DNA of 64,000 nt from NCBI RefSeq assembly GCF_040373385.1, contig NZ_JBDXXH010000012.1, positions 27,392 through 91,391 of the forward strand. The letters run 5' to 3'. Origin of the DNA: Nitratidesulfovibrio sp. (lineage in GTDB: Bacteria > Desulfobacterota > Desulfovibrionia > Desulfovibrionales > Desulfovibrionaceae). The position numbers were made by a program, and so were the translations under genes. Shown here in pieces: positions 1 through 64,000 of this stretch; within the stretch, counting starts at the first letter, position 1, and every line of letters begins with the position of its first letter. The notes below the pieces were generated by a model, which saw nothing but the letters and a program-made list of their open reading frames with translations, made no database searches and was not told where the DNA came from.

Positions 1-987
1 GACCGCGCGGGCGTGCCGCACGACAGCAAGTGGCGCACGCTGATCTTCTACATGCGCGGGCTGGGCGAGTTCAGCACCCTGAATGACGACCAGAAGGCCC
101 GCATCCAGCAACTGCTGGTGGACGTGCTGCACCGCCGCGACTTCAGCGAGCAGAGCTACCACGACGTGCTGCGGGCAGACCGCGACATCCGCGTGGAACC
201 CTACGAATGCCGCATGCGCGAGGCGTTGCAGGAAGCCGAACGGCTGGCCCGCGAATTCCGCGCCATGCTGCACCAGCGGCGGGGCGACATGGACAAACTG
301 GAGCAGGACAGCGTGCGCGCCGTGGAAAGCGGCCTGGACCCTGCGGAAGTGGTGCGCCTGTTGCGGGCCACCTTCAGCGAGGTGCGCGAGCAGATGGACA
401 ATGATGCCATCCGGGTGGGTGAACTGACCGTCACCGATCCGCTCACCGGCCTTGGCAACCGGCGTGCCTTCGATACGGCGCTGGCGGCGGGCGAGGCGGC
501 CTGGAAGGGCGGTACGGCCCTGGCGCTGGTGCTGTTCGACGTGGACCGCTTCAAGCGGATCAACGACCAGCACGGCCACCGTATCGGCGATCAGGTGTTG
601 CGCACCGTGGCCGAGGTGCTGCGCCGCAAGGTGGATGATTGCAACCGCAGCATGCCCGAGAGGGGCGGGGAATGTGCCTCGGTGGTGGCGCGCTATGGCG
701 GCGAAGAGTTTGCCCTGGTGCTGACCGGAGAGGGCGCGCAGCGGGCAGGCGAGATCGCCGAGTCGGTGCGGTCCGGGCTGGAGAGCGTCAGCTTTGCCAT
801 CCGTGACGGGCAGGGCCAGGTGGTGGAGCATGGCGTGCGCGTGACCCTGAGCGCGGGCGTGGCCCACGCCGGGCCGGGCCTGGCAGAACCGCTGACGGAC
901 AGCCTGTTCGACCTGGCCGACAAGGCCCTGTACGAGGCCAAGCGCGAAGGCCGCAACCGGGTGCGGGTGGCCATGGACGCCACCTAG
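1..987 (+). CDS. Diguanylate cyclase (GGDEF), 5' end cut by the window
   Basis: Makes the second messenger c-di-GMP from two GTP in the cytoplasm. The frame is open from base 1, so the true start is probably upstream; the first possible start here is GTG at 13 (324 aa, numbering used below). Residues 1-135 are helical and charged, with a coiled-coil look, and no known sensor domain is recognised. The catalytic domain covers about 137-322, with DPLTGLGNRRAF, the metal-site run LFDVDRFK, and GGEEF at 229-233. GGEEF is an active variant of GGDEF. The inhibitory RxxD site normally five residues before it is replaced by ECAS, so classical product inhibition is not expected. There is no clear operon partner: the next gene starts 318 bp later. 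Confidence 0.9.
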   Translation, partial: DRAGVPHDSKWRTLIFYMRGLGEFSTLNDDQKARIQQLLVDVLHRRDFSEQSYHDVLRADRDIRVEPYECRMREALQEAERLAREFRAMLHQRRGDMDKLEQDSVRAVESGLDPAEVVRLLRATFSEVREQMDNDAIRVGELTVTDPLTGLGNRRAFDTALAAGEAAWKGGTALALVLFDVDRFKRINDQHGHRIGDQVLRTVAEVLRRKVDDCNRSMPERGGECASVVARYGGEEFALVLTGEGAQRAGEIAESVRSGLESVSFAIRDGQGQVVEHGVRVTLSAGVAHAGPGLAEPLTDSLFDLADKALYEAKREGRNRVRVAMDAT

Positions 988-1305
988 CGGGCAGGCGCCC
1001 GGCGCATGGCCGCGATATTCCCGCAACCTCTTCGTATACTTCAATGTCTTGCTGAATCATCAGGGGGCTGCCGGAAACGATGCCCCGTGTCTCTCCGTCT
1101 CGCGTGATGACGAGCTGAAGTCGCCCCGGCCATATGGTCTGGGCGTCTTTCGTTGTGACGGACAGCATTGGACACCCAGGGGCATTCTTTCGCGTGCACG
1201 GATTGCAGTGGGAAGGGAAAGGTGTATTCTGGAAACATCGACCCTTCTGCGCACGTCGCCCGCGACGCTGCTCCCCCTGAATCCCTGTTACGAGGGAGGC
1301 ACGCC
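988..1305. other. Intergenic region upstream of the multicopper oxidase
   Basis: 318 bp without a convincing gene. A weak sigma-70-like pair, TTGCAG and TATTCT with a 16-base spacer, lies around 1203-1230 and could drive the oxidase gene. I see no copper-regulator operator that I would stand behind. A frame runs upstream from the oxidase through a TTG at 1168, but it lacks a ribosome-binding site and would put 46 residues before the Tat signal. Confidence 0.35.
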
Positions 1306-3255
1306 ATGTCCACGAAGGTCCATCGCAACGATCCCAGGCCGACTCGCGCCGATGCCCCCGCGCGCCTGAGCCGCCGGGATTTTCTGCTGCTTACCGGCGG
1401 AACGGCCCTGGCGCTGGGCATTGCCTCCGGATTGCCGCCATGGCTGGGCCGGGCAGGGGCGGCCACGCCCCGCATGATGTCCGGCGGGCCGCTGCCGCTA
1501 CCCGGCCAATCCGGCCTGTTCGGGGTTCTGAGCCCCACCGGACCGTTCACCCTTGCCGCCGGGCTTCAGGCCGGCTTGCTGCCCGCAACGGGCGGGCCTC
1601 TGCTGGCCTACACGACCGAACATCAGGGCATCGTCTACCATAACCCGGTGCTGGTGCTGGAGAAGGGGCAGGACTTCGCCGTGCGGATGGTCAACGGACT
1701 CGATCGGTTGGGTCCGGCACCCGTCGGCCACGGTTCCCACGGTGCCAGCGCCGGGGCAGCGCCATCCGGCCCGGACACCATCATTCACTGGCACGGCGTG
1801 GATTGCCCGTGGCAGCAGGCCGGGCATCCCATGTATGCCGTGGGACCGGGGGAGCATTACGATTACGCTTTTCCTGTAACCAACCGGGCGGGCACCTACT
1901 GGTACCACCCGCACCCGCACGGGGACACCGCGCGGCAGGCCTATCTCGGCCTGGCCTCGTTCTTCATCGTGCGCGACGACGCGGAACGCGCCTTTGCCCG
2001 CGAACTGGATCTGTCCCTGGGAACCACCGATATTCCGTTGCTGTTGCAGGATAAACGCATCGGCCCGGATGGCGGGCTGGTTTATGCACCCACCGAGGAT
2101 GAACTGTTCATGGGGTATCTGGGCGACCGGATTCTTGCCAATGGCGCCCATCTGCCCACGCTGTCCGCGTCCACCAGGCTGTACAGGTTCCGCATGCTCA
2201 ACGGTAGCACGGCGCGGATTTTCAACCTGGCTTTCACGGGAGGCGGTGCGGGCAAGGCCGGTGCGCGCCTGCCCATGACCCTGATAGCCAATGACGGCGG
2301 GTTCCTTCCCGCCCCGCTTCGGGTGGAAGGAGTGTTCCTGGCACCGGGCGAGCGGGTGGAGGTGCTGCTGGACCTGCGCGGCATGGAACTGGGGGCGCAG
2401 GTGTGGTTGCGCAATCTTCCCTTCGATCCCATGCACAACGAGATGGAGCACGGGACCGGAGAGGCTGGGCACGACAACACGGGCGGGGCCCACGCCGGTG
2501 CGGTTACGCCCACCGGTCCCGCACGGGGAATGGAAATGGGTCATGACGGTTCCATGGCCCACGGCATGAACCGTGCCACCCTGCCAGCAACAACGGGCAG
2601 CCTGGCTGGCCCAAGTGGGCCGGGTGGGCAAGGCGGAACAAGTGGGCAGGGCGGACACGCAGGGCACGGGAGCGGGCCTGCGTCCGGCAGTGCAGATGGG
2701 GAATCTGCCGGGCTGGCCGAGGGCGGCGACTACCCCATCCTGCGGGTGTCGGTGGATCGCACGGAACGTTACGACCGCAAGATCCCCGAAAAATTGCCTG
2801 TACCGGGCGAGCCCGTGCCCGCCACGGGGGGGCAGCCCGCGTTCAGTCGTGTGCTGCGGCTGGAAGCCAACGGCAAGCGCTGGACCATCGCCGGGGAAAC
2901 CTTTGTCATGGACCGTCATCCCATCACCGTGCCGGACAGGCGCCACGAGACGTGGGCCATGGAAAATGCGGCTCGCAGCATGCCGCACCCCATGCACCTG
3001 CACGGGTATTTCCTGCGGGTGCGCGAACGGCGGGGCAGCCCGGCGCAGGTGCGCGCCCTGGCCGTGGACGGCACGGGCAGGTTGCCCACCGACCTTGGCC
3101 TGAAGGATACTGTTCTGGTGTGGCCCGGTGAAACGGTGCTGGCCGACGTGAACTTCGGCAATCCCGCTTACCCCGGCGAACAGATATTCCTGTTCCACTG
3201 CCACAATCTGGAGCACGAGGACCAGGGGATGATGGTCAACGTGCGCTTGCCGTAG
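1306..3255 (+). CDS. Tat-exported multicopper oxidase with His/Met-rich loop (CueO/CopA-like)
   Basis: Periplasmic copper enzyme of 649 aa that couples substrate (probably Cu(I) or phenolics) oxidation to oxygen reduction. ATG 1306 was chosen because AGGGAGG sits just upstream and it places the twin-arginine motif SRRDFL at 22-27, followed by a hydrophobic run. All four copper-ligand motifs are visible: HWH at 161-163, HPHPH at 201-205, HPMHLH at 561-566 and HCHNLEHEDQGMM at 631-643, with the type-1 ligands Cys632, His637 and Met642. A long linker at about 380-480 is rich in His, Met and Gly (for example HNEMEHG, GMEMGHDGSMAHGM, GHAGHGSG), as in copper-tolerance oxidases. No copper gene neighbours are present. 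In an anaerobe it may serve copper or oxygen defence; that is inference. Confidence 0.9.
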   Translation: MSTKVHRNDPRPTRADAPARLSRRDFLLLTGGTALALGIASGLPPWLGRAGAATPRMMSGGPLPLPGQSGLFGVLSPTGPFTLAAGLQAGLLPATGGPLLAYTTEHQGIVYHNPVLVLEKGQDFAVRMVNGLDRLGPAPVGHGSHGASAGAAPSGPDTIIHWHGVDCPWQQAGHPMYAVGPGEHYDYAFPVTNRAGTYWYHPHPHGDTARQAYLGLASFFIVRDDAERAFARELDLSLGTTDIPLLLQDKRIGPDGGLVYAPTEDELFMGYLGDRILANGAHLPTLSASTRLYRFRMLNGSTARIFNLAFTGGGAGKAGARLPMTLIANDGGFLPAPLRVEGVFLAPGERVEVLLDLRGMELGAQVWLRNLPFDPMHNEMEHGTGEAGHDNTGGAHAGAVTPTGPARGMEMGHDGSMAHGMNRATLPATTGSLAGPSGPGGQGGTSGQGGHAGHGSGPASGSADGESAGLAEGGDYPILRVSVDRTERYDRKIPEKLPVPGEPVPATGGQPAFSRVLRLEANGKRWTIAGETFVMDRHPITVPDRRHETWAMENAARSMPHPMHLHGYFLRVRERRGSPAQVRALAVDGTGRLPTDLGLKDTVLVWPGETVLADVNFGNPAYPGEQIFLFHCHNLEHEDQGMMVNVRLP

Positions 3256-3644
3256 GCGGTTCGTCTCACGGGCATCCCGTTCGCCATCAGTTCCGGGATC
3301 CCTCTGTGTTCCGGGCGCGTTCCATGACCGCGAAATCCCCCCACGGGGATACCGTTGCCCGCTTCGCCGCCTGAAGCCGGGTCCGCATCGTCGTGCCTGC
3401 GTTGTCGACGCCCCGCAGCCAGCGGAAGGGAGTACGAAGCGCTGCTTGTCCGTACGGGAACTGGGAGGGCGGGCATGCCATGCCCCTGTCGCATCCCCGG
3501 AATTTCACGCATCATTCCCGCGAGCCATGGTGTTGTGAATTTTCCGGTCCTGCCCTAACGAGAAAGCAGTCCCCCGGGCCATGCCGCCCGACACGCATGC
3601 GGGGTCCCTTCCCGCGCAACATTCCATCACGACGCAGGTTTTCC
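3256..3644. other. Intergenic region upstream of the sigma-54 activator
   Basis: 389 bp. The only structured signal seen is a perfect 7-1-7 inverted repeat, GGGCATG C CATGCCC, at 3471-3485. It could be an operator for the downstream regulator, but a GC-rich palindrome of this size can also occur by chance. No terminator with a T-run was found after the oxidase gene. A frame open from 3393 joins the regulator, but residues before ATG 3645 do not look like protein. Confidence 0.3.
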
Positions 3645-5591
3645 ATGTCGCCCGAAGCTCCCCCCTACCGGTTCGCCCTGCTCGCGCATTCGCCCGACGT
3701 GGCCGAGTCCGTCCGGCTTTTCGTGCATGATTCCGGTTACGACACCCAGTTCCGCATCGTGAATTTCACGACGGCCGTGTCCGTGGCCAGGGAATGCCTG
3801 CAAAGCGGCACGGAAGTGGTCATCTGCCACGGCGGCACCGGCAACAGCATTCTGCAGGCCCTTGGACATTCCGTGGTCGCGATCGACCGCACGGACATGG
3901 ACGTCATCAAGACCGTGCGGCGGGCGAGCGCGGTCGGCCGGGACATGGTTCTGGCCGCGTACCTGGACGAGGAGCACGACATGGAGGCCATCGAAGAGCT
4001 TCTCGACGTGCGGCTTCACCATATAGCCTACTCCTCGTCCGAGGAACTTTTCGCCTCGATAGACGACCTGTACCGGCAGGGGGTGCGCGTTCTCGTGGGC
4101 GGCGGGGTCAGCAAGGCGTACATGGAACGCCTGGGCGGCACGGGGTTCGTCATCGCGCCGAACAGGCACAGCATCGAAAAGGCCTTCCGCCAGGCGGAGG
4201 CGATAGCTCGCCGCAAACGCCGCGAAATAATGCAGCACGAGGATCTGCTCGCGGTCTTCAAGCAACTGGGCGAAGGCGTGGTGAGCGTGGACGCGGCGGG
4301 CAGGCTTCTGTTCGTCAACCAGCGGGCGCTGAACCTGCTCCGGCTGCCGCGCGGGCTGGGGGCTCAGGCCGGGGCGATCCTCGAAAGGCTGCTTTTGCCC
4401 GAGGTGCTTGCGAGCAGGGCGCCGAGTCAGGATGCGCTGGTTGAAATAAACGGCGCGCAACTCGTGGTCGCCACGCTGCCCACCTTTATCCATCACGGCG
4501 AGCCGGGCGCGGTCGCGCTCTTTCAGGATGTCGCCGCGCTGCAGAAAATCAACCGCAAGATCGGCGAGGAACTCTACGCCAAGGGTTTTGTCGCCCGCTA
4601 TGATGTGGAGGACATTCTGGGACAAACCCCCGGCATCCGCACCCTGAAGAAGAAGATTCTAGATTTCGCCCCGACCTCGGCAGCGGTTCTCATAAACGGC
4701 GAAACCGGCACGGGGAAGGAACTCGCGGCGCACGCCCTTCACAAACGGAGCACGCGCAGCGCCCACCCCTTCGTGGCGGTGAACTGCGGCGCCGTTCCGG
4801 AAAACCTGCTGGAGAGCGAACTCTTCGGCTATGAAGAGGGCGCGTTTACCGGCGCCCGCCGAGGCGGAAAGGCCGGATTGTTCGAACTGGCGAACAACGG
4901 CACCCTGTTTCTGGACGAGGTGGGCGAGATAAGCCACGAAATGCAGTTGCGCCTGCTGCGCGTCCTCGAGGCGGGCGAAGTCATGCGCGTGGGCGGCAGC
5001 CGCTTTCTGCCGGTGGAGGTGCGGATCGTCAGCGCATCGCACAAGCCACTGTTGCAACTGGTGGCCGAACGGAAATTCCGCCGCGATCTGTACTACCGTC
5101 TTTCCACCTTGAAGATTCAGGTGCCCCCCCTGCGGGAGCGGCTGGACGACGCGGCGCTGCTCGTCCGCAAGCTGCTGCCCCGCTACGGTAAAGCGGAAAG
5201 TGTGCTCTGTCCCGAACTGGAACGGCAGATACGCACGTGGAATTGGCCGGGCAATATCCGGGAATTGCTGGCTGTCATGGAAAGCTACCTCATCCAGTTG
5301 AAAACGGACGGGTCCGACCCGGAGCTGTTCGCGGCCATACTGCAGGAGAACATGATGCCGGAACACGCCGATATCGGCGTCGCGTCGCCTTTTCCGTCAC
5401 TGTTCGATCCCGAAGGAACACTGCGGGACAACTTGAACGAGGCCAGGCGGTTCATCGTCGAACGGACCGTGACCTTTCATGGCGGGGACAGGAAGGCCGC
5501 CGCCCGCTCGCTCGGGATCAACTATTCCACCCTCTGGCGGGCCATGTCGCATGGCGGTTCACCGGAGCCTTCAGACAGCGAGTCCGGGTAG
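3645..5591 (+). CDS. Sigma-54-dependent activator with PrpR-type N-terminal sensor
   Basis: Enhancer-binding transcription activator, 648 aa. Residues about 8-195 resemble the PrpR_N ligand-binding fold, which in PrpR senses a small metabolite. Residues about 200-310 look like a PAS domain. The AAA+ domain has Walker A GETGTGKE at 352-359 and the sigma-54 contact loop GAFTGA at 399-404, followed by the Walker B-like run [10 protein letters not shown] Fis-type helix-turn-helix is at about 616-634 ([18 protein letters not shown]). No receiver domain is present, so activation is probably by ligand. It is divergent in type from its housekeeping surroundings and sits directly before the rhodanese/ABC/dehydratase genes, which I infer are its targets. 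ATG 3645 gives a clean start of the sensor domain; its ribosome site is weak. Confidence 0.88.
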
Positions 5592-5627
5592 TCCCGATCA
5601 TCCTTCCCGGCGCGATGCGCTTTTGCG

Positions 5628-5658
5628 TTTTTGCATTTGAAATGCATTTCTGCAAAAA
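5628..5658. promoter_or_regulatory. AT-rich overlapping palindromes, candidate activator-binding site
   Basis: Seen directly: TGCATTT G AAATGCA (5632-5646) and the perfect 12-bp palindrome GAAATGCATTTC (5639-5650) overlap. Both are enclosed by TTTTTGCA (5628-5635) and TGCAAAAA (5651-5658). In a GC-rich region this AT-rich symmetric block stands out. It lies about 200 bp before the sigma-54 promoter candidate at 5848, a usual enhancer distance, so I infer it is the upstream site of the activator encoded just before it. It could instead be a weak terminator for that gene. Confidence 0.5.
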
Positions 5659-5847
5659 AAACTGCTTCCGCCCCCCTTGTGACTGTCGTGCGCATGCCCG
5701 ATGTGCTGTGAAATAAGTCCAACAAGAAAGGGATGTTGCACGGGCAGTCATTTTCCGTCACTTTTATGTGGTGGAATGGAAACAGTTTATATTCAAGACT
5801 GTTACGACGGATTCCCGCTGTCCACTCCGTGCTTGGCGGGCGCGGCG

Positions 5848-5863
5848 TGGTATGCTTCGTGCT
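5848..5863 (+). promoter_or_regulatory. Candidate sigma-54 (-24/-12) promoter for the rhodanese-ABC operon
   Basis: TGGTATGCTTCGTGCT. The GG (5849-5850) and GC (5861-5862) are separated by exactly 10 bases. The sequence fits the degenerate consensus TGGYMYRN4TTGCW at every position except the first T of TTGC. A transcript would start near 5873, about 55 bases before the rhodanese ATG. Its position between a sigma-54 activator and the gene set supports it; it was found by eye only. Confidence 0.55.
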
Positions 5864-5927
5864 ATTCCCCGACCGCGCGGCGTACGCGCTGGTAGAGAAT
5901 ATCGCGGACAAAGGGAGGTCTGGTCGT

Positions 5928-7604
5928 ATGAGTGAATGTGCCGCAAAGGCAAAGTATCCCGCCACGTCGGGAGAGCGCTGGACATGGTGCACCGCCCGCG
6001 AAGCCGAAGCGCTGTTTGCCGGAACGAAAGAGCTTGCGGTTCTGGATGTGCGCGAGCAGGGGGAGTTTACCCGGGGGCATATCCTGTTGGCTTCGTGCGT
6101 GCCGCTCAGCCGGCTTGAGCTGCTTGCCGAAGACCTTGTGCCGTGCCGACGCACGCTGATCGTGCTTGTCGACGATGGCGACGAGAAATGTTCTCCCCGG
6201 GCGGAAAGGGCGGCGAGCCGCCTGGCGGACATCGGGTATTCGCAACTGCGGGTACTGAAGGGCGGCATGCGGGCCTGGCTTTCGGAAGGCCTGACGGAGG
6301 TCTCCGGGGTGGGCGCGTTGAGCAAAGGCTTCGGCGAATACGTGGAGTCGCGGCTGCACACTCCGGCGCTTGACCCGGCAGAGGTTAAGCAGCTTCTCGA
6401 ACAGGAAAGGAACTCCGTCATCATCGACGTGCGTCCGCGCGACGAATACACCCGCATGAACATCCCCGGGGGGATAAACGCCCCCGGTTGCGAGGTGCTG
6501 TACCGCTTCGCCGACCTGGTGCCCGACGCGAACACCACGGTCATCATCAACTGCGCCGGTCGCACGCGCAGCATCATCGGCACGCAGACCCTGCTGAACG
6601 CAGGCGTTCCCAACCGCGTCTTCGCGCTGAAGGGCGGGACGATGAACTGGCGGCTGTCCGGCCTTTCGCTTGCCTTCGGCACCGCCGAATGTTCCGCCCC
6701 GCCTTCCCTGAAATCCATCGAATACGCGCGGCAACGCGCCTTCGCCATAGCCGAGGCGTTCGCCATCCCTTTTGCCGAGGCCGACGAGGTGCATGCCTGG
6801 CAGAAAGAGGCGGACGGCACGACGCTGTATCTTTTCGACGTGCGGCAGCCCGAGGAATTCGAAACCGGACACTTGCCTGGCTCGCGCAACGCGCCCGGAG
6901 GCCAGTTGGTTCAATCGACTGATGAATACGCCGCTGTGCGCAACGCGCGCTTCGTCCTCGTGGACGATACGGAAATCCGCGCGATCATGACCGCGCATTG
7001 GCTCAAGCAGATGGGCCTTCCCCACGTGTACGTGCTGCGTGGGGGGCTTGGCGGGTCGGGCTTGGGGGCGGGGGGCCTGGACACGGGCACCGTCGCCCCC
7101 GCATGCAGCTATGCGCCGCCCGCGACGGAGACGATTCCGGCCCCGGTCCTTGCGGCACGGCTGGAGGCGGCCCCCGCGTGCCTGGTCATCAACGTGGGCG
7201 GCAGTGGCGCGCACCGCAAGGGGCACATCCCCAGGGCGGCCTGGGTCGCCCGGGGGTATCTGGAGCTGGCGCACGCCTGCCATCCGGACGCCACCGAGGT
7301 CGTCGTCACGTCGGACACCGAATATCATGCGCGGCTTGCCGCGGCCGACGCGGCGTTGCTGTGGGACAAGGCCCCGGTCAGGGTGCTCGCGGGCGGCAAC
7401 CCCGCCTGGGCCTCGGGCGGCTTTCCGCTGGCGACGGGCATGCCGTGGGCGTTGTGCGCCGAGGATGACGCCTGGTACAGGCCATACCAGGATCCCGACG
7501 CTTCGCCGGACGCCATGCACAGTTATTTTGATTGGGAGTTCGGACTTGTGGAGCGCATCAGAAAGGACGGTGCAGTGTCCTTTCAGTTGTTCGAGAAAAA
7601 GTGA
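5928..7604 (+). CDS. Four-domain rhodanese-like protein, one catalytic cysteine
   Basis: Cytoplasmic protein of 558 aa with no signal peptide. Start ATG 5928 has AGGGAGG nine bases upstream. Four rhodanese repeats are visible, at roughly 14-125, 145-255, 285-395 and 425-520, each with a DVR/NVG-type strand, a GH(I/L)-type turn and a GG-x-W-like end. Only repeat 2 has the active-site loop with cysteine (NCAGRTRS, Cys209). The aligned position is Asp in repeats 1 (VDDGDEK) and 3 (VDDTEIR) and Ser in repeat 4 (TSDTEYH). Rhodaneses move sulfane sulfur from thiosulfate or persulfides to thiols. It is the first gene after the candidate sigma-54 promoter and sits 56 bp before the ABC binding protein, so it probably handles sulfur from the imported compound; that role is inference. 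Confidence 0.85.
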   Translation: MSECAAKAKYPATSGERWTWCTAREAEALFAGTKELAVLDVREQGEFTRGHILLASCVPLSRLELLAEDLVPCRRTLIVLVDDGDEKCSPRAERAASRLADIGYSQLRVLKGGMRAWLSEGLTEVSGVGALSKGFGEYVESRLHTPALDPAEVKQLLEQERNSVIIDVRPRDEYTRMNIPGGINAPGCEVLYRFADLVPDANTTVIINCAGRTRSIIGTQTLLNAGVPNRVFALKGGTMNWRLSGLSLAFGTAECSAPPSLKSIEYARQRAFAIAEAFAIPFAEADEVHAWQKEADGTTLYLFDVRQPEEFETGHLPGSRNAPGGQLVQSTDEYAAVRNARFVLVDDTEIRAIMTAHWLKQMGLPHVYVLRGGLGGSGLGAGGLDTGTVAPACSYAPPATETIPAPVLAARLEAAPACLVINVGGSGAHRKGHIPRAAWVARGYLELAHACHPDATEVVVTSDTEYHARLAAADAALLWDKAPVRVLAGGNPAWASGGFPLATGMPWALCAEDDAWYRPYQDPDASPDAMHSYFDWEFGLVERIRKDGAVSFQLFEKK

Positions 7605-7660
7605 CACGTATTGCAGAGGCTCTCTGGATATGCACAACATTTTTCTGATTCGGAGGAGCA

Positions 7661-9178
7661 ATGTACACACTGATCAGATCATTGTTTTCGGCCCTGCTCA
7701 TCCTTGCCATGTGCGCCAGCACGGCATTCGCCAAGGGCGATACGCTGACCGTCGGCATCGTCCAGGGCTGTAAGGCGCTGGACCCCCAGAACACGATAGC
7801 CGGCGTGACCTACGGCGTCGTCGTGCACATCAACGAAACGCTTGTAGGCTTGGAGGACGGAAAGCTCGTTCCGCTTCTGGCGCAAAGCTGGAAAATGCTG
7901 GACGACAAGGTTTCGTACGAATTCAAGCTGAAGCCGGGCGTGAAGTTCCATAATGGCGAGACCATGACCGCGGACGACGTCGTCTTTTCCTTCAAGCGGG
8001 CGCTCAGCCCCGCTGGCGTGGCCATCAAGTCGTTCTCCATGTATCTGGCCGACGCGAAGAAGATCGACGACCACACCGTGGTGCTGCGGGCCGTTAGTCC
8101 CATGGGCGAAACCTTTCTCGGCAGCTTGAGCCACCCGTGGGCGTCCATCTTCAGCAAGAAGGCTGTGGAAGCTTCCGGCCCGGATTACGGGCAGCACCCC
8201 GTGGGCACCGGCAAGTTCAGGTTGAAGGAACTGGTGCCCGGCGACCGCGTGGTGCTGGAGCGTTTCGACGGCTACCACGGCACGAAGGCCCGCGTCAGGA
8301 ATCTGGTGTTCCGTTCCATCATCGAGGCCACCAGCCGTACCATCGAACTGGAAAGCGGCGCCGTCGACACGATCATGGACGTCGCCCCTGTCGACGTCAG
8401 CCGCATCAAGGATAACCCGGCCCTCGAGGTGGTGTCCGTGCCGTCGTCCCGTAGCTACCACATCGGTTTCAACCTGAAGAAGGCCCCCTTCGACAATCGC
8501 AAGGTGCGCGAAGCCGTGAACATGGCCCTCAACCGTCCGGGCATCATCAAGGTAGTCTTCCGGGGCCAAGCCGAAGCGGCACGCGGCCCGGTGCCCTCCA
8601 CCATCACCTACAACAAGTTCGGGAATTCCCCTGAAACGCCCTACGATCCGGCGGCGGCCAGGAAGCTGCTGCAGGAAGCCGGCTTTCCAAAAGGGTTCAA
8701 GACGGCCCTGCTGATTCCCGACCGCACCGACTATCTGGGCATCGCCACGGTGGTCCAGAACAACCTTCGGGAAATAGGCATCGACATGGAAGTCAAGGTC
8801 ATCGAGTCCGGCTCCTTCCTTGATGTGGTCCGCGAAGCCGACCATGATCCCTATCTCACCAACTGGGGGGGCAACGTGCCCACGGCGGACCCGTTCTTCT
8901 CCATGACGCCGCTGTTCCACTCGCGAGGCATCGGTCAGACGAACCGCTACTACTACAGCAACCCCCGGGTGGACGAGTTGCTCGACAAGGGCGTCCAGAC
9001 TCCCGAAGGCCCGGAAAAGGCGGCGATCTACGGCGAGATATGGGACATCCTCAACGCCGACCTGCCCCAGACGACGCTGCTGGCCCCAATGAACTTGTAC
9101 GGCAAAGTGAAGAACCTGAAAGGCATCGAGTATTCGCCCACGGTGATCAACTACTTCGGCAATGCGTACTTCGAATAG
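7661..9178 (+). CDS. ABC transporter periplasmic substrate-binding protein, family 5 (DppA/OppA-like)
   Basis: 505 aa with a Sec signal peptide (hydrophobic run to about residue 24, cleavage likely after STAFA). It has typical family-5 features: LVPLLAQSWKM, FKLKPGVKFHNGE, ADDVVFSFKRALSP and VREAVNMALNR. The family binds di- and oligopeptides, nickel chelates, opines, glutathione and some oligosaccharides, so the ligand cannot be named from sequence. ATG 7661 follows a GGAGGA ribosome site. It is the first transporter gene of the cluster and is separated from the permease by a strong hairpin, as expected if the binding protein is made in excess. Confidence 0.9.
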   Translation: MYTLIRSLFSALLILAMCASTAFAKGDTLTVGIVQGCKALDPQNTIAGVTYGVVVHINETLVGLEDGKLVPLLAQSWKMLDDKVSYEFKLKPGVKFHNGETMTADDVVFSFKRALSPAGVAIKSFSMYLADAKKIDDHTVVLRAVSPMGETFLGSLSHPWASIFSKKAVEASGPDYGQHPVGTGKFRLKELVPGDRVVLERFDGYHGTKARVRNLVFRSIIEATSRTIELESGAVDTIMDVAPVDVSRIKDNPALEVVSVPSSRSYHIGFNLKKAPFDNRKVREAVNMALNRPGIIKVVFRGQAEAARGPVPSTITYNKFGNSPETPYDPAAARKLLQEAGFPKGFKTALLIPDRTDYLGIATVVQNNLREIGIDMEVKVIESGSFLDVVREADHDPYLTNWGGNVPTADPFFSMTPLFHSRGIGQTNRYYYSNPRVDELLDKGVQTPEGPEKAAIYGEIWDILNADLPQTTLLAPMNLYGKVKNLKGIEYSPTVINYFGNAYFE

Positions 9179-9189
9179 CTAGAAACCGT

Positions 9190-9234
9190 TCCTTTCCGGC
9201 CGGTACGGGTGCTGCCCGTACCGGCCGGAAAGGA
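9190..9234 (+). terminator. Perfect 20-bp stem hairpin between binding protein and permease genes
   Basis: Arms 9190-9209 and 9215-9234 are exact inverted copies with a 5-base loop (TGCTG). No T-run follows. In ABC operons such intercistronic hairpins usually stabilise the upstream message or partially stop transcription, giving more binding protein than permease. Classification as partial terminator or RNA-stability element is inference; the structure itself is plain in the sequence. Confidence 0.7.
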
Positions 9235-9321
9235 CAGGCGCATATTGCCGCCGGTTGCAGGCCACAGGGGGCACGGCGCCCGCTATCTGCACATCCCGTC
9301 CCGGCATGAGGAGGCGCATGC

Positions 9322-10251
9322 ATGTTCCCGTACCTGATTCGCAGGATTCTCGCGATGATACCCGTAGCCGTCGGGGTGTCGCTCATCATCTTCACGCTGC
9401 TGTACATCACCCCCGGCGATCCCGCCCGCCTGTTCCTGGGCCAGGAGGCAAACGAGGAAAGCCTTCAGGAATTCCGCCGCGAGCACGGGTTGGACAAGCC
9501 GTTCCTCACCCGCTACCTCTCCTTCGCTTACGATGTCGTCGTGCATCAGGACCTTGGCCGGTCCTACGCCACGCGCCGCCCCGTGTCGGGGGAGATAGCG
9601 TCCACGTTTCCGGTCACGCTGAACCTGTCGCTGGGGGCCATCGCGCTTGCCACCGCGCTGGGCATGACGTTCGGGGTGGTCTGCGCCGTCAAGCAGTATT
9701 CCATCTTCGACAACGTCACCATGGTCATCGCCATGCTCGGCATTTCCACCCCCATATTCTACCTGGGCATCCTGCTCATTCTCTGGTTTTCGGTGCGGCT
9801 GCGATGGTTGCCGTCCTCCGGCTTCGACACCATGAGCCAGCGCCTGCTGCCGTGGATCACGCTGTCGGCGACCTCGATGTCGATCATCACCCGCATGACG
9901 CGCTCGAGCATGCTCGAGGTCATCCGCTCGGACTACATCCGCACCGCGCGGGCCAAGGGGCAGAAAGAGTCGGTCATCATCATCAAGCATGCCCTGCGCA
10001 ACGCGCTCATCCCTATCATAACCATCGTCGGCATCCAGTTGGGCCATCTCATGGGCGGCTCGATTCTCGCCGAATCCGTCTTTTCCATTCCGGGCGTCGG
10101 TCGTCTTGCGGTGGACGGCATCAAGGCCCGCGACTACCCCGTCGTGCAGGGGGCAGTGCTGTACATAGCCATGGCGTACATGGTTCTCAATCTCATCGTG
10201 GATTTCCTGTACGCCTGGGTGGATCCCCGCCTGCGCACCCGTTACAGGTGA
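9322..10251 (+). CDS. ABC transporter permease, DppB family
   Basis: 309 aa integral membrane subunit of the peptide/nickel/opine importer. It starts MFPYLIRRILAMIPVAVGV, the standard DppB first helix, and shows about six hydrophobic segments. The cytoplasmic ATPase-contact loop is recognisable around IRSDYIRTARAKGQKE. Start ATG 9322 follows GAGGAG. It forms the channel with the DppC-type partner 61 bp downstream. Confidence 0.92.
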   Translation: MFPYLIRRILAMIPVAVGVSLIIFTLLYITPGDPARLFLGQEANEESLQEFRREHGLDKPFLTRYLSFAYDVVVHQDLGRSYATRRPVSGEIASTFPVTLNLSLGAIALATALGMTFGVVCAVKQYSIFDNVTMVIAMLGISTPIFYLGILLILWFSVRLRWLPSSGFDTMSQRLLPWITLSATSMSIITRMTRSSMLEVIRSDYIRTARAKGQKESVIIIKHALRNALIPIITIVGIQLGHLMGGSILAESVFSIPGVGRLAVDGIKARDYPVVQGAVLYIAMAYMVLNLIVDFLYAWVDPRLRTRYR

Positions 10252-10312
10252 TTCCGCCGCGCCGCGCTGTCCCGCCCGGTAAACAGGTTTTCATCCCATC
10301 AAGAGGGGCGAT

Positions 10313-11170
10313 ATGTTCACGTTGCGTAAGAACAGCAATCTTCATCTGACGCTGGTGCGCCTGAGCCGCAACAGGCTGGCGGTGCTGGGCCTGATAGTTC
10401 TACTGCTGCTTGTGGCGACGGCGGTATTCGCGCCGTGGCTCGCGCCGTACCATTTCGCGACGCAGGACCTACTGGCCGCCTTCGAGCCGCCAAGCTGGGC
10501 GCATCCGCTGGGTACGGACGACTTCGGCCGCGACATTCTGAGCCGCATCATCTACGGCGCGCGGGTGTCCCTGCAGGTGGGCATTTTCGCGGTGGCCATC
10601 GCCATGGTGTTCGGCGGCGTGCTGGGGGCCATCTCTGGGTATTACGGCGGGCGCATCGATGGCGTGATCATGCGCGTCATGGATATCCTGCTCTCCATTC
10701 CGCAGATATTGCTTGCCATCTCCATTGCGGCGGCGCTTGGTCCCGGGCTGTTGAACTTGACCATCGCGGTGGGCGTCGCCGCGCTGCCCACCTTCGCCCG
10801 CGTGGTGCGCGGGGCCGTGATGTCGATCGTCGGGCAGGAGTTCATCGAGGCCGCCCGCTGCATGGGGGCCTCGGACGCATGGATCATCGCGCGCCACATC
10901 CTGCCCAATTGCAGCGCGCCCATCATCGTGCAGTCGACCCTGCGCGTGGCGCAGGCCATTCTGGCCGCCGCGGCGCTGAGTTTTCTCGGCCTCGGCATCC
11001 AGCCGCCGTTTCCCGAATGGGGCGGCATGCTGGCGGGCGCGCGCGGCTACGTGCGCGACTATGCCTACATGACCATTTTTCCTGGGCTTGCCATCATGAT
11101 CACCATCATGGCCCTCAACTTCCTTGGTGACGGACTGCGCGACGCCATGGACCCCAAGATGAAAAGATAG
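10313..11170 (+). CDS. ABC transporter permease, DppC family
   Basis: 285 aa inner-membrane subunit, partner of the preceding permease. It has a short cytoplasmic N-terminus and a first helix around LAVLGLIVLLLLVATAVF. The family sequence HPLGTDDFGRDILSRIIYGA follows, and the EAA-type loop is EFIEAARCMGASD. The start has an AGAGGGG ribosome site. The gene for the first ATPase begins 11 bp after its stop, indicating a single transcript. Confidence 0.92.
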   Translation: MFTLRKNSNLHLTLVRLSRNRLAVLGLIVLLLLVATAVFAPWLAPYHFATQDLLAAFEPPSWAHPLGTDDFGRDILSRIIYGARVSLQVGIFAVAIAMVFGGVLGAISGYYGGRIDGVIMRVMDILLSIPQILLAISIAAALGPGLLNLTIAVGVAALPTFARVVRGAVMSIVGQEFIEAARCMGASDAWIIARHILPNCSAPIIVQSTLRVAQAILAAAALSFLGLGIQPPFPEWGGMLAGARGYVRDYAYMTIFPGLAIMITIMALNFLGDGLRDAMDPKMKR

Positions 11171-11181
11171 GGGAGACCCAC

Positions 11182-12153
11182 ATGCCGCAACACGACGAAA
11201 TTCTTTTGGACATCAGTGACCTGCGTGTCCAGTTCCATACGGACACGGGCCTCGTGAAGGCCGTCGAAGGTCTCAACCTGCGCCTGCGCAAGGGAGAGGC
11301 CCTGGGCCTGGCGGGAGAGACGGGCGCGGGAAAGACCACCACCGCCCTTGCGATCATGCAGATCATCGCCTCGCCCCCCGGCCGGATAGCCAGCGGCAGC
11401 ATTCACTTCGAGGGAAAGGACATGCTGGCGCTGTCCGAAGAGGAAAAGCGGCATGTCCGGGGCGGAAAGATATCCATGATATTTCAGGACCCCATGACCT
11501 CGCTGAACCCCGTGCTGCCGGTGCAGGAGCAGATCGCCGAAATGGTGCGCCTGCACAATGCCGTGACCGAGGCCGAGGCGCTCGACAAGGCCCGAGACAT
11601 GCTGGGGCTGGTGGGCATCCGTCCGGAAAGGGGAGGGGATTACCCGCACCAGTTCAGCGGCGGCATGAAGCAGCGGGTCGTGATCGCCATCGCGCTTGCC
11701 TGCAACCCCTCGCTGCTGATCGCCGATGAACCCACCACCGCCCTCGACGTGACCATCCAGGCGCAAGTTCTGGAAGTCATGCGCGAACTGAAACAGCATT
11801 ACAACACCGCGACCATCCTCATCAGCCACGACCTCGGCGTCATCGCCGAATTGTGCGATTCGGTGGCCGTCATGTACGCCGGGCGCATAGTCGAGACGGC
11901 GGACGCGAAAAGCCTGTACGCCAATCCGCTGCATCCTTATACGCAGGGGCTTTTCCAGTCCATTCCCGACCTGACGAAGAATGTGAAGCGCCTTTTCTCC
12001 CTGCCGGGGCTTCCGCCCGACCCCACCGATCTGCCTGCCGGCTGCTGCTTTTCCCCGCGCTGCGAGCATGCTGACGATACGTGCAGGAACATGCAGCCCG
12101 AATTGCGCGAAATAACGGCGGGGCATTTCGCGGCCTGCTTCAAGGCCGCCTGA
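11182..12153 (+). CDS. ABC transporter ATP-binding protein, DppD family
   Basis: 323 aa cytoplasmic ATPase. Walker A GETGAGKT is at 45-52, the signature is the normal FSGGMKQRV, Walker B is LLIADEPT, and the switch histidine is in LISHDLGV. The C-terminal oligopeptide-transporter extension carries the usual cysteine set (CCFSPRC, then DTC, then FAAC), which in relatives binds an iron-sulfur cluster. It pairs with the DppF-type subunit 38 bp downstream to energise import. Confidence 0.92.
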
Positions 12154-12191
12154 AACACCGGCTCTCGCCCTTGCCGACGAAGGAACATGCC

Positions 12192-13187
12192 ATGAATACC
12201 GGACACGATACCCCGCTCATCCAGACCCGCAATCTGAAGAAGCACTTCGCGACGCCCAGGGGCGCCCTGCACGCCGTGGACGATGTCGACATCTCCATCG
12301 CCAAGGGCGAAACGCTGGGCCTGGTCGGGGAGTCGGGCTGCGGCAAGTCCACGTTCGGGCGAGTGGTCATCCGCCTGCTGGATGCGACGGCAGGCTCCGT
12401 GCTGTTCAACGGCGCGGACATAGTCAGCTACAACGCCAAGGATCTGCGCGCATTCCGGAAAAAGGCGCAGATGGTTTTCCAGGATCCCTATTCCTCGCTG
12501 AATCCTCGTCTGTCCGTGGAGCAACTCATTTCCGAGCCGTTGCGCATCCACAGGGTCTGTGTCGACGAGCGGGAGATCACCGGGCGGGTCAGGCAACTGA
12601 TGGATATCGTCGGACTTGCCCAGCGGCTGGCCACGTCCTTTCCGCACGAACTGGACGGGGGGCGCCGGCAGCGCATCGGCGTGGCCAGGGCGCTTGCGCT
12701 CAACCCGGAATTCATCGTGCTGGACGAGCCGGTTTCGTCGCTCGACGTGTGCATCCAGGCGCAGATACTGAACCTGTTGCAGGATCTCAAGGACGAATTC
12801 CGATACACCTACCTGTTCATCACGCACGACCTCAGCGTGGTCCGGCACATTTCCGACCGCATCGCGGTCATGTACCTTGGCAAGGTGATAGAGTTGGCGG
12901 ACCATTTGGAAATATTCAATAATCCTTCGCATCCCTATTCCCAGGCCCTGCTTTCCGCCATTCCCATTCCGCGCATCGACGCCTCGCGCAAGAACAGGAT
13001 ACTTCTGGAGGGTGACGTGCCGAGTCCCATCAATCCCCCCGCCGGTTGCCGGTTTTACGGACGCTGCCCGTCCCGGCGGGACGATTGCAAGACGCGTTCG
13101 CCCGAGTTGGAGCAGATCGCCCCAGGCCATTTCGTGGCCTGTTTTCATCCTGGCCCCATCCGAAAACCGGGGGGGTGCGGGGCGTGA
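12192..13187 (+). CDS. ABC transporter ATP-binding protein, DppF family, with Asp in the signature motif
   Basis: 331 aa second ATPase of the importer. Walker A GESGCGKS starts at residue 46, Walker B is [12 protein letters not shown] and the switch histidine is in FITHDLSVV. The ABC signature reads LDGGRRQRI, with Asp155 where most ATPases have the LSGGQ serine. I believe this variant recurs in a branch of OppF/DppF proteins, so it is unlikely to be a sequencing error. The C-terminal cysteine set (CRFYGRC, DDC, VACF) is present. ATG 12192 follows AAGGA; upstream in-frame codons overlap the preceding gene. Confidence 0.9.
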
Positions 13188-13233
13188 CGGGCGCCGCACG
13201 CGGGATCGGACACGCGACAACGGGGGAGATGCC

Positions 13234-13836
13234 GTGAACCGAAAAACGTTGCGCAAGATACTCGAACCCCGGCCGGACGAGGCGGACGCGCCGCGCTGGC
13301 AGGCAGCGGTCCCCTTGGTCACCAATCCGTTCCTGCTGATCGAAGTGGCGCAGTTCGCGCTGGTCGGAGGCTCGGTCGTCCTGATTTCCCTGTGCGTCGG
13401 CCTTTTCTGGACGGACGGGGGCCTGACGCTGCCCGACCTCGTCATTGCGGTGCAGGCCGCCCTTGCGACGGCGGTGGCGATTGTCATCGGGTTCGCCGCC
13501 ATTGCCGTCCTGTTTTTCGACAATCGGTACTTCGCCCTGTACCAGATGGATTCTGGAGGTATCTACCATGAAGGAACCAGGGGGCACAGTGAAGGCGATA
13601 CCGTCCTCTGCCGCAACGTGCTGCCGTACCCCGTGGCCGGGGCAGTGAGGGCACGGCGTACGCGCAGCCGGTACTTGCCGTGGGAAAAGGTGCGCTCGTT
13701 CCAGAGCGTTCCTTCGCTGCGGGTGATCATTCTGCGCCGGGGCTTCTGGCACATGCTCCACTTGTACATGCCAAGCGCCGAAACGCACGAAACCGTCGCG
13801 CGCTACCTTGCGACGCGGTTGAAGAACGCTGGATAG
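13234..13836 (+). CDS. Small two-helix membrane protein of unknown function
   Basis: 200 aa, no family recognised. GTG 13234 follows GGGGGAGA. A 35-residue charged N-terminus is followed by two membrane segments (about 36-62 and 70-95), then a soluble domain of about 100 residues that ends at the membrane-distal C-terminus. The soluble part has YLPWEKVRSFQSV, which resembles the PH-like soluble half of small membrane proteins, but I would not assign it. It lies between the importer and the dehydratase and is co-directional with both, so it may be part of the same unit. Confidence 0.7.
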   Translation: MNRKTLRKILEPRPDEADAPRWQAAVPLVTNPFLLIEVAQFALVGGSVVLISLCVGLFWTDGGLTLPDLVIAVQAALATAVAIVIGFAAIAVLFFDNRYFALYQMDSGGIYHEGTRGHSEGDTVLCRNVLPYPVAGAVRARRTRSRYLPWEKVRSFQSVPSLRVIILRRGFWHMLHLYMPSAETHETVARYLATRLKNAG

Positions 13837-13900
13837 CCTTTTTCGCAGGTCCGCAAGGCGGCGTTTGTCCGTTCAACACTCAACGCAACAGGGGCCGGGT

Positions 13901-15094
13901 ATGAAAATCACCGCAGTGGAAGTTTTTGACCTTGATGTCGAGGGAACCGCCATTCCCTGGCATCCCGTGGTCGTGCGCATCCATACGGATGAGGGCATCA
14001 GTGGGGTTGGCGAGGCGGGTCTGGCGTATGGCAGCGGGCACTCGGGCGCCGCCGGCATGCTGGTGAACCTGGCCGAGGAGTTTTTGCTCGGTAAGGACCC
14101 CACGGAAACGGAAAGCATCTGGAACACACTGCAAACGCATACGTTCTGGGGGTATAGCCCGGGTCCGGTCATCTACGGGGCGATCAGCGCCATCGACATC
14201 GCCTTGTGGGACATCAAGGGCAAGGCTCTGGGCCTGCCCGTGTACAAACTGCTGGGCGGCCCGTGCCGCGAAAGGATCAGGACCTACGCGAGCCAGGTGC
14301 AGTTCGGCTGGAGCCCCGACAAGGAGGTCTGGCTGCACAGGCCGGAAGATTACGCCCGCGTGACGCGTATCATGGTGGACGAAGGCTTCACCTGCGTGAA
14401 AGTCAACCCGCTGCGCTTCGGTCCCAACGGCGAATTTCTTCCCCAGATCGGCGGCAAGCTGCCAGCCAGTACCGTCAGCGCCATGGCCGACAGGGTGCGG
14501 GCGGTGCGCGAGGAAGGCGGCCCCGACCTCGACATCCTCATCGAGTTCAACTCCCGCTGCGCCACCGAGGCCGCCGTGCAACTCGGACAGCGTCTGGAGG
14601 AATTCGACATCATGTACCTTGAAGAGCCGGTACACTTCATGGACATGAGTCTCATGCGCGACATGAAGGCCCGCGTGAACATCCCGCTCGCAGGCGGCGA
14701 GCGTCTGTACACCCGCTGGCAGTTCCTGCCCTACCTGCAGGAACGCATCATCAGCCTTGCCCAGCCCGACATCGGCCTGGCCGGCGGCTTCACCGAGGTG
14801 AAGAAGATTTGCGATCTCGCCCACATCTTCGACGTGCAGACGCAGATGCACGTCTGCGGCGGTCCCGTGGGCGTGGCCGCAAGCCTGCACATGGCCGCGG
14901 CCGTGGTGAACTACACCCTGCACGAGCACCATGTGCGCCTGCGCCACCCCGGCACCCGGGCCATCGTGAAGGAGGACTACCAACCGCACAACGGCTGCTT
15001 CGAACTGCCCGAGGGGCCGGGGCTGGGGATCGAACTCAATGATGAGGTCGTGAACAGGTCGCCCAGGAAGTGCGTGAAGCTGAATAACGCCTGA
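13901..15094 (+). CDS. Enolase-superfamily acid-sugar dehydratase (galactonate/mannonate dehydratase-like)
   Basis: 397 aa cytoplasmic Mg-dependent enzyme of the mandelate racemase group. It has the capping domain at the N-terminus and a barrel with Lys167-Val-Asn169 (a KxN pair as in DgoD). The metal-ligand candidates are Glu215 (IEFN), the LEEP run at 240-243 and Glu267 (GGER). The acid-base dyad candidates are Asp290 (QPD) and His317 (MHVCGG), with Glu342 (HEHH) completing the site. This pattern predicts abstraction of a proton next to a carboxylate followed by loss of water from a sugar acid. The actual substrate is unknown. As the last gene of the sigma-54 locus it suggests that the imported compound contains, or is converted to, a polyhydroxy acid. 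Confidence 0.85.
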   Translation: MKITAVEVFDLDVEGTAIPWHPVVVRIHTDEGISGVGEAGLAYGSGHSGAAGMLVNLAEEFLLGKDPTETESIWNTLQTHTFWGYSPGPVIYGAISAIDIALWDIKGKALGLPVYKLLGGPCRERIRTYASQVQFGWSPDKEVWLHRPEDYARVTRIMVDEGFTCVKVNPLRFGPNGEFLPQIGGKLPASTVSAMADRVRAVREEGGPDLDILIEFNSRCATEAAVQLGQRLEEFDIMYLEEPVHFMDMSLMRDMKARVNIPLAGGERLYTRWQFLPYLQERIISLAQPDIGLAGGFTEVKKICDLAHIFDVQTQMHVCGGPVGVAASLHMAAAVVNYTLHEHHVRLRHPGTRAIVKEDYQPHNGCFELPEGPGLGIELNDEVVNRSPRKCVKLNNA

Positions 15095-15228
15095 GGGACC
15101 GGTGCGGCGTGGGCGAAGGGGAGGGCTGCCGGGCGGGGATGTTCCCCATGCCGGTGAGCCGCTTCCCTCATGACGGCACCCCCGAGGCCGCGTGCCCGGA
15201 AGGCTTGGCGCGCCCCGCGTGCATGAAG

Positions 15229-15262
15229 AAGCCCGCCGACCCCATGCAGGGGCGGCGGGCTT
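15229..15262 (-). terminator. Terminator hairpin of rho, possibly shared with the opposing gene
   Basis: AAGCCCGCCG (15229-15238) pairs with CGGCGGGCTT (15253-15262). CCCC/GGGG continues the stem after a one-base bulge, with loop ATGCA. It lies 36 bp past the rho stop on the minus strand and 135 bp past the dehydratase stop on the plus strand. The minus side is followed by TTCTTCATG, moderately T-rich. Confidence 0.65.
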
Positions 15263-15297
15263 GGTGTTTCCGTGTCGGGAACCGTGGCGCTGGTGCG

Positions 15298-16548
15298 CTA
15301 CTTGTTCATCACGTTCAGGAATTCGCGGTTGCTCTTGGTGGCGCGCATCTTGTCCAGCAGGAATTCCATGCTGTCGATGGGCGACATGGGCGCCAGGATC
15401 TTGCGCAGGATCCACACGCGGTTGAGCACTTCGTCCGACAGCAGCAGGTCTTCCTTGCGGGTGCCGGTGCGGTTGATGTCGATGGCCGGGAACACGCGCT
15501 TTTCGGCCAGGTGGCGTTCCAGGTAGATTTCCATGTTGCCGGTGCCCTTGAACTCTTCAAAGATCACTTCGTCCATGCGCGAGCCGGTGTCGATGAGGGC
15601 GGTGGCGATGATGGTCAGGCTGCCGCCTTCCTCGATATTGCGCGCCGCGCCAAAGAAGCGCTTGGGGCGTTGCAGGGCGTTGGCGTCCAGACCGCCGGAC
15701 AGCACGCGACCGGAAGAGGGGGTGACGGCGTTGTATGCGCGGCCCAGACGGGTGATGGAGTCGAGCAGGATGACCACGTCGCGCTTGCGTTCCACCAGGC
15801 GCTTGGCCTTTTCCAGCACCATCTCGCAGACCTGCACGTGACGCTGCGGGGGTTCGTCGAAGGTGGAGCTGACCACTTCGGCGTTCTTCACCGTGCGTTC
15901 CATGTCGGTCACTTCCTCTGGCCGCTCGTCGATGAGCAGCACGATGAGGTACGCATCCGGATGGTTGGCGTTGATGGAGTTGGCGATGGTCTGGAGCAGG
16001 ATGGTCTTGCCGGTGCGGGGGGGCGCCACGATCAGGCCGCGCTGGCCGCGGCCCACGGGGGCCATCATGTCGATGACGCGGCTGGAGTAGTTCTTGTCCC
16101 CGTTCTCCATGGTGAACTGGCGGTCGGGGTAGATGGGCGTAAGGTTGTCGAACAGAACGAGGTTCTTGGCGTTTTCCGGCGGCTCGAAGCCGATCTCGGT
16201 CACCTTCAGCAGGGCGAAGTAGCGTTCGCCTTCCTTGGGCGGGCGGATCTGGCCGGAAACCACGTCACCCTTGCGCAGGTTGAAGCGGCGAATCTGCGAC
16301 GGCGAAACATAGATGTCGTCGGGGCCGGGCATGTAGCTGCACAGCGGTGAACGCAGAAAGCCGAAACCGTCGGGCAGTATTTCCAGCACGCCGTCGCCGT
16401 AGATGGCGCCGTTCTGCGAAGCGCAGGCCTGAAGCAGGGCAAAGATCAGCTCCTGCTTGCGCATGCCGCTGGCGCCTTCGACGTTGTATTGCTCGGCAAG
16501 CTCCATGAGCTCGCTCATGCTCTTGATCTTGAGTTCCGAAAGATTCAT
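15298..16548 (-). CDS. rho: Transcription termination factor Rho
   Basis: 416 aa RNA-dependent ATPase that ends transcription at C-rich untranslated RNA. It starts [19 protein letters not shown], as in the family. The RNA-binding OSB fold follows ([33 protein letters not shown]), then Walker A PRTGKT and the secondary RNA-site region. Length matches E. coli Rho (419). An in-frame ATG at 16587 would add [13 protein letters not shown]; neither start has a strong ribosome site, and I chose the one matching the family. It is the last gene of the minus-strand block. Confidence 0.96.
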
Positions 16549-16896
16549 GGCCGTCTCGGAACCCTGGACGTTCTTCTTTTTCCTCATAGGCGTGGTGGGG
16601 GACTGCTTTTGGAAGGGTGTGGGGGTGTATGGAAGGGTGTCATTACAGCCTACCGCACGGCACGAAAGACCGCACAATGGCGATCCGTACGCAAGCGAAG
16701 ACTGTTGTCGGAATGACGGTATGAAGGAAAATCGTTGTGGTGGACGGGCGGGAACACTGTGTCGGGTCCGAAGCCGGGTTTTCGTTGCCCGGTAAGGAGG
16801 GAAGGAGACCCATAAGAGAGGTGTTGCAATGTTCGGTTGCTTCCACCCGCCGTACAAGGGGCTACCTAGCCCATTCGACAGGGGATGGCAAGGGGT
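16549..16896. other. Intergenic region between CarD-like gene and rho
   Basis: 348 bp upstream of rho on the minus strand. A short stem CCGGG/CCCGG with a 9-base loop lies at 16773-16791. The region is the natural place for a rho leader and its autogenous control, but I could not identify C-rich, G-poor runs or a clear promoter by eye. No gene seen. Confidence 0.3.
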
Positions 16897-17424
16897 CTAC
16901 TCGCTTTTTTCCCTGGCTTGCAGGACATCCTGGAACATCTCTTCGATTTCGGTGCGTACGTTGTCCTGGGTCCGGTCCAGTACGCAGGCCAGTTCCAGGG
17001 TGATCAGTCCCATGGCCTGTTCCAGCAGGCGGCGTTCGCCGAACGAGAGTTCCTTGTCCCGGCCGATGAGCAAGAGTTCGCGCAGCACGTAGGCAACGTC
17101 CGCAAGATCGCCGCTCTTCAGTTTTTCGGAGTATTCACGGTAGCGGCGGTTCCAGTTCTGGCCGGTGTAGCCGGTAAAGCCTGTGCGGTCGCGCAGTGAT
17201 TCGAGGATGTCGGCCCCCATCTCCGGTGCACACAACGGGCGCAGCCCCACATTGGCGGCATTGCGCACGGGCACCATGAGGGTCACGTTGTTGCCTAGGA
17301 TACGGACGATATAAAAGTCCGTGGCAACGCCGCCAACCACTTGCGACTCGACGCGTTCGACCTTGCCGACGCCTTGAGCCGGGTAGACGACGAGTTGATC
17401 CTGGGCAAACACTCGGAACTCCAT
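16897..17424 (-). CDS. CarD/CdnL-type RNA polymerase-binding regulator
   Basis: 175 aa. Residues 1-65 match the CarD/TRCF RNA-polymerase-interacting Tudor-like fold (FAQDQLVVYPAQGVGKVERV, ILGNNVTLMVPVRNA). The rest is the helical DNA-binding part with the typical WNRRYREYSEKL and RELLLIGRDKELSFGERRLLEQA. These proteins bind the polymerase beta lobe and stabilise open promoter complexes, often at ribosomal RNA promoters. It shares strand and neighbourhood with rho and pth. Confidence 0.93.
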   Translation of the reverse strand: MEFRVFAQDQLVVYPAQGVGKVERVESQVVGGVATDFYIVRILGNNVTLMVPVRNAANVGLRPLCAPEMGADILESLRDRTGFTGYTGQNWNRRYREYSEKLKSGDLADVAYVLRELLLIGRDKELSFGERRLLEQAMGLITLELACVLDRTQDNVRTEIEEMFQDVLQAREKSE

Positions 17425-17726
17425 GCGGGGAAAACAAGGTTGAATTCGGCAGGAAAAGACACTCTACTCCAATCCGCAGCAAGAGTCCATCCCGCTGGCG
17501 GTCAGCAGCAGTGCACAGGGCCGGGGCGCGCCACCGCAAGGCGGCTTGCAGTCGGCGCGCATGCGCATGGGACAAGGGGAAAAACGCGGAACAGCCCCGG
17601 TGATGCCCCAGGAGCCCATCCGCAATGGGGGGCACGCCAGGCACCGGCGTGGTGCGGACACGCATCGCCCGTCCGGCTTGCCGGTTGCCGCCAGTTCTGC
17701 TTCGGGCAGGCTGTGGCCCTGCCGCG
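17425..17726. other. Intergenic region between pth and the CarD-like gene
   Basis: 302 bp that should hold the CarD-gene promoter on the minus strand. No reliable -35/-10 pair, hairpin terminator or small gene was found by eye; the region is as GC-rich as the genes. Confidence 0.25.
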
Positions 17727-18335
17727 TCACTCCGGCTTGTAGGCGTTGGCGAACTGGGTGGCGGCGGCAGCGCCCTGGCTGGCAAAGGTGGTCATGGCCT
17801 GCACGGCGGCGGGCAGCAGGGTGTCCAGCAGATCCTGTTCCGGACCGGAAAGCCTGCCCAGCACCCAGTTGGTGGTCTCGCCGCCGTGGGGCGAGCGGCC
17901 TATGCCCAGGCGCAGGCGGTGGAAGTCCGGCGTGCCGAGCAGTTGGGTAATGGACTTCAGCCCGTTGTGCCCGGCATTGCCGCCCCCGGTCTTGAACTTC
18001 ATGCGACCGAGGGGGATGTCCAACTCGTCGTGCACCACCAGGATGGCACCCGGCTTGATCCGGTAGTACGAGGCAATGGCCAGCACTGCCTCTCCGCTCA
18101 GGTTCATGAACGTCTGCGGCTTGGCCACCAGCCACGGATCGCCCGTGGGCGTGATGCGGCATCGCCACAGGTCGTACTTCTTCTTGCCGCCGGAAAGCTG
18201 GTCGCACCCGCTGCCCGTCTCACGGGCAACAGTGTCCATCAGCGCATCCACGGCCATGAAGCCAAGGTTGTGGCGGGTGCGTTCGTATTCCTTGCCCGGA
18301 TTACCCAGGCCGACGATGAGACCGGCGACGTTCAT
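17727..18335 (-). CDS. pth: Peptidyl-tRNA hydrolase
   Basis: 202 aa esterase that frees tRNA from dropped-off peptidyl-tRNA. Family motifs are visible: LIVGLGNPGKEYERTRHNLGF with the catalytic His and Asn region, FMNLSGEAV, and VVHDELDIPLGRMKFKTGG followed by GHNGLKSI. ATG 18335 was chosen because the conserved LIVGLGNPG begins five residues later; the upstream 40 in-frame codons are proline-rich and not family-like. It follows rplY, as in many genomes. Confidence 0.95.
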   Translation of the reverse strand: MNVAGLIVGLGNPGKEYERTRHNLGFMAVDALMDTVARETGSGCDQLSGGKKKYDLWRCRITPTGDPWLVAKPQTFMNLSGEAVLAIASYYRIKPGAILVVHDELDIPLGRMKFKTGGGNAGHNGLKSITQLLGTPDFHRLRLGIGRSPHGGETTNWVLGRLSGPEQDLLDTLLPAAVQAMTTFASQGAAAATQFANAYKPE

Positions 18336-18646
18336 GCGCGGTAGGGGGGGTTGGGGTTCTGCGGGACGGTAAAGGCGGCGTGAGGTGGGCTGCCCTGCGT
18401 ACGGGCACGAATGCGCATGCTGGCGCAAGGGGAGGGGGCTGGGCCCCGTCGGCATGTGCGGCGGGCTGCGACGGCGGGTTCCGGAAACGCGGAAACCGGC
18501 CCCGCGCGAGATGCGCGGGGCCGGAGGGAAACCGCGGTCCGAACCTTGGGAAGTCGCGCGTCAAGTCCACATTGGCAAGGCCGTCCACGTGGCGAGGACA
18601 GCCCGCATCAGAGTGCGGCGGACGGCGGCGTTCCCGGCCTCAGGCG
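18336..18646. other. Intergenic region between rplY and pth
   Basis: 311 bp. It contains the rplY terminator hairpin (listed separately) and otherwise GC-rich sequence with no gene. The pth start lacks a Shine-Dalgarno run; the bases before it are C-rich on the coding strand. Confidence 0.4.
18496..18524 (-). terminator. Terminator-like hairpin downstream of rplY
   Basis: CCGGCCCCGCGC (18496-18507) and GCGCGGGGCCGG (18513-18524) form a perfect 12-bp stem with loop GAGAT. Read on the minus strand it is followed by TTTCCGCGTTTCC. It is about 120 bases past the rplY stop. It would end or slow the prs-rplY transcript before pth. Confidence 0.6.
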
Positions 18647-19222
18647 CTATTCCTCGCCCTTGGGCGAGACAACGGCCACGACGGCGAAGTTGCGGTCGGT
18701 AACGGCGCTGACGCCTTCGCCCAAGGGCAGGTCGTTCACGCTGATGGTCTTGCCGATTTCGAGGTCGGTCAGATCAATGGTGATCTTGCTGGGCATCAGC
18801 AGGGGCTTGGCAGAAAGGTCCAGCGCTTCGCGGTACACTTCCAGCTTGCCGCCGGCCTTCACGCCCTTGGAGGTGCCGGTGAATTCGAGGGGCACGCGGA
18901 TCTTGACGGGCTTGTCCAGGTCCACGCCGCGAAAATCGATGTGCGAGAAGCGATTCTTCACCGGGTGGTACTGGATCTGCCAGAACAGCACCGGGTGGGT
19001 GGACGTGGTGCCGTTGTCGTCCAGTTCAATGTTGAAGACGGTGGTGCGGCCCACGGCTTCGAACATCTTCACGACGGGAAGCATGTCCATCACGATCGGC
19101 ACGTTCAGGCCTTCGGCGTTGTAGAGCACGCCGGGAACCAGGGTTTCGGCCCGCAGCTTGCGGTTGGCGCCCTTGCCAAGGCCGTCGCGCTTGCGCACGC
19201 TCAGAGTCTTCAGTTCGGACAT
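18647..19222 (-). CDS. rplY: 50S ribosomal protein L25, general stress (CTC) form
   Basis: 191 aa. The N-terminal half is the 5S-rRNA-binding L25 fold (LSVRKRDGLGKGANRKLR, VPGVLYN). The C-terminal beta domain is that of the long TL5/CTC form. ATG 19222 has AAGGAG eight bases upstream; an earlier in-frame ATG at 19243 has none. The gene lies 61 bp after prs on the same strand, the usual prs-rplY-pth order. Confidence 0.94.
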   Translation of the reverse strand: MSELKTLSVRKRDGLGKGANRKLRAETLVPGVLYNAEGLNVPIVMDMLPVVKMFEAVGRTTVFNIELDDNGTTSTHPVLFWQIQYHPVKNRFSHIDFRGVDLDKPVKIRVPLEFTGTSKGVKAGGKLEVYREALDLSAKPLLMPSKITIDLTDLEIGKTISVNDLPLGEGVSAVTDRNFAVVAVVSPKGEE

Positions 19223-19283
19223 TGCAGTTCTCCTTAAATTCATTCCCGCGTAGGCATCCCGCCCCGCGTCGGAATGTGAATTG

Positions 19284-20222
19284 CTATACGAAAAGTACGC
19301 TCACCGAGGATTCGGTGTGGATGTTATGAATGGCCTTGGCCAGAAGGCCCGCCACGGAAAGTACCTTCAGCTTGCTGCACGCGGCCAGCTTGTCGCCCAG
19401 CGGCACCGTGTCGGTGACGATGACCTGCGAGAAGGTGGAATTGCACAGCCGCTCGATGGCCGGGCCGGACAGCACGGCGTGGGTGGCGCAGGCCATCACT
19501 TCCTTGGCGCCGTTCTTCAGCAGCACCTCGCCCGCCGCGCACATGGTGCCTGCGGTGTCGATCATGTCGTCCACAACGATGGCGATCTTGTCCTTGACGT
19601 CGCCGATGACGTGCATGGCCGAGGCCTGGTTGGGACGGTCGCGGCGCTTGTCGATGATGGCCAGGCCCGCGTTCAGCTTCTTGGCGAACGAGCGGGCGCG
19701 CTCCACGCCGCCCGCGTCGGGCGAGACGATGACGATGTCGCCCGCGTACGGACGCAGGTATTCGAGAATGACCGGCTGTGCGTACAGGTTGTCCACCGGC
19801 ACGTTGAAAAATCCCTGAATCTGGCCCGCGTGCAGGTCCACCGTGACCAGGCGGTCGGTGCCGGCGGTGGTCAGGAAGTCGGCCACCAGCTTGGCGCTGA
19901 TGGGCGCGCGGGGGCTGACCTTGCGGTCCTGGCGGGCGTAGCCGTAGTAGGGCACCACGGCGGTAACGCGACCGGCGCTGGCGCGCTTCAGCGCATCCAG
20001 CATCAGGCACAGCTGCATCAGGTTGTAGTTGACGGGCGAACAGGTGGCCTGCACGACGAATACGTCGTCGCCGCGCACGTTGTCGCCGATCTCGATGCGA
20101 ATCTCGCCGTCGCTGAACGTCTCGCACAGGGCCGGGGTGAGCTGGCAACCCAGGTGGTCGCAGATGGCCTTGGCAAGGGCGGGGTTCGACGTGCCGGTAA
20201 GAATCTTCAGATCACCGTGCAT
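19284..20222 (-). CDS. prs: Ribose-phosphate pyrophosphokinase
   Basis: 312 aa. Makes phosphoribosyl pyrophosphate from ribose 5-phosphate and ATP for nucleotides, His and Trp. Family motifs: [23 protein letters not shown], the ATP loop [10 protein letters not shown], and the PRPP-binding run [13 protein letters not shown]. Length is standard. ATG 20222 has GGAAG upstream. A tRNA-Gln gene lies 51 bp upstream on the same strand. Confidence 0.97.
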
Positions 20223-20272
20223 GTTTCGACTTCCGGCTTGTGGTTGCGATGGCAAGCGTCATCGGAAAAAAG

Positions 20273-20348
20273 TGGCTGGGGCGGAAGGACTCGAACCCTC
20301 GGATGACGGGACCAAAACCCGTTGCCTTACCAGCTTGGCGACACCCCA
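20273..20348 (-). tRNA. tRNA-Gln (TTG anticodon), CCA encoded
   Basis: Read on the minus strand, TGGGGTG at the 5' end pairs with CGCCCCA. The anticodon arm is ACGGG/CCCGT with loop TTTTGGT, giving TTG, and the T arm holds GGTTCGAGTCC. The discriminator is G and CCA (20273-20275 on the plus strand) is encoded. It sits between ispE and prs, all co-directional. Confidence 0.96.
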
Positions 20349-20410
20349 GCATGAGGAAAATTTCGTACGTGACGCAGGGGCTGGCCTGCGTGCGCCTTGC
20401 GGCGCGCATC

Positions 20411-21448
20411 TCACAGCGCGTGCAAAAAGGCCGCGATGTTGTCGTTGCGAAGTGCTTCGGCCACATCGCGCGCCGTGCCGTGTTGTCTGAACAGGGCGAA
20501 CAGGCTGGCGCCGCTCCCGCTCATCAGCGCGGCACAGGCCCCGCGTCGAAGAAGAAATTCCTTGGTTCGGCGCAGGGTTGCATGTGCCTGAAAAACAACC
20601 GGTTCAAAGCTGTTGGTCAGCCACGGTCCGCGAGAGAGAGGATTTCTATCTTCTAGACTTTCCGATGTCAAGCAAGGGCGCAATGATTTCGCACTCTGTC
20701 CAATGCCGGAGTGGCAGCCGGGCGCGGAGGGTTTGCCGGAAGCGGCGATATTGCCCGGTGCGGGGATATTGGCGGCATCCCAGGCCCGGTAGGCCCAGGG
20801 GGTGGAGACGCGTATCGGCGGGCAGGCCAGTACCAGATGCATGCCAGCCAACCCCAGCGCGGCAAGTTCGCCGGGCGCGAGCGGGGTGAGCACCTCGCCG
20901 ATGCCGGTTGCCCGCGCCGGGCCATCCATCAGGAAGAAGGGCACGTCGGCGCCAACACCGGCGGCCATGTCCCGCAGGGCTTCCGGCGTGGGGGCCGCGT
21001 TGGGGGCCTGCTGCGCGCACAGCGCCGCAAGGTGGCGCAGCAGCATGGCGGCATCGGCACTGCCGCCGCCCAGCCCCGCCCCGTGCGGGATGTGCTTTTC
21101 CAGGTGCACCGCAAGGCGGGGCCGAAACCCGGTGGCCTCCGCGAACCGTTCGTACGCGGTCACCACGGTGTTGCGGGCGGGGTCCACGTCAGGCTCGGTG
21201 CAGGTGAAGGCGATGCCCGCATCCGCGCGGGGCGCCACGTGCAGCAGGTCGCATGGTTCCGGCAGGGGCAGGAACAGGGTGTCCAGTTCGTGGTATCCGT
21301 CGGGCCGTACGTCGGTGATGCGCAGGTACAGGTTGACCTTGCACCCGGCGCGCAGGGTGACGGCGCGGGGCGCGGCAACCTGACCGCTGTCCGGCGTCAC
21401 GGGCCGGGCGGGGCCGCTGTCCGGCGCGGAAGTGCCGTGGTGGCTCAC
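20411..21448 (-). CDS. ispE: 4-diphosphocytidyl-2-C-methyl-D-erythritol kinase
   Basis: 345 aa GHMP kinase of the non-mevalonate isoprenoid pathway. Key motifs: [20 protein letters not shown], the ATP loop [21 protein letters not shown] and the C-terminal [13 protein letters not shown] 21448 overlaps the hslV stop by four bases (GTGA), which decides the start. Compared with E. coli IspE there is an extra segment of about 35-40 residues (about 220-265, around [20 protein letters not shown]), whose DNA at about 20630-20710 is visibly less GC-rich than the rest. Confidence 0.94.
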
Positions 21449-22002
21449 GCTTCGGCCCCTGCATCGCGGCGCAGTGTTTCCACGGTCAGGTGGTCGTTGG
21501 TGAACACGCACAGTTCCCCGGCAATGGCCATGGCCTCGCGGACCACGGTTTCCGCGTCCAGCGTGGTGTGCCGGGCCAGGGCGCGGGCTGCGGACAGAGC
21601 ATAGGGGCCGCCGCTGCCGATGGCGGCAATGCCGTCGTCCGGTTCGATGACGTCGCCCGTGCCGGTCAGGATGAGAATGGTTTCCGCGTCGGCCACCAGC
21701 AGCATGGCCTCCAGCCTGCGCAGGTACTTGTCCTTGCGCCAGTCCTTGGCCAGTTCCACGGCGGCGCGGGTGAGGTTGCCGCCGAATTCCTCCAGCTTGG
21801 CCTCGAAGCGTTCGAACAGGGTGAACGCGTCGGCGGTGGCCCCGGCAAACCCGGCCAGCACCCGGTCGCGGTACAGGCGGCGTACCTTGCGGGCGGTGTG
21901 CTTCATGACCACGCTCTGGCCCATGGTCACCTGCCCGTCACCGGCCATGGCCACGCCTGCCGCGCCGCGCACGGCAAGGATGGTGGTACCCTTCAATTCC
22001 AT
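21445..22002 (-). CDS. hslV: ATP-dependent protease subunit HslV
   Basis: 185 aa proteasome-type threonine protease that forms rings gated by the HslU unfoldase. The catalytic TTILAVRG follows a short MELKG leader, and other family runs are [41 protein letters not shown] and CVFTND. hslU is not next to it: downstream is ispE and upstream is a macrodomain gene, so the partner must be encoded elsewhere. Confidence 0.95.
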
Positions 22003-22052
22003 ATGGTTGTCCCTTCGGCGTCGTCGCGCCGGTTTCGCAAAGGTTGGGGGGC

Positions 22053-22082
22053 GCGATGTCAGGCGATGTCAGGCGATGTCAG
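22053..22082. repeat. Three perfect 10-bp tandem repeats at the end of the macrodomain gene
   Basis: GCGATGTCAG occurs three times in a row (22053-22082) and overlaps the stop and last codons of the macrodomain gene. Slippage here would change the C-terminus of that protein. CTGGT-rich imperfect repeats continue inside the gene. Confidence 0.85.
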
Positions 22083-22746
22083 GCGGTGGCAGGGCGCCGG
22101 TCTGGCCTGGTCTGGACTGGTCGGGCCTGGTTTGGGCGTCGCCCGCATCACGGGCACTCTGCCCGGCAAGCGCCTGGAGCGCCGTGTGCCACACCGCCAG
22201 CATGGCCTGTCCGTGCAGGACAAAGCGTACCTCGCGCACCAGTCCGGCGCGCAGGCCGCGTATGGCCTCGGCCAGGGCGATGGGCGCTGCCTGCTCCGGT
22301 GGATAGCCGTAGCTGCCGCAACTGATGGCCGGAAAGGCCACCCGGGCCAGTCCGTGCTCCGCCGCCAGCCGCAGGCTGTTGGCGTGGGCGGCGGCAAGCG
22401 CCTGCGCCTCGCCGTGCCTTCCGCCGTGCCAGATGGGACCCACGGCGTGGATCACGTGGCGGGCAGGCAGGTTGAACCCCGGGGTGATGACGGCCTCTCC
22501 GGCGGCCAGCGGGCCGCGCCGGGCCACGATGGTCCGCCCGGCGGGCAGCAGCTCCGGCCCGGCGGCGCGGTGCAGTGCGCCATCCACGCCGCCGCCCCCG
22601 CGCAGTGCGGCGTTGGCGGCGTTGACCACCGCGTCGGTTGCCGTGGCGGCAAGGTCGCCGGTGGACACAACCAGCAGGCCGTGACCAGCGGGGGCGGGGA
22701 TGGTCAGGGACAGTTCGTCCAAAGGGGGCCGTCCTGGAAAAGTCAT
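22069..22746 (-). CDS. Macrodomain protein, O-acetyl-ADP-ribose deacetylase-like
   Basis: 225 aa. The macrodomain (about residues 20-190) binds ADP-ribose and derivatives. Visible motifs are [43 protein letters not shown] and [12 protein letters not shown]. This matches the MacroD/YmdB group that removes acetyl or ADP-ribosyl groups. ATG 22746 was chosen because the domain begins shortly after; there is no good ribosome site and an upstream start at 22857 cannot be excluded. The last 30 residues are low complexity and encoded partly by tandem repeats. Confidence 0.85.
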
Positions 22747-22889
22747 GTGGATACTGCCGTGCGCGTTGCGTGAACCATGCCGGGATGCGGCCGGGGCGCC
22801 GTTGCCATGGGCCGGTGCCGGTCGCTGGCGCGCTGCGCCACGAAATTTCTCCGGCACGGCGCACGCGATGCCGCCGCAGCCGGACAGCG

Positions 22890-24359
22890 CTACCAGACCG
22901 CCTTGCGCTCCTGATACCGGGTGTCGAAGCGCTCCAGTTCCGTCTGGTCCTCCGGCGTGCGGATGACCGCCCGCGCCTTGTCGCGCAACTGCTCGACCTT
23001 TTCCTTCTCGTTGGCGTACAGCGCGCTGTAGGCAAGGTGCAGGTAGCCCTTGAATATCTGCCCGTCCATGCCAAGGGCGCGACCGTAATAGTCGTGTACC
23101 TCGGAATCCTCGGGCAGGTGGCGCAACACTTCCTTGTAGTAGGTGTAGGCCTCATTGCGCTGCCCGGCATCGAACAGCAGCCGGGCGTAGAAGAACAGGG
23201 CCATGTAGTCGCGCGAATTCATCAGCACGGCGCGTTGCAGCATCTGCGCCGCGCGGTTGCGGTCGCCCTTGGTGTAGTGGAACCGCCCGGCCTCGCGCCA
23301 GACAAGCTGGTCCTTGGGGTTGCAGGCCAACGCCCTGTCGAAGGCCGCCGTGGCCTCGCCCACCCGGTTCAGGCGCGAATACAGGATGGCCAGCCCCAGT
23401 TGCGACATGCAGTCGGTGGGCTTGGCCTGCTCGAAGGTGCGCAGGGCGATGGTGGCGTCCGCGTAGCGGGCGCGCACCAGCAGTTGCACCCGGTGGAAGC
23501 GCTCGTCGTCGTCCTGCCGGTTGCGCACGCTGGCGGGCTGCTGCTCCACGCGCAGGCGCACTTCGCTGATGCGTTCGGTAAGGTTGGGGTGGGTACTGAG
23601 ATAGGTGGGCACGTCGGTGCCGGTCATCCAGCTCTGCCTGCGCAGCTTTTCGAAGGCCCCGGCCATGCCGTCGGGCCGGAACCCGGCGGCCACCAGGTAC
23701 TGCATGCCCACCTGGTCGGCATCCGCTTCGTCGATGCGGCTGTAATTGAGCATGGCCGTCTGCCCGGCCGCCAGCGACCCGGCCATGGCCGCGCCCTTGC
23801 TGCTGCCGCCACCCATGAAGGCCCCGGCCAGCGCGCCAGCCAGGCTGAGCAGGGTGATGCGCTGCGACTTTTCGATGCGGCTGGCGATGTGGCGCTGGGT
23901 GACGTGGCCCATTTCGTGTGCCAGCACGCCCGCCACCTCGCTTTCGTGCTCCATGGCCATCAGCAGTCCGGTGTGCACGAAGATGTACCCGCCGGGGCTG
24001 GCGAAGGCGTTGACGGCGTTGTGCAGCAGCACGTTGGTCTCGAAGTCGAAGGGCTGCGGCGGCACCACCGCCTTCAGCCGTTCGACGATGGACCGCACGT
24101 ACTCCTTGACCTCCGGGTCTTCCACCAGCGGCAGGCGCGCCTTGATGAGCACGTTGAACTTCTTGCCCAGTTCCACCTCGTCCTTGACGGTGAAGTCGCC
24201 CAGAAAGGCCCCGGCTGTCGGGGCGAAGGCGGGCAGGGCCTGGCCCAGCAGCATGAGCGCGCACAGGCACAGGGCAAGCGCGCCCCGCAGGCGGGCGCGA
24301 AGCCAGCCGGTACGGGGCGCGGAAGAAGCGCGAAGGCGAATGGGCATGCGGGAAGCCAT
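22890..24359 (-). CDS. Exported M48-family metalloprotease with TPR repeats (BepA-like)
   Basis: 489 aa with an N-terminal signal sequence (hydrophobic [18 protein letters not shown]). The zinc-protease motif HEMGH lies in [21 protein letters not shown], with the downstream glutamate region [18 protein letters not shown]. The C-terminal third shows tetratricopeptide helices. In E. coli, BepA is a periplasmic protease/chaperone that checks outer-membrane protein assembly. The start at 24359 follows the cysS stop by eight bases, so both are probably on one transcript. Confidence 0.88.
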
Positions 24360-24367
24360 GACGCGGC

Positions 24368-25825
24368 TTATAGCACGTCCCACACCGCGCCGGAAGGCGT
24401 ATCGCGCACCTCTATGCCGAGGGCGGCGATCTCGTCACGGATGGCGTCGGCACGGGCAAAGTCCTTGTCGGCGCGGGCGTTGATGCGGGCCTGCAACAGT
24501 TCCTCGACCCGTGTCGGGTCGATACCCTTGCGGGCCACGCGGCAGGCGCGCAGTTCCGCCAGAAACCCGGCGGGTTCGCGGCCAAACACGCCCAGCACGG
24601 CAAACCACGTGGCGGCCTGGTTCAGCACGGCCCGGAAGAAGGCGCGGGCCCCCTCGGTCTTGCGCTGGCCCTTGTTGTCCAGGATGCGGTTGGCCAGGCG
24701 GACCATGGTGAACACGTGGCCCAGGGCGGCCGCAGTGTTCATGTCGTCTTCCATGGCGTCGGTGAAGGCCTGGCGCAGCCCTTCGAATTCCTCGGTCACG
24801 TCCTTGGGCAGGGGGCCGGAGGTCCACTTTTCGCGCGTGAGTTCGGCGTGCAGCAGCCCCAGCGCCTCGTAGATGCGCTTGAGGTTCTTTTCCGCCTCGT
24901 CCATGGACTCGAAGGTGAAGTCGATGGGGCTGCGGTAGTGCTTGGTCAGCAGGAAGTAGCGCAGCGTTTCCGGCAGGTAGTTTTCAAGAATGTCGCGGAT
25001 GGTGCGGAAGTTGCCGAGCGACTTGGACATCTTTTCGGCGTTCACCTGCACGAAGCCGTTGTGCACCCAGTAGCGCACGAAGTCCTTGCCAAGGGCCGCT
25101 TCCGTCTGGGCGATTTCGTTCTCGTGGTGCGGAAAGACCAGGTCCTGCCCGCCGCCGTGAATGTCCAGGGGCAGGGGCAGGTGCTTTTCGCTCATGGCCG
25201 AGCACTCGATGTGCCAGCCGGGGCGCCCCTGGCCCCACGGGCTTTCCCAGAAGGGTTCGCCGGGCTTGGCCGCCTTCCACAGGGCGAAATCGAGCGGGTC
25301 TTCCTTTTCCTCGCCGGGGGCCACGCGGGCACCGGAGCGCAGGTCGTCCACATCGCGGCCGGAAAGCTTGCCGTAGCCGGGAAAGGCGCGCACGCGAAAG
25401 TACACGTCGCCCGAAGGGGTGGCGTAGGCCTTGTCCTGTTCGATGAGCCGCTCGCACAGCGAGATCATTTCCGCGATATGGGTGGTGGCCCGGGGTTCCA
25501 GGTCCGCCCGCAGCACGTTCAGGCGGTCCATGTCCTCGTAGAAGGTGGCGATGTACTTTTCCGCGACCTCCTGACTGGAAAGACCTTCCTGGTTGGCGCG
25601 GGTGATGATCTTGTCATCCACGTCGGTGAAGTTGCGCGCGAAGGTGACGCCGAGCCCGGTGTGGCGCAGATAGCGCACCAGCACGTCGAACACCACGGCA
25701 GAGCGGGCGTGCCCGATGTGGCACAGGTCGTACGCGGTGATGCCGCAGACGTACATGTTGACCTTGCCGGGCACGGCAGGCTCGAAATGCTCTTTCTTGC
25801 GGGTCAGGGTATTGTACAGTTGCAT
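24368..25825 (-). CDS. cysS: Cysteinyl-tRNA synthetase
   Basis: 485 aa class-I enzyme charging tRNA-Cys. Visible: the start MQLYNTLTRKKEHFEP, the zinc/HIGH region YVCGITAYDLCHIGHARS, the helix GWHIECSAMS, and KMSKS in AEKMSKSLGNF. The C-terminal DALR-like end reads ARADAIRDEIAALGIEVRDT. ATG 25825 has GGGAG upstream, and the 31 in-frame codons before it are not conserved-looking. A dispersed inverted-repeat element lies between it and rpiB. Confidence 0.97.
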   Translation of the reverse strand: MQLYNTLTRKKEHFEPAVPGKVNMYVCGITAYDLCHIGHARSAVVFDVLVRYLRHTGLGVTFARNFTDVDDKIITRANQEGLSSQEVAEKYIATFYEDMDRLNVLRADLEPRATTHIAEMISLCERLIEQDKAYATPSGDVYFRVRAFPGYGKLSGRDVDDLRSGARVAPGEEKEDPLDFALWKAAKPGEPFWESPWGQGRPGWHIECSAMSEKHLPLPLDIHGGGQDLVFPHHENEIAQTEAALGKDFVRYWVHNGFVQVNAEKMSKSLGNFRTIRDILENYLPETLRYFLLTKHYRSPIDFTFESMDEAEKNLKRIYEALGLLHAELTREKWTSGPLPKDVTEEFEGLRQAFTDAMEDDMNTAAALGHVFTMVRLANRILDNKGQRKTEGARAFFRAVLNQAATWFAVLGVFGREPAGFLAELRACRVARKGIDPTRVEELLQARINARADKDFARADAIRDEIAALGIEVRDTPSGAVWDVL

Positions 25826-25938
25826 TGATGCTCCCGTGGAAGTGCGGTGTGGTGCGTCAGCATGGCATCGTGTGTGCGCCCAGCAGGTGGGCCGGGTACG
25901 GAGAGAGGAACGTGCCACTGCAAGGTTGATGTTCCCTC

Positions 25939-26085
25939 AGGGGGTGTTTCTAAATCAGGAATTTTGTTCGTTGGCGAGGAAAACGAGCCTGCCATGAGGG
26001 AGTATACTCTTGTTGTATTCGGCCGATATGGCAGATGAAGTTTGACGAAGCCAACGGGCGAAAGGACGATTTAGAAACACCCCCT
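25939..26085. repeat. Nested inverted-repeat element, copy A
   Basis: 147 bp with perfect 18-bp terminal inverted repeats (AGGGGGTGTTTCTAAATC at 25939-25956, its complement at 26068-26085). Inside, CGTTGGC pairs with GCCAACG, AAAC with GTTT and CTGCCAT with ATGGCAG, around the 10-bp palindrome GAGTATACTC. It is clearly less GC-rich than its surroundings. A relative (copy B) lies at 49926-50127. The outer end supplies the TAG stop of rpiB. No transposase is encoded, so it is MITE-like or a structured RNA element. Confidence 0.85.
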
Positions 26086-26551
26086 AGCAGCCACCGGTAC
26101 AGGCCGGCCCATAGAACTGGTCGATGCGGCGCTGGTGGCGGCCACCCTCGAAGGGGGTGTCCAGAAACACGTCCACAAGGCCCATGGCCACGCCGGGGCC
26201 GGTCACCCGTTCCCCAAGGCACAGCACGTTGGCGTCGTTGTGCTGGCGGGTGGCGCGGGCGTGGAATTCGCAGGTGCACAGCGCGGCGCGGATGCCCGGA
26301 AAACGGTTGGCGGCCATGGACATGCCGATGCCCGTGCCGCAGACCAGGATGCCGAAGCCGCCGGTGGCCAGCACCCGTTCGGTCACCTTGGCGGCGTAGA
26401 GCGGGTAGTCGCAGCTTTCGGCGGTCTGGGGGCCAAGGTCTTCCACCTGGCGGCCCGTGGCCTTGAGGTGGGCCACGATGACCTGCTTCAGGGCGAGACC
26501 GGCGTGGTCGGAGCCGATGATGACGGATGCGGGCATGACGGATGCGGGCAT
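26084..26551 (-). CDS. rpiB: Ribose-5-phosphate isomerase B
   Basis: 155 aa. Interconverts ribose 5-phosphate and ribulose 5-phosphate. Motifs: IIGSDHAGLALKQ, the catalytic cysteine loop VCGTGIGMSMAANR, and the C-terminal DVFLDTPFEGGRHQRRIDQF. ATG 26551 has GAGGGAA upstream. The first ten codons are an exact duplication (MPASV twice), from a 15-bp tandem repeat at 26522-26551, giving two possible starts. The stop codon TAG is the first part of inverted-repeat element A. Confidence 0.95.
   Translation of the reverse strand: MPASVMPASVIIGSDHAGLALKQVIVAHLKATGRQVEDLGPQTAESCDYPLYAAKVTERVLATGGFGILVCGTGIGMSMAANRFPGIRAALCTCEFHARATRQHNDANVLCLGERVTGPGVAMGLVDVFLDTPFEGGRHQRRIDQFYGPACTGGC
26522..26551. 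repeat. 15-bp tandem duplication at the rpiB start
   Basis: GACGGATGCGGGCAT is present twice in direct succession (plus-strand orientation), duplicating the start codon and the next four codons of rpiB. The second ATG (26536) has lost the spacing to the ribosome-binding site, so translation should begin at 26551. Confidence 0.9.
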
Positions 26552-26824
26552 GGGGGTTCCCTCGCTGGGTGCTGACGGAAATATGGGGTGTTGGCCCGTG
26601 GCGGGGCGCGGTGCGTGCCGGAAAGCCGAGGTGTCCTCAGTGTGCCGGGCCGTGGCCGTGCGGAGGGCTGTGGGGCGGCCTAGGCACGGCAAGCCCGGAG
26701 GGCGACAGCCTGAAACCCCGAGGATTGGCGGCGCAGGGAATGTGCTGTTCCGGGGGCCGCTTGTCAAGATGGCGCCGCGCGCCAACCCGGAAAGAGGGCG
26801 CCTGCCGCATCCGTGCCTGTCAGG

Positions 26825-27193
26825 TCAGTTCCTGCCGTCCGTGCAATTCGGGCCGCAACAGCGGGCCATGCGTGCCAGATGGCGTTCGCGGTCCGCATCG
26901 GCACCGGCGGCGTGGCGGGCCAGTTCGTCGCGCAGGAAGGCGGCGCGCCCGGCCAGTTCGAGGACGCGGGCGTCGTCCGTCGTCAGGTTGCCCGCCTCCA
27001 GCAGTTCCGCCACGCGGCGGCCAAGGGCGGCGTGCTCCTCGTCCATGCGGCGGCGCAACTGGCGCGCCTCGGTACTGCGCAGCACGCCCGAGGCCACGCG
27101 GCACAGTTCGCCACGCAGCACGCACAGCCCCACCTTGAGGTTGGACAGCACGGCCGAAAGAGAAAAGGTGGTCTGGGTATCGGGCGCGGTCAT
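26825..27193 (-). CDS. Hypothetical small helical protein with Cys-rich tail
   Basis: 122 aa, no family recognised. ATG 27193 has GGAGA upstream. It is predicted mostly alpha-helical, probably coiled coil (RSTEARQLRRRMDEEHAALG, RAAFLRDELARHAAG), and ends in RCCGPNCTDGRN, whose three cysteines could bind metal. It lies between the rpiB and lipoprotein genes on the same strand. A 273-bp gap separates it from rpiB. Confidence 0.65.
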   Translation of the reverse strand: MTAPDTQTTFSLSAVLSNLKVGLCVLRGELCRVASGVLRSTEARQLRRRMDEEHAALGRRVAELLEAGNLTTDDARVLELAGRAAFLRDELARHAAGADADRERHLARMARCCGPNCTDGRN

Positions 27194-27305
27194 GAGCGTC
27201 TCCGTCGCGTTATGGTGCCTGCGTGACGTGAATGGGTGGATACGTTGCGTGCGTCGACGATGCTGGCGGCTGGCCGTGACGCGGGCTGGCGCGGAATGGG
27301 CAGGA

Positions 27306-28283
27306 TCAGCGCCGCGCGCCTTCGCGCAACGGCAGAACCTCTGTGCCTTCGGGCAGTTCAAGCCCCAGTTGCTCGCCGGTGAAGGCCTGTGGCCGTTCCC
27401 GTTCCTTCACCAGCAGAATGGCCGAATATCCCTTGGCGTGGGTGATGGTGATCTTGCGGGGCAGGGGGGGCACGGCCTCGTCATAGTCGATGCGCATGTC
27501 CCACCCGGCCTGCTTCGCGCCGGGGGCGGTATCGGTCCAGTGGCGGGGCAGTCCTTCGGGGGAAAGTTCAAGCATTCCGCCAACCCTGCCGCGCGTCAGA
27601 GTGTAGGCGATTCCCCCGTCGGCCACAAGCCGTGCGTCCGTGCGGGCATCGTCGAAGACCCTGGCGAACCGGCCGTTCAGCAGGTTGGCCAGATCCGGCA
27701 CGGAAAAGGGCACCGGCACGCCGAACGAAAGCAGGGCGCGCCCGCCCTGGTTCAGCCCGCCGCTATGGTAGTAGGCGCGGTTTTCGTTGGGGGCATAGGC
27801 GAGAAAGGTGGTGTCGTCCTCGCGGATGCGGGCCACGGTGGCCCCGATGCCGGCCATGATGTCCAGGCGCAGCGGCACGTCGCCGTTGGACCACAGCAGG
27901 GCCACCACGCGGTTGCCGTCGTGTTCGCCGGTCTTGTAGCGCAGGCTGGCGTTGACCCGGAAGGGACCGGCATCCGCATCGTTGGTCTGCGCCCAACTGC
28001 GGTAGGCATGCCAGGCGGCGTCCGCCTGGTCGGCGGGGGCGGGCACGCCGGGGGCCACGCGAGGGGCACAGCCCGGAAGCAGTGCGGCCATGGCAAGCAG
28101 GATGAAGACAGGCAGGGTCACGGCCAGTTGGGACCACACGCAACGACGCACGGCAGTGCCGTGCGCCCCGATTGCGTTGGTCACCCCGGTCACCCCGGTC
28201 ACACCGGTTGTCCCGGCTGCCCCGGACGCCGAAGTCGCCCCATATCCCATGGACGCGATGAAAAGCCGGAAGGATGGATGCAT
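27306..28283 (-). CDS. Putative outer-membrane lipoprotein
   Basis: 325 aa. A hydrophobic stretch and lipobox LLPGC (cysteine near residue 73) indicate a lipoprotein. The mature part is beta-rich with a LolB/DUF4292-like look (SLRYKTGEHDGNRVVALLWS, LDIMAGIGATVARI, GYSAILLVKERE), but the assignment is tentative. The start codon overlaps the stop of the upstream TPR lipoprotein gene by four bases (ATGA), so the two are translationally coupled and may act together. The N-terminus before the signal is unusually long (about 50 residues) and contains GVTGVTGVT repeats, so the real start may be internal. Confidence 0.72.
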   Translation of the reverse strand: MHPSFRLFIASMGYGATSASGAAGTTGVTGVTGVTNAIGAHGTAVRRCVWSQLAVTLPVFILLAMAALLPGCAPRVAPGVPAPADQADAAWHAYRSWAQTNDADAGPFRVNASLRYKTGEHDGNRVVALLWSNGDVPLRLDIMAGIGATVARIREDDTTFLAYAPNENRAYYHSGGLNQGGRALLSFGVPVPFSVPDLANLLNGRFARVFDDARTDARLVADGGIAYTLTRGRVGGMLELSPEGLPRHWTDTAPGAKQAGWDMRIDYDEAVPPLPRKITITHAKGYSAILLVKERERPQAFTGEQLGLELPEGTEVLPLREGARR

Positions 28284-30106
28284 CACAGATTCTTGAGCTT
28301 GGCGGTAACGTCCGCCGCGTTGGCGGGCGACATTTCCAGGGCCTTGCGATAGCCCTTGCGCGCCTCTGCCTTCTTGCCGAGGGCGGCGGCGATGTCGCCG
28401 TAATGTTCCCATATGGTGGGGTCGCTGGCGCCCAGTTCCACGGCGCGGCCAATGGCCTGCCATGCCTCGTTCAGTTCGCCCCGGCGATAGTGTGTCCAGG
28501 CCAGCGAATCGAGGATGTAGGTACTGTCGGGCGCTTCTTCAAGGGCACGGGTGATCAGTTCCAGCGCCCGGTCCAGGTCGCGGCCCTGCTCCGCCAGGGT
28601 GTAGCCCACGTAGTTCAGGGCCTGGGCATGGCGCGGGTGGTCGGCGATGACCTGCTCCATCATGGTGAACGCCTCGGCCTTCTGGCCGCGCTCGTCCAGG
28701 ATGATGCCGCGCATGAAGGCGATTTCCGCGTCCTCTGGCCAGAACCTGCGCGCCTCTTCCATGACGGCCAGGGCTGCTTCCGGCTTGTCGCTGTTCAGGT
28801 ACAGCTGGGCTTCCATCTGCCAGAATTCCTTCTGGCCGGGGTAGAGCTTCTGCCCTTCCTTCAGCGTGGCCAGCGCCCCCGTGAGGTCGCCGGATTCATA
28901 CAGCAGCTGGCTTTTAAGGCGCAGTGCCCGGTCGTGGTACTTGTTGGACGGGGTGATCTCCGCCAGCCAGTGGATGGCCCCGGCCGGGTCGCGCTTGCCC
29001 TCGAAGGACAGTACGGCCAAGTAGAAATACACTTCTTCCGGCGCGCCGGGGGTATCCTTGACCACGGTAAGCAGGGCGTCGGCCTGTTCGTAGAACTTTT
29101 CTTCCAGAAACAGGGTGGCCGCCGTGAGCAGAAACCCGAAGGTTTCCGGCCCCTGGCGGGCCATTTCGTAGGCCTTGGCCGGGTTGTTCAGCTTCAGGCT
29201 GATGGCGATGAGCCGCAGCCACACGTCCTGGTTGCTTTCGTCCAGGGTGATGATCTGCTCGTAGGTGCGCTCGGCTTCTACGTAGTCCTTGCGCAGTTCG
29301 TAGATGAAGGCCAGTTCCGCCCAGGCTTCCAGGAAGTCGGGCGCGGCCTTCACCGCCTTGCGCAACTGGCCCAGCGCCTCGGAATGGCGGTTCAGCCCCA
29401 CCAGGGCGCGGGCGTGGTAGTAGCGCAGCACCGGGGTGCGGTTGCGCTCTGCAATGCCGGACAGCAGCTTGTCCGCCTCGGCGAAATTGCGGGTTTTCAC
29501 CAGCAGCAGGGCCAGTTCCTGGCGGGCCTGTTCGTCCTCGCCATGGACGTTGACGAAGCTGCGCAGGGTGTACAGCGCATCGCTGGTGCGGTTTTCCTCC
29601 AGGTAGGTTTCCACCAGCAGCAGGGTGATGTCCAGGTCGTCGGGGTAGCGCGTCACGCCTTCCTGCAATACCTGGCGGGCCAGGGTTGCTTCCTTGCGCG
29701 AAAGCAGGAACGAGCCGCCGTCGATGAACACCCTGGGCGACGGGTCGAGGGCCACCAACTGCTCGATGGCGGTCAGCGCGTCGCGCATGTTGCCGCTGCG
29801 CCCCGCCTGCTCCAGCAGCAGGTAATAGTAGGTGGTGGCCGCATCCGGCGACAGCCGCCATTCAACGGGCGCGGCGGGCTGCTCCGGGGCGGCCTGGCGG
29901 GTTGCGCAGCCGGAAACGACGGATGCCAGACAGACCACCGCCAACAGCGTGGCGGCGCGGGAAAGCGACCCGATGCGTGACCGCCCACGCGTCGTGGCGG
30001 ACGTCTGGGCGGCCACCTGGAAAAATGCCGGGCGGCGCGGTGCCCGGATGGCCGCCAGCGTGCCTGCGGCGTTGCGGACGGGGGCGATGCGATGAATGGA
30101 TGGCAT
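28283..30106 (-). CDS. TPR-repeat lipoprotein
   Basis: 607 aa. After a charged N-terminus there is a signal and lipobox VVSGC (cysteine near 67). Most of the rest is tetratricopeptide repeats (for example VYFYLAVLSFEGKRDPAGAI, AQALNYVGYTLAEQGRDLDR, DSTYILDSLAWTHYRRGELN). TPR lipoproteins often scaffold envelope assembly complexes. ATG 30106 was used; the ribosome site is weak and a TTG at 30121 is possible. It lies 36 bp after rpoH and overlaps the following lipoprotein gene, suggesting an rpoH-lipoprotein operon. Confidence 0.85.
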   Translation of the reverse strand: MPSIHRIAPVRNAAGTLAAIRAPRRPAFFQVAAQTSATTRGRSRIGSLSRAATLLAVVCLASVVSGCATRQAAPEQPAAPVEWRLSPDAATTYYYLLLEQAGRSGNMRDALTAIEQLVALDPSPRVFIDGGSFLLSRKEATLARQVLQEGVTRYPDDLDITLLLVETYLEENRTSDALYTLRSFVNVHGEDEQARQELALLLVKTRNFAEADKLLSGIAERNRTPVLRYYHARALVGLNRHSEALGQLRKAVKAAPDFLEAWAELAFIYELRKDYVEAERTYEQIITLDESNQDVWLRLIAISLKLNNPAKAYEMARQGPETFGFLLTAATLFLEEKFYEQADALLTVVKDTPGAPEEVYFYLAVLSFEGKRDPAGAIHWLAEITPSNKYHDRALRLKSQLLYESGDLTGALATLKEGQKLYPGQKEFWQMEAQLYLNSDKPEAALAVMEEARRFWPEDAEIAFMRGIILDERGQKAEAFTMMEQVIADHPRHAQALNYVGYTLAEQGRDLDRALELITRALEEAPDSTYILDSLAWTHYRRGELNEAWQAIGRAVELGASDPTIWEHYGDIAAALGKKAEARKGYRKALEMSPANAADVTAKLKNL

Positions 30107-30142
30107 GGAGGGCTCGTGCAACGGCCTGACCGGGCCGGGCGG

Positions 30143-31570
30143 CTACTGTGATATCCAGTCCGAGGAGAAGTCGCGTATTTCCTTGAACAGATGGTCGCGC
30201 AGCTTTTGCAGCAGGCGTGCCTCTATCTGCCGGACGCGTTCCCGGGTGATGTCGTACTTCTCGCCGATCTCGCGCAGGGTGACGGGCTGTTCCGTAAGCA
30301 GGCGGTGCTGGAGGATGTACGCCTCCTTGTCCGACAGCTTCGGCAGGATGGTCTGCACCCTGTCCTGCACCATGCGCGCGATTTGGCTGTTGGCCAGCGT
30401 TTCTTCGATACCGGGGCCAAGGGCAGGCAGGAAGTCCATGCGGGTGGCCCCGCCGGAATCCTCGCCCACGGTGATGTCCAGGGACATGTCCGACGAATCG
30501 AGCCGCTGCTCCATCTCTATGACCTGTTCCACGGTCACGTTGAGCTTTTCCGAGAGGGTGGCGGCGTCGGGGTCGTACCCCTGGGCGATCAGGCGCTGGC
30601 GTTCCTTGTTGAGGTTGTAGAACAGCTTGCGCTGGGCCTGCGTGGTGCCGATCTTGACCATCCTCCAGTTGTCCATGATGAACTTGAGGATATAGGCCTT
30701 GATCCAGAACGCGGCGTAATACGAGAACTTGATGCCCTTTTCAGGGTCGAACTTGTTGACCGCGCGCATCAGGCCCACATTGCCTTCCTGAATCAGATCC
30801 AGCACATTCTGCATCCAGCGCCGCTGGAAGTCCATGGCGATCTTGACCACCAGGCGCAGGTGCGAAGTGACCAGCCGGAAGGCGGCGTCGCTGTCGCCCT
30901 GTTCCTGCACGCGGCGGGCAAGGTCGAATTCCTCGTCCGGCTTCAGCAGCGGAAAGCGGCTGATTTCGCGCAGGTACAGGTGCAGGGAGTCGCGCGTGGA
31001 GGCGCCGGGCATGGCCGGACGCAGTACAGGCAGGGAGCGGTTGCGGCCTTCGCCGTCATCGTGCGCCCCCGCTGCGTCATGGGCTCCTTGGCGGGCGCGG
31101 GGCGACTCGTCGTCGCCGTGCAGCATATCCACGTCGATGGCGTCGTCGACGGGGCCGTCGAAGTCGATGTCCAGTTCGTCGTCGGCGCTATCGTCGGCGT
31201 CATCCGCTTCGTCCGGGTCTTCTCCGACCACGGTGGCGGAGGCCGGGGCGTCAGCGTCACCAGTGGGGGAGGGGGCGGCACGACGGCTGCGCGCGGGGGT
31301 GCCTGCAGCCGAGCTGTCCTTGGCGGATTTGCCGGGGCGGGCAGGTGCGGATTTGCCGGACGCCGCCCTTGCGCGGGGCTTGGAGGCAACTTCCGGCTGT
31401 GGGTCGAGAAGCACCTCGGCGTCCAGCACCACTTCAGGCGTTACGGGCGCTTCGGGTGCCCCAGACGTTTCAGGGGCATGAGGCATGGCACCGGATGCCC
31501 CTGCGGGCCCGGCTGCCTTGGCGCCGCGCGTGCGCGCGGCGCGGCGCGGCGTTTTCACGATATCGGTCAT
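30143..31570 (-). CDS. rpoH: RNA polymerase heat-shock sigma factor (RpoH-type) with long N-terminal extension
   Basis: 475 aa. From residue about 194 the sequence is a group-3-like sigma-70 family member: region 1.2 ([16 protein letters not shown]), region 2 ([37 protein letters not shown]), the RpoH-type box [15 protein letters not shown], and region 4 ([20 protein letters not shown]). E. coli RpoH is 284 aa. The first about 190 residues are Ala/Pro-rich, then strongly acidic ([19 protein letters not shown]), with no known domain. The extension could affect stability or core binding. The gene is divergent from metH. Confidence 0.9.
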
Positions 31571-31828
31571 GGTATCCGGTCAAGGCGCGGCGCGGGCCGC
31601 GCTGGTTCGTGCGTCGTGTAGCGGGATCCCAATGCGCGTGACGGGGCCGTACGGGCATGGATGGTATGATTTTTGTTTGTCCTTTACAAGGCTTTCCGGT
31701 ACACAGGCCTTCCCGTGCGGCGGTACGCGCCGGTCGGACACGTTTTCGGAACACTCGCGGTTCACGGTTGCCCGATCACCTGATCGCCCGTCCGGACGCC
31801 TGCGAGCCAAGTTTCAGGAGTACAGGCT

Positions 31829-34285
31829 GTGCCAGATTTTCGTCAAGCGCTTCGCTCCGGTCGTCGGCTGGTCTTCGATGGCGGCATGGGTACCATGCTC
31901 CAGTCGCGTGGGCTGCCACCCGGCGTAAGCCCTGAGCTGTTCTGCCTGGCCCGGCCTGACGTGCTGGTGTGCATCCATGCCGACTACCTGCGCGCCGGGG
32001 CCGACGTGCTGACCACCAACTCCTTCGGCGGCTGCGTCTACAAGCTGGGCACCGGCCCCGGCGCGCCCGACGTTGTGGAGTTCAACCGCGCCATGGCCCG
32101 CGCCGCCCGCGAGGCCGTGCTTGCCAGTGGCCGCGAGGCCTTCGTGGCGGGCAGCGTGGGGCCGTCCGGCCATTTCATGCGCCCGCTGGGCGACCTGGAC
32201 CCCGCAGAACTTGTGGCGGCCTTCCGCGCCCAGATCCGGGGGCTGGTGCAGGGCGGGGTGGACCTGATCCTGGCCGAAACCCAGTTCGACCTGGCCGAGG
32301 CACGGGCCATCGTGCTGGCCGTGCGCGCCGAATGCGACCTGCCCGTGGGCGTTTCCATGACCTTCGAGGGCGGCGTCAGCCTTACCGGCACGCGGCCCGA
32401 GGTGTTCGTGCAGTCCATGCTCAACATGGGCGTGGATCTCGTGGGCACCAATTGCAGCGCCGGACCGGAGCAGATGGTCGAGGTGGTGGACGAACTGCTG
32501 GCCCTTGCCGAAGTGCCGGTGCTGGTGGAACCCAACGCGGGGCTGCCGGAACTGGTGGACGGCAAGACCCTGTTCCGCCTGGGGCCGGACGACTTCGCCA
32601 GGCACACCGCGCGTTTTGCCGCTGCCGGTGCGCGCCTGCTGGGCGGCTGCTGCGGCACCACGCCCGACCACATAGCCGCCCTGCGCGGCGCGCTGGACAA
32701 CCTTTCCGGCGGTCTTGTTCCCGATCCGGCCCGGCGCGACGGCATCGTCCTGACCACCCGCGCCCAGGCCGTGCATGTCGGGGCGGGCAGCCCCATCCGT
32801 ATCATTGGCGAGCGCATCAACCCCACCGGCAAGAAGCTGCTGACGGCGGAACTGCAAGCGGGCGAATTCGCACAGGCCCTGCGCTTTGCCGACGAGCAGG
32901 TGGAGGCGGGTGCACCGCTGCTGGACGTGAACGTGGGCGCGCCCATGGTGGACGAGGCGGCGCTGCTGCCCGCGCTGGTGGAACGCCTGGTGGCCCGTCA
33001 TTCGCTGCCGCTGTCGCTGGATTCGTCCAACGCCGACGCCATTGCCGCAGCCCTGCCGTTCCATCCCGGCTCGCCGCTGGTCAACTCCATCAGCGGCGAA
33101 CCCGGCCGCATGGAGCATCTGGGCCCGCTGTGCCGCGACCACGGCGCGCCGTTCATCCTGCTGCCGCTCAAGGGGCGCAAGCTGCCGGTGACGGCGGCCG
33201 AGCGCATCGCCATCATCGAGGAACTGCTGGCCCAGGCCGACGGCCTGCGCATTCCGCGCCGCCTGATCATGGTGGACGTGCTGGCGCTGGCCGTGTCGTC
33301 CAAGGCAGAGGCCGCGCGCCACTGTCTGGACACCATCCGCTGGTGCGCGGCGCAGGGGCTGCCCACCACCATCGGGCTGTCCAACATCTCGTTCGGCCTG
33401 CCCGCGCGCGAACTGCTGAACTCCACCTTTCTGGCCATGGCGGCGGGCGCGGGGCTTTCCTCGTGCATCGCCCACCCCGGCAACGCGCGCATCCGCGAGG
33501 CGGTGGCCGCCTCCAGCGTGCTGCTGGGGCTGGACGCCAACGCCGAGGCGTTCATCGAGGGCTATTCCGGCTGGACGCCGGGCGGTGACGCCACCGGCGC
33601 GGCACCCAGTGGCGCTGCGGGCGGCACCGGCGGGAGCGCAGGCGGCGTGAAGGCCAAGGCCGCCACGCTGGAAGAAGCCGTCATCCGGGGCGACCGCGAC
33701 GGCGCGCTGGCCCTGGTGGAGCGTGCCCTGGCCGAAGGGGCCGACCCGTTCACGCTGGTGCAGGAAAAGCTGATTCCCGGCATCACCGAGGTGGGCCGCC
33801 GCTACGAGCGGCGCGAATACTTCCTGCCCCAGCTCATCCGCTCGGCAGAGACCATGCAGCACGCCTTTCGCAAACTTCAACCATTGCTTGAAGCCCAGCG
33901 GGGGCACGAAACGCGCCCGGTGATCATCATGGCCACGGTGGAAGGCGACATCCACGACATCGGCAAGAACATCGTCACCCTGATGCTGGGCAACCACGGC
34001 TTCGACGTGGTGGACCTGGGCAAGGACGTGAAGGCCGCCGACATCGTGGAGGCTGCGGAGCGCCACGGCGCGCGAGTGATCGGGCTTTCGGCCCTGATGA
34101 CCACCACCATGGTGCGCATGGAAGACACCGTGCGCCTGTTGCGCGAACGCGGCCTGCCGGTCAAGGTCATGGTGGGCGGCGCGGTGGTTACCCCCGCCTA
34201 TGCCGAGGCCATCGGCGCGGACGGCTATTCCGCCGATGCCGTGGAGGCCGTGCGGGTGGCCAAGGAACTGCTGACCGTCCAGTAA
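31829..34285 (+). CDS. metH: Cobalamin-dependent methionine synthase, short form without the reactivation domain
   Basis: 818 aa. Transfers methyl from methyltetrahydrofolate to homocysteine through cobalamin. Homocysteine domain (1-300): GGMGTMLQSRG, zinc cysteines in TNCSAGP and GGCCGTTP. Pterin domain (about 320-590): ERINPTGKK, NVGAP. Cap and B12 domains (about 610-818): DIHDIGKNI with the cobalamin-binding histidine, GLSALMTTT, and VMVGGAVVT. The roughly 330-residue AdoMet-binding reactivation domain of E. coli MetH is absent, so another protein must rescue oxidised cobalamin. GTG 31829 follows CAGGAG. A Gly/Ala linker at about 585-608 joins the halves. Confidence 0.95.
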   Translation: MPDFRQALRSGRRLVFDGGMGTMLQSRGLPPGVSPELFCLARPDVLVCIHADYLRAGADVLTTNSFGGCVYKLGTGPGAPDVVEFNRAMARAAREAVLASGREAFVAGSVGPSGHFMRPLGDLDPAELVAAFRAQIRGLVQGGVDLILAETQFDLAEARAIVLAVRAECDLPVGVSMTFEGGVSLTGTRPEVFVQSMLNMGVDLVGTNCSAGPEQMVEVVDELLALAEVPVLVEPNAGLPELVDGKTLFRLGPDDFARHTARFAAAGARLLGGCCGTTPDHIAALRGALDNLSGGLVPDPARRDGIVLTTRAQAVHVGAGSPIRIIGERINPTGKKLLTAELQAGEFAQALRFADEQVEAGAPLLDVNVGAPMVDEAALLPALVERLVARHSLPLSLDSSNADAIAAALPFHPGSPLVNSISGEPGRMEHLGPLCRDHGAPFILLPLKGRKLPVTAAERIAIIEELLAQADGLRIPRRLIMVDVLALAVSSKAEAARHCLDTIRWCAAQGLPTTIGLSNISFGLPARELLNSTFLAMAAGAGLSSCIAHPGNARIREAVAASSVLLGLDANAEAFIEGYSGWTPGGDATGAAPSGAAGGTGGSAGGVKAKAATLEEAVIRGDRDGALALVERALAEGADPFTLVQEKLIPGITEVGRRYERREYFLPQLIRSAETMQHAFRKLQPLLEAQRGHETRPVIIMATVEGDIHDIGKNIVTLMLGNHGFDVVDLGKDVKAADIVEAAERHGARVIGLSALMTTTMVRMEDTVRLLRERGLPVKVMVGGAVVTPAYAEAIGADGYSADAVEAVRVAKELLTVQ

Positions 34286-34380
34286 GGGGCGGCTCACGCG
34301 TGTCTTTTTGCCTGGCGGAGCGCCTTGCGGCGTCCGCGTTCCCCCTTGTTTTCCGCGCGATCGTACCCGCCATTGTCCGG

Positions 34381-34405
34381 CGCGCGCCGGTTGCCCCGGC
34401 GCGCG
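34381..34405 (+). terminator. Hairpin downstream of metH
   Basis: CGCGCGCCGG (34381-34390) and CCGGCGCGCG (34396-34405) form a perfect 10-bp stem with loop TTGCC. Further out, CCGCC (34367-34371) can pair with GGCGG (34409-34413). There is no T-run, so this is a candidate terminator or a Rho-assisted stop between metH and the thioredoxin gene. Confidence 0.45.
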
Positions 34406-34528
34406 TTCGGCGGTAAGAATGCGCTCCGCCCCCGTGGCGGACCCCCGGAACAGCCATGGGCACTCAGCCCTGGGCAACCGCCCGTGGCATTCCGGGCGCC
34501 GTGGCTTTATCCCATCGGAGGCTTTTAG

Positions 34529-35014
34529 ATGAAACGCCTGACATCGCTCATCCTTCTTCCCTTGCTGCTTGCCGTCCTGCTCGCCGCCCTGTCCGGCGTG
34601 GCTGTGGCCGCCCCGGTGGTGGAAGAAATGGGCTCCGGCGAATTGCTGCGCCGCGTCACCGCCGCCAAGGGCAAGGTGGTCATTGTCAATTTCTTTGCCT
34701 CGTGGTGCCCGCCGTGCCTGGAGGAAATTCCCGGCCTGATCAACGTGCGTGCCCGCTATTCCGAAGACAAGGTGGCCCTGTACGGCATCTCGCTGGACGA
34801 GAATCCCAAGCAGCTCGCGGCCTTCATGTCCCGTACGCCGTTCAACTATCCGGTGTGGAAGGGCAAGGAGGAGTTGCAGCGGTTCTTCAACGTGTCCTCC
34901 ATCCCGCAACTGCTGGTCTACGACCGGCAGGGCAAGCTGGTGGCCAACCACGTCGGCCTCGTCGAGGCCGATGAGCTGGGCAAGTTCGTTGATACCCTGC
35001 TGGGAGGCAACTAG
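34529..35014 (+). CDS. TlpA/ResA-like periplasmic thioredoxin
   Basis: 161 aa with a Sec signal (LILLPLLLAVLLAALSGVAVA). The redox motif WCPPC lies in NFFASWCPPCLEEIPGL and the cis-proline region is SSIPQLLVYD. This family usually reduces disulfides outside the cytoplasm, for example during cytochrome c maturation. GGAGG precedes the ATG. The acetyltransferase gene starts immediately after its stop codon. Confidence 0.92.
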   Translation: MKRLTSLILLPLLLAVLLAALSGVAVAAPVVEEMGSGELLRRVTAAKGKVVIVNFFASWCPPCLEEIPGLINVRARYSEDKVALYGISLDENPKQLAAFMSRTPFNYPVWKGKEELQRFFNVSSIPQLLVYDRQGKLVANHVGLVEADELGKFVDTLLGGN

Positions 35015-35482
35015 ATGGGCCAGCCATACATCCGCAAGGCCCGCGTGCAGGACGTCAAGGCCATCCACGGCCTGCTCATGCACACCTCCGGCCAGGGGCT
35101 GCTGCTGCCGCGTTCGCTGAACCAGCTGTACAGCCACCTGCGCGATTTTCTGGTCATCGACCCTGACGACGGCGGTCCCCTGGTGGGCTGCTGCGCCCTG
35201 TCCATCGCCTGGGACGACATCGCCGAGGTGCGTTCGCTGGTGGTGGCCGACGACCTGCGCGGCAAGGGCTGGGGCCGCAAGCTGGTGGATGCCTGCCTGA
35301 GCGATGCCGTGACCCTGGGCATTTTCCGGGTGTTCGCGCTGACCTACCAGGTGGAATTCTTTCTGAGGATGGGGTTCCGGGTGGTGGAAAAGGACGTGCT
35401 GCCCCAGAAGATCTGGGCGGACTGCATCCACTGTCCCAAGTTCCCCGACTGTGACGAGACGGCGGTACTGCTGGAAATGTAG
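35015..35482 (+). CDS. argA: Single-domain N-acetylglutamate synthase-like GNAT acetyltransferase
   Basis: 155 aa. The GNAT core shows VRSLVVADDLRGKGWGRKLV (acetyl-CoA loop) and the hallmark tail of the short ArgA group: FALTYQVEFFLRMGF, KIWADCIHCPKFPDCDE. This group makes N-acetylglutamate for arginine synthesis in bacteria without the kinase-like domain. Symbol is by family resemblance. The ATG abuts the stop of the thioredoxin gene; GGGAGG lies within that gene's end. Confidence 0.83.
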   Translation: MGQPYIRKARVQDVKAIHGLLMHTSGQGLLLPRSLNQLYSHLRDFLVIDPDDGGPLVGCCALSIAWDDIAEVRSLVVADDLRGKGWGRKLVDACLSDAVTLGIFRVFALTYQVEFFLRMGFRVVEKDVLPQKIWADCIHCPKFPDCDETAVLLEM

Positions 35483-35645
35483 CGGAAAGGACGCGTCGCG
35501 AGCCGCTCTCTGGCGCGCGATGCAGTCTGCGCCAGCTGCCGCCGTTTGCCGCAGCACAGCACGATCCCGCAGGCCGGGCACGCCGCGCAATGCGCAGGCC
35601 GCCCGGCCCCCCCCCACGATACACGGGCCCGGAGGCCGGACGACA

Positions 35646-36185
35646 ATGAAGATCAAGGACTTGAAGGTGGTGTATGACGCGCAGGCCATTGCCGCGCGCG
35701 TGGCCGAGATGGGCCAGGAAATCAACCGGCTGTACGCGGGCGAGGAACTGGTGGTGGTCTGCGTGCTGAAGGGGGCGTTCATGTTCTTCGCCGACCTGGT
35801 GCGGCACCTGGACATGCGGCCGGAACTCGACTTCGTGCGCGTGGCCAGCTACGGATCGTCCACCGCCACCTGCGGCACCGTCAGCTTCACCAAGGACGTG
35901 GAAGTGCCCTTGCAGGGCAAGCACGTGCTGCTGGTGGAAGACATTGTGGATACCGGCCACACCGTGGACTTCCTGTTCCGCCAGCTTGCGGCGCGCGGTG
36001 CCAAAAGCCTGCGCCTGGCCGCGCTGGTGGACAAGCAGGAGCGCCGCGCCGTGCCCGTGCGCGTTGACTTCGCGGGGTTTGCGTTGCCCGGTGGCTTCAT
36101 TGTAGGGTATGGCCTCGACTATGCCGAACGGTATCGCGAACTTCCCGGCATTTACGAAGCCGTCATCGAACCCGAGGGTGCGTAG
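35646..36185 (+). CDS. hpt: Hypoxanthine phosphoribosyltransferase
   Basis: 179 aa purine salvage enzyme joining hypoxanthine or guanine to PRPP. Motifs: VVCVLKGAFMFFADL, the PRPP loop LLVEDIVDTGHTV, DFAGFALPGGFIVGYGLDYAERYRELP split across the C-terminal half (about 140-170). ATG 35646 has GGAGG upstream; the earlier open frame is not family-like. Confidence 0.94.
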   Translation: MKIKDLKVVYDAQAIAARVAEMGQEINRLYAGEELVVVCVLKGAFMFFADLVRHLDMRPELDFVRVASYGSSTATCGTVSFTKDVEVPLQGKHVLLVEDIVDTGHTVDFLFRQLAARGAKSLRLAALVDKQERRAVPVRVDFAGFALPGGFIVGYGLDYAERYRELPGIYEAVIEPEGA

Positions 36186-36254
36186 GGTGGGCCACGCCGC
36201 CAACCTGTCGTCGCGCCCCGGCCATTTGCCGAGACCCCACGTCCGAGGTGCCCG

Positions 36255-37220
36255 ATGATCGTCATCTGCCCCAGCTGCTCGACCAAGTACAATCTGCCCG
36301 ACGATCGCGCCCGCCCCGGTGCGAAGCTGAAATGCACCCTGTGCAAGTCCGTCTTTCCCATCGAATCGGCCACGCCGCCATCCGAGGGAGCGCCCGACTT
36401 CGACGCCGTCATGGGCGGGCTTGGGATGGGCGGAGCCGATGACGCCGTCGGCAGGTCCGGTGCCGCTTCCGGTACCGCGTCGGACAACGGCGCGGAGCTG
36501 GACCACGGCCCCTTCCACGTGGCGTCCACCCCGGAGGCGGACCTTGATGCCGCCGTGCGCGCGAAGGTGCAGGCCGATGCGCGCAAGCGCGACCGTGCCG
36601 ACGAGGGCCCCGACGTCAGTGATATCATCAGCTCCATGAAGGGCTACAACCTGGACGACGCACCGCCAGCCGTGCCCCCCAGGAAGTACGGCTGGCCGGT
36701 CATTGCCGGGTTCGTGGCCGTGCTGCTGTGCGTGGCCGTGGGGGTCACCCTGCGCTTCACCGGCATGTGGCCCGGAGAAAAGGCGGCGGAAACACCGCCG
36801 CCCGTGGTCAATGGCACGGAGCAGATCAAGAACATCGCCTTGCGCAATTACCGCCAGTACTACGTGAACAACGAGAAGGTGGGGCAGGTCGCGGTGATCG
36901 AGGGCAAGGTGGTGAACAACTTTTCCTCCCCGCGCGAACTGGTCAAGATCGAGGCCTCGCTGTACGACGCGGCGGGCACCGCCGTGGTCACCAAGCAGCA
37001 GTTGTGCGGCGTGACCGTGTCGTTGTTCCAGCTGCAGGTGCTGGGCGAACAGGAACTGGAAACGGCCCTCAACAACAAGATCGAGATCCTCACCAACAAC
37101 ACCAACGTGCCCCCCGGCGGCGAAGTGCCGTTCATGGTGGTGTTCTACAACCCGCCCGCTTCCGTGGCCGAATTCGGCGTCAAGGTGGTGGAGGCGCGCA
37201 CCCCGCCGGACAGCAAGTAG
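36255..37220 (+). CDS. Zinc-ribbon (MJ0042) membrane protein with DUF3426 domain
   Basis: 321 aa. N-terminal zinc ribbon: CPSCSTKYNLPDD then CTLCKSVFP (two CxxC pairs). A charged linker follows, then one membrane helix around 140-160 (VIAGFVAVLLCVAVGVTL), and a periplasmic DUF3426-type beta domain that mentions conserved IKNIALRNYRQYYV and PPGGEVPFMVVFYNPP. Function in the family is unknown. It starts 69 bp after hpt and ends nine bases before radA. Confidence 0.85.
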   Translation: MIVICPSCSTKYNLPDDRARPGAKLKCTLCKSVFPIESATPPSEGAPDFDAVMGGLGMGGADDAVGRSGAASGTASDNGAELDHGPFHVASTPEADLDAAVRAKVQADARKRDRADEGPDVSDIISSMKGYNLDDAPPAVPPRKYGWPVIAGFVAVLLCVAVGVTLRFTGMWPGEKAAETPPPVVNGTEQIKNIALRNYRQYYVNNEKVGQVAVIEGKVVNNFSSPRELVKIEASLYDAAGTAVVTKQQLCGVTVSLFQLQVLGEQELETALNNKIEILTNNTNVPPGGEVPFMVVFYNPPASVAEFGVKVVEARTPPDSK

Positions 37221-37229
37221 CGTGCGCCC

Positions 37230-38738
37230 GTGAAGCTGCGCGAAACCTACGTCTGCACCGCCTGCGGGGCGCGCGCGCCGCAATGGCGCGGCCAGTGCCC
37301 CGCCTGCAAGGAGTGGAACACCCTTGAACTGACCGTGGCCCCGCGAGAGGGCAAGGCTGGCAGGCGCCCCGGCGCGTCCGCCGCCGGGCCGCAGGGCAGG
37401 GCGCAGCCGCTGAAGGATGTTGACGACCACGGTGCCGAGCCCTTCGGCAGCGGGCTGGATGCGCTGGACCGTGTGCTGGGCAAGGGCCTTGTGCCGGGCG
37501 CGGCCATTCTTGTGGGGGGCGAGCCGGGCATCGGCAAATCCACGCTGCTGTTGCAGGTGGCCGGGGCCGTGGCCGCCGCCGGGCGCGGCGTGCTGTACCT
37601 TTCGGGCGAGGAATCGCTGCCCCAGTTGAAGGCCCGCGCCGCCCGCCTTGGCGTGCTGCATGACGACCTGATGGCCGTGGCCACCACCCGCCTGGACGAT
37701 GTCCTGCCCCACCTTGAAGGTTCCGACGCCCCCGCGCTGCTCATCGTCGATTCCGTGCAGACCGTCAGCTCCGACAGGGCAGAGGGACTGCCCGGCAACG
37801 TCAGCCAAGTGCGCGCCGTATCCACGGAAATCGTGGAGGCCTGCAAGCGCAGCGGCACCACCGTGCTGCTGGTGGGCCACGTGACCAAGGACGGCGCGCT
37901 GGCCGGACCGCGCCTGCTGGAGCATCTGGTGGACACCGTCATTTCCATCGAGGGTGACCGGCGGCAGATGTTCCGGTTGTTGCGGGTGCTCAAGAACCGC
38001 TTCGGCCCCAATCAGGAACTGCTGGTCTTCCGCATGGTCGAGCAGGGCATGGAGGTGGTGGAAGACCCTTCCACCTTCTTCCTCGGCGCGCGCGACCCGG
38101 CGCTGTCCGGCACCGCGCTGGTCATGGCCGTGGACGGGCAGCGCCCCCTGGCCGTGGAGGTGCAGGCCCTGGTCACCCGCAGCTATCTGGCCATTCCGCG
38201 CCGCACGGGGCTGGGGTTCGACGTCAACCGCCTGCACCTGCTGCTGGCGGTGCTGGAAAAGCGTTTGCGTCTCAACTTCGGGCAGGTGGACATCTACGCC
38301 AAGATCGGCGGCGGCATGAAGTTGCAGGACCCCGGCATGGACCTGGGGCTGGTGGCTGCCGTTTTGTCGTCATTCTACGACCTGCCCCTGCCCGAACGGG
38401 CGGTGTTCTGGGGCGAGGTCGATCTCAACGGCCAGGTACGCCCGGTGGCGGCCCATTCCATCCGCCGCGACCAGGCCCGCAGGCTTGGCTACACCCCCAT
38501 CCTGCACCCCGCCGACGACGCCGCGCACGGTGTGCCCACGGTGGCGGCCTTGCAGGATGCGCTGTTCCGGCGCGCCCGGCGCCCGGCGCAATCGGGTCCG
38601 CAGGCTTCTTCGCCCGCATCGCCGCCGGATATCGCGGATGACCGGTTCCCGCGCGCCCGCGCAGGGCATGGTCCGGGGGACGGAACTGCCGCTTTCGGCG
38701 ACAGCGACGACCCGGCAGGGGGCGAAGACGGGGCCTAG
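37230..38738 (+). CDS. radA: DNA repair protein RadA
   Basis: 502 aa. Zinc finger CTACGARAPQWRGQCPAC at 9-26, Walker A GGEPGIGKST, the RadA-specific KNRFG in VLKNRFGPNQELL, and a C-terminal Lon-like domain (IGGGMKLQDPGMDLGL). RadA is a hexameric helicase-like factor that extends recombination intermediates. GTG 37230 is used with no clear ribosome site. The last about 45 residues are a low-complexity tail beyond the family length (about 455). Confidence 0.95.
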   Translation: MKLRETYVCTACGARAPQWRGQCPACKEWNTLELTVAPREGKAGRRPGASAAGPQGRAQPLKDVDDHGAEPFGSGLDALDRVLGKGLVPGAAILVGGEPGIGKSTLLLQVAGAVAAAGRGVLYLSGEESLPQLKARAARLGVLHDDLMAVATTRLDDVLPHLEGSDAPALLIVDSVQTVSSDRAEGLPGNVSQVRAVSTEIVEACKRSGTTVLLVGHVTKDGALAGPRLLEHLVDTVISIEGDRRQMFRLLRVLKNRFGPNQELLVFRMVEQGMEVVEDPSTFFLGARDPALSGTALVMAVDGQRPLAVEVQALVTRSYLAIPRRTGLGFDVNRLHLLLAVLEKRLRLNFGQVDIYAKIGGGMKLQDPGMDLGLVAAVLSSFYDLPLPERAVFWGEVDLNGQVRPVAAHSIRRDQARRLGYTPILHPADDAAHGVPTVAALQDALFRRARRPAQSGPQASSPASPPDIADDRFPRARAGHGPGDGTAAFGDSDDPAGGEDGA

Positions 38739-39147
38739 CCCCGGCAGTGGCAGGTATCGCCGTTTTCCCGTTTTCTCCCCTTCTCCTGTCCGGCCCGTGC
38801 ATTCCGGCCCGGCCTCTCCACGCTGCATTCCCCCAGCATCGCCGCCGCAGGCTGCCACGGCGTTTCCGTTATGGCGCCGTTATTGCTGCTTCCCCCCTGT
38901 GTTTCGACATTTTCGTCGATAGGTGATGCGTGGTAGTACCGCGCGTTTCACGCCACGGTGCTGTCGTTCGTCCGCTCGGTCCGGTTTCGGTTTCGTTCCG
39001 GCCTGTTGTCCTGTCGTTGAGAGCCACTGGCGGGGCGACCTTGGGCCTCCGTATGATAATCTGGCAATCCTGCTTGCTTGCGCCGGGTAACACGGTACAT
39101 TCGACTCTGCTGCCCGGCCCAACACCATCGCGCCACCGGAGATTGCC
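38739..39147. other. Intergenic region upstream of the chemoreceptor
   Basis: 409 bp. The first 150 bases are pyrimidine-rich on the plus strand. TGGCAATCCTGCTTGC at 39062-39077 resembles a sigma-54 promoter but has 11 rather than 10 bases between GG and GC. No sigma-28 flagellar promoter or gene was recognised. Confidence 0.3.
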
Positions 39148-41253
39148 ATGGAAACCCCACGCCCGCTGCTTCCCTATCGTTTCGTCGCATTCGGTACCGT
39201 GTTGAGTCTTCTTGCCGCTGGCCTTGCGCTGCCGGGCGGCCTGACATGGGCCATCATCGCCCTGTGCTGCGGCCTTGCGCTCACCGCCGGGGCCGTGGCG
39301 ATCGAGCTGCGAGCCGACGCATCCGAGCACGAACGGCTGCGGGCCGACCTGGCCGCGCAAGGTCCGGTGCGGGTGCGGGACGACCTGCGCGCGCGGGGCA
39401 TGGCCCCCCACCCGGCCCTGGAGGCTGCCGCCCGGCTGGAGGCCGATACCACCCAGTTGCACACGGCCTTCGACGTCATGACCGCCCCGGTGCTGCTGCT
39501 CGATACCTCGGGCCGCATCGCCAGGGCCAGCAAGGGCGTGGTCACCCTGGCGGGCCTGCCGATGGAACGGATGATCGGGCGTACTCCGGCAGAAGCCCTT
39601 GCGGGCGGTGGGGGCGGCAACGGTACGACCAAGGGTGCGCTGGATTTCATGCCCGTGCTTCCCACCATGTCCATGCACCGCGACGTCGAACTGGTCACCC
39701 CGTCCGGGATGTCCCTGTCTTTGCAGGTGCTTTCCGAAGCTCTGGTCGATGCTGATGGCGACTTGACCGGCGCGGTGGTGGCCCTGTTCGATCACAGCGA
39801 TTCCCGCCGCGAGTGTTCCGCCCTGGAACTGCGTCAGCAGGAACTGCTGGTTACGGGGGCCGACATCAACGGGCTGGCCCAGCGGGTGGCCTCGGCATCC
39901 GAAGAGCTTTCCGCCTCGTCCGACGAGCAGGCGCGGGGGGCGGTGCGCCAGAAGGAACAGTCAGCCTCGGTGGCCACCGCCATGGAGCAGATGCGCAATA
40001 CCGTGTTCGAGGTGGCCCGCAACGCATCGGCCACATCCGATGCCGCACAGGGCGCCCGGGATGATGCCTCGGCGGGCGCGGCGCTGGTGCAGCGTGCCGT
40101 GGAGGGCATCAATGCCGTGGCCGAGTCGGCCGAACGGCTGGCGTCGGAACTGAATCAGCTGGACGGGCAGGCTGGCGAGATCGGCCGCATCATCGGGGTC
40201 ATCAACGACATCGCCGACCAGACCAACCTTCTGGCGTTGAATGCCGCCATCGAGGCGGCCCGCGCCGGTGACGCCGGGCGCGGTTTTGCCGTGGTGGCCG
40301 ACGAGGTGCGCAAGCTGGCCGAAAAGACCATGTCCGCCACCAAGGAAGTGGAGCAGGCCGTGCACACCATCCAGCAACGTTCGCACGACGCCATGCAGTC
40401 CATGCAGGTGACCGGCGGACAGGTGACGGAAAGCACGCGCCTTTCCAATGAGGCGGGCCAGGCCATCAGCCGCATTACCGTGCGCATACAGGACATGGTG
40501 GAGCGGGTGGCCCAGATCGCCACGGCGGCAGAGCAGCAGTCCGCATCGGCAGAGGAGGTTAGCGGCGCGGTGGAGGCCATCGCCACCGTGGCTGGTGAAT
40601 CGGAAACGGGGGCGGTGCAGGCTTCGGCGGCAACGCGGGACCTGGCCGGACTTTCGCAGGAACTGCTGACCCTGGCCGTGCGCTTCAGCGAGGCCAAGGT
40701 GGATGCCACCAAGCTGTGGAAGTCGCAGGGGCAGATGCGCGGGGTGCTGCCCAAGCTGATGCAGGAATTCGCCGTGGGCAACTACGGACGCGATGTGGTG
40801 ACCAAGATGCTGGAGGCCATGGGCAATCCGGTGTTTCTGGCCACCGCCAACTATCCGGACCAGGTGCTGAAGCAGATGGCCCATGAGCTTTCGCGCATCT
40901 CGGGCGATTCGACCAAGGAAGTGTTCCGCAAGCTGGGGCGTTACACCATGGACGGTTTCTACCGGATGTACCGCCGCTACTTCAAGACCAACGATTTGAA
41001 GGAACTGTACCTGGGCATGGATGCACTGCACAAGCAGCTCACCAAGGACTACCCCGGCATCAATCCACCAGCGTTCACGTATGAGGATAGGGGTAACACT
41101 CTCGTGATGACCTATCGCTCTTCCCGTGCGCTGTTCGAATACTTCGAGGGGATCATTCTTGGTGCTGCCGATTTCATGAAGCGCAAGGTGGACGTCAAGC
41201 TGACGCCCCAGGGTGAGCATGTGGCACGGGCGGAAATCCGCTTTCTGGACTGA
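39148..41253 (+). CDS. Methyl-accepting chemotaxis protein with C-terminal H-NOX haem domain
   Basis: 701 aa. Two N-terminal hydrophobic helices (about 10-60) with almost no periplasmic loop, a PAS-like region (about 100-215), and a receptor signalling domain with the conserved tip [22 protein letters not shown]-terminal domain from about 518 aligns by eye with H-NOX proteins: proximal-haem-ligand candidate His628 in [14 protein letters not shown] and the haem-propionate motif YRSSR at 656-660. It predicts sensing of NO or O2 inside the cell and signalling to the CheA encoded downstream. It opens the chemotaxis cluster. Confidence 0.88.
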
Positions 41254-41568
41254 CCGTGCAATGTCCATTTGCGGAAACGGGGCGTTTCCTTGCGGGGGCG
41301 CCCCTATTTTATACTTTAAACACGATGGGTGGTGCGGTATCGTAAGTTTGCCGATGCTCTTGCCGGTGTGCGCGGACAGGGCGTCTGGCACCCGGCGCGG
41401 GGCACGGCGGAATTCGACCGTCTGGGGGCGGCGGGGTGGCCGAGCCGGACACGGCGGCGCACGGACAGGCCGTATGGCTGGGCATGACCAGGCACTGTGG
41501 CGCGGCAAGCATGATGCCGCCGCAGCGTAGCATGGCGGTGATGCAGAACCACTGGAGACGGGACGCAG
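41254..41568. other. Intergenic region inside the che cluster, with a short terminator-like hairpin
   Basis: 315 bp between receptor and the coiled-coil gene. GGGGCG (41279-41284) and CGCCCC (41299-41304) can pair and are followed by TATTTTAT (41305-41312), a plausible weak terminator for the receptor gene. The AT-rich patch TATTTTATACTTTAAAC could also be part of a promoter for the downstream genes. No gene seen. Confidence 0.4.
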
Positions 41569-43380
41569 ATGCAGGAATACACGGCGCTGGCGCGCGAAAT
41601 GCGGGAGCGGCTTGGGCGTGTCGGCAGCGGGCTTGCCCTGCTGGTGCAGCGGCGCGAAGAGGACTTTCTCGCCCTTGGCACAGAATTGCAGGACGTGGCC
41701 ATGCGGGTGCAGGACATCGCCGCGGACAGCCAGAAGCTGAACCACATCGCCTCTGGCGACACAGTGCGCCACATTCTGGAAGAGCTGGTGGCGGAACTGG
41801 ATGCCATGCAGACCCTCTGCCATGTGGACGATGATGCAGCGGACCTCGCCATGCTGGCTCGCGCCCGCGAGTTGGTAAACGAACTTTCCAAATCCATTCG
41901 CGACTATGCCCGCGTGGTGCGCACGCTGCAAATGCTGGGCATTTCCACGCGCATTGAAAGTGCACGCCTTGGCTCCGACGGGCGCGGCTTCAGCACCCTT
42001 GCCGACGATGTGGAAAAGCTGGGCTACAAGATCGTCGAATATTCCGACCGCATCATGCAACAGGCGAAGACGCTGGACGCCCTGGCCGAAAAGGCGGAGG
42101 CCAGCACCCGCGAGATGCACGAGATGCAGCGTGAATGCACCTATTCCGTGTTCGGCTCCATCCGTGACAACATGGACACCCTGCACAATGTGTCCGAAGA
42201 CAGCCGCAAGGCTTCGGAAGACGTGCGCGGCCACACGGCGGACATCTCCGCGTCAATGGGCCGCATCATCGGTTCGCTGCAATTTCACGACATCGTCCGC
42301 CAGCAGGTGGAACACGTGGAGGAAGCCCTGGCCGACGCTCGCGCCGGGCTGGATGTTTCCCCCGGCGGCTCACCCGCCAATTCCCCTGAGGACTCCGTTG
42401 CCGATGAAGCCCTGGCCGTGGAACTGGCCGTGGCAGCAGACATCTGCGCCCTGCAACAGGCCCAGTTGGAAAACGCCAAGGGCAGTTTTTCCGATGCCGT
42501 TTCCATCTTGCGGCGTGAACTGACGGCCATTGCCGCCAGCGTGCGTGGCGTTGGGCAGCGCACCGGCGGTTTTTCGGACGAATCGTGCCTGGGCGAAGGC
42601 TGCGGCGGCACTGCCGTGCTCGACCACATGGAGCTCAGTGTGACGGAGATAGCCACGCGCATGCTCTCGCTGGCCGAGCAGGGCGAGCGCATGGGCCACG
42701 TCATGGTCGAGGTTGCCGAAATGGTTGCGCAGATGAGCGTTTTCCTTGAAGACATAGAAGACGTTGGTGACGAGATAGAGCTCATTGCGCTCAATGCCAG
42801 CATCCGAGCCGCCCATACCGGCGAAAAGGGCAAGGCCCTGGGGGTGCTGGCCTCGTCCATCCAGCGGCTGTCGCAGGACGCGGGTGAAAGTACCACGGCC
42901 CTGTCCACCCTCCTGCGCGAGGTGGACGGCGTGGCCGGGCAGCTCAAGACCTACGCCACCGCCTATCTCGATTCCTCGCGGGTGTCCGAGATTTCCGGCG
43001 AGCTGGAAGGGCTTACCCACGGCCTGCGCGAGGTGAACGGCGAGGCCGCCCGCCTGTTCGCCAGGGTGGGCCAGGCCTGCGCGGATCTGGCCGCCCGGGT
43101 GGACCACGCGGTAAAGGGGCTGGACTTCGACGCGCAGGTGGTGGCCGGGCTTTCCGGTGCCGCCGGCGACGTGGGCGAGATGGCGGACTCGCTGCGGGAA
43201 CGGTTGCCCGCTTCCGCGCGGGCGGCGGCCTCGCATCGGCTTGCCGCCATGCGTGACCGTTATACCATGGAGCAGGAGCGGGTGCTGCATGGCCGCGTGC
43301 TGGGCGGTACCCGTGCGGCCGATGCCACACCCGCAAACGGGAGCGGGGACGGCTACGGCGACAACGTGGAACTTTTCTGA
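41569..43380 (+). CDS. Soluble receptor-like coiled-coil chemotaxis protein
   Basis: 603 aa, mostly long helices, no membrane segment and no sensor domain recognised. Two receptor-tip-like hairpins are seen: LGISTRIESARLGSDGRGF with DDVEKLG (about 122-155) and LIALNASIRAAHTGEKGKAL with SSIQRLS (about 404-440). Both resemble the [16 protein letters not shown] tip of chemoreceptors. The chain ends in the short acidic-aromatic tail GDNVELF. Its position between receptor and cheY suggests it docks CheA or CheY, but its precise role is unknown. GGAGAC precedes the ATG. Confidence 0.75.
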   Translation: MQEYTALAREMRERLGRVGSGLALLVQRREEDFLALGTELQDVAMRVQDIAADSQKLNHIASGDTVRHILEELVAELDAMQTLCHVDDDAADLAMLARARELVNELSKSIRDYARVVRTLQMLGISTRIESARLGSDGRGFSTLADDVEKLGYKIVEYSDRIMQQAKTLDALAEKAEASTREMHEMQRECTYSVFGSIRDNMDTLHNVSEDSRKASEDVRGHTADISASMGRIIGSLQFHDIVRQQVEHVEEALADARAGLDVSPGGSPANSPEDSVADEALAVELAVAADICALQQAQLENAKGSFSDAVSILRRELTAIAASVRGVGQRTGGFSDESCLGEGCGGTAVLDHMELSVTEIATRMLSLAEQGERMGHVMVEVAEMVAQMSVFLEDIEDVGDEIELIALNASIRAAHTGEKGKALGVLASSIQRLSQDAGESTTALSTLLREVDGVAGQLKTYATAYLDSSRVSEISGELEGLTHGLREVNGEAARLFARVGQACADLAARVDHAVKGLDFDAQVVAGLSGAAGDVGEMADSLRERLPASARAAASHRLAAMRDRYTMEQERVLHGRVLGGTRAADATPANGSGDGYGDNVELF

Positions 43381-43530
43381 ATATGCGGCGTCGCGGCACC
43401 CTCCGCGATGCCCGCCGGGCAGCCCGACATGCCTGACCGGCCTTGCAGGCCGGAACCGGCCAGGGGACGCCGCCGTCTGGGCGTCCGGCGCTGAACCGCC
43501 AACTCCGAACATTCGAGCACGAGGGATTTC

Positions 43531-43893
43531 ATGAGCAAGCTCATCATGACGGTGGACGATTCGGCGAGCATCCGGCAGATGGTCGGCTTCACCCTGCGCA
43601 ACGCCGGGTACGAAGTCATCGAGGCCAAGGACGGCAAGGATGCGGTAAGCAAGCTCTCCGGCCCCATCAAGATGGTGATCACCGACCTGAACATGCCCAA
43701 CATGGACGGCATAGAACTGATCAGGCAGATTCGCGCGACCCCTGCGTACAAGTTCATTCCCGTCGTCATGCTGACCACCGAATCGCAGGCCACGCGCAAG
43801 CAGGAAGGCAAGGCCGCCGGGGCCACGGGGTGGATCGTCAAGCCGTTTCAGCCGGAGCAGTTGCTGGCCGTTGTCAAGAAGGTGCTCGGCTAG
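43531..43893 (+). CDS. cheY: Chemotaxis response regulator CheY
   Basis: 120 aa single receiver domain. Acidic pocket DD at 9-10, phospho-acceptor Asp52 in VITDLNMPNMDG, Thr in MLTTES and Lys in WIVKPF. It carries the signal from CheA to the flagellar motor. It lies in a che cluster directly before cheA, though 325 bp separate them. Confidence 0.95.
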   Translation: MSKLIMTVDDSASIRQMVGFTLRNAGYEVIEAKDGKDAVSKLSGPIKMVITDLNMPNMDGIELIRQIRATPAYKFIPVVMLTTESQATRKQEGKAAGATGWIVKPFQPEQLLAVVKKVLG

Positions 43894-44218
43894 ACCCGGC
43901 CTGGCCAGATCATGCCCGGTTCACGCGGGCACACGTTCACCGGATTACCGGGTCGGATACGGGATCGGCAGCGGGGGGTACCCGTGGCCCGAACCTGCCC
44001 AGCCCCACGGGCCCGACAATCCGTCCGGGCCTGACAACCAGTTCAGACAGGCCATGCCGCCCGTTCATCCTGACCATCCCGTTCACCCCGATCATCCCGA
44101 TCGCCAGGGCAGGCCGGACTCTCGGAGCCGGTGAACCCCTGGGATTCGGCGGAAACGGCGAAATCGGCGGATTCAGCAGGCCCGGCATGGCCGGTCGGGC
44201 CGGACAAGGAAGTGCCGC
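43894..44218. other. Intergenic region between cheY and cheA
   Basis: 325 bp. Contains short imperfect direct repeats of CATCCCG/ATCCCGATC around 44065-44105 and GGCC-rich sequence. No terminator with a T-run and no gene was recognised. Confidence 0.3.
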
Positions 44219-46399
44219 ATGCAATCGCAGGAAGACGCAAACAGGGCAGCCTTCATCGAAGAGGCGCAGGACCTGCTGGCGGAGCTGGAAACGGCCCTGC
44301 TGGAACTGGAGGCGCAGCCCGATGACCGCGACCTGGTGGCGCGTGTGTTCCGGGCCATGCATACCATCAAGGGTTCCGGGGCCATGTTCGGCTTTGACGA
44401 CATCGCCCATTTCACCCACGACGTGGAAACGGTGTTCGACAGGGTACGCAACGGTGAAGTGCCCGTCACCCGCCAGTTGCTGGACCTGACCCTGGCCTCG
44501 CGCGACCATATCGCCCAACTGCTGCACTGCGCGGTCAGCGGCGATGCCCCGGATCTGTCGCACGCCGCCGCCATCACCGCGTCGCTGCGGGCACTGGTGC
44601 CCGCAACCGCCACTTCGGCCGATGCCCCGGCGCACGCCGCCGACGGGGAATGCCCGGCCGAGCCCGAACAGCCGTGTCCCCCCTGCGCCCGCACCTGGCG
44701 GGTGCGCTTTCGCCCCGCGCCGTCCATTCTCTTCAGCGGTGCGAACCCCCTGTCCCTGCTGGACGAGTTGCGCGACCTTGGCGGAGCACAGGTGTTCCCG
44801 CACTTCAGCGATGTGCCCGGCCTCGACGAGTTGCAGCCCGAGCTGTGCCACATGTGGTGGGACGTGCTGCTTTCCAGCGAATCGGACGAGGCCGCCATCC
44901 GCGACGTGTTCCTGTTCGTCGAGGACGACGCGGACATCGACATCCGCATGGTGGACGACGCGCGCATCGTGGACGACGCAGCCTACAAGCGGCTGGGCGA
45001 AATCCTGCTCGAGCGCGGCGACGTCAGTGCCGACGATCTGCATCGCGTGCTGGACGAGCAGCGCCCTCTGGGCAAGCTGCTGACCGACGCGGGCGTGGTG
45101 CCCCCGGAACGGGTAGAGGCCGCGCTGGCCGAGCAGCAGGCCATGCGGGCCATGCGCCAGTCGCGCGACAAGGAATCGGCCGCGCGCGACGATTCCGGGG
45201 CCAGCATTCGGGTTGCGGCGTCCAAGCTGGACTTTCTGGTGGACCTGGTGGGCGAACTGGTCATCGTGCAGGCCCAGCTTTCGCAAGCGGCGCATCTGCG
45301 CAGCGACCCCGCCCTGCTGGGACTGGTGGAGGAACTGGAACGACTGAGCGACGAACTGCGCGACACCACCCTTGGCATCCGCATGCTGCCCATCGGCACC
45401 ACCTTCAGCAAGTTCCGGCGACTGGTGCGCGACCTTTCGGGGGAACTGGGCAAGGACGTGGAACTGGTGACCCTGGGCGGCGAGACGGAACTGGACAAGA
45501 CCGTCATCGAGCGTCTGGGCGACCCGCTGGTGCACTGCCTGCGCAACAGCCTTGACCACGGGGTGGAGCCGCCCGATGTGCGTGCCGCCGCAGGCAAGCC
45601 GCGCACCGGCACGGTAACCCTTTCGGCGGCCCATGCCGGGGGCGAGGTGCTGATCACCATCGCCGACGACGGCGCGGGCATCGACCCGGTGCGGGTGCTG
45701 GAAATCGCCCGCAAGCGCGGCGTCATCGCCCCTGACGTGGAACTGCCCGCGCGCGAGGCCATCGAACTCATCTTCGCGGCCGGTTTTTCCACGGCGGAGA
45801 AGGTTACCAGCGTTTCCGGCCGGGGCGTGGGCATGGACGTGGTGAAACGCTCCATCGAGGCACTGCGCGGTCGCATAGAACTGGACAGCACGGTGGGGAA
45901 GGGCACCACCCTGACCATCCGCCTGCCGCTGACCCTGGCCATCATCGACGGACTGCAAGTGCTGGTGGGCGGCGAATCGTACGTCATCCCGCTGAACCAC
46001 GTGGAGGAATGCGTGGAACACGCCACGCCCAGCGCTCACGGTTCCGCAGAGGGCAGGCAGCGCATCATCAACCTGCGCGGCGAGATCGTGCCGTACATCC
46101 GCCTGCGCGAGCTGTTTGCCTCATCCGGCCCCGCGCCCGCCATCGAACAGGTGGTGGTGGTCGATGCGCAGGGCAGCCGTTTCGGCCTGGTGGTGGACTG
46201 CGTGGTGGGCGAGCACCAGACGGTCATCAAGAGCCTGGGCCGCATCTACAAGGACGTGCTGGGCATTTCCGGCGCCACCATCAAGGGTGACGGCAGCATG
46301 GCCCTGATCCTGGACGTGCCGGGTCTGGTGCAGCTTGCGGCGGACCAGCCTCCGCGCGGGCAGCGCATGTCGGTGGCCGCGCACGGGGGAGGTGCATGA
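44219..46399 (+). CDS. cheA: Chemotaxis histidine kinase CheA with a MshEN-like insert
   Basis: 726 aa. Hpt domain with phospho-acceptor His48 (HTIKGSG), a P2-like region (about 155-255), dimerisation helices, the ATPase (N box LVHCLRNSLDHGVEP, G1 IADDGAGID, G2 SGRGVGMDV) and a C-terminal CheW-like domain (about 585-720). Between P2 and the dimerisation helices, from residue 258, is RLGEILLERGDVSADDL then LGKLLTDAGVVPPERV, each ending in xLxxQ. That is the repeat pattern of type-II-secretion/MshEN N-domains, some of which bind c-di-GMP. No separate cheW is nearby. Stop overlaps cheR by ATGA. Confidence 0.95.
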   Translation: MQSQEDANRAAFIEEAQDLLAELETALLELEAQPDDRDLVARVFRAMHTIKGSGAMFGFDDIAHFTHDVETVFDRVRNGEVPVTRQLLDLTLASRDHIAQLLHCAVSGDAPDLSHAAAITASLRALVPATATSADAPAHAADGECPAEPEQPCPPCARTWRVRFRPAPSILFSGANPLSLLDELRDLGGAQVFPHFSDVPGLDELQPELCHMWWDVLLSSESDEAAIRDVFLFVEDDADIDIRMVDDARIVDDAAYKRLGEILLERGDVSADDLHRVLDEQRPLGKLLTDAGVVPPERVEAALAEQQAMRAMRQSRDKESAARDDSGASIRVAASKLDFLVDLVGELVIVQAQLSQAAHLRSDPALLGLVEELERLSDELRDTTLGIRMLPIGTTFSKFRRLVRDLSGELGKDVELVTLGGETELDKTVIERLGDPLVHCLRNSLDHGVEPPDVRAAAGKPRTGTVTLSAAHAGGEVLITIADDGAGIDPVRVLEIARKRGVIAPDVELPAREAIELIFAAGFSTAEKVTSVSGRGVGMDVVKRSIEALRGRIELDSTVGKGTTLTIRLPLTLAIIDGLQVLVGGESYVIPLNHVEECVEHATPSAHGSAEGRQRIINLRGEIVPYIRLRELFASSGPAPAIEQVVVVDAQGSRFGLVVDCVVGEHQTVIKSLGRIYKDVLGISGATIKGDGSMALILDVPGLVQLAADQPPRGQRMSVAAHGGGA

Positions 46400-47283
46400 G
46401 TTCCAACCACAGTGACGGCCCGGCCCTGCCAGCTGGCTGTGCCCGCCCGGGCCCCATGTCGCAGAAGCTGTTCGACCGCATGAGCCGCTTCGTCTACGAG
46501 CAGGTGGGCATCAAGCTGCCCGGCTCCAAGCGGGTGATGCTGGAGGCGCGCCTGCAAAAACGGCTGCGCGTGCTGGGCATGGCCAGCTACGACCAGTACG
46601 TGGACTATCTGTTCACGGAAAAGGGCTTTGACGAGGAATTGCGCAACTTCATCGACGTGGTGACCACCAACACCACGGAATTCTTCCGCGAACCGCGTCA
46701 TTTCGACTATCTGACCTCCACGTTGCTGCCCGGCTGGACGACCGAGGCGGCGCGCCTGCGTTCCCAGCGCACCCTGCGGGTATGGAGCGCGGGCTGTTCC
46801 ATCGGCATGGAACCCTACACCCTGGCCATGGTGCTGCGTGACTACCAGGAACGCACCCCCGGTTTCAACTTTTCCATTCTGGCCACGGACATTTCGTCGC
46901 GGGCGCTGCAACAGGCCGTGCGCGCCGTGTACGAAGAGGAGCGGGTGCACAACGTGCCGGACCCGTTCCGCAAGCGCTACCTGCTGCGCAGCCGCGACCG
47001 TTCGCGCCGCCTGGTGCGCATCGGGCCGGAGCTGCGTTCCGCCGTGCGCTTCGAGCGGCTGAACTTCATGGACCCCTTCGGCTTTACGGAACCCATGGAC
47101 ATCATTTTCTGCCGCAACGTGATCATCTACTTCGACAAGCCCACGCAGGAAGGGCTGTTCGGTCGGTTCTGCCAATGCCTGCGCCCCGGTGGGCACCTGT
47201 TCATCGGCCACTCCGAAAGCCTTACCGGCATGGCGCTGCCCCTTGAACAGGTGGCGCCCACCGTCTACCGGAGGACGCGATGA
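46396..47283 (+). CDS. cheR: Chemotaxis protein methyltransferase CheR
   Basis: 295 aa. Methylates receptor glutamates with AdoMet. N-terminal helical domain ([17 protein letters not shown]), then [29 protein letters not shown] and [12 protein letters not shown]. The usual GEEPY is GMEPY here, with one glutamate replaced by Met. ATG 46396 overlaps the cheA stop; an internal Met at residue 21 starts closer to the conserved part, so the first 20 residues are uncertain. Overlaps cheB by ATGA. Confidence 0.95.
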
Positions 47284-48350
47284 CCGCCCGCCGCATCAAG
47301 GTACTGGTGGTTGACGATTCGGCCCTGGTCCGCCAGACCCTGGCCGACATCGTTTCCGGCGACGAGGAACTGGAACTCATCGGCACCGCCTCCGACCCCT
47401 TCGTGGCGGCCAAGCGCATGGAGGCCATGGCGCCCGACGTGATCCTGCTGGACGTGGAGATGCCGCGCATGGACGGCATCACCTTCCTGCGCAAGATCAT
47501 GACCCAGCATCCCATTCCGGTGGTGATCTGCTCGTCGGTGACGGAGCAGGGGGCCGAGGCCACCTTCAAGGCCATGGAATACGGCGCGGTGGAGGTCATC
47601 CAGAAGCCGCGCATGGGCACCAAGCGGTTTCTGGAAGAATCCAGCATCCGTATCTGCGATGCATTGAAGGCCGCCGCCCGCGCCAGGCTGCGCAAGCTTG
47701 GCCCGCTGTCTGCCGGGGTGCCGCCCAAGCTTTCCGCCGATGCGGTACTGCCCGCAGCCACCCCGCTGACCACCACGGTGCAGCAGACAGAAAAGATGGT
47801 GGTCATCGGTGCTTCCACCGGCGGCACGGAAGCCCTGCGCGTGGTGCTGGAAGCACTGCCCGCCGACTGTCCACCCATCGCCATCGTGCAGCACATGCCG
47901 GAACACTTCACCACAGCCTTCGCCAGCCGACTCAACGCCATCTGCCGGGTGACCGTGAAGGAGGCCCAGGACAACGACGTCATGCGGCGCGGCCAGGTGC
48001 TCATAGCGCCGGGCAACCTGCACATGCTGCTCAAGCGCAACGGGTCGCGCTACTATGTCGAGGTGCGCGAAGGCCCGCTGGTGCGCAGGCACCGCCCCTC
48101 CGTGGACGTGCTGTTCCGTTCCGCCGCGCGCTACGCCGGGCGCAATGCCGTGGCCGCCATCATGACCGGCATGGGTGACGACGGCGCGGCGGGCATGAAG
48201 GAACTGTTCGACGTGGGCGCGCACACCATAGCCCAGGACGAGGCCAGTTGCGTGGTCTTCGGCATGCCGCAGGAGGCCATCAAACTGGGCGGCGTGCGCA
48301 AGGTGGTTTCCCTTGAGGAAATCGCCCCGGCCATCCTCCGGGCCTGCTGA
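47280..48350 (+). CDS. cheB: Chemotaxis methylesterase CheB
   Basis: 356 aa. Receiver domain with Asp58 ([13 protein letters not shown]) and a C-terminal esterase with the serine in [14 protein letters not shown], His in [10 protein letters not shown] and Asp in [14 protein letters not shown]. It removes receptor methyl groups or deamidates Gln after phosphorylation by CheA, giving adaptation. The four-base overlaps cheA-cheR-cheB indicate coupled translation. Confidence 0.96.
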
Positions 48351-48397
48351 GCCCGGTGACGCAGGTCGAAGCCAGCCGAACTGCCAACGTCGCCACC

Positions 48398-48457
48398 GTC
48401 AACAGGCATACCGTCAACGGGCGCACGGTCAACAGGCGCACGGTCAACGGGCGCAAC
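48398..48457. repeat. Four tandem 15-bp repeats between cheB and sir
   Basis: Units begin GTCAAC at 48398, 48413, 48428 and 48443, alternating GTCAACAGGC and GTCAACGGGC, followed by ATACC, GCACG, GCACG and GCAAC. The period of exactly 15 keeps frames open on both strands, but neither strand shows a convincing start and ribosome site. Confidence 0.85.
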
Positions 48458-48545
48458 GCTTGTGGGGTAGCCCTGGGGCCATTGTCCCGGGGCTATCATC
48501 ACGTTCCCTGCAACGACAACGCATACGGTTCAAGGAGCATCGACC

Positions 48546-49223
48546 ATGACAGATACCGGCACGCCGGAACCGAGAGGCGCCATTCTCCAGCGCGACAAGC
48601 AGACCTACGCCATCGTGCCCCGCACTCCCTGCGGCATGCTGTCGCCCGACATCCTGGACGCCATTTCCCGCGTGGCGCGCAAGTACGCCATCCCCATCAT
48701 CAAGATCACCTCCGGCCAGCGCCTTGCCCTGGTGGGCATGACGGCGGAGCAGGTGGAACCCATCTGGGAAGACCTGCGCATGGACGTGGGCCGCGCCGTG
48801 GAACTGTGCGTGCACTACGTGCAGGCCTGCCCCGGCACGGCGGTCTGTAAGCTCGGGCTTCAGGATTCGCTGGGGCTCGGCATCGAAATCGAGCAAACGC
48901 TGGCGGAACAGCCCTTCCCGGCCAAGGTCAAGTTCGGCGTGTCCGGCTGCCCCATGTGCTGCGGCGAAAGCTACCTGCGCGACGTGGGGCTTGTGGGCAC
49001 CAAGCGTGGCTGGACGGTGATCGTGGGCGGCAACTCCGGCGGGCATCCGCGCATTGGCGACGTGCTGGCGGAAGACCTGACCCGCGAGGCGGCGCTGGAC
49101 CTGGTGCAGCGCTTCATGGCCATGTACCGCGAAAATTCCGGCAAGCGCCTGCGGGTGTCCAAGTACGTGGACAAGACCGGCATAGAGGCCATCCGCGCCG
49201 CGCTGCTGCCCGCCGTAGGGTAA
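48546..49223 (+). CDS. Small assimilatory-type sulfite reductase
   Basis: 225 aa single-subunit enzyme carrying coupled sirohaem and a [4Fe-4S] cluster. The ligand cysteines are visible as C95-x5-C101 (CPGTAVCKLG) and C135-x3-C139 (CPMCCGES). Size fits the low-molecular-weight, low-spin sulfite reductase described from Desulfovibrio vulgaris. It reduces sulfite to sulfide by six electrons in vitro; its cell role is less clear than that of dissimilatory DsrAB. AAGGAG precedes the ATG. Confidence 0.92.
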   Translation: MTDTGTPEPRGAILQRDKQTYAIVPRTPCGMLSPDILDAISRVARKYAIPIIKITSGQRLALVGMTAEQVEPIWEDLRMDVGRAVELCVHYVQACPGTAVCKLGLQDSLGLGIEIEQTLAEQPFPAKVKFGVSGCPMCCGESYLRDVGLVGTKRGWTVIVGGNSGGHPRIGDVLAEDLTREAALDLVQRFMAMYRENSGKRLRVSKYVDKTGIEAIRAALLPAVG

Positions 49224-49329
49224 GCGCGGGGGCACTCGCTCCGACGGAAAGCGTACGGCAGGGCCGCCCGGCGGTCCTGCCGTTTCTGCATCCGCCACCA
49301 AGGCGCGGGCAAAGAGGATGGCAGCGAGC

Positions 49330-49815
49330 CTAGATGGCCTGCTTGTCGCTGGTCTGGCAGTCGCTGGTCTGGCAGTCGCTGTCCTGATTCGGCTGCTTCC
49401 CGGACATGCCGGACGTGGCGGACATGTCGGACATGCCGGAGTGGGGCGCTGCATGTGCACCCTGCTGCGCTTCCTTGCCGGGGCCGTGGCGGTACAGCAG
49501 CACGCGCACCGGGTCCACGGTAACCAGCCCTTCGGCCAGCAGTGCCTCGACGCGGGGCAGGAATGCCTCTATCTTGGGCGCGTCGTCGATGATCTCGACC
49601 ACGATGGGCAGGTCTTCGGACAGGCGCAGCACCCGCGCGGTGTGCACCACGCTGTTGGCGCCAAAGCCCGCAAGCCCCCGGAACACCGTGCCGCCCGCCA
49701 GCCCTTCGCGGCGGGCGGATTCCAGGATGACGTCGTGCAGGGCGCGGCCCTTGTGGGTGTCGCGCTCGCCGGTGTAGATGCGCAGACGCAGGGCGTCGCC
49801 AGAGATGATGCGCAT
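49330..49815 (-). CDS. DUF190-family protein, partner of CrcB
   Basis: 161 aa. Residues 1-105 are a DUF190 ferredoxin-like fold related to PII proteins (ALRLRIYTGERDTHKGRALH, GTVFRGLAGFGANSVVHTA, LPIVVEIIDDAPKIEAFLP). The last about 45 residues are low-complexity with repeats (SGMSDMSATSGMSG, SDCQTSDCQTSD) and are probably disordered. AAGGAG precedes ATG 49815. DUF190 genes commonly sit beside crcB and are thought to modulate fluoride export; the coupling here is interrupted by inverted-repeat element B. Confidence 0.88.
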   Translation of the reverse strand: MRIISGDALRLRIYTGERDTHKGRALHDVILESARREGLAGGTVFRGLAGFGANSVVHTARVLRLSEDLPIVVEIIDDAPKIEAFLPRVEALLAEGLVTVDPVRVLLYRHGPGKEAQQGAHAAPHSGMSDMSATSGMSGKQPNQDSDCQTSDCQTSDKQAI

Positions 49816-49925
49816 GACGTGCTCCTTCCGGTTTCGGATGCGATGTCGGGTTTTCGTGCGTGGGAGAGTGGCGGCCCGCTGGCCTGCCAGCCGTCCGGTG
49901 TCCTGCACCAGCCGTCCGGTGTCCC

Positions 49926-50127
49926 AGGGGTTGTTTCGTTCGTTGGCAAGGAAAACGAGCCTGCCATGAGGAAACATACTCTTACCGTATTTGACAGAAA
50001 TGGCAGGCGAAGTTTGACCGCGTTGCGCACGATGCTCGTAGGGCTCGCAAGCTCGCCCAACTGGCACGCTTCGCGCACTTCGAGTCGGTCAGTCAACGGG
50101 CGAAAAGACAATTTAGAAACGACCCCT
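49926..50127. repeat. Nested inverted-repeat element, copy B
   Basis: 202 bp relative of the element at 25939-26085. Ends AGGGGTTGTTTC (49926-49937) and GAAACGACCCCT (50116-50127) are inverted with one mismatch. The left TAAATC-AGGAATTT part of copy A is missing. Shared core: GTTCGTTGGC, AGGAAAACGAGCCTGCCATG, ATACTCTT, ATGGCAG, GAAGTTTGAC, CAACGGGCGAAA. About 75 bases are present here but not in copy A, after GAAGTTTGAC. Its right end supplies the TAG stop of crcB. Confidence 0.85.
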
Positions 50128-50500
50128 AGACCAGCCGTCCGGTGCCCAGGCCCAGCCACACCATGGCAAGGCCCAGCAGCAGTTGCCCGCCCGCGTACAG
50201 GGCAAAGGCCATCCACTGCCCGGTTTCCATGAGCCCCAGGCTTTCGAAGGTGAAGGTGGAAAAGGTGGTGAACGCGCCCATGAAGCCGGTCAGCAGCACC
50301 ACGCGCACATCGGGATGCAGGGAGATGCGGTTTTCGCACACCCCCCAGACAAAGCCGAAGGCCAGACATCCCAGCACGTTGACGATGAACGTGCCGAGCG
50401 GAAAGGAACCGGGTGTGGCGCGCTGTACCAGCCCGGCGAGGCCGTAGCGGGCCAGGCTGCCCAGGGCGCCCGCAAGGCCCAGCAAGACGATTTTCTGCAC
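50126..50500 (-). CDS. crcB: Fluoride exporter CrcB/Fluc
   Basis: 124 aa with four membrane helices, usual size. Dual-topology fluoride channel that lowers cytoplasmic fluoride. Family motifs: GALGSLARYGLAGL, the pore Asn in PLGTFIVNVLGCLAFG, and TGFMGAFTTFSTFTFE. ATG 50500. Its stop TAG is the first triplet of element B. No fluoride riboswitch was recognised upstream. The DUF190 gene lies downstream on the same strand. Confidence 0.94.
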   Translation of the reverse strand: MQKIVLLGLAGALGSLARYGLAGLVQRATPGSFPLGTFIVNVLGCLAFGFVWGVCENRISLHPDVRVVLLTGFMGAFTTFSTFTFESLGLMETGQWMAFALYAGGQLLLGLAMVWLGLGTGRLV

Positions 50501-50620
50501 GAAAAGGCCCTCTTTCGCGCCGCGTGTGGCGGCGCCCGCCGTGCCTCGTTTCCCTTTGCATCATGGCGCCGGACAGGCGTCGGGCTGCGGAATGGCGGCG
50601 ACACGGTCCATGGAGTTCAC

Positions 50621-51298
50621 ATGGCACTGGAAATCGAAATCAAGTTCCCTGAGGCGGACCTTGCCGCGCTTCGCGACGCATTGCAAGCAATGGGGGCCAC
50701 CGGCGGCACGCCATACCTGGAATGCAACCGGGTGTATGACACCCCGGACCGCCGGTTGCGCGCGGCGAACACGCTGTTGCGGCTGCGCACCAAGACCGGG
50801 CCGAACCTGCACGCCGCCGTGCTGACCATGAAACGACCGCCCCGTGCGGAGGACGCCGGTGGTGCGGGTGGGGGCGGGTCCGCACCCATTCCCGATGACG
50901 TGAAGGTGTGGGACGAGGTGCAGACCGGCGTGGCCGACGCGGACGCCATGCACCAGATGCTGACGGGCCTGGGCTACGGCGTGGCCTTCGGGTACGACAA
51001 GGTGCGCGAGGTATGGCATCTGGACGGGGTGCACGCATGCCTCGACACCATGCCCTTCGGCCCGGTGGTCGAACTGGAGGGCGACCGCGAGGCCATCCTG
51101 GCCATGGCCGACCGGCTTGGCCTTGACAGGGCGCGCGCATCCACCGCAACGTATCACGACCTGAACCGCCAGTGGCGCGCGGCGCGCGGGCTGCCCCCGT
51201 CGGAAGACTTCACCTTCGATGCGGCAGGGCTGGCCGCCGCGCGGCGCGCGGTTTTCGGGCGCGGTGAGGGCGGGGCGGATATCCGCGCTGCCGAATGA
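50621..51298 (+). CDS. CYTH-domain protein (class IV adenylate cyclase / triphosphatase-like)
   Basis: 225 aa. Starts MALEIEIKFPE, containing the ExExK hallmark at 4-8, followed by YDTPDRRLRAANTLLRLR, VLTMKRPP, and the strand run FGPVVELEGD, forming the tunnel fold that binds triphosphates with divalent metals. Members are adenylate cyclases, thiamine-triphosphatases or inorganic triphosphatases, and sequence alone does not decide. An insert GGAGGGGSAPIP interrupts one turn. The C-terminal 35 residues are extra. Confidence 0.88.
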   Translation: MALEIEIKFPEADLAALRDALQAMGATGGTPYLECNRVYDTPDRRLRAANTLLRLRTKTGPNLHAAVLTMKRPPRAEDAGGAGGGGSAPIPDDVKVWDEVQTGVADADAMHQMLTGLGYGVAFGYDKVREVWHLDGVHACLDTMPFGPVVELEGDREAILAMADRLGLDRARASTATYHDLNRQWRAARGLPPSEDFTFDAAGLAAARRAVFGRGEGGADIRAAE

Positions 51299-51482
51299 CC
51301 CGGCACCGCCCGGAAACGGTCACGAATGTTGCGGTCGCGCGTCCTTGTTGCGCAGGGGCCGGACAAGCTCGCACAGAAGGCGCACACCCCCTCGACAGCG
51401 GGCGGCGCGATGTTAGTATATGGGCGTTCCCCGCACCCATCCACGGGATGCCGGGCCGCCGGAAACAGCGAAACGAGCACTC

Positions 51483-52067
51483 ATGAGCACCCATTTCGAC
51501 GACCATTGCTCCACGGCACTGCGAGACGGCACGGCCTGTTCGGCGGATTCGGCCCGGACTGACGGTTCGGGCGTTCCGGTCTACGCGATCTGTGCGGTCC
51601 GCCTGGCCAGCGTTGTCGGTGCGGACGGTCAGGCAGGTCCGAGGGGTTCGGCGGGGCCGTGTTGCCCCGGGGACAATGCAGGCCCGTCCCGCCCAGCAGG
51701 ACCCACCGGATCAGCCGGGCCGGGCGGTCCCACCGGACCGGCAGGCCCGTCGCATCCGTCGGGCATGCCCGATGGCGGCAGGGACACGGAGATACTCATC
51801 GAGGACGAGGTGCGCGAGCCCCGGATGTTCCGGGTGCTCCTGCACAACGACGACTACACGACCATGGAGTTCGTGGTGTCGATTCTGGTCGAGGTGTTCC
51901 GCAGAACGCCCGACGAGGCGACGCGCATCATGCTGGCCGTCCACGAGAAAGGCGTCGGTGAATGCGGCGTGTACACGGCGGAGGTGGCCGAAACCAAGGT
52001 CGCCCTCGTGCATGCCCGCGCCCGGCGCGAAGGCTATCCACTGCGCTGCACCCTCGAAGAGGTATGA
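51483..52067 (+). CDS. clpS: ClpS adaptor with collagen-like N-terminal extension
   Basis: N-degron adaptor that delivers proteins with Leu, Phe, Tyr or Trp N-termini to ClpAP. The ClpS core is residues about 110-194: FRVLLHNDDYTTMEFVVSIL, MLAVHEKGVGECGVYTAEVA, ETKVALVHARAR. ATG 51483 gives 194 aa, nearly twice the usual size; residues about 50-95 are Gly-x-y repeats (GPTGSAGPGGPTGPAGPS). ATG 51765 would give a normal 100-residue ClpS but has no ribosome site. Both starts remain possible. clpA begins two bases after the stop. Confidence 0.9.
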   Translation: MSTHFDDHCSTALRDGTACSADSARTDGSGVPVYAICAVRLASVVGADGQAGPRGSAGPCCPGDNAGPSRPAGPTGSAGPGGPTGPAGPSHPSGMPDGGRDTEILIEDEVREPRMFRVLLHNDDYTTMEFVVSILVEVFRRTPDEATRIMLAVHEKGVGECGVYTAEVAETKVALVHARARREGYPLRCTLEEV

Positions 52068-52068
52068 C

Positions 52069-54540
52069 ATGATCGGAAGACGCCTTGAAGCAGCGCTTAC
52101 CGCCGCCGTCAACGACGTGCGGACGCGCAACCACGAGTTCCTGACGCTGGAGCATCTGCTCTACGCCATCACCGGAGAGGATGCGGGCAAGCACATCCTT
52201 GAGGCCGTGGGGGTGGACGTGAAGGCACTGCGCCTGCGCCTGGAAACCTTTTTCGCCACCCATCTGGAACCGCTGCCCGCCGACACCCCCACCGAAGTGG
52301 TGCAGACCCTTGGGGTGCAGCGTGTGTTGCAGCGGGCCATCCGCCACATGCAGTCCGCAGGCAAGGGCGCCGTGGAAATCGGCGACGTGCTGGCCGCCAT
52401 CTTCGAGGAAGACGACGCCTACGCCACCTATTTCCTGAAGTCGCAGGGGGTAACCCGGCTGGACGTGTTGCAGCACATCTCGCACGGCGCGCCGCAGGGC
52501 GGCGACGGGGACGGTTCCGACGACACCGAGGGCGAGGACGGCGCGCCCGATACGCCGCGTACCGATGCGCTGGAAAAGTTCACCGTGGACCTTACCGCCC
52601 GCGCCCGCGAAGGCCGCATCGATCCGTTGATCGGCAGGGCCAGGGAACTGGAGCGGACCATCCAGGTGCTGGCCCGGCGGCGCAAGAACAATCCGCTGTA
52701 CGTGGGCGACCCCGGCGTGGGCAAGACCGCCATCGCCGAAGGGCTGGCCCTGCGCGTGGCGGGCGGCGACGTGCCCGAGGAATTCCGCGACGTGCGCATA
52801 TTCGCCCTGGACATGGGCGCGCTGCTGGCGGGCACCAAGTACCGGGGCGACTTCGAGCAACGCCTGAAGGGCGTCATCACCGATCTCGGCAAGGTGCCGG
52901 GGGCCATCCTGTTCATCGACGAAATCCACACCATCGTGGGCGCCGGTTCCACCAGCGGCGGGTCCATGGATGCCTCCAACATCCTGAAGCCCGTGCTGGC
53001 CGACGGCAGCATCCGCTGCATCGGGTCCACCACCTACGAAGAGTACCGCAACCACTTCGAGAAGGACCGCGCCCTGTCGCGCCGGTTCCAGAAGATCGAC
53101 GTGCAGGAGCCCTCGCAGGATGAATGCGTGGACATCCTGAAGGGGTTGCGCCCCTACTACGAGGATCACCACAAGGTGCGCTACACGCTGCCCGCCCTGC
53201 GCGCCGCAGTGGAGCTTTCCGCCCGGTACATTACCGAGCGGCTGCTGCCGGACAAGGCCATCGACGTGCTGGACGAGGCGGGCGCGGCGGCCCGGCTGCG
53301 GCGTGCCAGTTATGGCGGGCGTGCCGCGTCGGCATCCGATGCCGCCATCGGCGTGAAGGACGTGGAAAAGGTGGTGGCGCGCATGGCCCAGATACCGTCG
53401 CGCACGGTGTCTTCCAGCGACCGCGACCGCCTGCGCACCCTCGATGAAGACCTGCGCAACGTGGTCTTCGGGCAGGACGCGGCCGTGGGTATCCTGTCGC
53501 GGGCCATCCTGCGCGCGCGGGCGGGGCTGGGTCGCGAGGACCGGCCCACGGGCAGCTTCCTGTTCTACGGCCCCACGGGGGTGGGCAAGACCGAACTGGC
53601 CCGCCGTCTGGCGGAGGTCATGGGCATCGGCTTCGTGCGCTACGACATGAGCGAGTACATGGAGAAGCATTCCGTGTCGCGGCTCATCGGGGCGCCCCCC
53701 GGCTACGTGGGCTTCGACCAGGGCGGCCTGCTGACCGAGGCCATCCGCAAGCAGCCGTACACGGTGCTGCTGCTGGACGAGATCGAAAAGGCCCACCCGG
53801 ACATCTTCAACATCCTGCTTCAGGTCATGGACTACGCCACGCTTACCGACAATACCGGGCGCAAGGCGGATTTCCGCAACGTGGTGCTGATCATGACCTC
53901 CAACGCGGGCGTGCGTGAAATGAGCGCGCTGTCCATCGGATTCGGGGCCACCGCGCAGGAAGACGTGGCGGGCAAGGGGCGCAAGGCCGTGGAGAACATG
54001 TTCAGCCCGGAATTCCGCAACCGCCTGGACGCCATGATCCCCTTTGCCGGGCTGACCACCCCGGTCATGGAACGCATCGTGGACAAGTTCGTGCTGGAAC
54101 TGGGAGCCGGGCTGAAGGACCGCCGCGTGCGCCTGGAACTGACCCCGGCGGCCCGCGAGCGCCTTGCCGAGAAGGGCTTCGAGCCTGCCTTCGGCGCGCG
54201 CCCGCTGCGCCGGGTGATCCGCACCGCGCTGGAAGACGAACTGGCCCGCGAGGTGTTGTTCGGGGCGCTGCGCAAGGGCGGCACCGCCATCGTGGACGTG
54301 GCCGCGCCGGAAGTGGCCCCTGCCCCGGCCAAGCCCCCCCGCAAGGGGAAGGGCAAGGTTGCCGCGAAGGATGCCGACCGGCCTGCCGTGGCTGCCGACG
54401 TGGTTGCCGCCCCTCCGGCTGATGCCGTCAAGGCGGGGCCGTCCGGCGTGCAGCATGGCGTGCAGCATGGCCTTGCCGGGCTGGGGCTGGTGTTCCGCTA
54501 CGAGCCGCTTGGCGGCATCGAAGCCGCCACGGAAAAATGA
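52069..54540 (+). CDS. clpA: ClpA unfoldase ATPase
   Basis: 823 aa AAA+ unfoldase that feeds ClpP. ClpN repeats at 1-145 (ClpS docking), D1 Walker A GDPGVGKTAIAE, D2 Walker A GPTGVGKTELARR, pore loop KYRGDFEQR, and the ClpP-docking loop SIGFG. After the D2 small domain there is an extra tail of about 80 residues (Ala/Pro/Lys-rich, then VQHGVQHG) beyond the E. coli length (758). The start overlaps the end of the clpS region with GAAGAGG as ribosome site. The stop overlaps aat by ATGA. Confidence 0.96.
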   Translation: MIGRRLEAALTAAVNDVRTRNHEFLTLEHLLYAITGEDAGKHILEAVGVDVKALRLRLETFFATHLEPLPADTPTEVVQTLGVQRVLQRAIRHMQSAGKGAVEIGDVLAAIFEEDDAYATYFLKSQGVTRLDVLQHISHGAPQGGDGDGSDDTEGEDGAPDTPRTDALEKFTVDLTARAREGRIDPLIGRARELERTIQVLARRRKNNPLYVGDPGVGKTAIAEGLALRVAGGDVPEEFRDVRIFALDMGALLAGTKYRGDFEQRLKGVITDLGKVPGAILFIDEIHTIVGAGSTSGGSMDASNILKPVLADGSIRCIGSTTYEEYRNHFEKDRALSRRFQKIDVQEPSQDECVDILKGLRPYYEDHHKVRYTLPALRAAVELSARYITERLLPDKAIDVLDEAGAAARLRRASYGGRAASASDAAIGVKDVEKVVARMAQIPSRTVSSSDRDRLRTLDEDLRNVVFGQDAAVGILSRAILRARAGLGREDRPTGSFLFYGPTGVGKTELARRLAEVMGIGFVRYDMSEYMEKHSVSRLIGAPPGYVGFDQGGLLTEAIRKQPYTVLLLDEIEKAHPDIFNILLQVMDYATLTDNTGRKADFRNVVLIMTSNAGVREMSALSIGFGATAQEDVAGKGRKAVENMFSPEFRNRLDAMIPFAGLTTPVMERIVDKFVLELGAGLKDRRVRLELTPAARERLAEKGFEPAFGARPLRRVIRTALEDELAREVLFGALRKGGTAIVDVAAPEVAPAPAKPPRKGKGKVAAKDADRPAVAADVVAAPPADAVKAGPSGVQHGVQHGLAGLGLVFRYEPLGGIEAATEK

Positions 54541-55358
54541 ACGTGCGCGTGCTGGGCCGGATGACCGGGGACGGTTCCGATTTTCCCGATCCGGCCGCCG
54601 CACCGCCCGAGGGGTTGCTGGCCGTGGGGGGCGACCTTTCGCCCGCCCGGCTGGTTGCCGCGTACATGCGCGGCATCTTTCCGTGGTACGACCGGGGCAC
54701 GCCCATCCTGTGGTGGTCACCCGATCCGCGCTGCACGTTGCTGCCGGACGAGTTGCACGTGCAGCGCAGCCTTGCGCGGCGCATCCGCGCCGATGCCTTC
54801 GAGGTCACCTTCGACAAGGCCTTCGCGCTGGTCATCCGGCGCTGCGCGGCCACCCCCAGGGAAGGGCAGCGCGGCACCTGGCTGGTGCCCGCCATGATCA
54901 ACGCCTACGAGGCGCTGCACCGTCTGGGCATCGCCCATTCGGCGGAGGCGTGGCAGGACGGCAGGCTGGTGGGCGGGCTGTACGGGGTGGCCCTGGGCGG
55001 GGTGTTCTACGGCGAATCCATGTTCCACTTGGTGCCCGATGCCTCCAAGGTGGCGTTCACCTGGCTGGCTGCCTGGCTGCGCCATGCGGGGTGCAGCCTC
55101 ATAGACTGCCAGCAGACCACGCCGCACATGGTGCGCTTTGGCGCGCGCGAATTGCCGCGTCCGGAATTCCTGGCCCGGCTGGCCGAAGGGGTGCGCGGCG
55201 CGCTGCGCCTGGCAGACGGCAGCGAGGCGCGCTGCCCGGAAATTTCGGAGCTGCCCGCGCGGCCACTGCTGCCGGGGCCGGATGCCCCGTGGAAACATGC
55301 GCCCAACGTGAAACCGGCCGGGTACTGGCGTGTACCGGCCGGTTTCAGACCCTTGTAA
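54537..55358 (+). CDS. aat: Leucyl/phenylalanyl-tRNA-protein transferase
   Basis: 273 aa. Adds Leu or Phe to proteins with N-terminal Lys or Arg, creating the degron read by ClpS. Motifs: GLLAVGGDLSPARLVAAY, GIFPWYDRGTPILWWSPDPR, GESMFHLVPDASKVA and DCQQTTPHMVRFGA. It overlaps clpA by four bases, so tagger, adaptor and unfoldase are one operon. A strong hairpin is embedded in its last codons. Confidence 0.96.
   Translation: MNVRVLGRMTGDGSDFPDPAAAPPEGLLAVGGDLSPARLVAAYMRGIFPWYDRGTPILWWSPDPRCTLLPDELHVQRSLARRIRADAFEVTFDKAFALVIRRCAATPREGQRGTWLVPAMINAYEALHRLGIAHSAEAWQDGRLVGGLYGVALGGVFYGESMFHLVPDASKVAFTWLAAWLRHAGCSLIDCQQTTPHMVRFGARELPRPEFLARLAEGVRGALRLADGSEARCPEISELPARPLLPGPDAPWKHAPNVKPAGYWRVPAGFRPL
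55311..55345 (+). terminator. Hairpin overlapping the 3' end of aat
   Basis: AAACCGGCCGGGTAC (55311-55325) pairs with GTACCGGCCGGTTT (55332-55345) with one bulged G and loop TGGCGT. It lies inside the coding region, 11 bases before the stop codon. It could end the clpS-clpA-aat transcript or protect its 3' end. The core GTACCGGCCGG is also in the stem of the 9190-9234 hairpin. Confidence 0.5.
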
Positions 55359-55548
55359 CGGGGGCAGGCAAGGCCCGGCGTCAAAGGCCCTCGGCACCCG
55401 TGGCGCCCGCAGCTCGTGGTGCGCATGCGCCGCATGCGGCGGGAAGGTATTGCGTTCGCCCGGCCTGTTGATCCGGTTGCCCGGCCCGGTTGGCCCGGCT
55501 GATGCGGCCCGTGTGGCGCACCCCTGTGGCGGGCAGCGGCGCGGCGGG

Positions 55549-56070
55549 TTATTCCTGTTCGTGCACCAGCGGTTCGTGCTGGGCCAGGTCGTAGAAGCCC
55601 CGAATGGCGAAGGGCAGCGGATAGCGCGGCACCTCGTCGAAGCGGATGACCCCCATGGTCTTGCCCTCGGGCAGGGCGGAAAAGGGCACCACGCCGCGCG
55701 GCACCGGCAGTTGCAGCGGACAGGCGATGATGCAGGTCAGCCGGTCGGCGTAGCGCTGCGAAAGGTAGCCCACCACCGCGTCGCGTTCCGCCTCGGTAAA
55801 GGATTCCAGTACCGTGCGCAGGGCGTCGGTTTCCGCCTCGGGGCCGCTCAGGTCGTCGGAGCCCGGCGCGTCGGGGTCAAGCGGCGCGCCCACCAGGCCG
55901 GGCACCGCGCGCAGGTTGGCCAGGTCTTTCGCCGCGTCGTCCTCTCCGGCCAGCCGGAAAAGATGGGCCTGTACGTTGCGCCGCCCCTTGAAGGTGCGGA
56001 TGGTGACGGATATGACGTGGATGCGCTGCACCGGGGGCGTGCCTTCCACGGGAATGACGGTCAGTTCCAT
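55549..56070 (-). CDS. Conserved-looking hypothetical protein
   Basis: 173 aa, no family recognised. [20 protein letters not shown] begins beta-rich; the middle ([20 protein letters not shown]) is helical, and the end is again beta-like ([19 protein letters not shown]). No signal or membrane segment. It stands alone on the minus strand between the clp operon and uvrB. Length, codon bias and an ATG at 56070 support a real gene. Confidence 0.65.
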
Positions 56071-56447
56071 GCGGTCTCCATGCGTGGTTCCGGGGGGGGG
56101 GGCCGAGTCGTGGACCTGGCCGCCGGAAGCGCGTGCTTCGTCGGGTTTGGCGTGGCGGGCGACCGGGGTGTACCTGCGGGTGCAGACAACGGGCCGTGCC
56201 GCTTCCGGATTTTCTAGACCATCTTTCCGACGGATGGAAGGGGGCGGCAGGCCGTACCGCGTCTCCGGCCCTGCCCGGATATGTCACCCACGGGCACCCA
56301 CGGTCACCCACGGTCACCCAGTCGGCCTGCATGGCCGCCGGGCGGTGTCGCTCGGCTCCTGCGCGGCAGAGTGCCCGCACGAATGTTCAAGACCCAGCAT
56401 ACGCATCCCACGCAGCATGGGCCCGCCAGCGGGCCACGGAAACACAT
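56071..56447. other. Intergenic region upstream of uvrB, with 10-bp tandem repeats
   Basis: 377 bp between divergent genes. It holds short tandem repeats (listed separately) and presumably both promoters. No SOS box (CTG-N10-CAG type) was recognised by eye. The uvrB start has only a weak ribosome site (CACGGAAAC). Confidence 0.35.
56285..56320. repeat. Tandem CACCCACGG(G/T) repeats
   Basis: Three 10-bp units CACCCACGGG, CACCCACGGT, CACCCACGGT plus a partial CACCCA, directly upstream of uvrB. A simple-sequence tract of unknown role. Confidence 0.8.
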
Positions 56448-58475
<2,028 letters not shown>

Positions 58476-58602
58476 GGCTGCCGGGGCTATGCTTTCCGGC
58501 CAGCCAGATGCAGGGCAGCCGGGGCTGGCGTGCCGCAAGACGCACGGCACCTTGTCCACATCGGCATGCTGCGTGGCGTATGGCCGCGTTCATGGGGTCG
58601 AC

Positions 58603-58644
58603 GGCGGGTTCAACGGCGGGTTCGACGGTGGGTTAGTTGGCGGG
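58603..58644. repeat. 12-bp tandem repeats upstream of the potassium channel gene
   Basis: GGCGGGTTCAAC, GGCGGGTTCGAC, GGTGGGTTAGTT and a partial GGCGGG follow each other in the 255-bp gap between uvrB and the channel gene. Imperfect minisatellite, no other function visible. Confidence 0.75.
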
Positions 58645-58730
58645 ACAATGGCGGGCGAGGGTGCGCGATGGTGCGCCTTGCGCATGACCAGCCCACTCCG
58701 GGCCACAACGGTCACACAGGAAAACGGCGC

Positions 58731-59767
58731 ATGCGGCAACACCCGCTGATCACCACGTACCATCGGCTGCGTACCCGTCTTGGCGCGTGGGGGCCACTGG
58801 TCATCAGCCAGTGCACCATGCTGCTGGTGTTCGCCTCGGCAACCTGGGCCTACTCGCACATCGAGGGCTGGTCCCTGTGGGACAGCTTCTACATGGTGGT
58901 CATCACCCTTTCCACCGTGGGCTTCCAGGAGGTGCACCCCCTGTCCAACACGGGCCGGGTGCTGACCACGGTGCTGATTCTGACGGGTGTCGGCAACTTC
59001 GCCTTCATCCTCGGCGCGTTCTCGCAACTGCTGGTGGATGGCAAGCTTTACAAAGTGCTCGGGAGGCGCAGGGTGCTGAAGACCATATCGTCGCTACGCG
59101 GCCACTGCATCGTCTGCGGCTACGGCCGCATCGGCTCCGTGGTGGCCCGCGAACTGATGCAGGAAGGCGTGCCCATCGTGGTGGTGGAAAACGACCCCGT
59201 GGCCGTGGAACGGCTGGAAAACGACGGCATCGTGCACCTTGCGGGCGACGCCACCAGCGACGATGTGCTGAACGCCTGCAACATCGGGCATGCCCGGGCG
59301 CTGGTGGCCGCGCTGTCGCTGGATTCCGCCAACGTCTACGTGGTGCTCAGCGCGCGCCAGATGAACCCGGACATGGCCATCATCGCCCGCGCGGGCGATG
59401 CCTCGCACATCGGCAAGTTGCAACTGGCCGGGGCGGACAGGGTATTCCTGCCGCATCACCTTGGCGGGCTGCGCATGGCCCAGTCCATCTTGCGGCCCAC
59501 GGTGACCACGTTCATGGAACTGGCCCACTCCAAGACCGACCTGAACATCCAGATGGAAGAACTGACCGTGGGCGATGCCTCCGAGCTGGCGGGCAAGACG
59601 CTGATGGCGTCGGGCATCCGGCAGCGCTTCAACCTCATCGTCATCGGGGTCAAGAAGCCCGACGGGCGCATGCTGTTCAACCCGGAATCCACGTATGAAC
59701 TGAACCCCGGCGACACCCTGGTCACCGTGGGCAGGCCGGAGAACTTCCGGCAGTTGCAGGATATCCT

Positions 59768-59771
<4 letters not shown>
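58731..59771 (+). CDS. Potassium channel with TrkA-N (RCK) domains and a variant selectivity filter
   Basis: 346 aa. Two membrane helices flank a pore loop with filter TVGFQ at 62-66, where most channels have TVGYG. RCK-N follows: the Rossmann motif GHCIVCGYGRIGSVVARELM, VVVENDP and LAGDATSDDVL. RCK-C (about 255-346) is TrkA-C-like. This architecture gates K+ flux by nucleotide or ion binding. ATG 58731 follows AGGAAAA. Its stop overlaps the GTG of the next gene (GTGA). Confidence 0.88.
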
Positions 59772-63009
<3,238 letters not shown>

Positions 63010-63092
63010 TTTCCGCCATTTCCGATCAGACGCCGCGCCCACCCGGCCGCATCCGGTTACGGCGGCGCGTGCATAACGCATAAGGAGCGAGC

Positions 63093-63872
63093 ATGAGCAC
63101 TTCGATCATCGTCACGGGCGCGGGTGGCCGCATGGGTTCCACCATCTGCCGCATGGCGCAGGAAGATCCGGCCCTTACGCTGGCCGCCGTCGTCGAACGT
63201 CCCGAACGCCTGGCCTCGCTCGACGTGTGGAAATGCCCTGCAGGCAGCGACGCGGATGCGGTGTTCGCGCAGGTACCCGGCGGCGTGGTGGTGGACTTCA
63301 CCTCGCCCGAGGCCAGCCTGGCCAACGCCCGCGCCGCCGCCAGGGCTGGCGTATCCCACGTCATCGGCACCACGGGCCTGACCGCCGAGCAGAAGTCGGA
63401 ACTGGCCGAACTGGCCAAAACCGCGCGCATCTTCTGGGCGCCCAACATGAGCATCGGCGTCAACGTGCTGCTCAAGATCCTGCCGCAACTGGTGCAGCAA
63501 CTGGGCGAGCAGTACGACCTGGAGATGGTGGAACTGCACCACAACCGCAAGAAGGATTCGCCCAGCGGCACCGCCCTGCGCCTTGCCGAATGCCTGGCCG
63601 AGGCGCGCGGCTGGAACCTGCCGGACGTGGCCAACTACCACCGCGAAGGCATCATCGGTGAACGGCCCAAGGACGAAATCGGCATCCAGACCATTCGCGG
63701 GGGCGACGTTGTGGGCGTGCACACCATCTACGCCATGGGCCCCGGCGAACGCATCGAAATCACCCACCAGGCCCACTCGCGCGAAAACTTCGCGCAGGGC
63801 GCCCTGCGCGCCGCCAAGTGGCTGCCGCAGCAGCAGCCCGGCACGCTCTATTCCATGCTGGACATGCTGTAG
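63093..63872 (+). CDS. dapB: 4-hydroxy-tetrahydrodipicolinate reductase
   Basis: 259 aa enzyme of lysine and meso-diaminopimelate synthesis using NAD(P)H. Motifs: IVTGAGGRMGSTI (nucleotide loop), VVVDFTSPEAS, GTTGLTAEQ, the hydride-site ELHHNRKKDSPSGTALRLAE and the tetramer-helix GERIEITHQAHSRENFAQGA. AAGGAG precedes ATG 63093. An inverted-repeat element follows 17 bases after the stop. Confidence 0.97.
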   Translation: MSTSIIVTGAGGRMGSTICRMAQEDPALTLAAVVERPERLASLDVWKCPAGSDADAVFAQVPGGVVVDFTSPEASLANARAAARAGVSHVIGTTGLTAEQKSELAELAKTARIFWAPNMSIGVNVLLKILPQLVQQLGEQYDLEMVELHHNRKKDSPSGTALRLAECLAEARGWNLPDVANYHREGIIGERPKDEIGIQTIRGGDVVGVHTIYAMGPGERIEITHQAHSRENFAQGALRAAKWLPQQQPGTLYSMLDML

Positions 63873-63889
63873 GCAGATAAAAAGAGTAA

Positions 63890-63990
63890 CCGGGGGAGGA
63901 GGGAAACTTTTGCGCGCTGCGGTCCTCATCCGTAAGACTCGCGCGTTGCGCTCGCCTAACGGCTGAGGCAAAGTTTCCCTCCTCCCCCGG
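63890..63990. repeat. Inverted-repeat element after dapB (different family from A and B)
   Basis: 101 bp with perfect 21-bp terminal inverted repeats (63890-63910 and 63970-63990; the left one begins CCGGGGGAGGAGGGAAAC). Inside, CCTCA-T-CCGT can pair with ACGG-C-TGAGG, so the whole folds as a nested stem. It may end dapB transcription. Purine- and pyrimidine-rich arms of this kind at gene ends look like a dispersed family; other copies would lie outside this window. Confidence 0.8.
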
Positions 63991-64000
63991 ACCCCCACCA

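What the first reader, a model, noticed from the sequence alone, without database searches (positions are those of the whole stretch)
3645..15094. Uncharacterised sigma-54 uptake/catabolic locus combining a PrpR-type activator, four-domain rhodanese, full peptide-type ABC importer and enolase-superfamily dehydratase
Seen: eight co-directional genes with short spacings, a sigma-54 activator first and a -24/-12 promoter candidate right after it. Known: PrpR_N domains sense small metabolites; family-5 importers carry peptides, opines or chelates; DgoD-like enolase enzymes dehydrate sugar acids; rhodaneses handle sulfane sulfur. I know of no described pathway that joins these four. Inference: an inducible route for a sulfur-bearing sugar-acid or opine-like compound.
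Basis: partly seen in the sequence, partly recalled or inferred. Interest (0 to 1): 0.75.

Follow-up and report, generated by a model that had tools for sequence, protein, structure and literature searches.

The report
Sigma-54 rhodanese and importer operon
A Desulfovibrio-like bacterium carries a switchable gene set that probably imports and breaks down a small, perhaps sulfur-bearing, organic acid; its parts are familiar and recur in relatives, but what it imports is still unknown.

Summary
The locus is real and slightly larger than described: nine co-directional genes, namely a PrpR_N/sigma-54 activator, a four-domain rhodanese, a complete family-5 ABC importer, a missed ~200-aa membrane protein (13234-13836) and an enolase-superfamily enzyme. 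The rhodanese most likely starts at 5928, behind a -24/-12 element at 5848-5863; 7 of 7 relatives with the same activator beside this rhodanese have such an element.

It joins two modules that recur in the family. Module A, activator plus rhodanese, is linked in 8 of 11 rhodaneses of its clade, with exchangeable transporters (DASS 3, TTT 3, this importer 2). Module B, importer plus membrane protein, occurs in 4 of 6 importer loci; an enolase-superfamily gene adjoins the importer in 3 of 6. A same-genus genome has A+B with a glycine-reductase-type selenoprotein operon instead of the enolase-type enzyme. All parts in one operon were seen only in the window.

The rhodanese is of the PA2603 type, elsewhere found beside thiol dioxygenases and sulfonate-type importers, which favours but does not show a sulfur-bearing substrate. 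The 'dehydratase' misses the galactonate-dehydratase cut-off and has Asn where 21 of 25 aligned rows have His. New combination of known parts; substrate open.

The parts
3645..5591 (+). PrpR_N / sigma-54 AAA+ / HTH transcription activator (PAS match weak)
   Evidence: orthologous activators beside rhodanese in 7 relatives
5848..5863 (+). -24/-12 (sigma-54 type) promoter element TGGTATGCTTCGTGCT
   Evidence: score 12.9 of 15.2, shuffle level 13.0; similar element in 7 of 7 activator-linked relatives
5928..7604 (+). four-domain (PA2603-type) rhodanese; one conserved Cys in CAGRTRS; ORF open from 5733, start at 5928 preferred
7661..9178 (+). family-5 solute-binding protein of the ABC importer
9322..10251 (+). 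ABC importer permease B
10313..11170 (+). ABC importer permease C
11182..12153 (+). ABC importer ATPase D
12192..13187 (+). ABC importer ATPase F (ORF open from 12081; ATG at 12192 preferred)
13234..13836 (+). orfX: ~200-aa putative membrane protein of unknown family, conserved beside the importer in 4 of 6 importer loci
13901..15094 (+). enolase-superfamily (MR/MLE, DgoD-like) enzyme with Asn217 in place of the usual His; ORF open from 13865

Best explanation
An inducible uptake-and-catabolism operon for a small organic acid that most likely carries sulfur, made by joining an activator-rhodanese module to an importer-orfX-enolase-type module. Inferred course: the compound binds the PrpR_N domain; the activator drives sigma-54 RNA polymerase at 5848-5863; the five-part ABC importer brings the compound in; the rhodanese takes sulfane or thiol sulfur from the compound or its product onto the Cys of CAGRTRS and passes it to the cell's sulfur pool; the enolase-superfamily enzyme abstracts the alpha-proton of the carboxylate and eliminates the beta group (or epimerises the acid), giving a keto acid for central metabolism. 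Shown by sequence comparison: the genes, the operon layout, the conserved promoter element, the module partners, the catalytic residues. Inferred: ligand, presence of sulfur, order of steps, fate of products.
For: Seven of seven activator-linked relatives have a -24/-12 element in the gap; the activators linked to this rhodanese fall on one side of a branch, 93/91. A transporter adjoins the rhodanese in 9 of 11 clade members (DASS 3, TTT 3, this importer 2, SsuA-type 1). Rhodanese, SBP, B, C, D, F and orfX are colinear in G001; enzyme, orfX, SBP, B, C, D, F form one run in G546. This rhodanese type lies beside cysteine dioxygenase or cupin genes in the three plasmid records read of 117 with a match, with mercaptosuccinate dioxygenase in Advenella and in a unit with 3-mercaptopropionate dioxygenase in P. 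protegens (passages).
Against: No gene in the window shows that the substrate has sulfur. Deleting the PA2603 homologue in P. protegens did not significantly change extracellular 3-mercaptopropionate. Two of 11 clade rhodaneses (L053, L054, short contigs) show neither activator nor transporter in the stretch held, and L061 has no activator in its flank. In G546 the importer run is not beside the rhodanese, which is on another contig. The whole set in one operon was seen only once. The window's promoter score alone is borderline, and two other gaps passed their own shuffle levels.
Confidence: 0.48

Rival explanations
1. A sulfur-free organic- or sugar-acid operon: importer and enolase-type enzyme do the catabolism, and the rhodanese is a passenger of the activator module with a general sulfur-relay or stress role.
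For: The closest NCBIfam model of the enzyme is galactonate dehydratase. Its relatives in G015 and Sporomusa lie with LarA-like isomerase, aldolase-like or TTT genes. The importer runs in G546 and G689 were not found beside a rhodanese.
Against: Rhodanese and importer stay together in both same-genus genomes that have the rhodanese. The enzyme is below the DgoD cut-off and lacks the usual His. No KDPG-aldolase-family match in the genome (0 of 3 genomes; control 8 of 14). Not excluded: other aldolase families; 2 HpcH/HpaI matches lie elsewhere in the genome.
Confidence: 0.27
2. A peptide, glutathione-type or amino-acid-derivative importer whose cargo is released as thiols or persulfides handled by the rhodanese; the enolase-type enzyme is a racemase or epimerase of an amino-acid derivative.
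For: GsiB is the best NCBIfam model of the binding protein (239 bits) and YliB/GsiB (1uqw) its second PDB match. A distant importer (G655, SBP 39%) adjoins an ORF that looks like a peptidase (L177 3607-4881, by eye). In G001 the unit holds glycine/sarcosine/betaine-reductase-type genes.
Against: GsiB score is far under its cut-off of 594; there are two separate ATPases where GsiA is one long protein (profile length 623). No peptidase or transpeptidase was recognised among the genes identified in the window, G001 and G546 loci. The G001 GrdB-like protein is below the glycine, sarcosine and betaine equivalog cut-offs.
Confidence: 0.15
3. Sulfur acquisition or sulfur-compound respiration: the import serves to obtain sulfur (thiosulfate-like or sulfonate-like), and the carbon enzymes are side business.
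For: DASS and SsuA-type transporters beside the rhodanese in relatives; TauE-like in the more distant L139.
Against: TTT and family-5 importers with carbon-acid enzymes (Grd, enolase type) point to an organic acid; PrpR_N senses organic acids in its best-known member (recalled).
Confidence: 0.1

Closest known systems
PA2603-type rhodanese in thiol-dioxygenase clusters (3-mercaptopropionate / mercaptosuccinate degradation; PMC12947264, PMC5373536, passages read)
   Same: Same rhodanese type (1yt8, 2.8e-118), same single Cys motif, transporter beside it
   Different: No thiol dioxygenase among the window genes; sigma-54 PrpR-type control where the plasmid relatives read have LysR genes nearby; the PA2603 identity of the Advenella rhodanese was not tested
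PrpR, propionate-catabolism activator
   Same: PrpR_N plus sigma-54 AAA+ domain
   Different: 382 bits against an equivalog cut-off of 499.2; about 80 residues longer at the N side of the PrpR_N match as read from the ORF; no prp genes in the locus
D-galactonate dehydratase (DgoD) and the unassigned enzymes 2o56, 4e6m, 2gl5, 2ox4
   Same: Fold family; K167, E215, E241, E267, D290 and H317 kept
   Different: 261.6 bits against 311; Asn217 for His; at most 50% identity to relatives in the family search
Family-5 (Opp/Dpp/Gsi) ABC importers
   Same: Binding protein, two permeases, two ATPases with oligo_HPY
   Different: None of the five proteins reaches an equivalog cut-off among the NCBIfam rows listed
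Glycine/sarcosine/betaine reductase (Grd) operons
   Same: In same-genus genome G001 the same activator, rhodanese, importer and orfX lie within such an operon
   Different: The window's genome has no GrdB or GrdA match

Membership tests
PA2603-type four-domain rhodanese | full-length similarity to 1yt8 | tested here: met
   residues 91-620 of the 623-aa ORF, E 2.8e-118
PA2603-type four-domain rhodanese | single conserved Cys in domain 2 (CAGRTRS) | tested here: met
   26 of 26 aligned sequences
PA2603-type four-domain rhodanese | thiol dioxygenase beside it | tested here: not met
   no dioxygenase among the window genes scanned; seen in plasmid relatives
PA2603-type four-domain rhodanese | sulfurtransferase activity | not testable with these tools
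   needs an enzyme assay
PrpR (propionate regulator) | PrpR_N domain plus sigma-54 activation domain | tested here: met
PrpR (propionate regulator) | PrpR equivalog cut-off | tested here: not met
   TIGR02329 382 against 499.2; PRK15424 370 against 703
sigma-54-dependent operon | -24/-12 element before the first structural gene | tested here: met
   5848-5863; borderline alone, similar element in 7 of 7 activator-linked relatives
sigma-54-dependent operon | transcription requires RpoN and the activator | not testable with these tools
   needs expression data
D-galactonate dehydratase (DgoD) | DgoD equivalog cut-off | tested here: not met
   261.6 against 311
D-galactonate dehydratase (DgoD) | metal ligands, Lys and His-Asp pair of the barrel | tested here: met
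   E215, E241, E267, K167, H317, D290; their roles are recalled from the superfamily
D-galactonate dehydratase (DgoD) | His two residues after the first metal ligand (general acid in E. coli DgoD, recalled) | tested here: not met
   Asn217; 21 of 25 aligned rows have His, 3 Asn (window included), 1 Ser
Glutathione importer GsiABCD | GsiB cut-off | tested here: not met
   239.1 against 594
Glycine reductase-type operon | GrdB and GrdA present | tested here: not met
   no match in the window's genome; present in G001

The most novel reading that the evidence does not exclude
The enolase-superfamily enzyme is not a sugar-acid dehydratase but a C-S lyase: it removes the alpha-proton of a mercapto- or thioether-carboxylate and expels thiolate or sulfide, which needs no general acid, so the usual His has been lost to Asn; the rhodanese then captures the released sulfur. 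The only other Asn-bearing enzymes in the aligned set (Sinorhizobium L144, Methylobacterium L190) lie near a MalY/PatB-family gene, a family that includes C-S lyases (recalled), and a molybdopterin oxidoreductase. Against it: the enzyme beside the importer in G546 keeps the His, and the Asn-bearing enzymes do not form one group in the tree.
Probability: 0.08. Interest if true: 0.8.

Novelty: new variant of a known kind. Interest (0 to 1): 0.42.

Why it matters
It reveals a recurring sigma-54 activator-rhodanese module in Desulfovibrio-like bacteria with exchangeable transporters and an unknown inducer. Because one activator group accompanies several unrelated transporters, identifying a single ligand would probably explain all these loci, and would show what this rhodanese type, known in aerobes beside thiol dioxygenases, does in their absence. 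The same importer feeding a selenoprotein reductase in one species and an enolase-type enzyme in another gives a second handle on the substrate.

Tried and rejected
Rejected: that the four parts are one fixed pathway; together in one operon they were seen only in the window. Rejected: the palindrome TGCATTTGAAATGCA (5632-5646) as activator site; 15 of 60 shuffles were as good, and in only 2 of 8 gaps was the best inverted repeat matched by at most 1 of 60 shuffles. Rejected: that the window's genome keeps the Grd enzymes elsewhere (no GrdB or GrdA match). Led nowhere: first scan of named genomes with the enolase-type enzyme (3 stretches, none confirmed); PMC9765439 has no PA2603 passage in its main text; paper searches for 'four rhodanese domains' and for PrpR + rhodanese + Desulfovibrio gave 0 papers; the D. 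vulgaris sigma-54 regulome paper (PMC4641369, passages only) has 0 hits for PrpR and sulfurtransferase, and 0 for rhodanese in the listing; the search for the DgoD general acid gave no text on it (listing only). The tree of enolase-type enzymes leaves the window row on a long, unplaced branch. Not done: structure of orfX; comparison of the insertion site with same-genus genomes; a search for downstream enzymes beyond two aldolase families; a check that the host reduces sulfate.
Full report
What is there. Nine genes run on the + strand from 3645 to 15094. Domain scans confirm the activator, rhodanese, complete family-5 ABC importer and enolase-superfamily enzyme. A ninth gene, orfX (13234-13836), lies between the second ATPase and the enolase-type enzyme. 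No Pfam or NCBIfam model matches it, but it is 56% identical to a gene in the same place in same-genus genome G001. The 2-kb bins over 4-14 kb have G+C of 0.62-0.64, lower than most other bins of the window. The + strand ORF 15109-16350 has no family match and is probably not a gene; an ORF on the other strand at 15298-16857 has the codon-position pattern of a gene.

Regulation. The activator carries PrpR_N, a full sigma-54 AAA+ domain, an HTH match just over its cut-off and PAS matches under theirs; GAFTGA can be read in it. It is the only PrpR_N match in the genome. With a simple weight table the best -24/-12 site in the gap after it is 5848-5863: 12.9 of 15.2, against a 95% shuffle level of 13.0. 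In L055, L056, L057, L058 and L138 the corresponding gap scores 14.05-14.72 against levels of 12.35-13.0. In L183 and L184 the same kind of site (TGGCA[C/T]...TGCT) was read by eye among listed TGGCA occurrences, not scored. So 7 of 7 activator-linked relatives carry it. Against specificity, the window gap before permease B (12.72 against 12.5) and the gap before the G001 binding protein (13.5 against 12.15, perhaps a second promoter) also passed. The window site lies inside the longest rhodanese ORF, so the start at 5928, behind GGGAGG, is preferred. A terminator-like site at 5609-5629 would separate activator and operon, but such sites are no more frequent than in shuffles. No significant activator-binding palindrome was found.

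Module A: activator plus rhodanese. Of 288 genomes of the family, 16 have this rhodanese at E <= 1e-60. Eleven, window included, form a clade (100/100); the other five, all from genus g20, group with three proteobacterial plasmid sequences (98/94). In 8 of the 11 the related activator lies beside the rhodanese or separated from it only by a transporter or Grd genes: window, G001 (L056), L055, L057, L058, L138, L183, L184. In the window it precedes the operon on the same strand; in the other seven it is divergent. These activators fall on one side of a branch (93/91; 94% of bootstrap trees). Activators 39-47% identical in G018, G010 and G023 lie by ORFs that look like TRAP or DASS and TauE transporters (by eye); these genomes have no full-length rhodanese of this type. 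The transporter beside the rhodanese is DASS in three loci, TTT in three and this importer in two. L061 has an SsuA-type importer with an ATPase match and no activator in the flank held. L053 and L054, on contigs of 5.1 and 3.9 kb, show neither in what is held.

Module B: importer plus orfX, with an enolase-type or other enzyme. The binding protein at E <= 1e-100 is in 5 of 288 genomes, 6 loci: window, G001, G546, G689 (two) and G655. orfX adjoins the importer in 4 of 6 (window, G001, G546, G689:C103); G689:C59 is cut by the contig end on that side, and G655 (SBP 39%) showed none. An enolase-superfamily gene adjoins it in 3 of 6: the window; G546, where enzyme (46%), orfX (frame-broken), SBP, B, C, D and F form one run; and G689:C59, with a different MR/MLE enzyme (25%). 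G689:C103 ends about 1 kb past orfX and cannot be judged there. G001 has no match to this enzyme; its unit carries GrdE- and GrdB-like genes, the latter with UGA at codon 347, a TrxB gene, ORFs that look like GrdC and GrdD, and GrdA. The window's genome has neither GrdB nor GrdA. The enolase-type enzyme is in 21 of 288 genomes at E <= 1e-60. Of 12 such loci compared (L162-L172 and L037), none showed this binding protein or the rhodanese; two had an ABC ATPase match (44% in L165, 31% in L172).

What the rhodanese type suggests. It matches P. aeruginosa 1yt8 over residues 91-620 of the ORF. All 26 homologues aligned share one Cys, in domain 2 (CAGRTRS); in no other column do more than 12 of 26 have Cys. 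Of 117 plasmid records with a match three were read: the rhodanese adjoins a cysteine dioxygenase gene (Sodalis, Azospirillum) or a cupin gene (Ti plasmid), with TTT, ABC or SsuC-type transporter genes nearby. From passages of papers: a rhodanese-related sulfurtransferase is clustered with mercaptosuccinate dioxygenase in Advenella (PMC5373536); the PA2603 homologue appears to be in a unit with 3-mercaptopropionate dioxygenase in P. protegens, but its deletion had no significant effect on 3-mercaptopropionate (PMC12947264). In G545 and G546 the rhodanese is followed by ORFs that look like a CoA ligase and a 2-oxoacid:ferredoxin oxidoreductase (by eye) and an SsuA-type importer. These point to organosulfur anions, indirectly.

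What the enolase-type enzyme suggests. DgoD is its best NCBIfam model, below the cut-off. K167, E215, E241, E267, D290 and H317 are kept. Position 217 is Asn; 21 of 25 aligned rows have His, and the non-His rows are the window, L144 and L190 (Asn) and L192 (Ser). Position 169 is Asn where 20 of 25 have Asp, but the row annotated dgoD (L193) also has Asn there. In E. coli DgoD the His at this spacing is the general acid (recalled, from no call). The enzyme beside the importer in G546 keeps His, so the cargo may still be a hydroxy acid. No KDPG-aldolase-family match was found in G000, G001 or G015 (0 of 3; 8 of 14 controls have one); G000 has 2 HpcH/HpaI matches, on other contigs.

Reading. The window locus is a fusion of two recurring modules under one sigma-54 activator, best explained as inducible uptake and breakdown of a small organic acid that probably bears sulfur. 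The anatomy is well supported; the substrate is inference. No description of the module turned up in the paper searches, which cover open-licence papers only and were seen mostly as listings.

Noticed in passing
L034 and L050 (G001:C83, about 48,800-66,700): A glycine-reductase-type operon with a Sec-containing GrdB-like protein (UGA at codon 347), a related importer, rhodanese and orfX inside it; the GrdB/E-like proteins are under the equivalog cut-offs, so the substrate is unassigned.
   Followed up: partly
L034:4838-6932 (-): The sigma-54 activator of G001 matches in two frames, so it looks frame-broken in that assembly.
   Followed up: no
L185 (G545) 4932-14277 and L174 (G546) 163-8993: A more distant copy of the rhodanese (about 40%) is followed by ORFs that look like a CoA ligase, a ferredoxin (G545) and a three-subunit 2-oxoacid:ferredoxin oxidoreductase, then an SsuA-type importer.
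   Followed up: partly
L163 (G582:C28, 3.9 kb): Copies of the enolase-type gene in tandem: two full and two cut by the contig ends.
   Followed up: no
L144 (Sinorhizobium) and L190 (Methylobacterium): Plasmid copies of the enolase-type gene with Asn at the His position lie near a MalY/PatB-family gene, a molybdopterin oxidoreductase and an amino-acid ABC importer.
   Followed up: partly
window 1168-3255: A multicopper oxidase (CueO-like, below the equivalog cut-offs) lies just upstream of the activator.
   Followed up: no
L167 (G483:C38): An enolase-type gene with LarA-like, TctA and TctC matches lies within about 10 kb of a separate Grd-type gene set (GrdB, TrxB, GrdC, GrdD matches).
   Followed up: no
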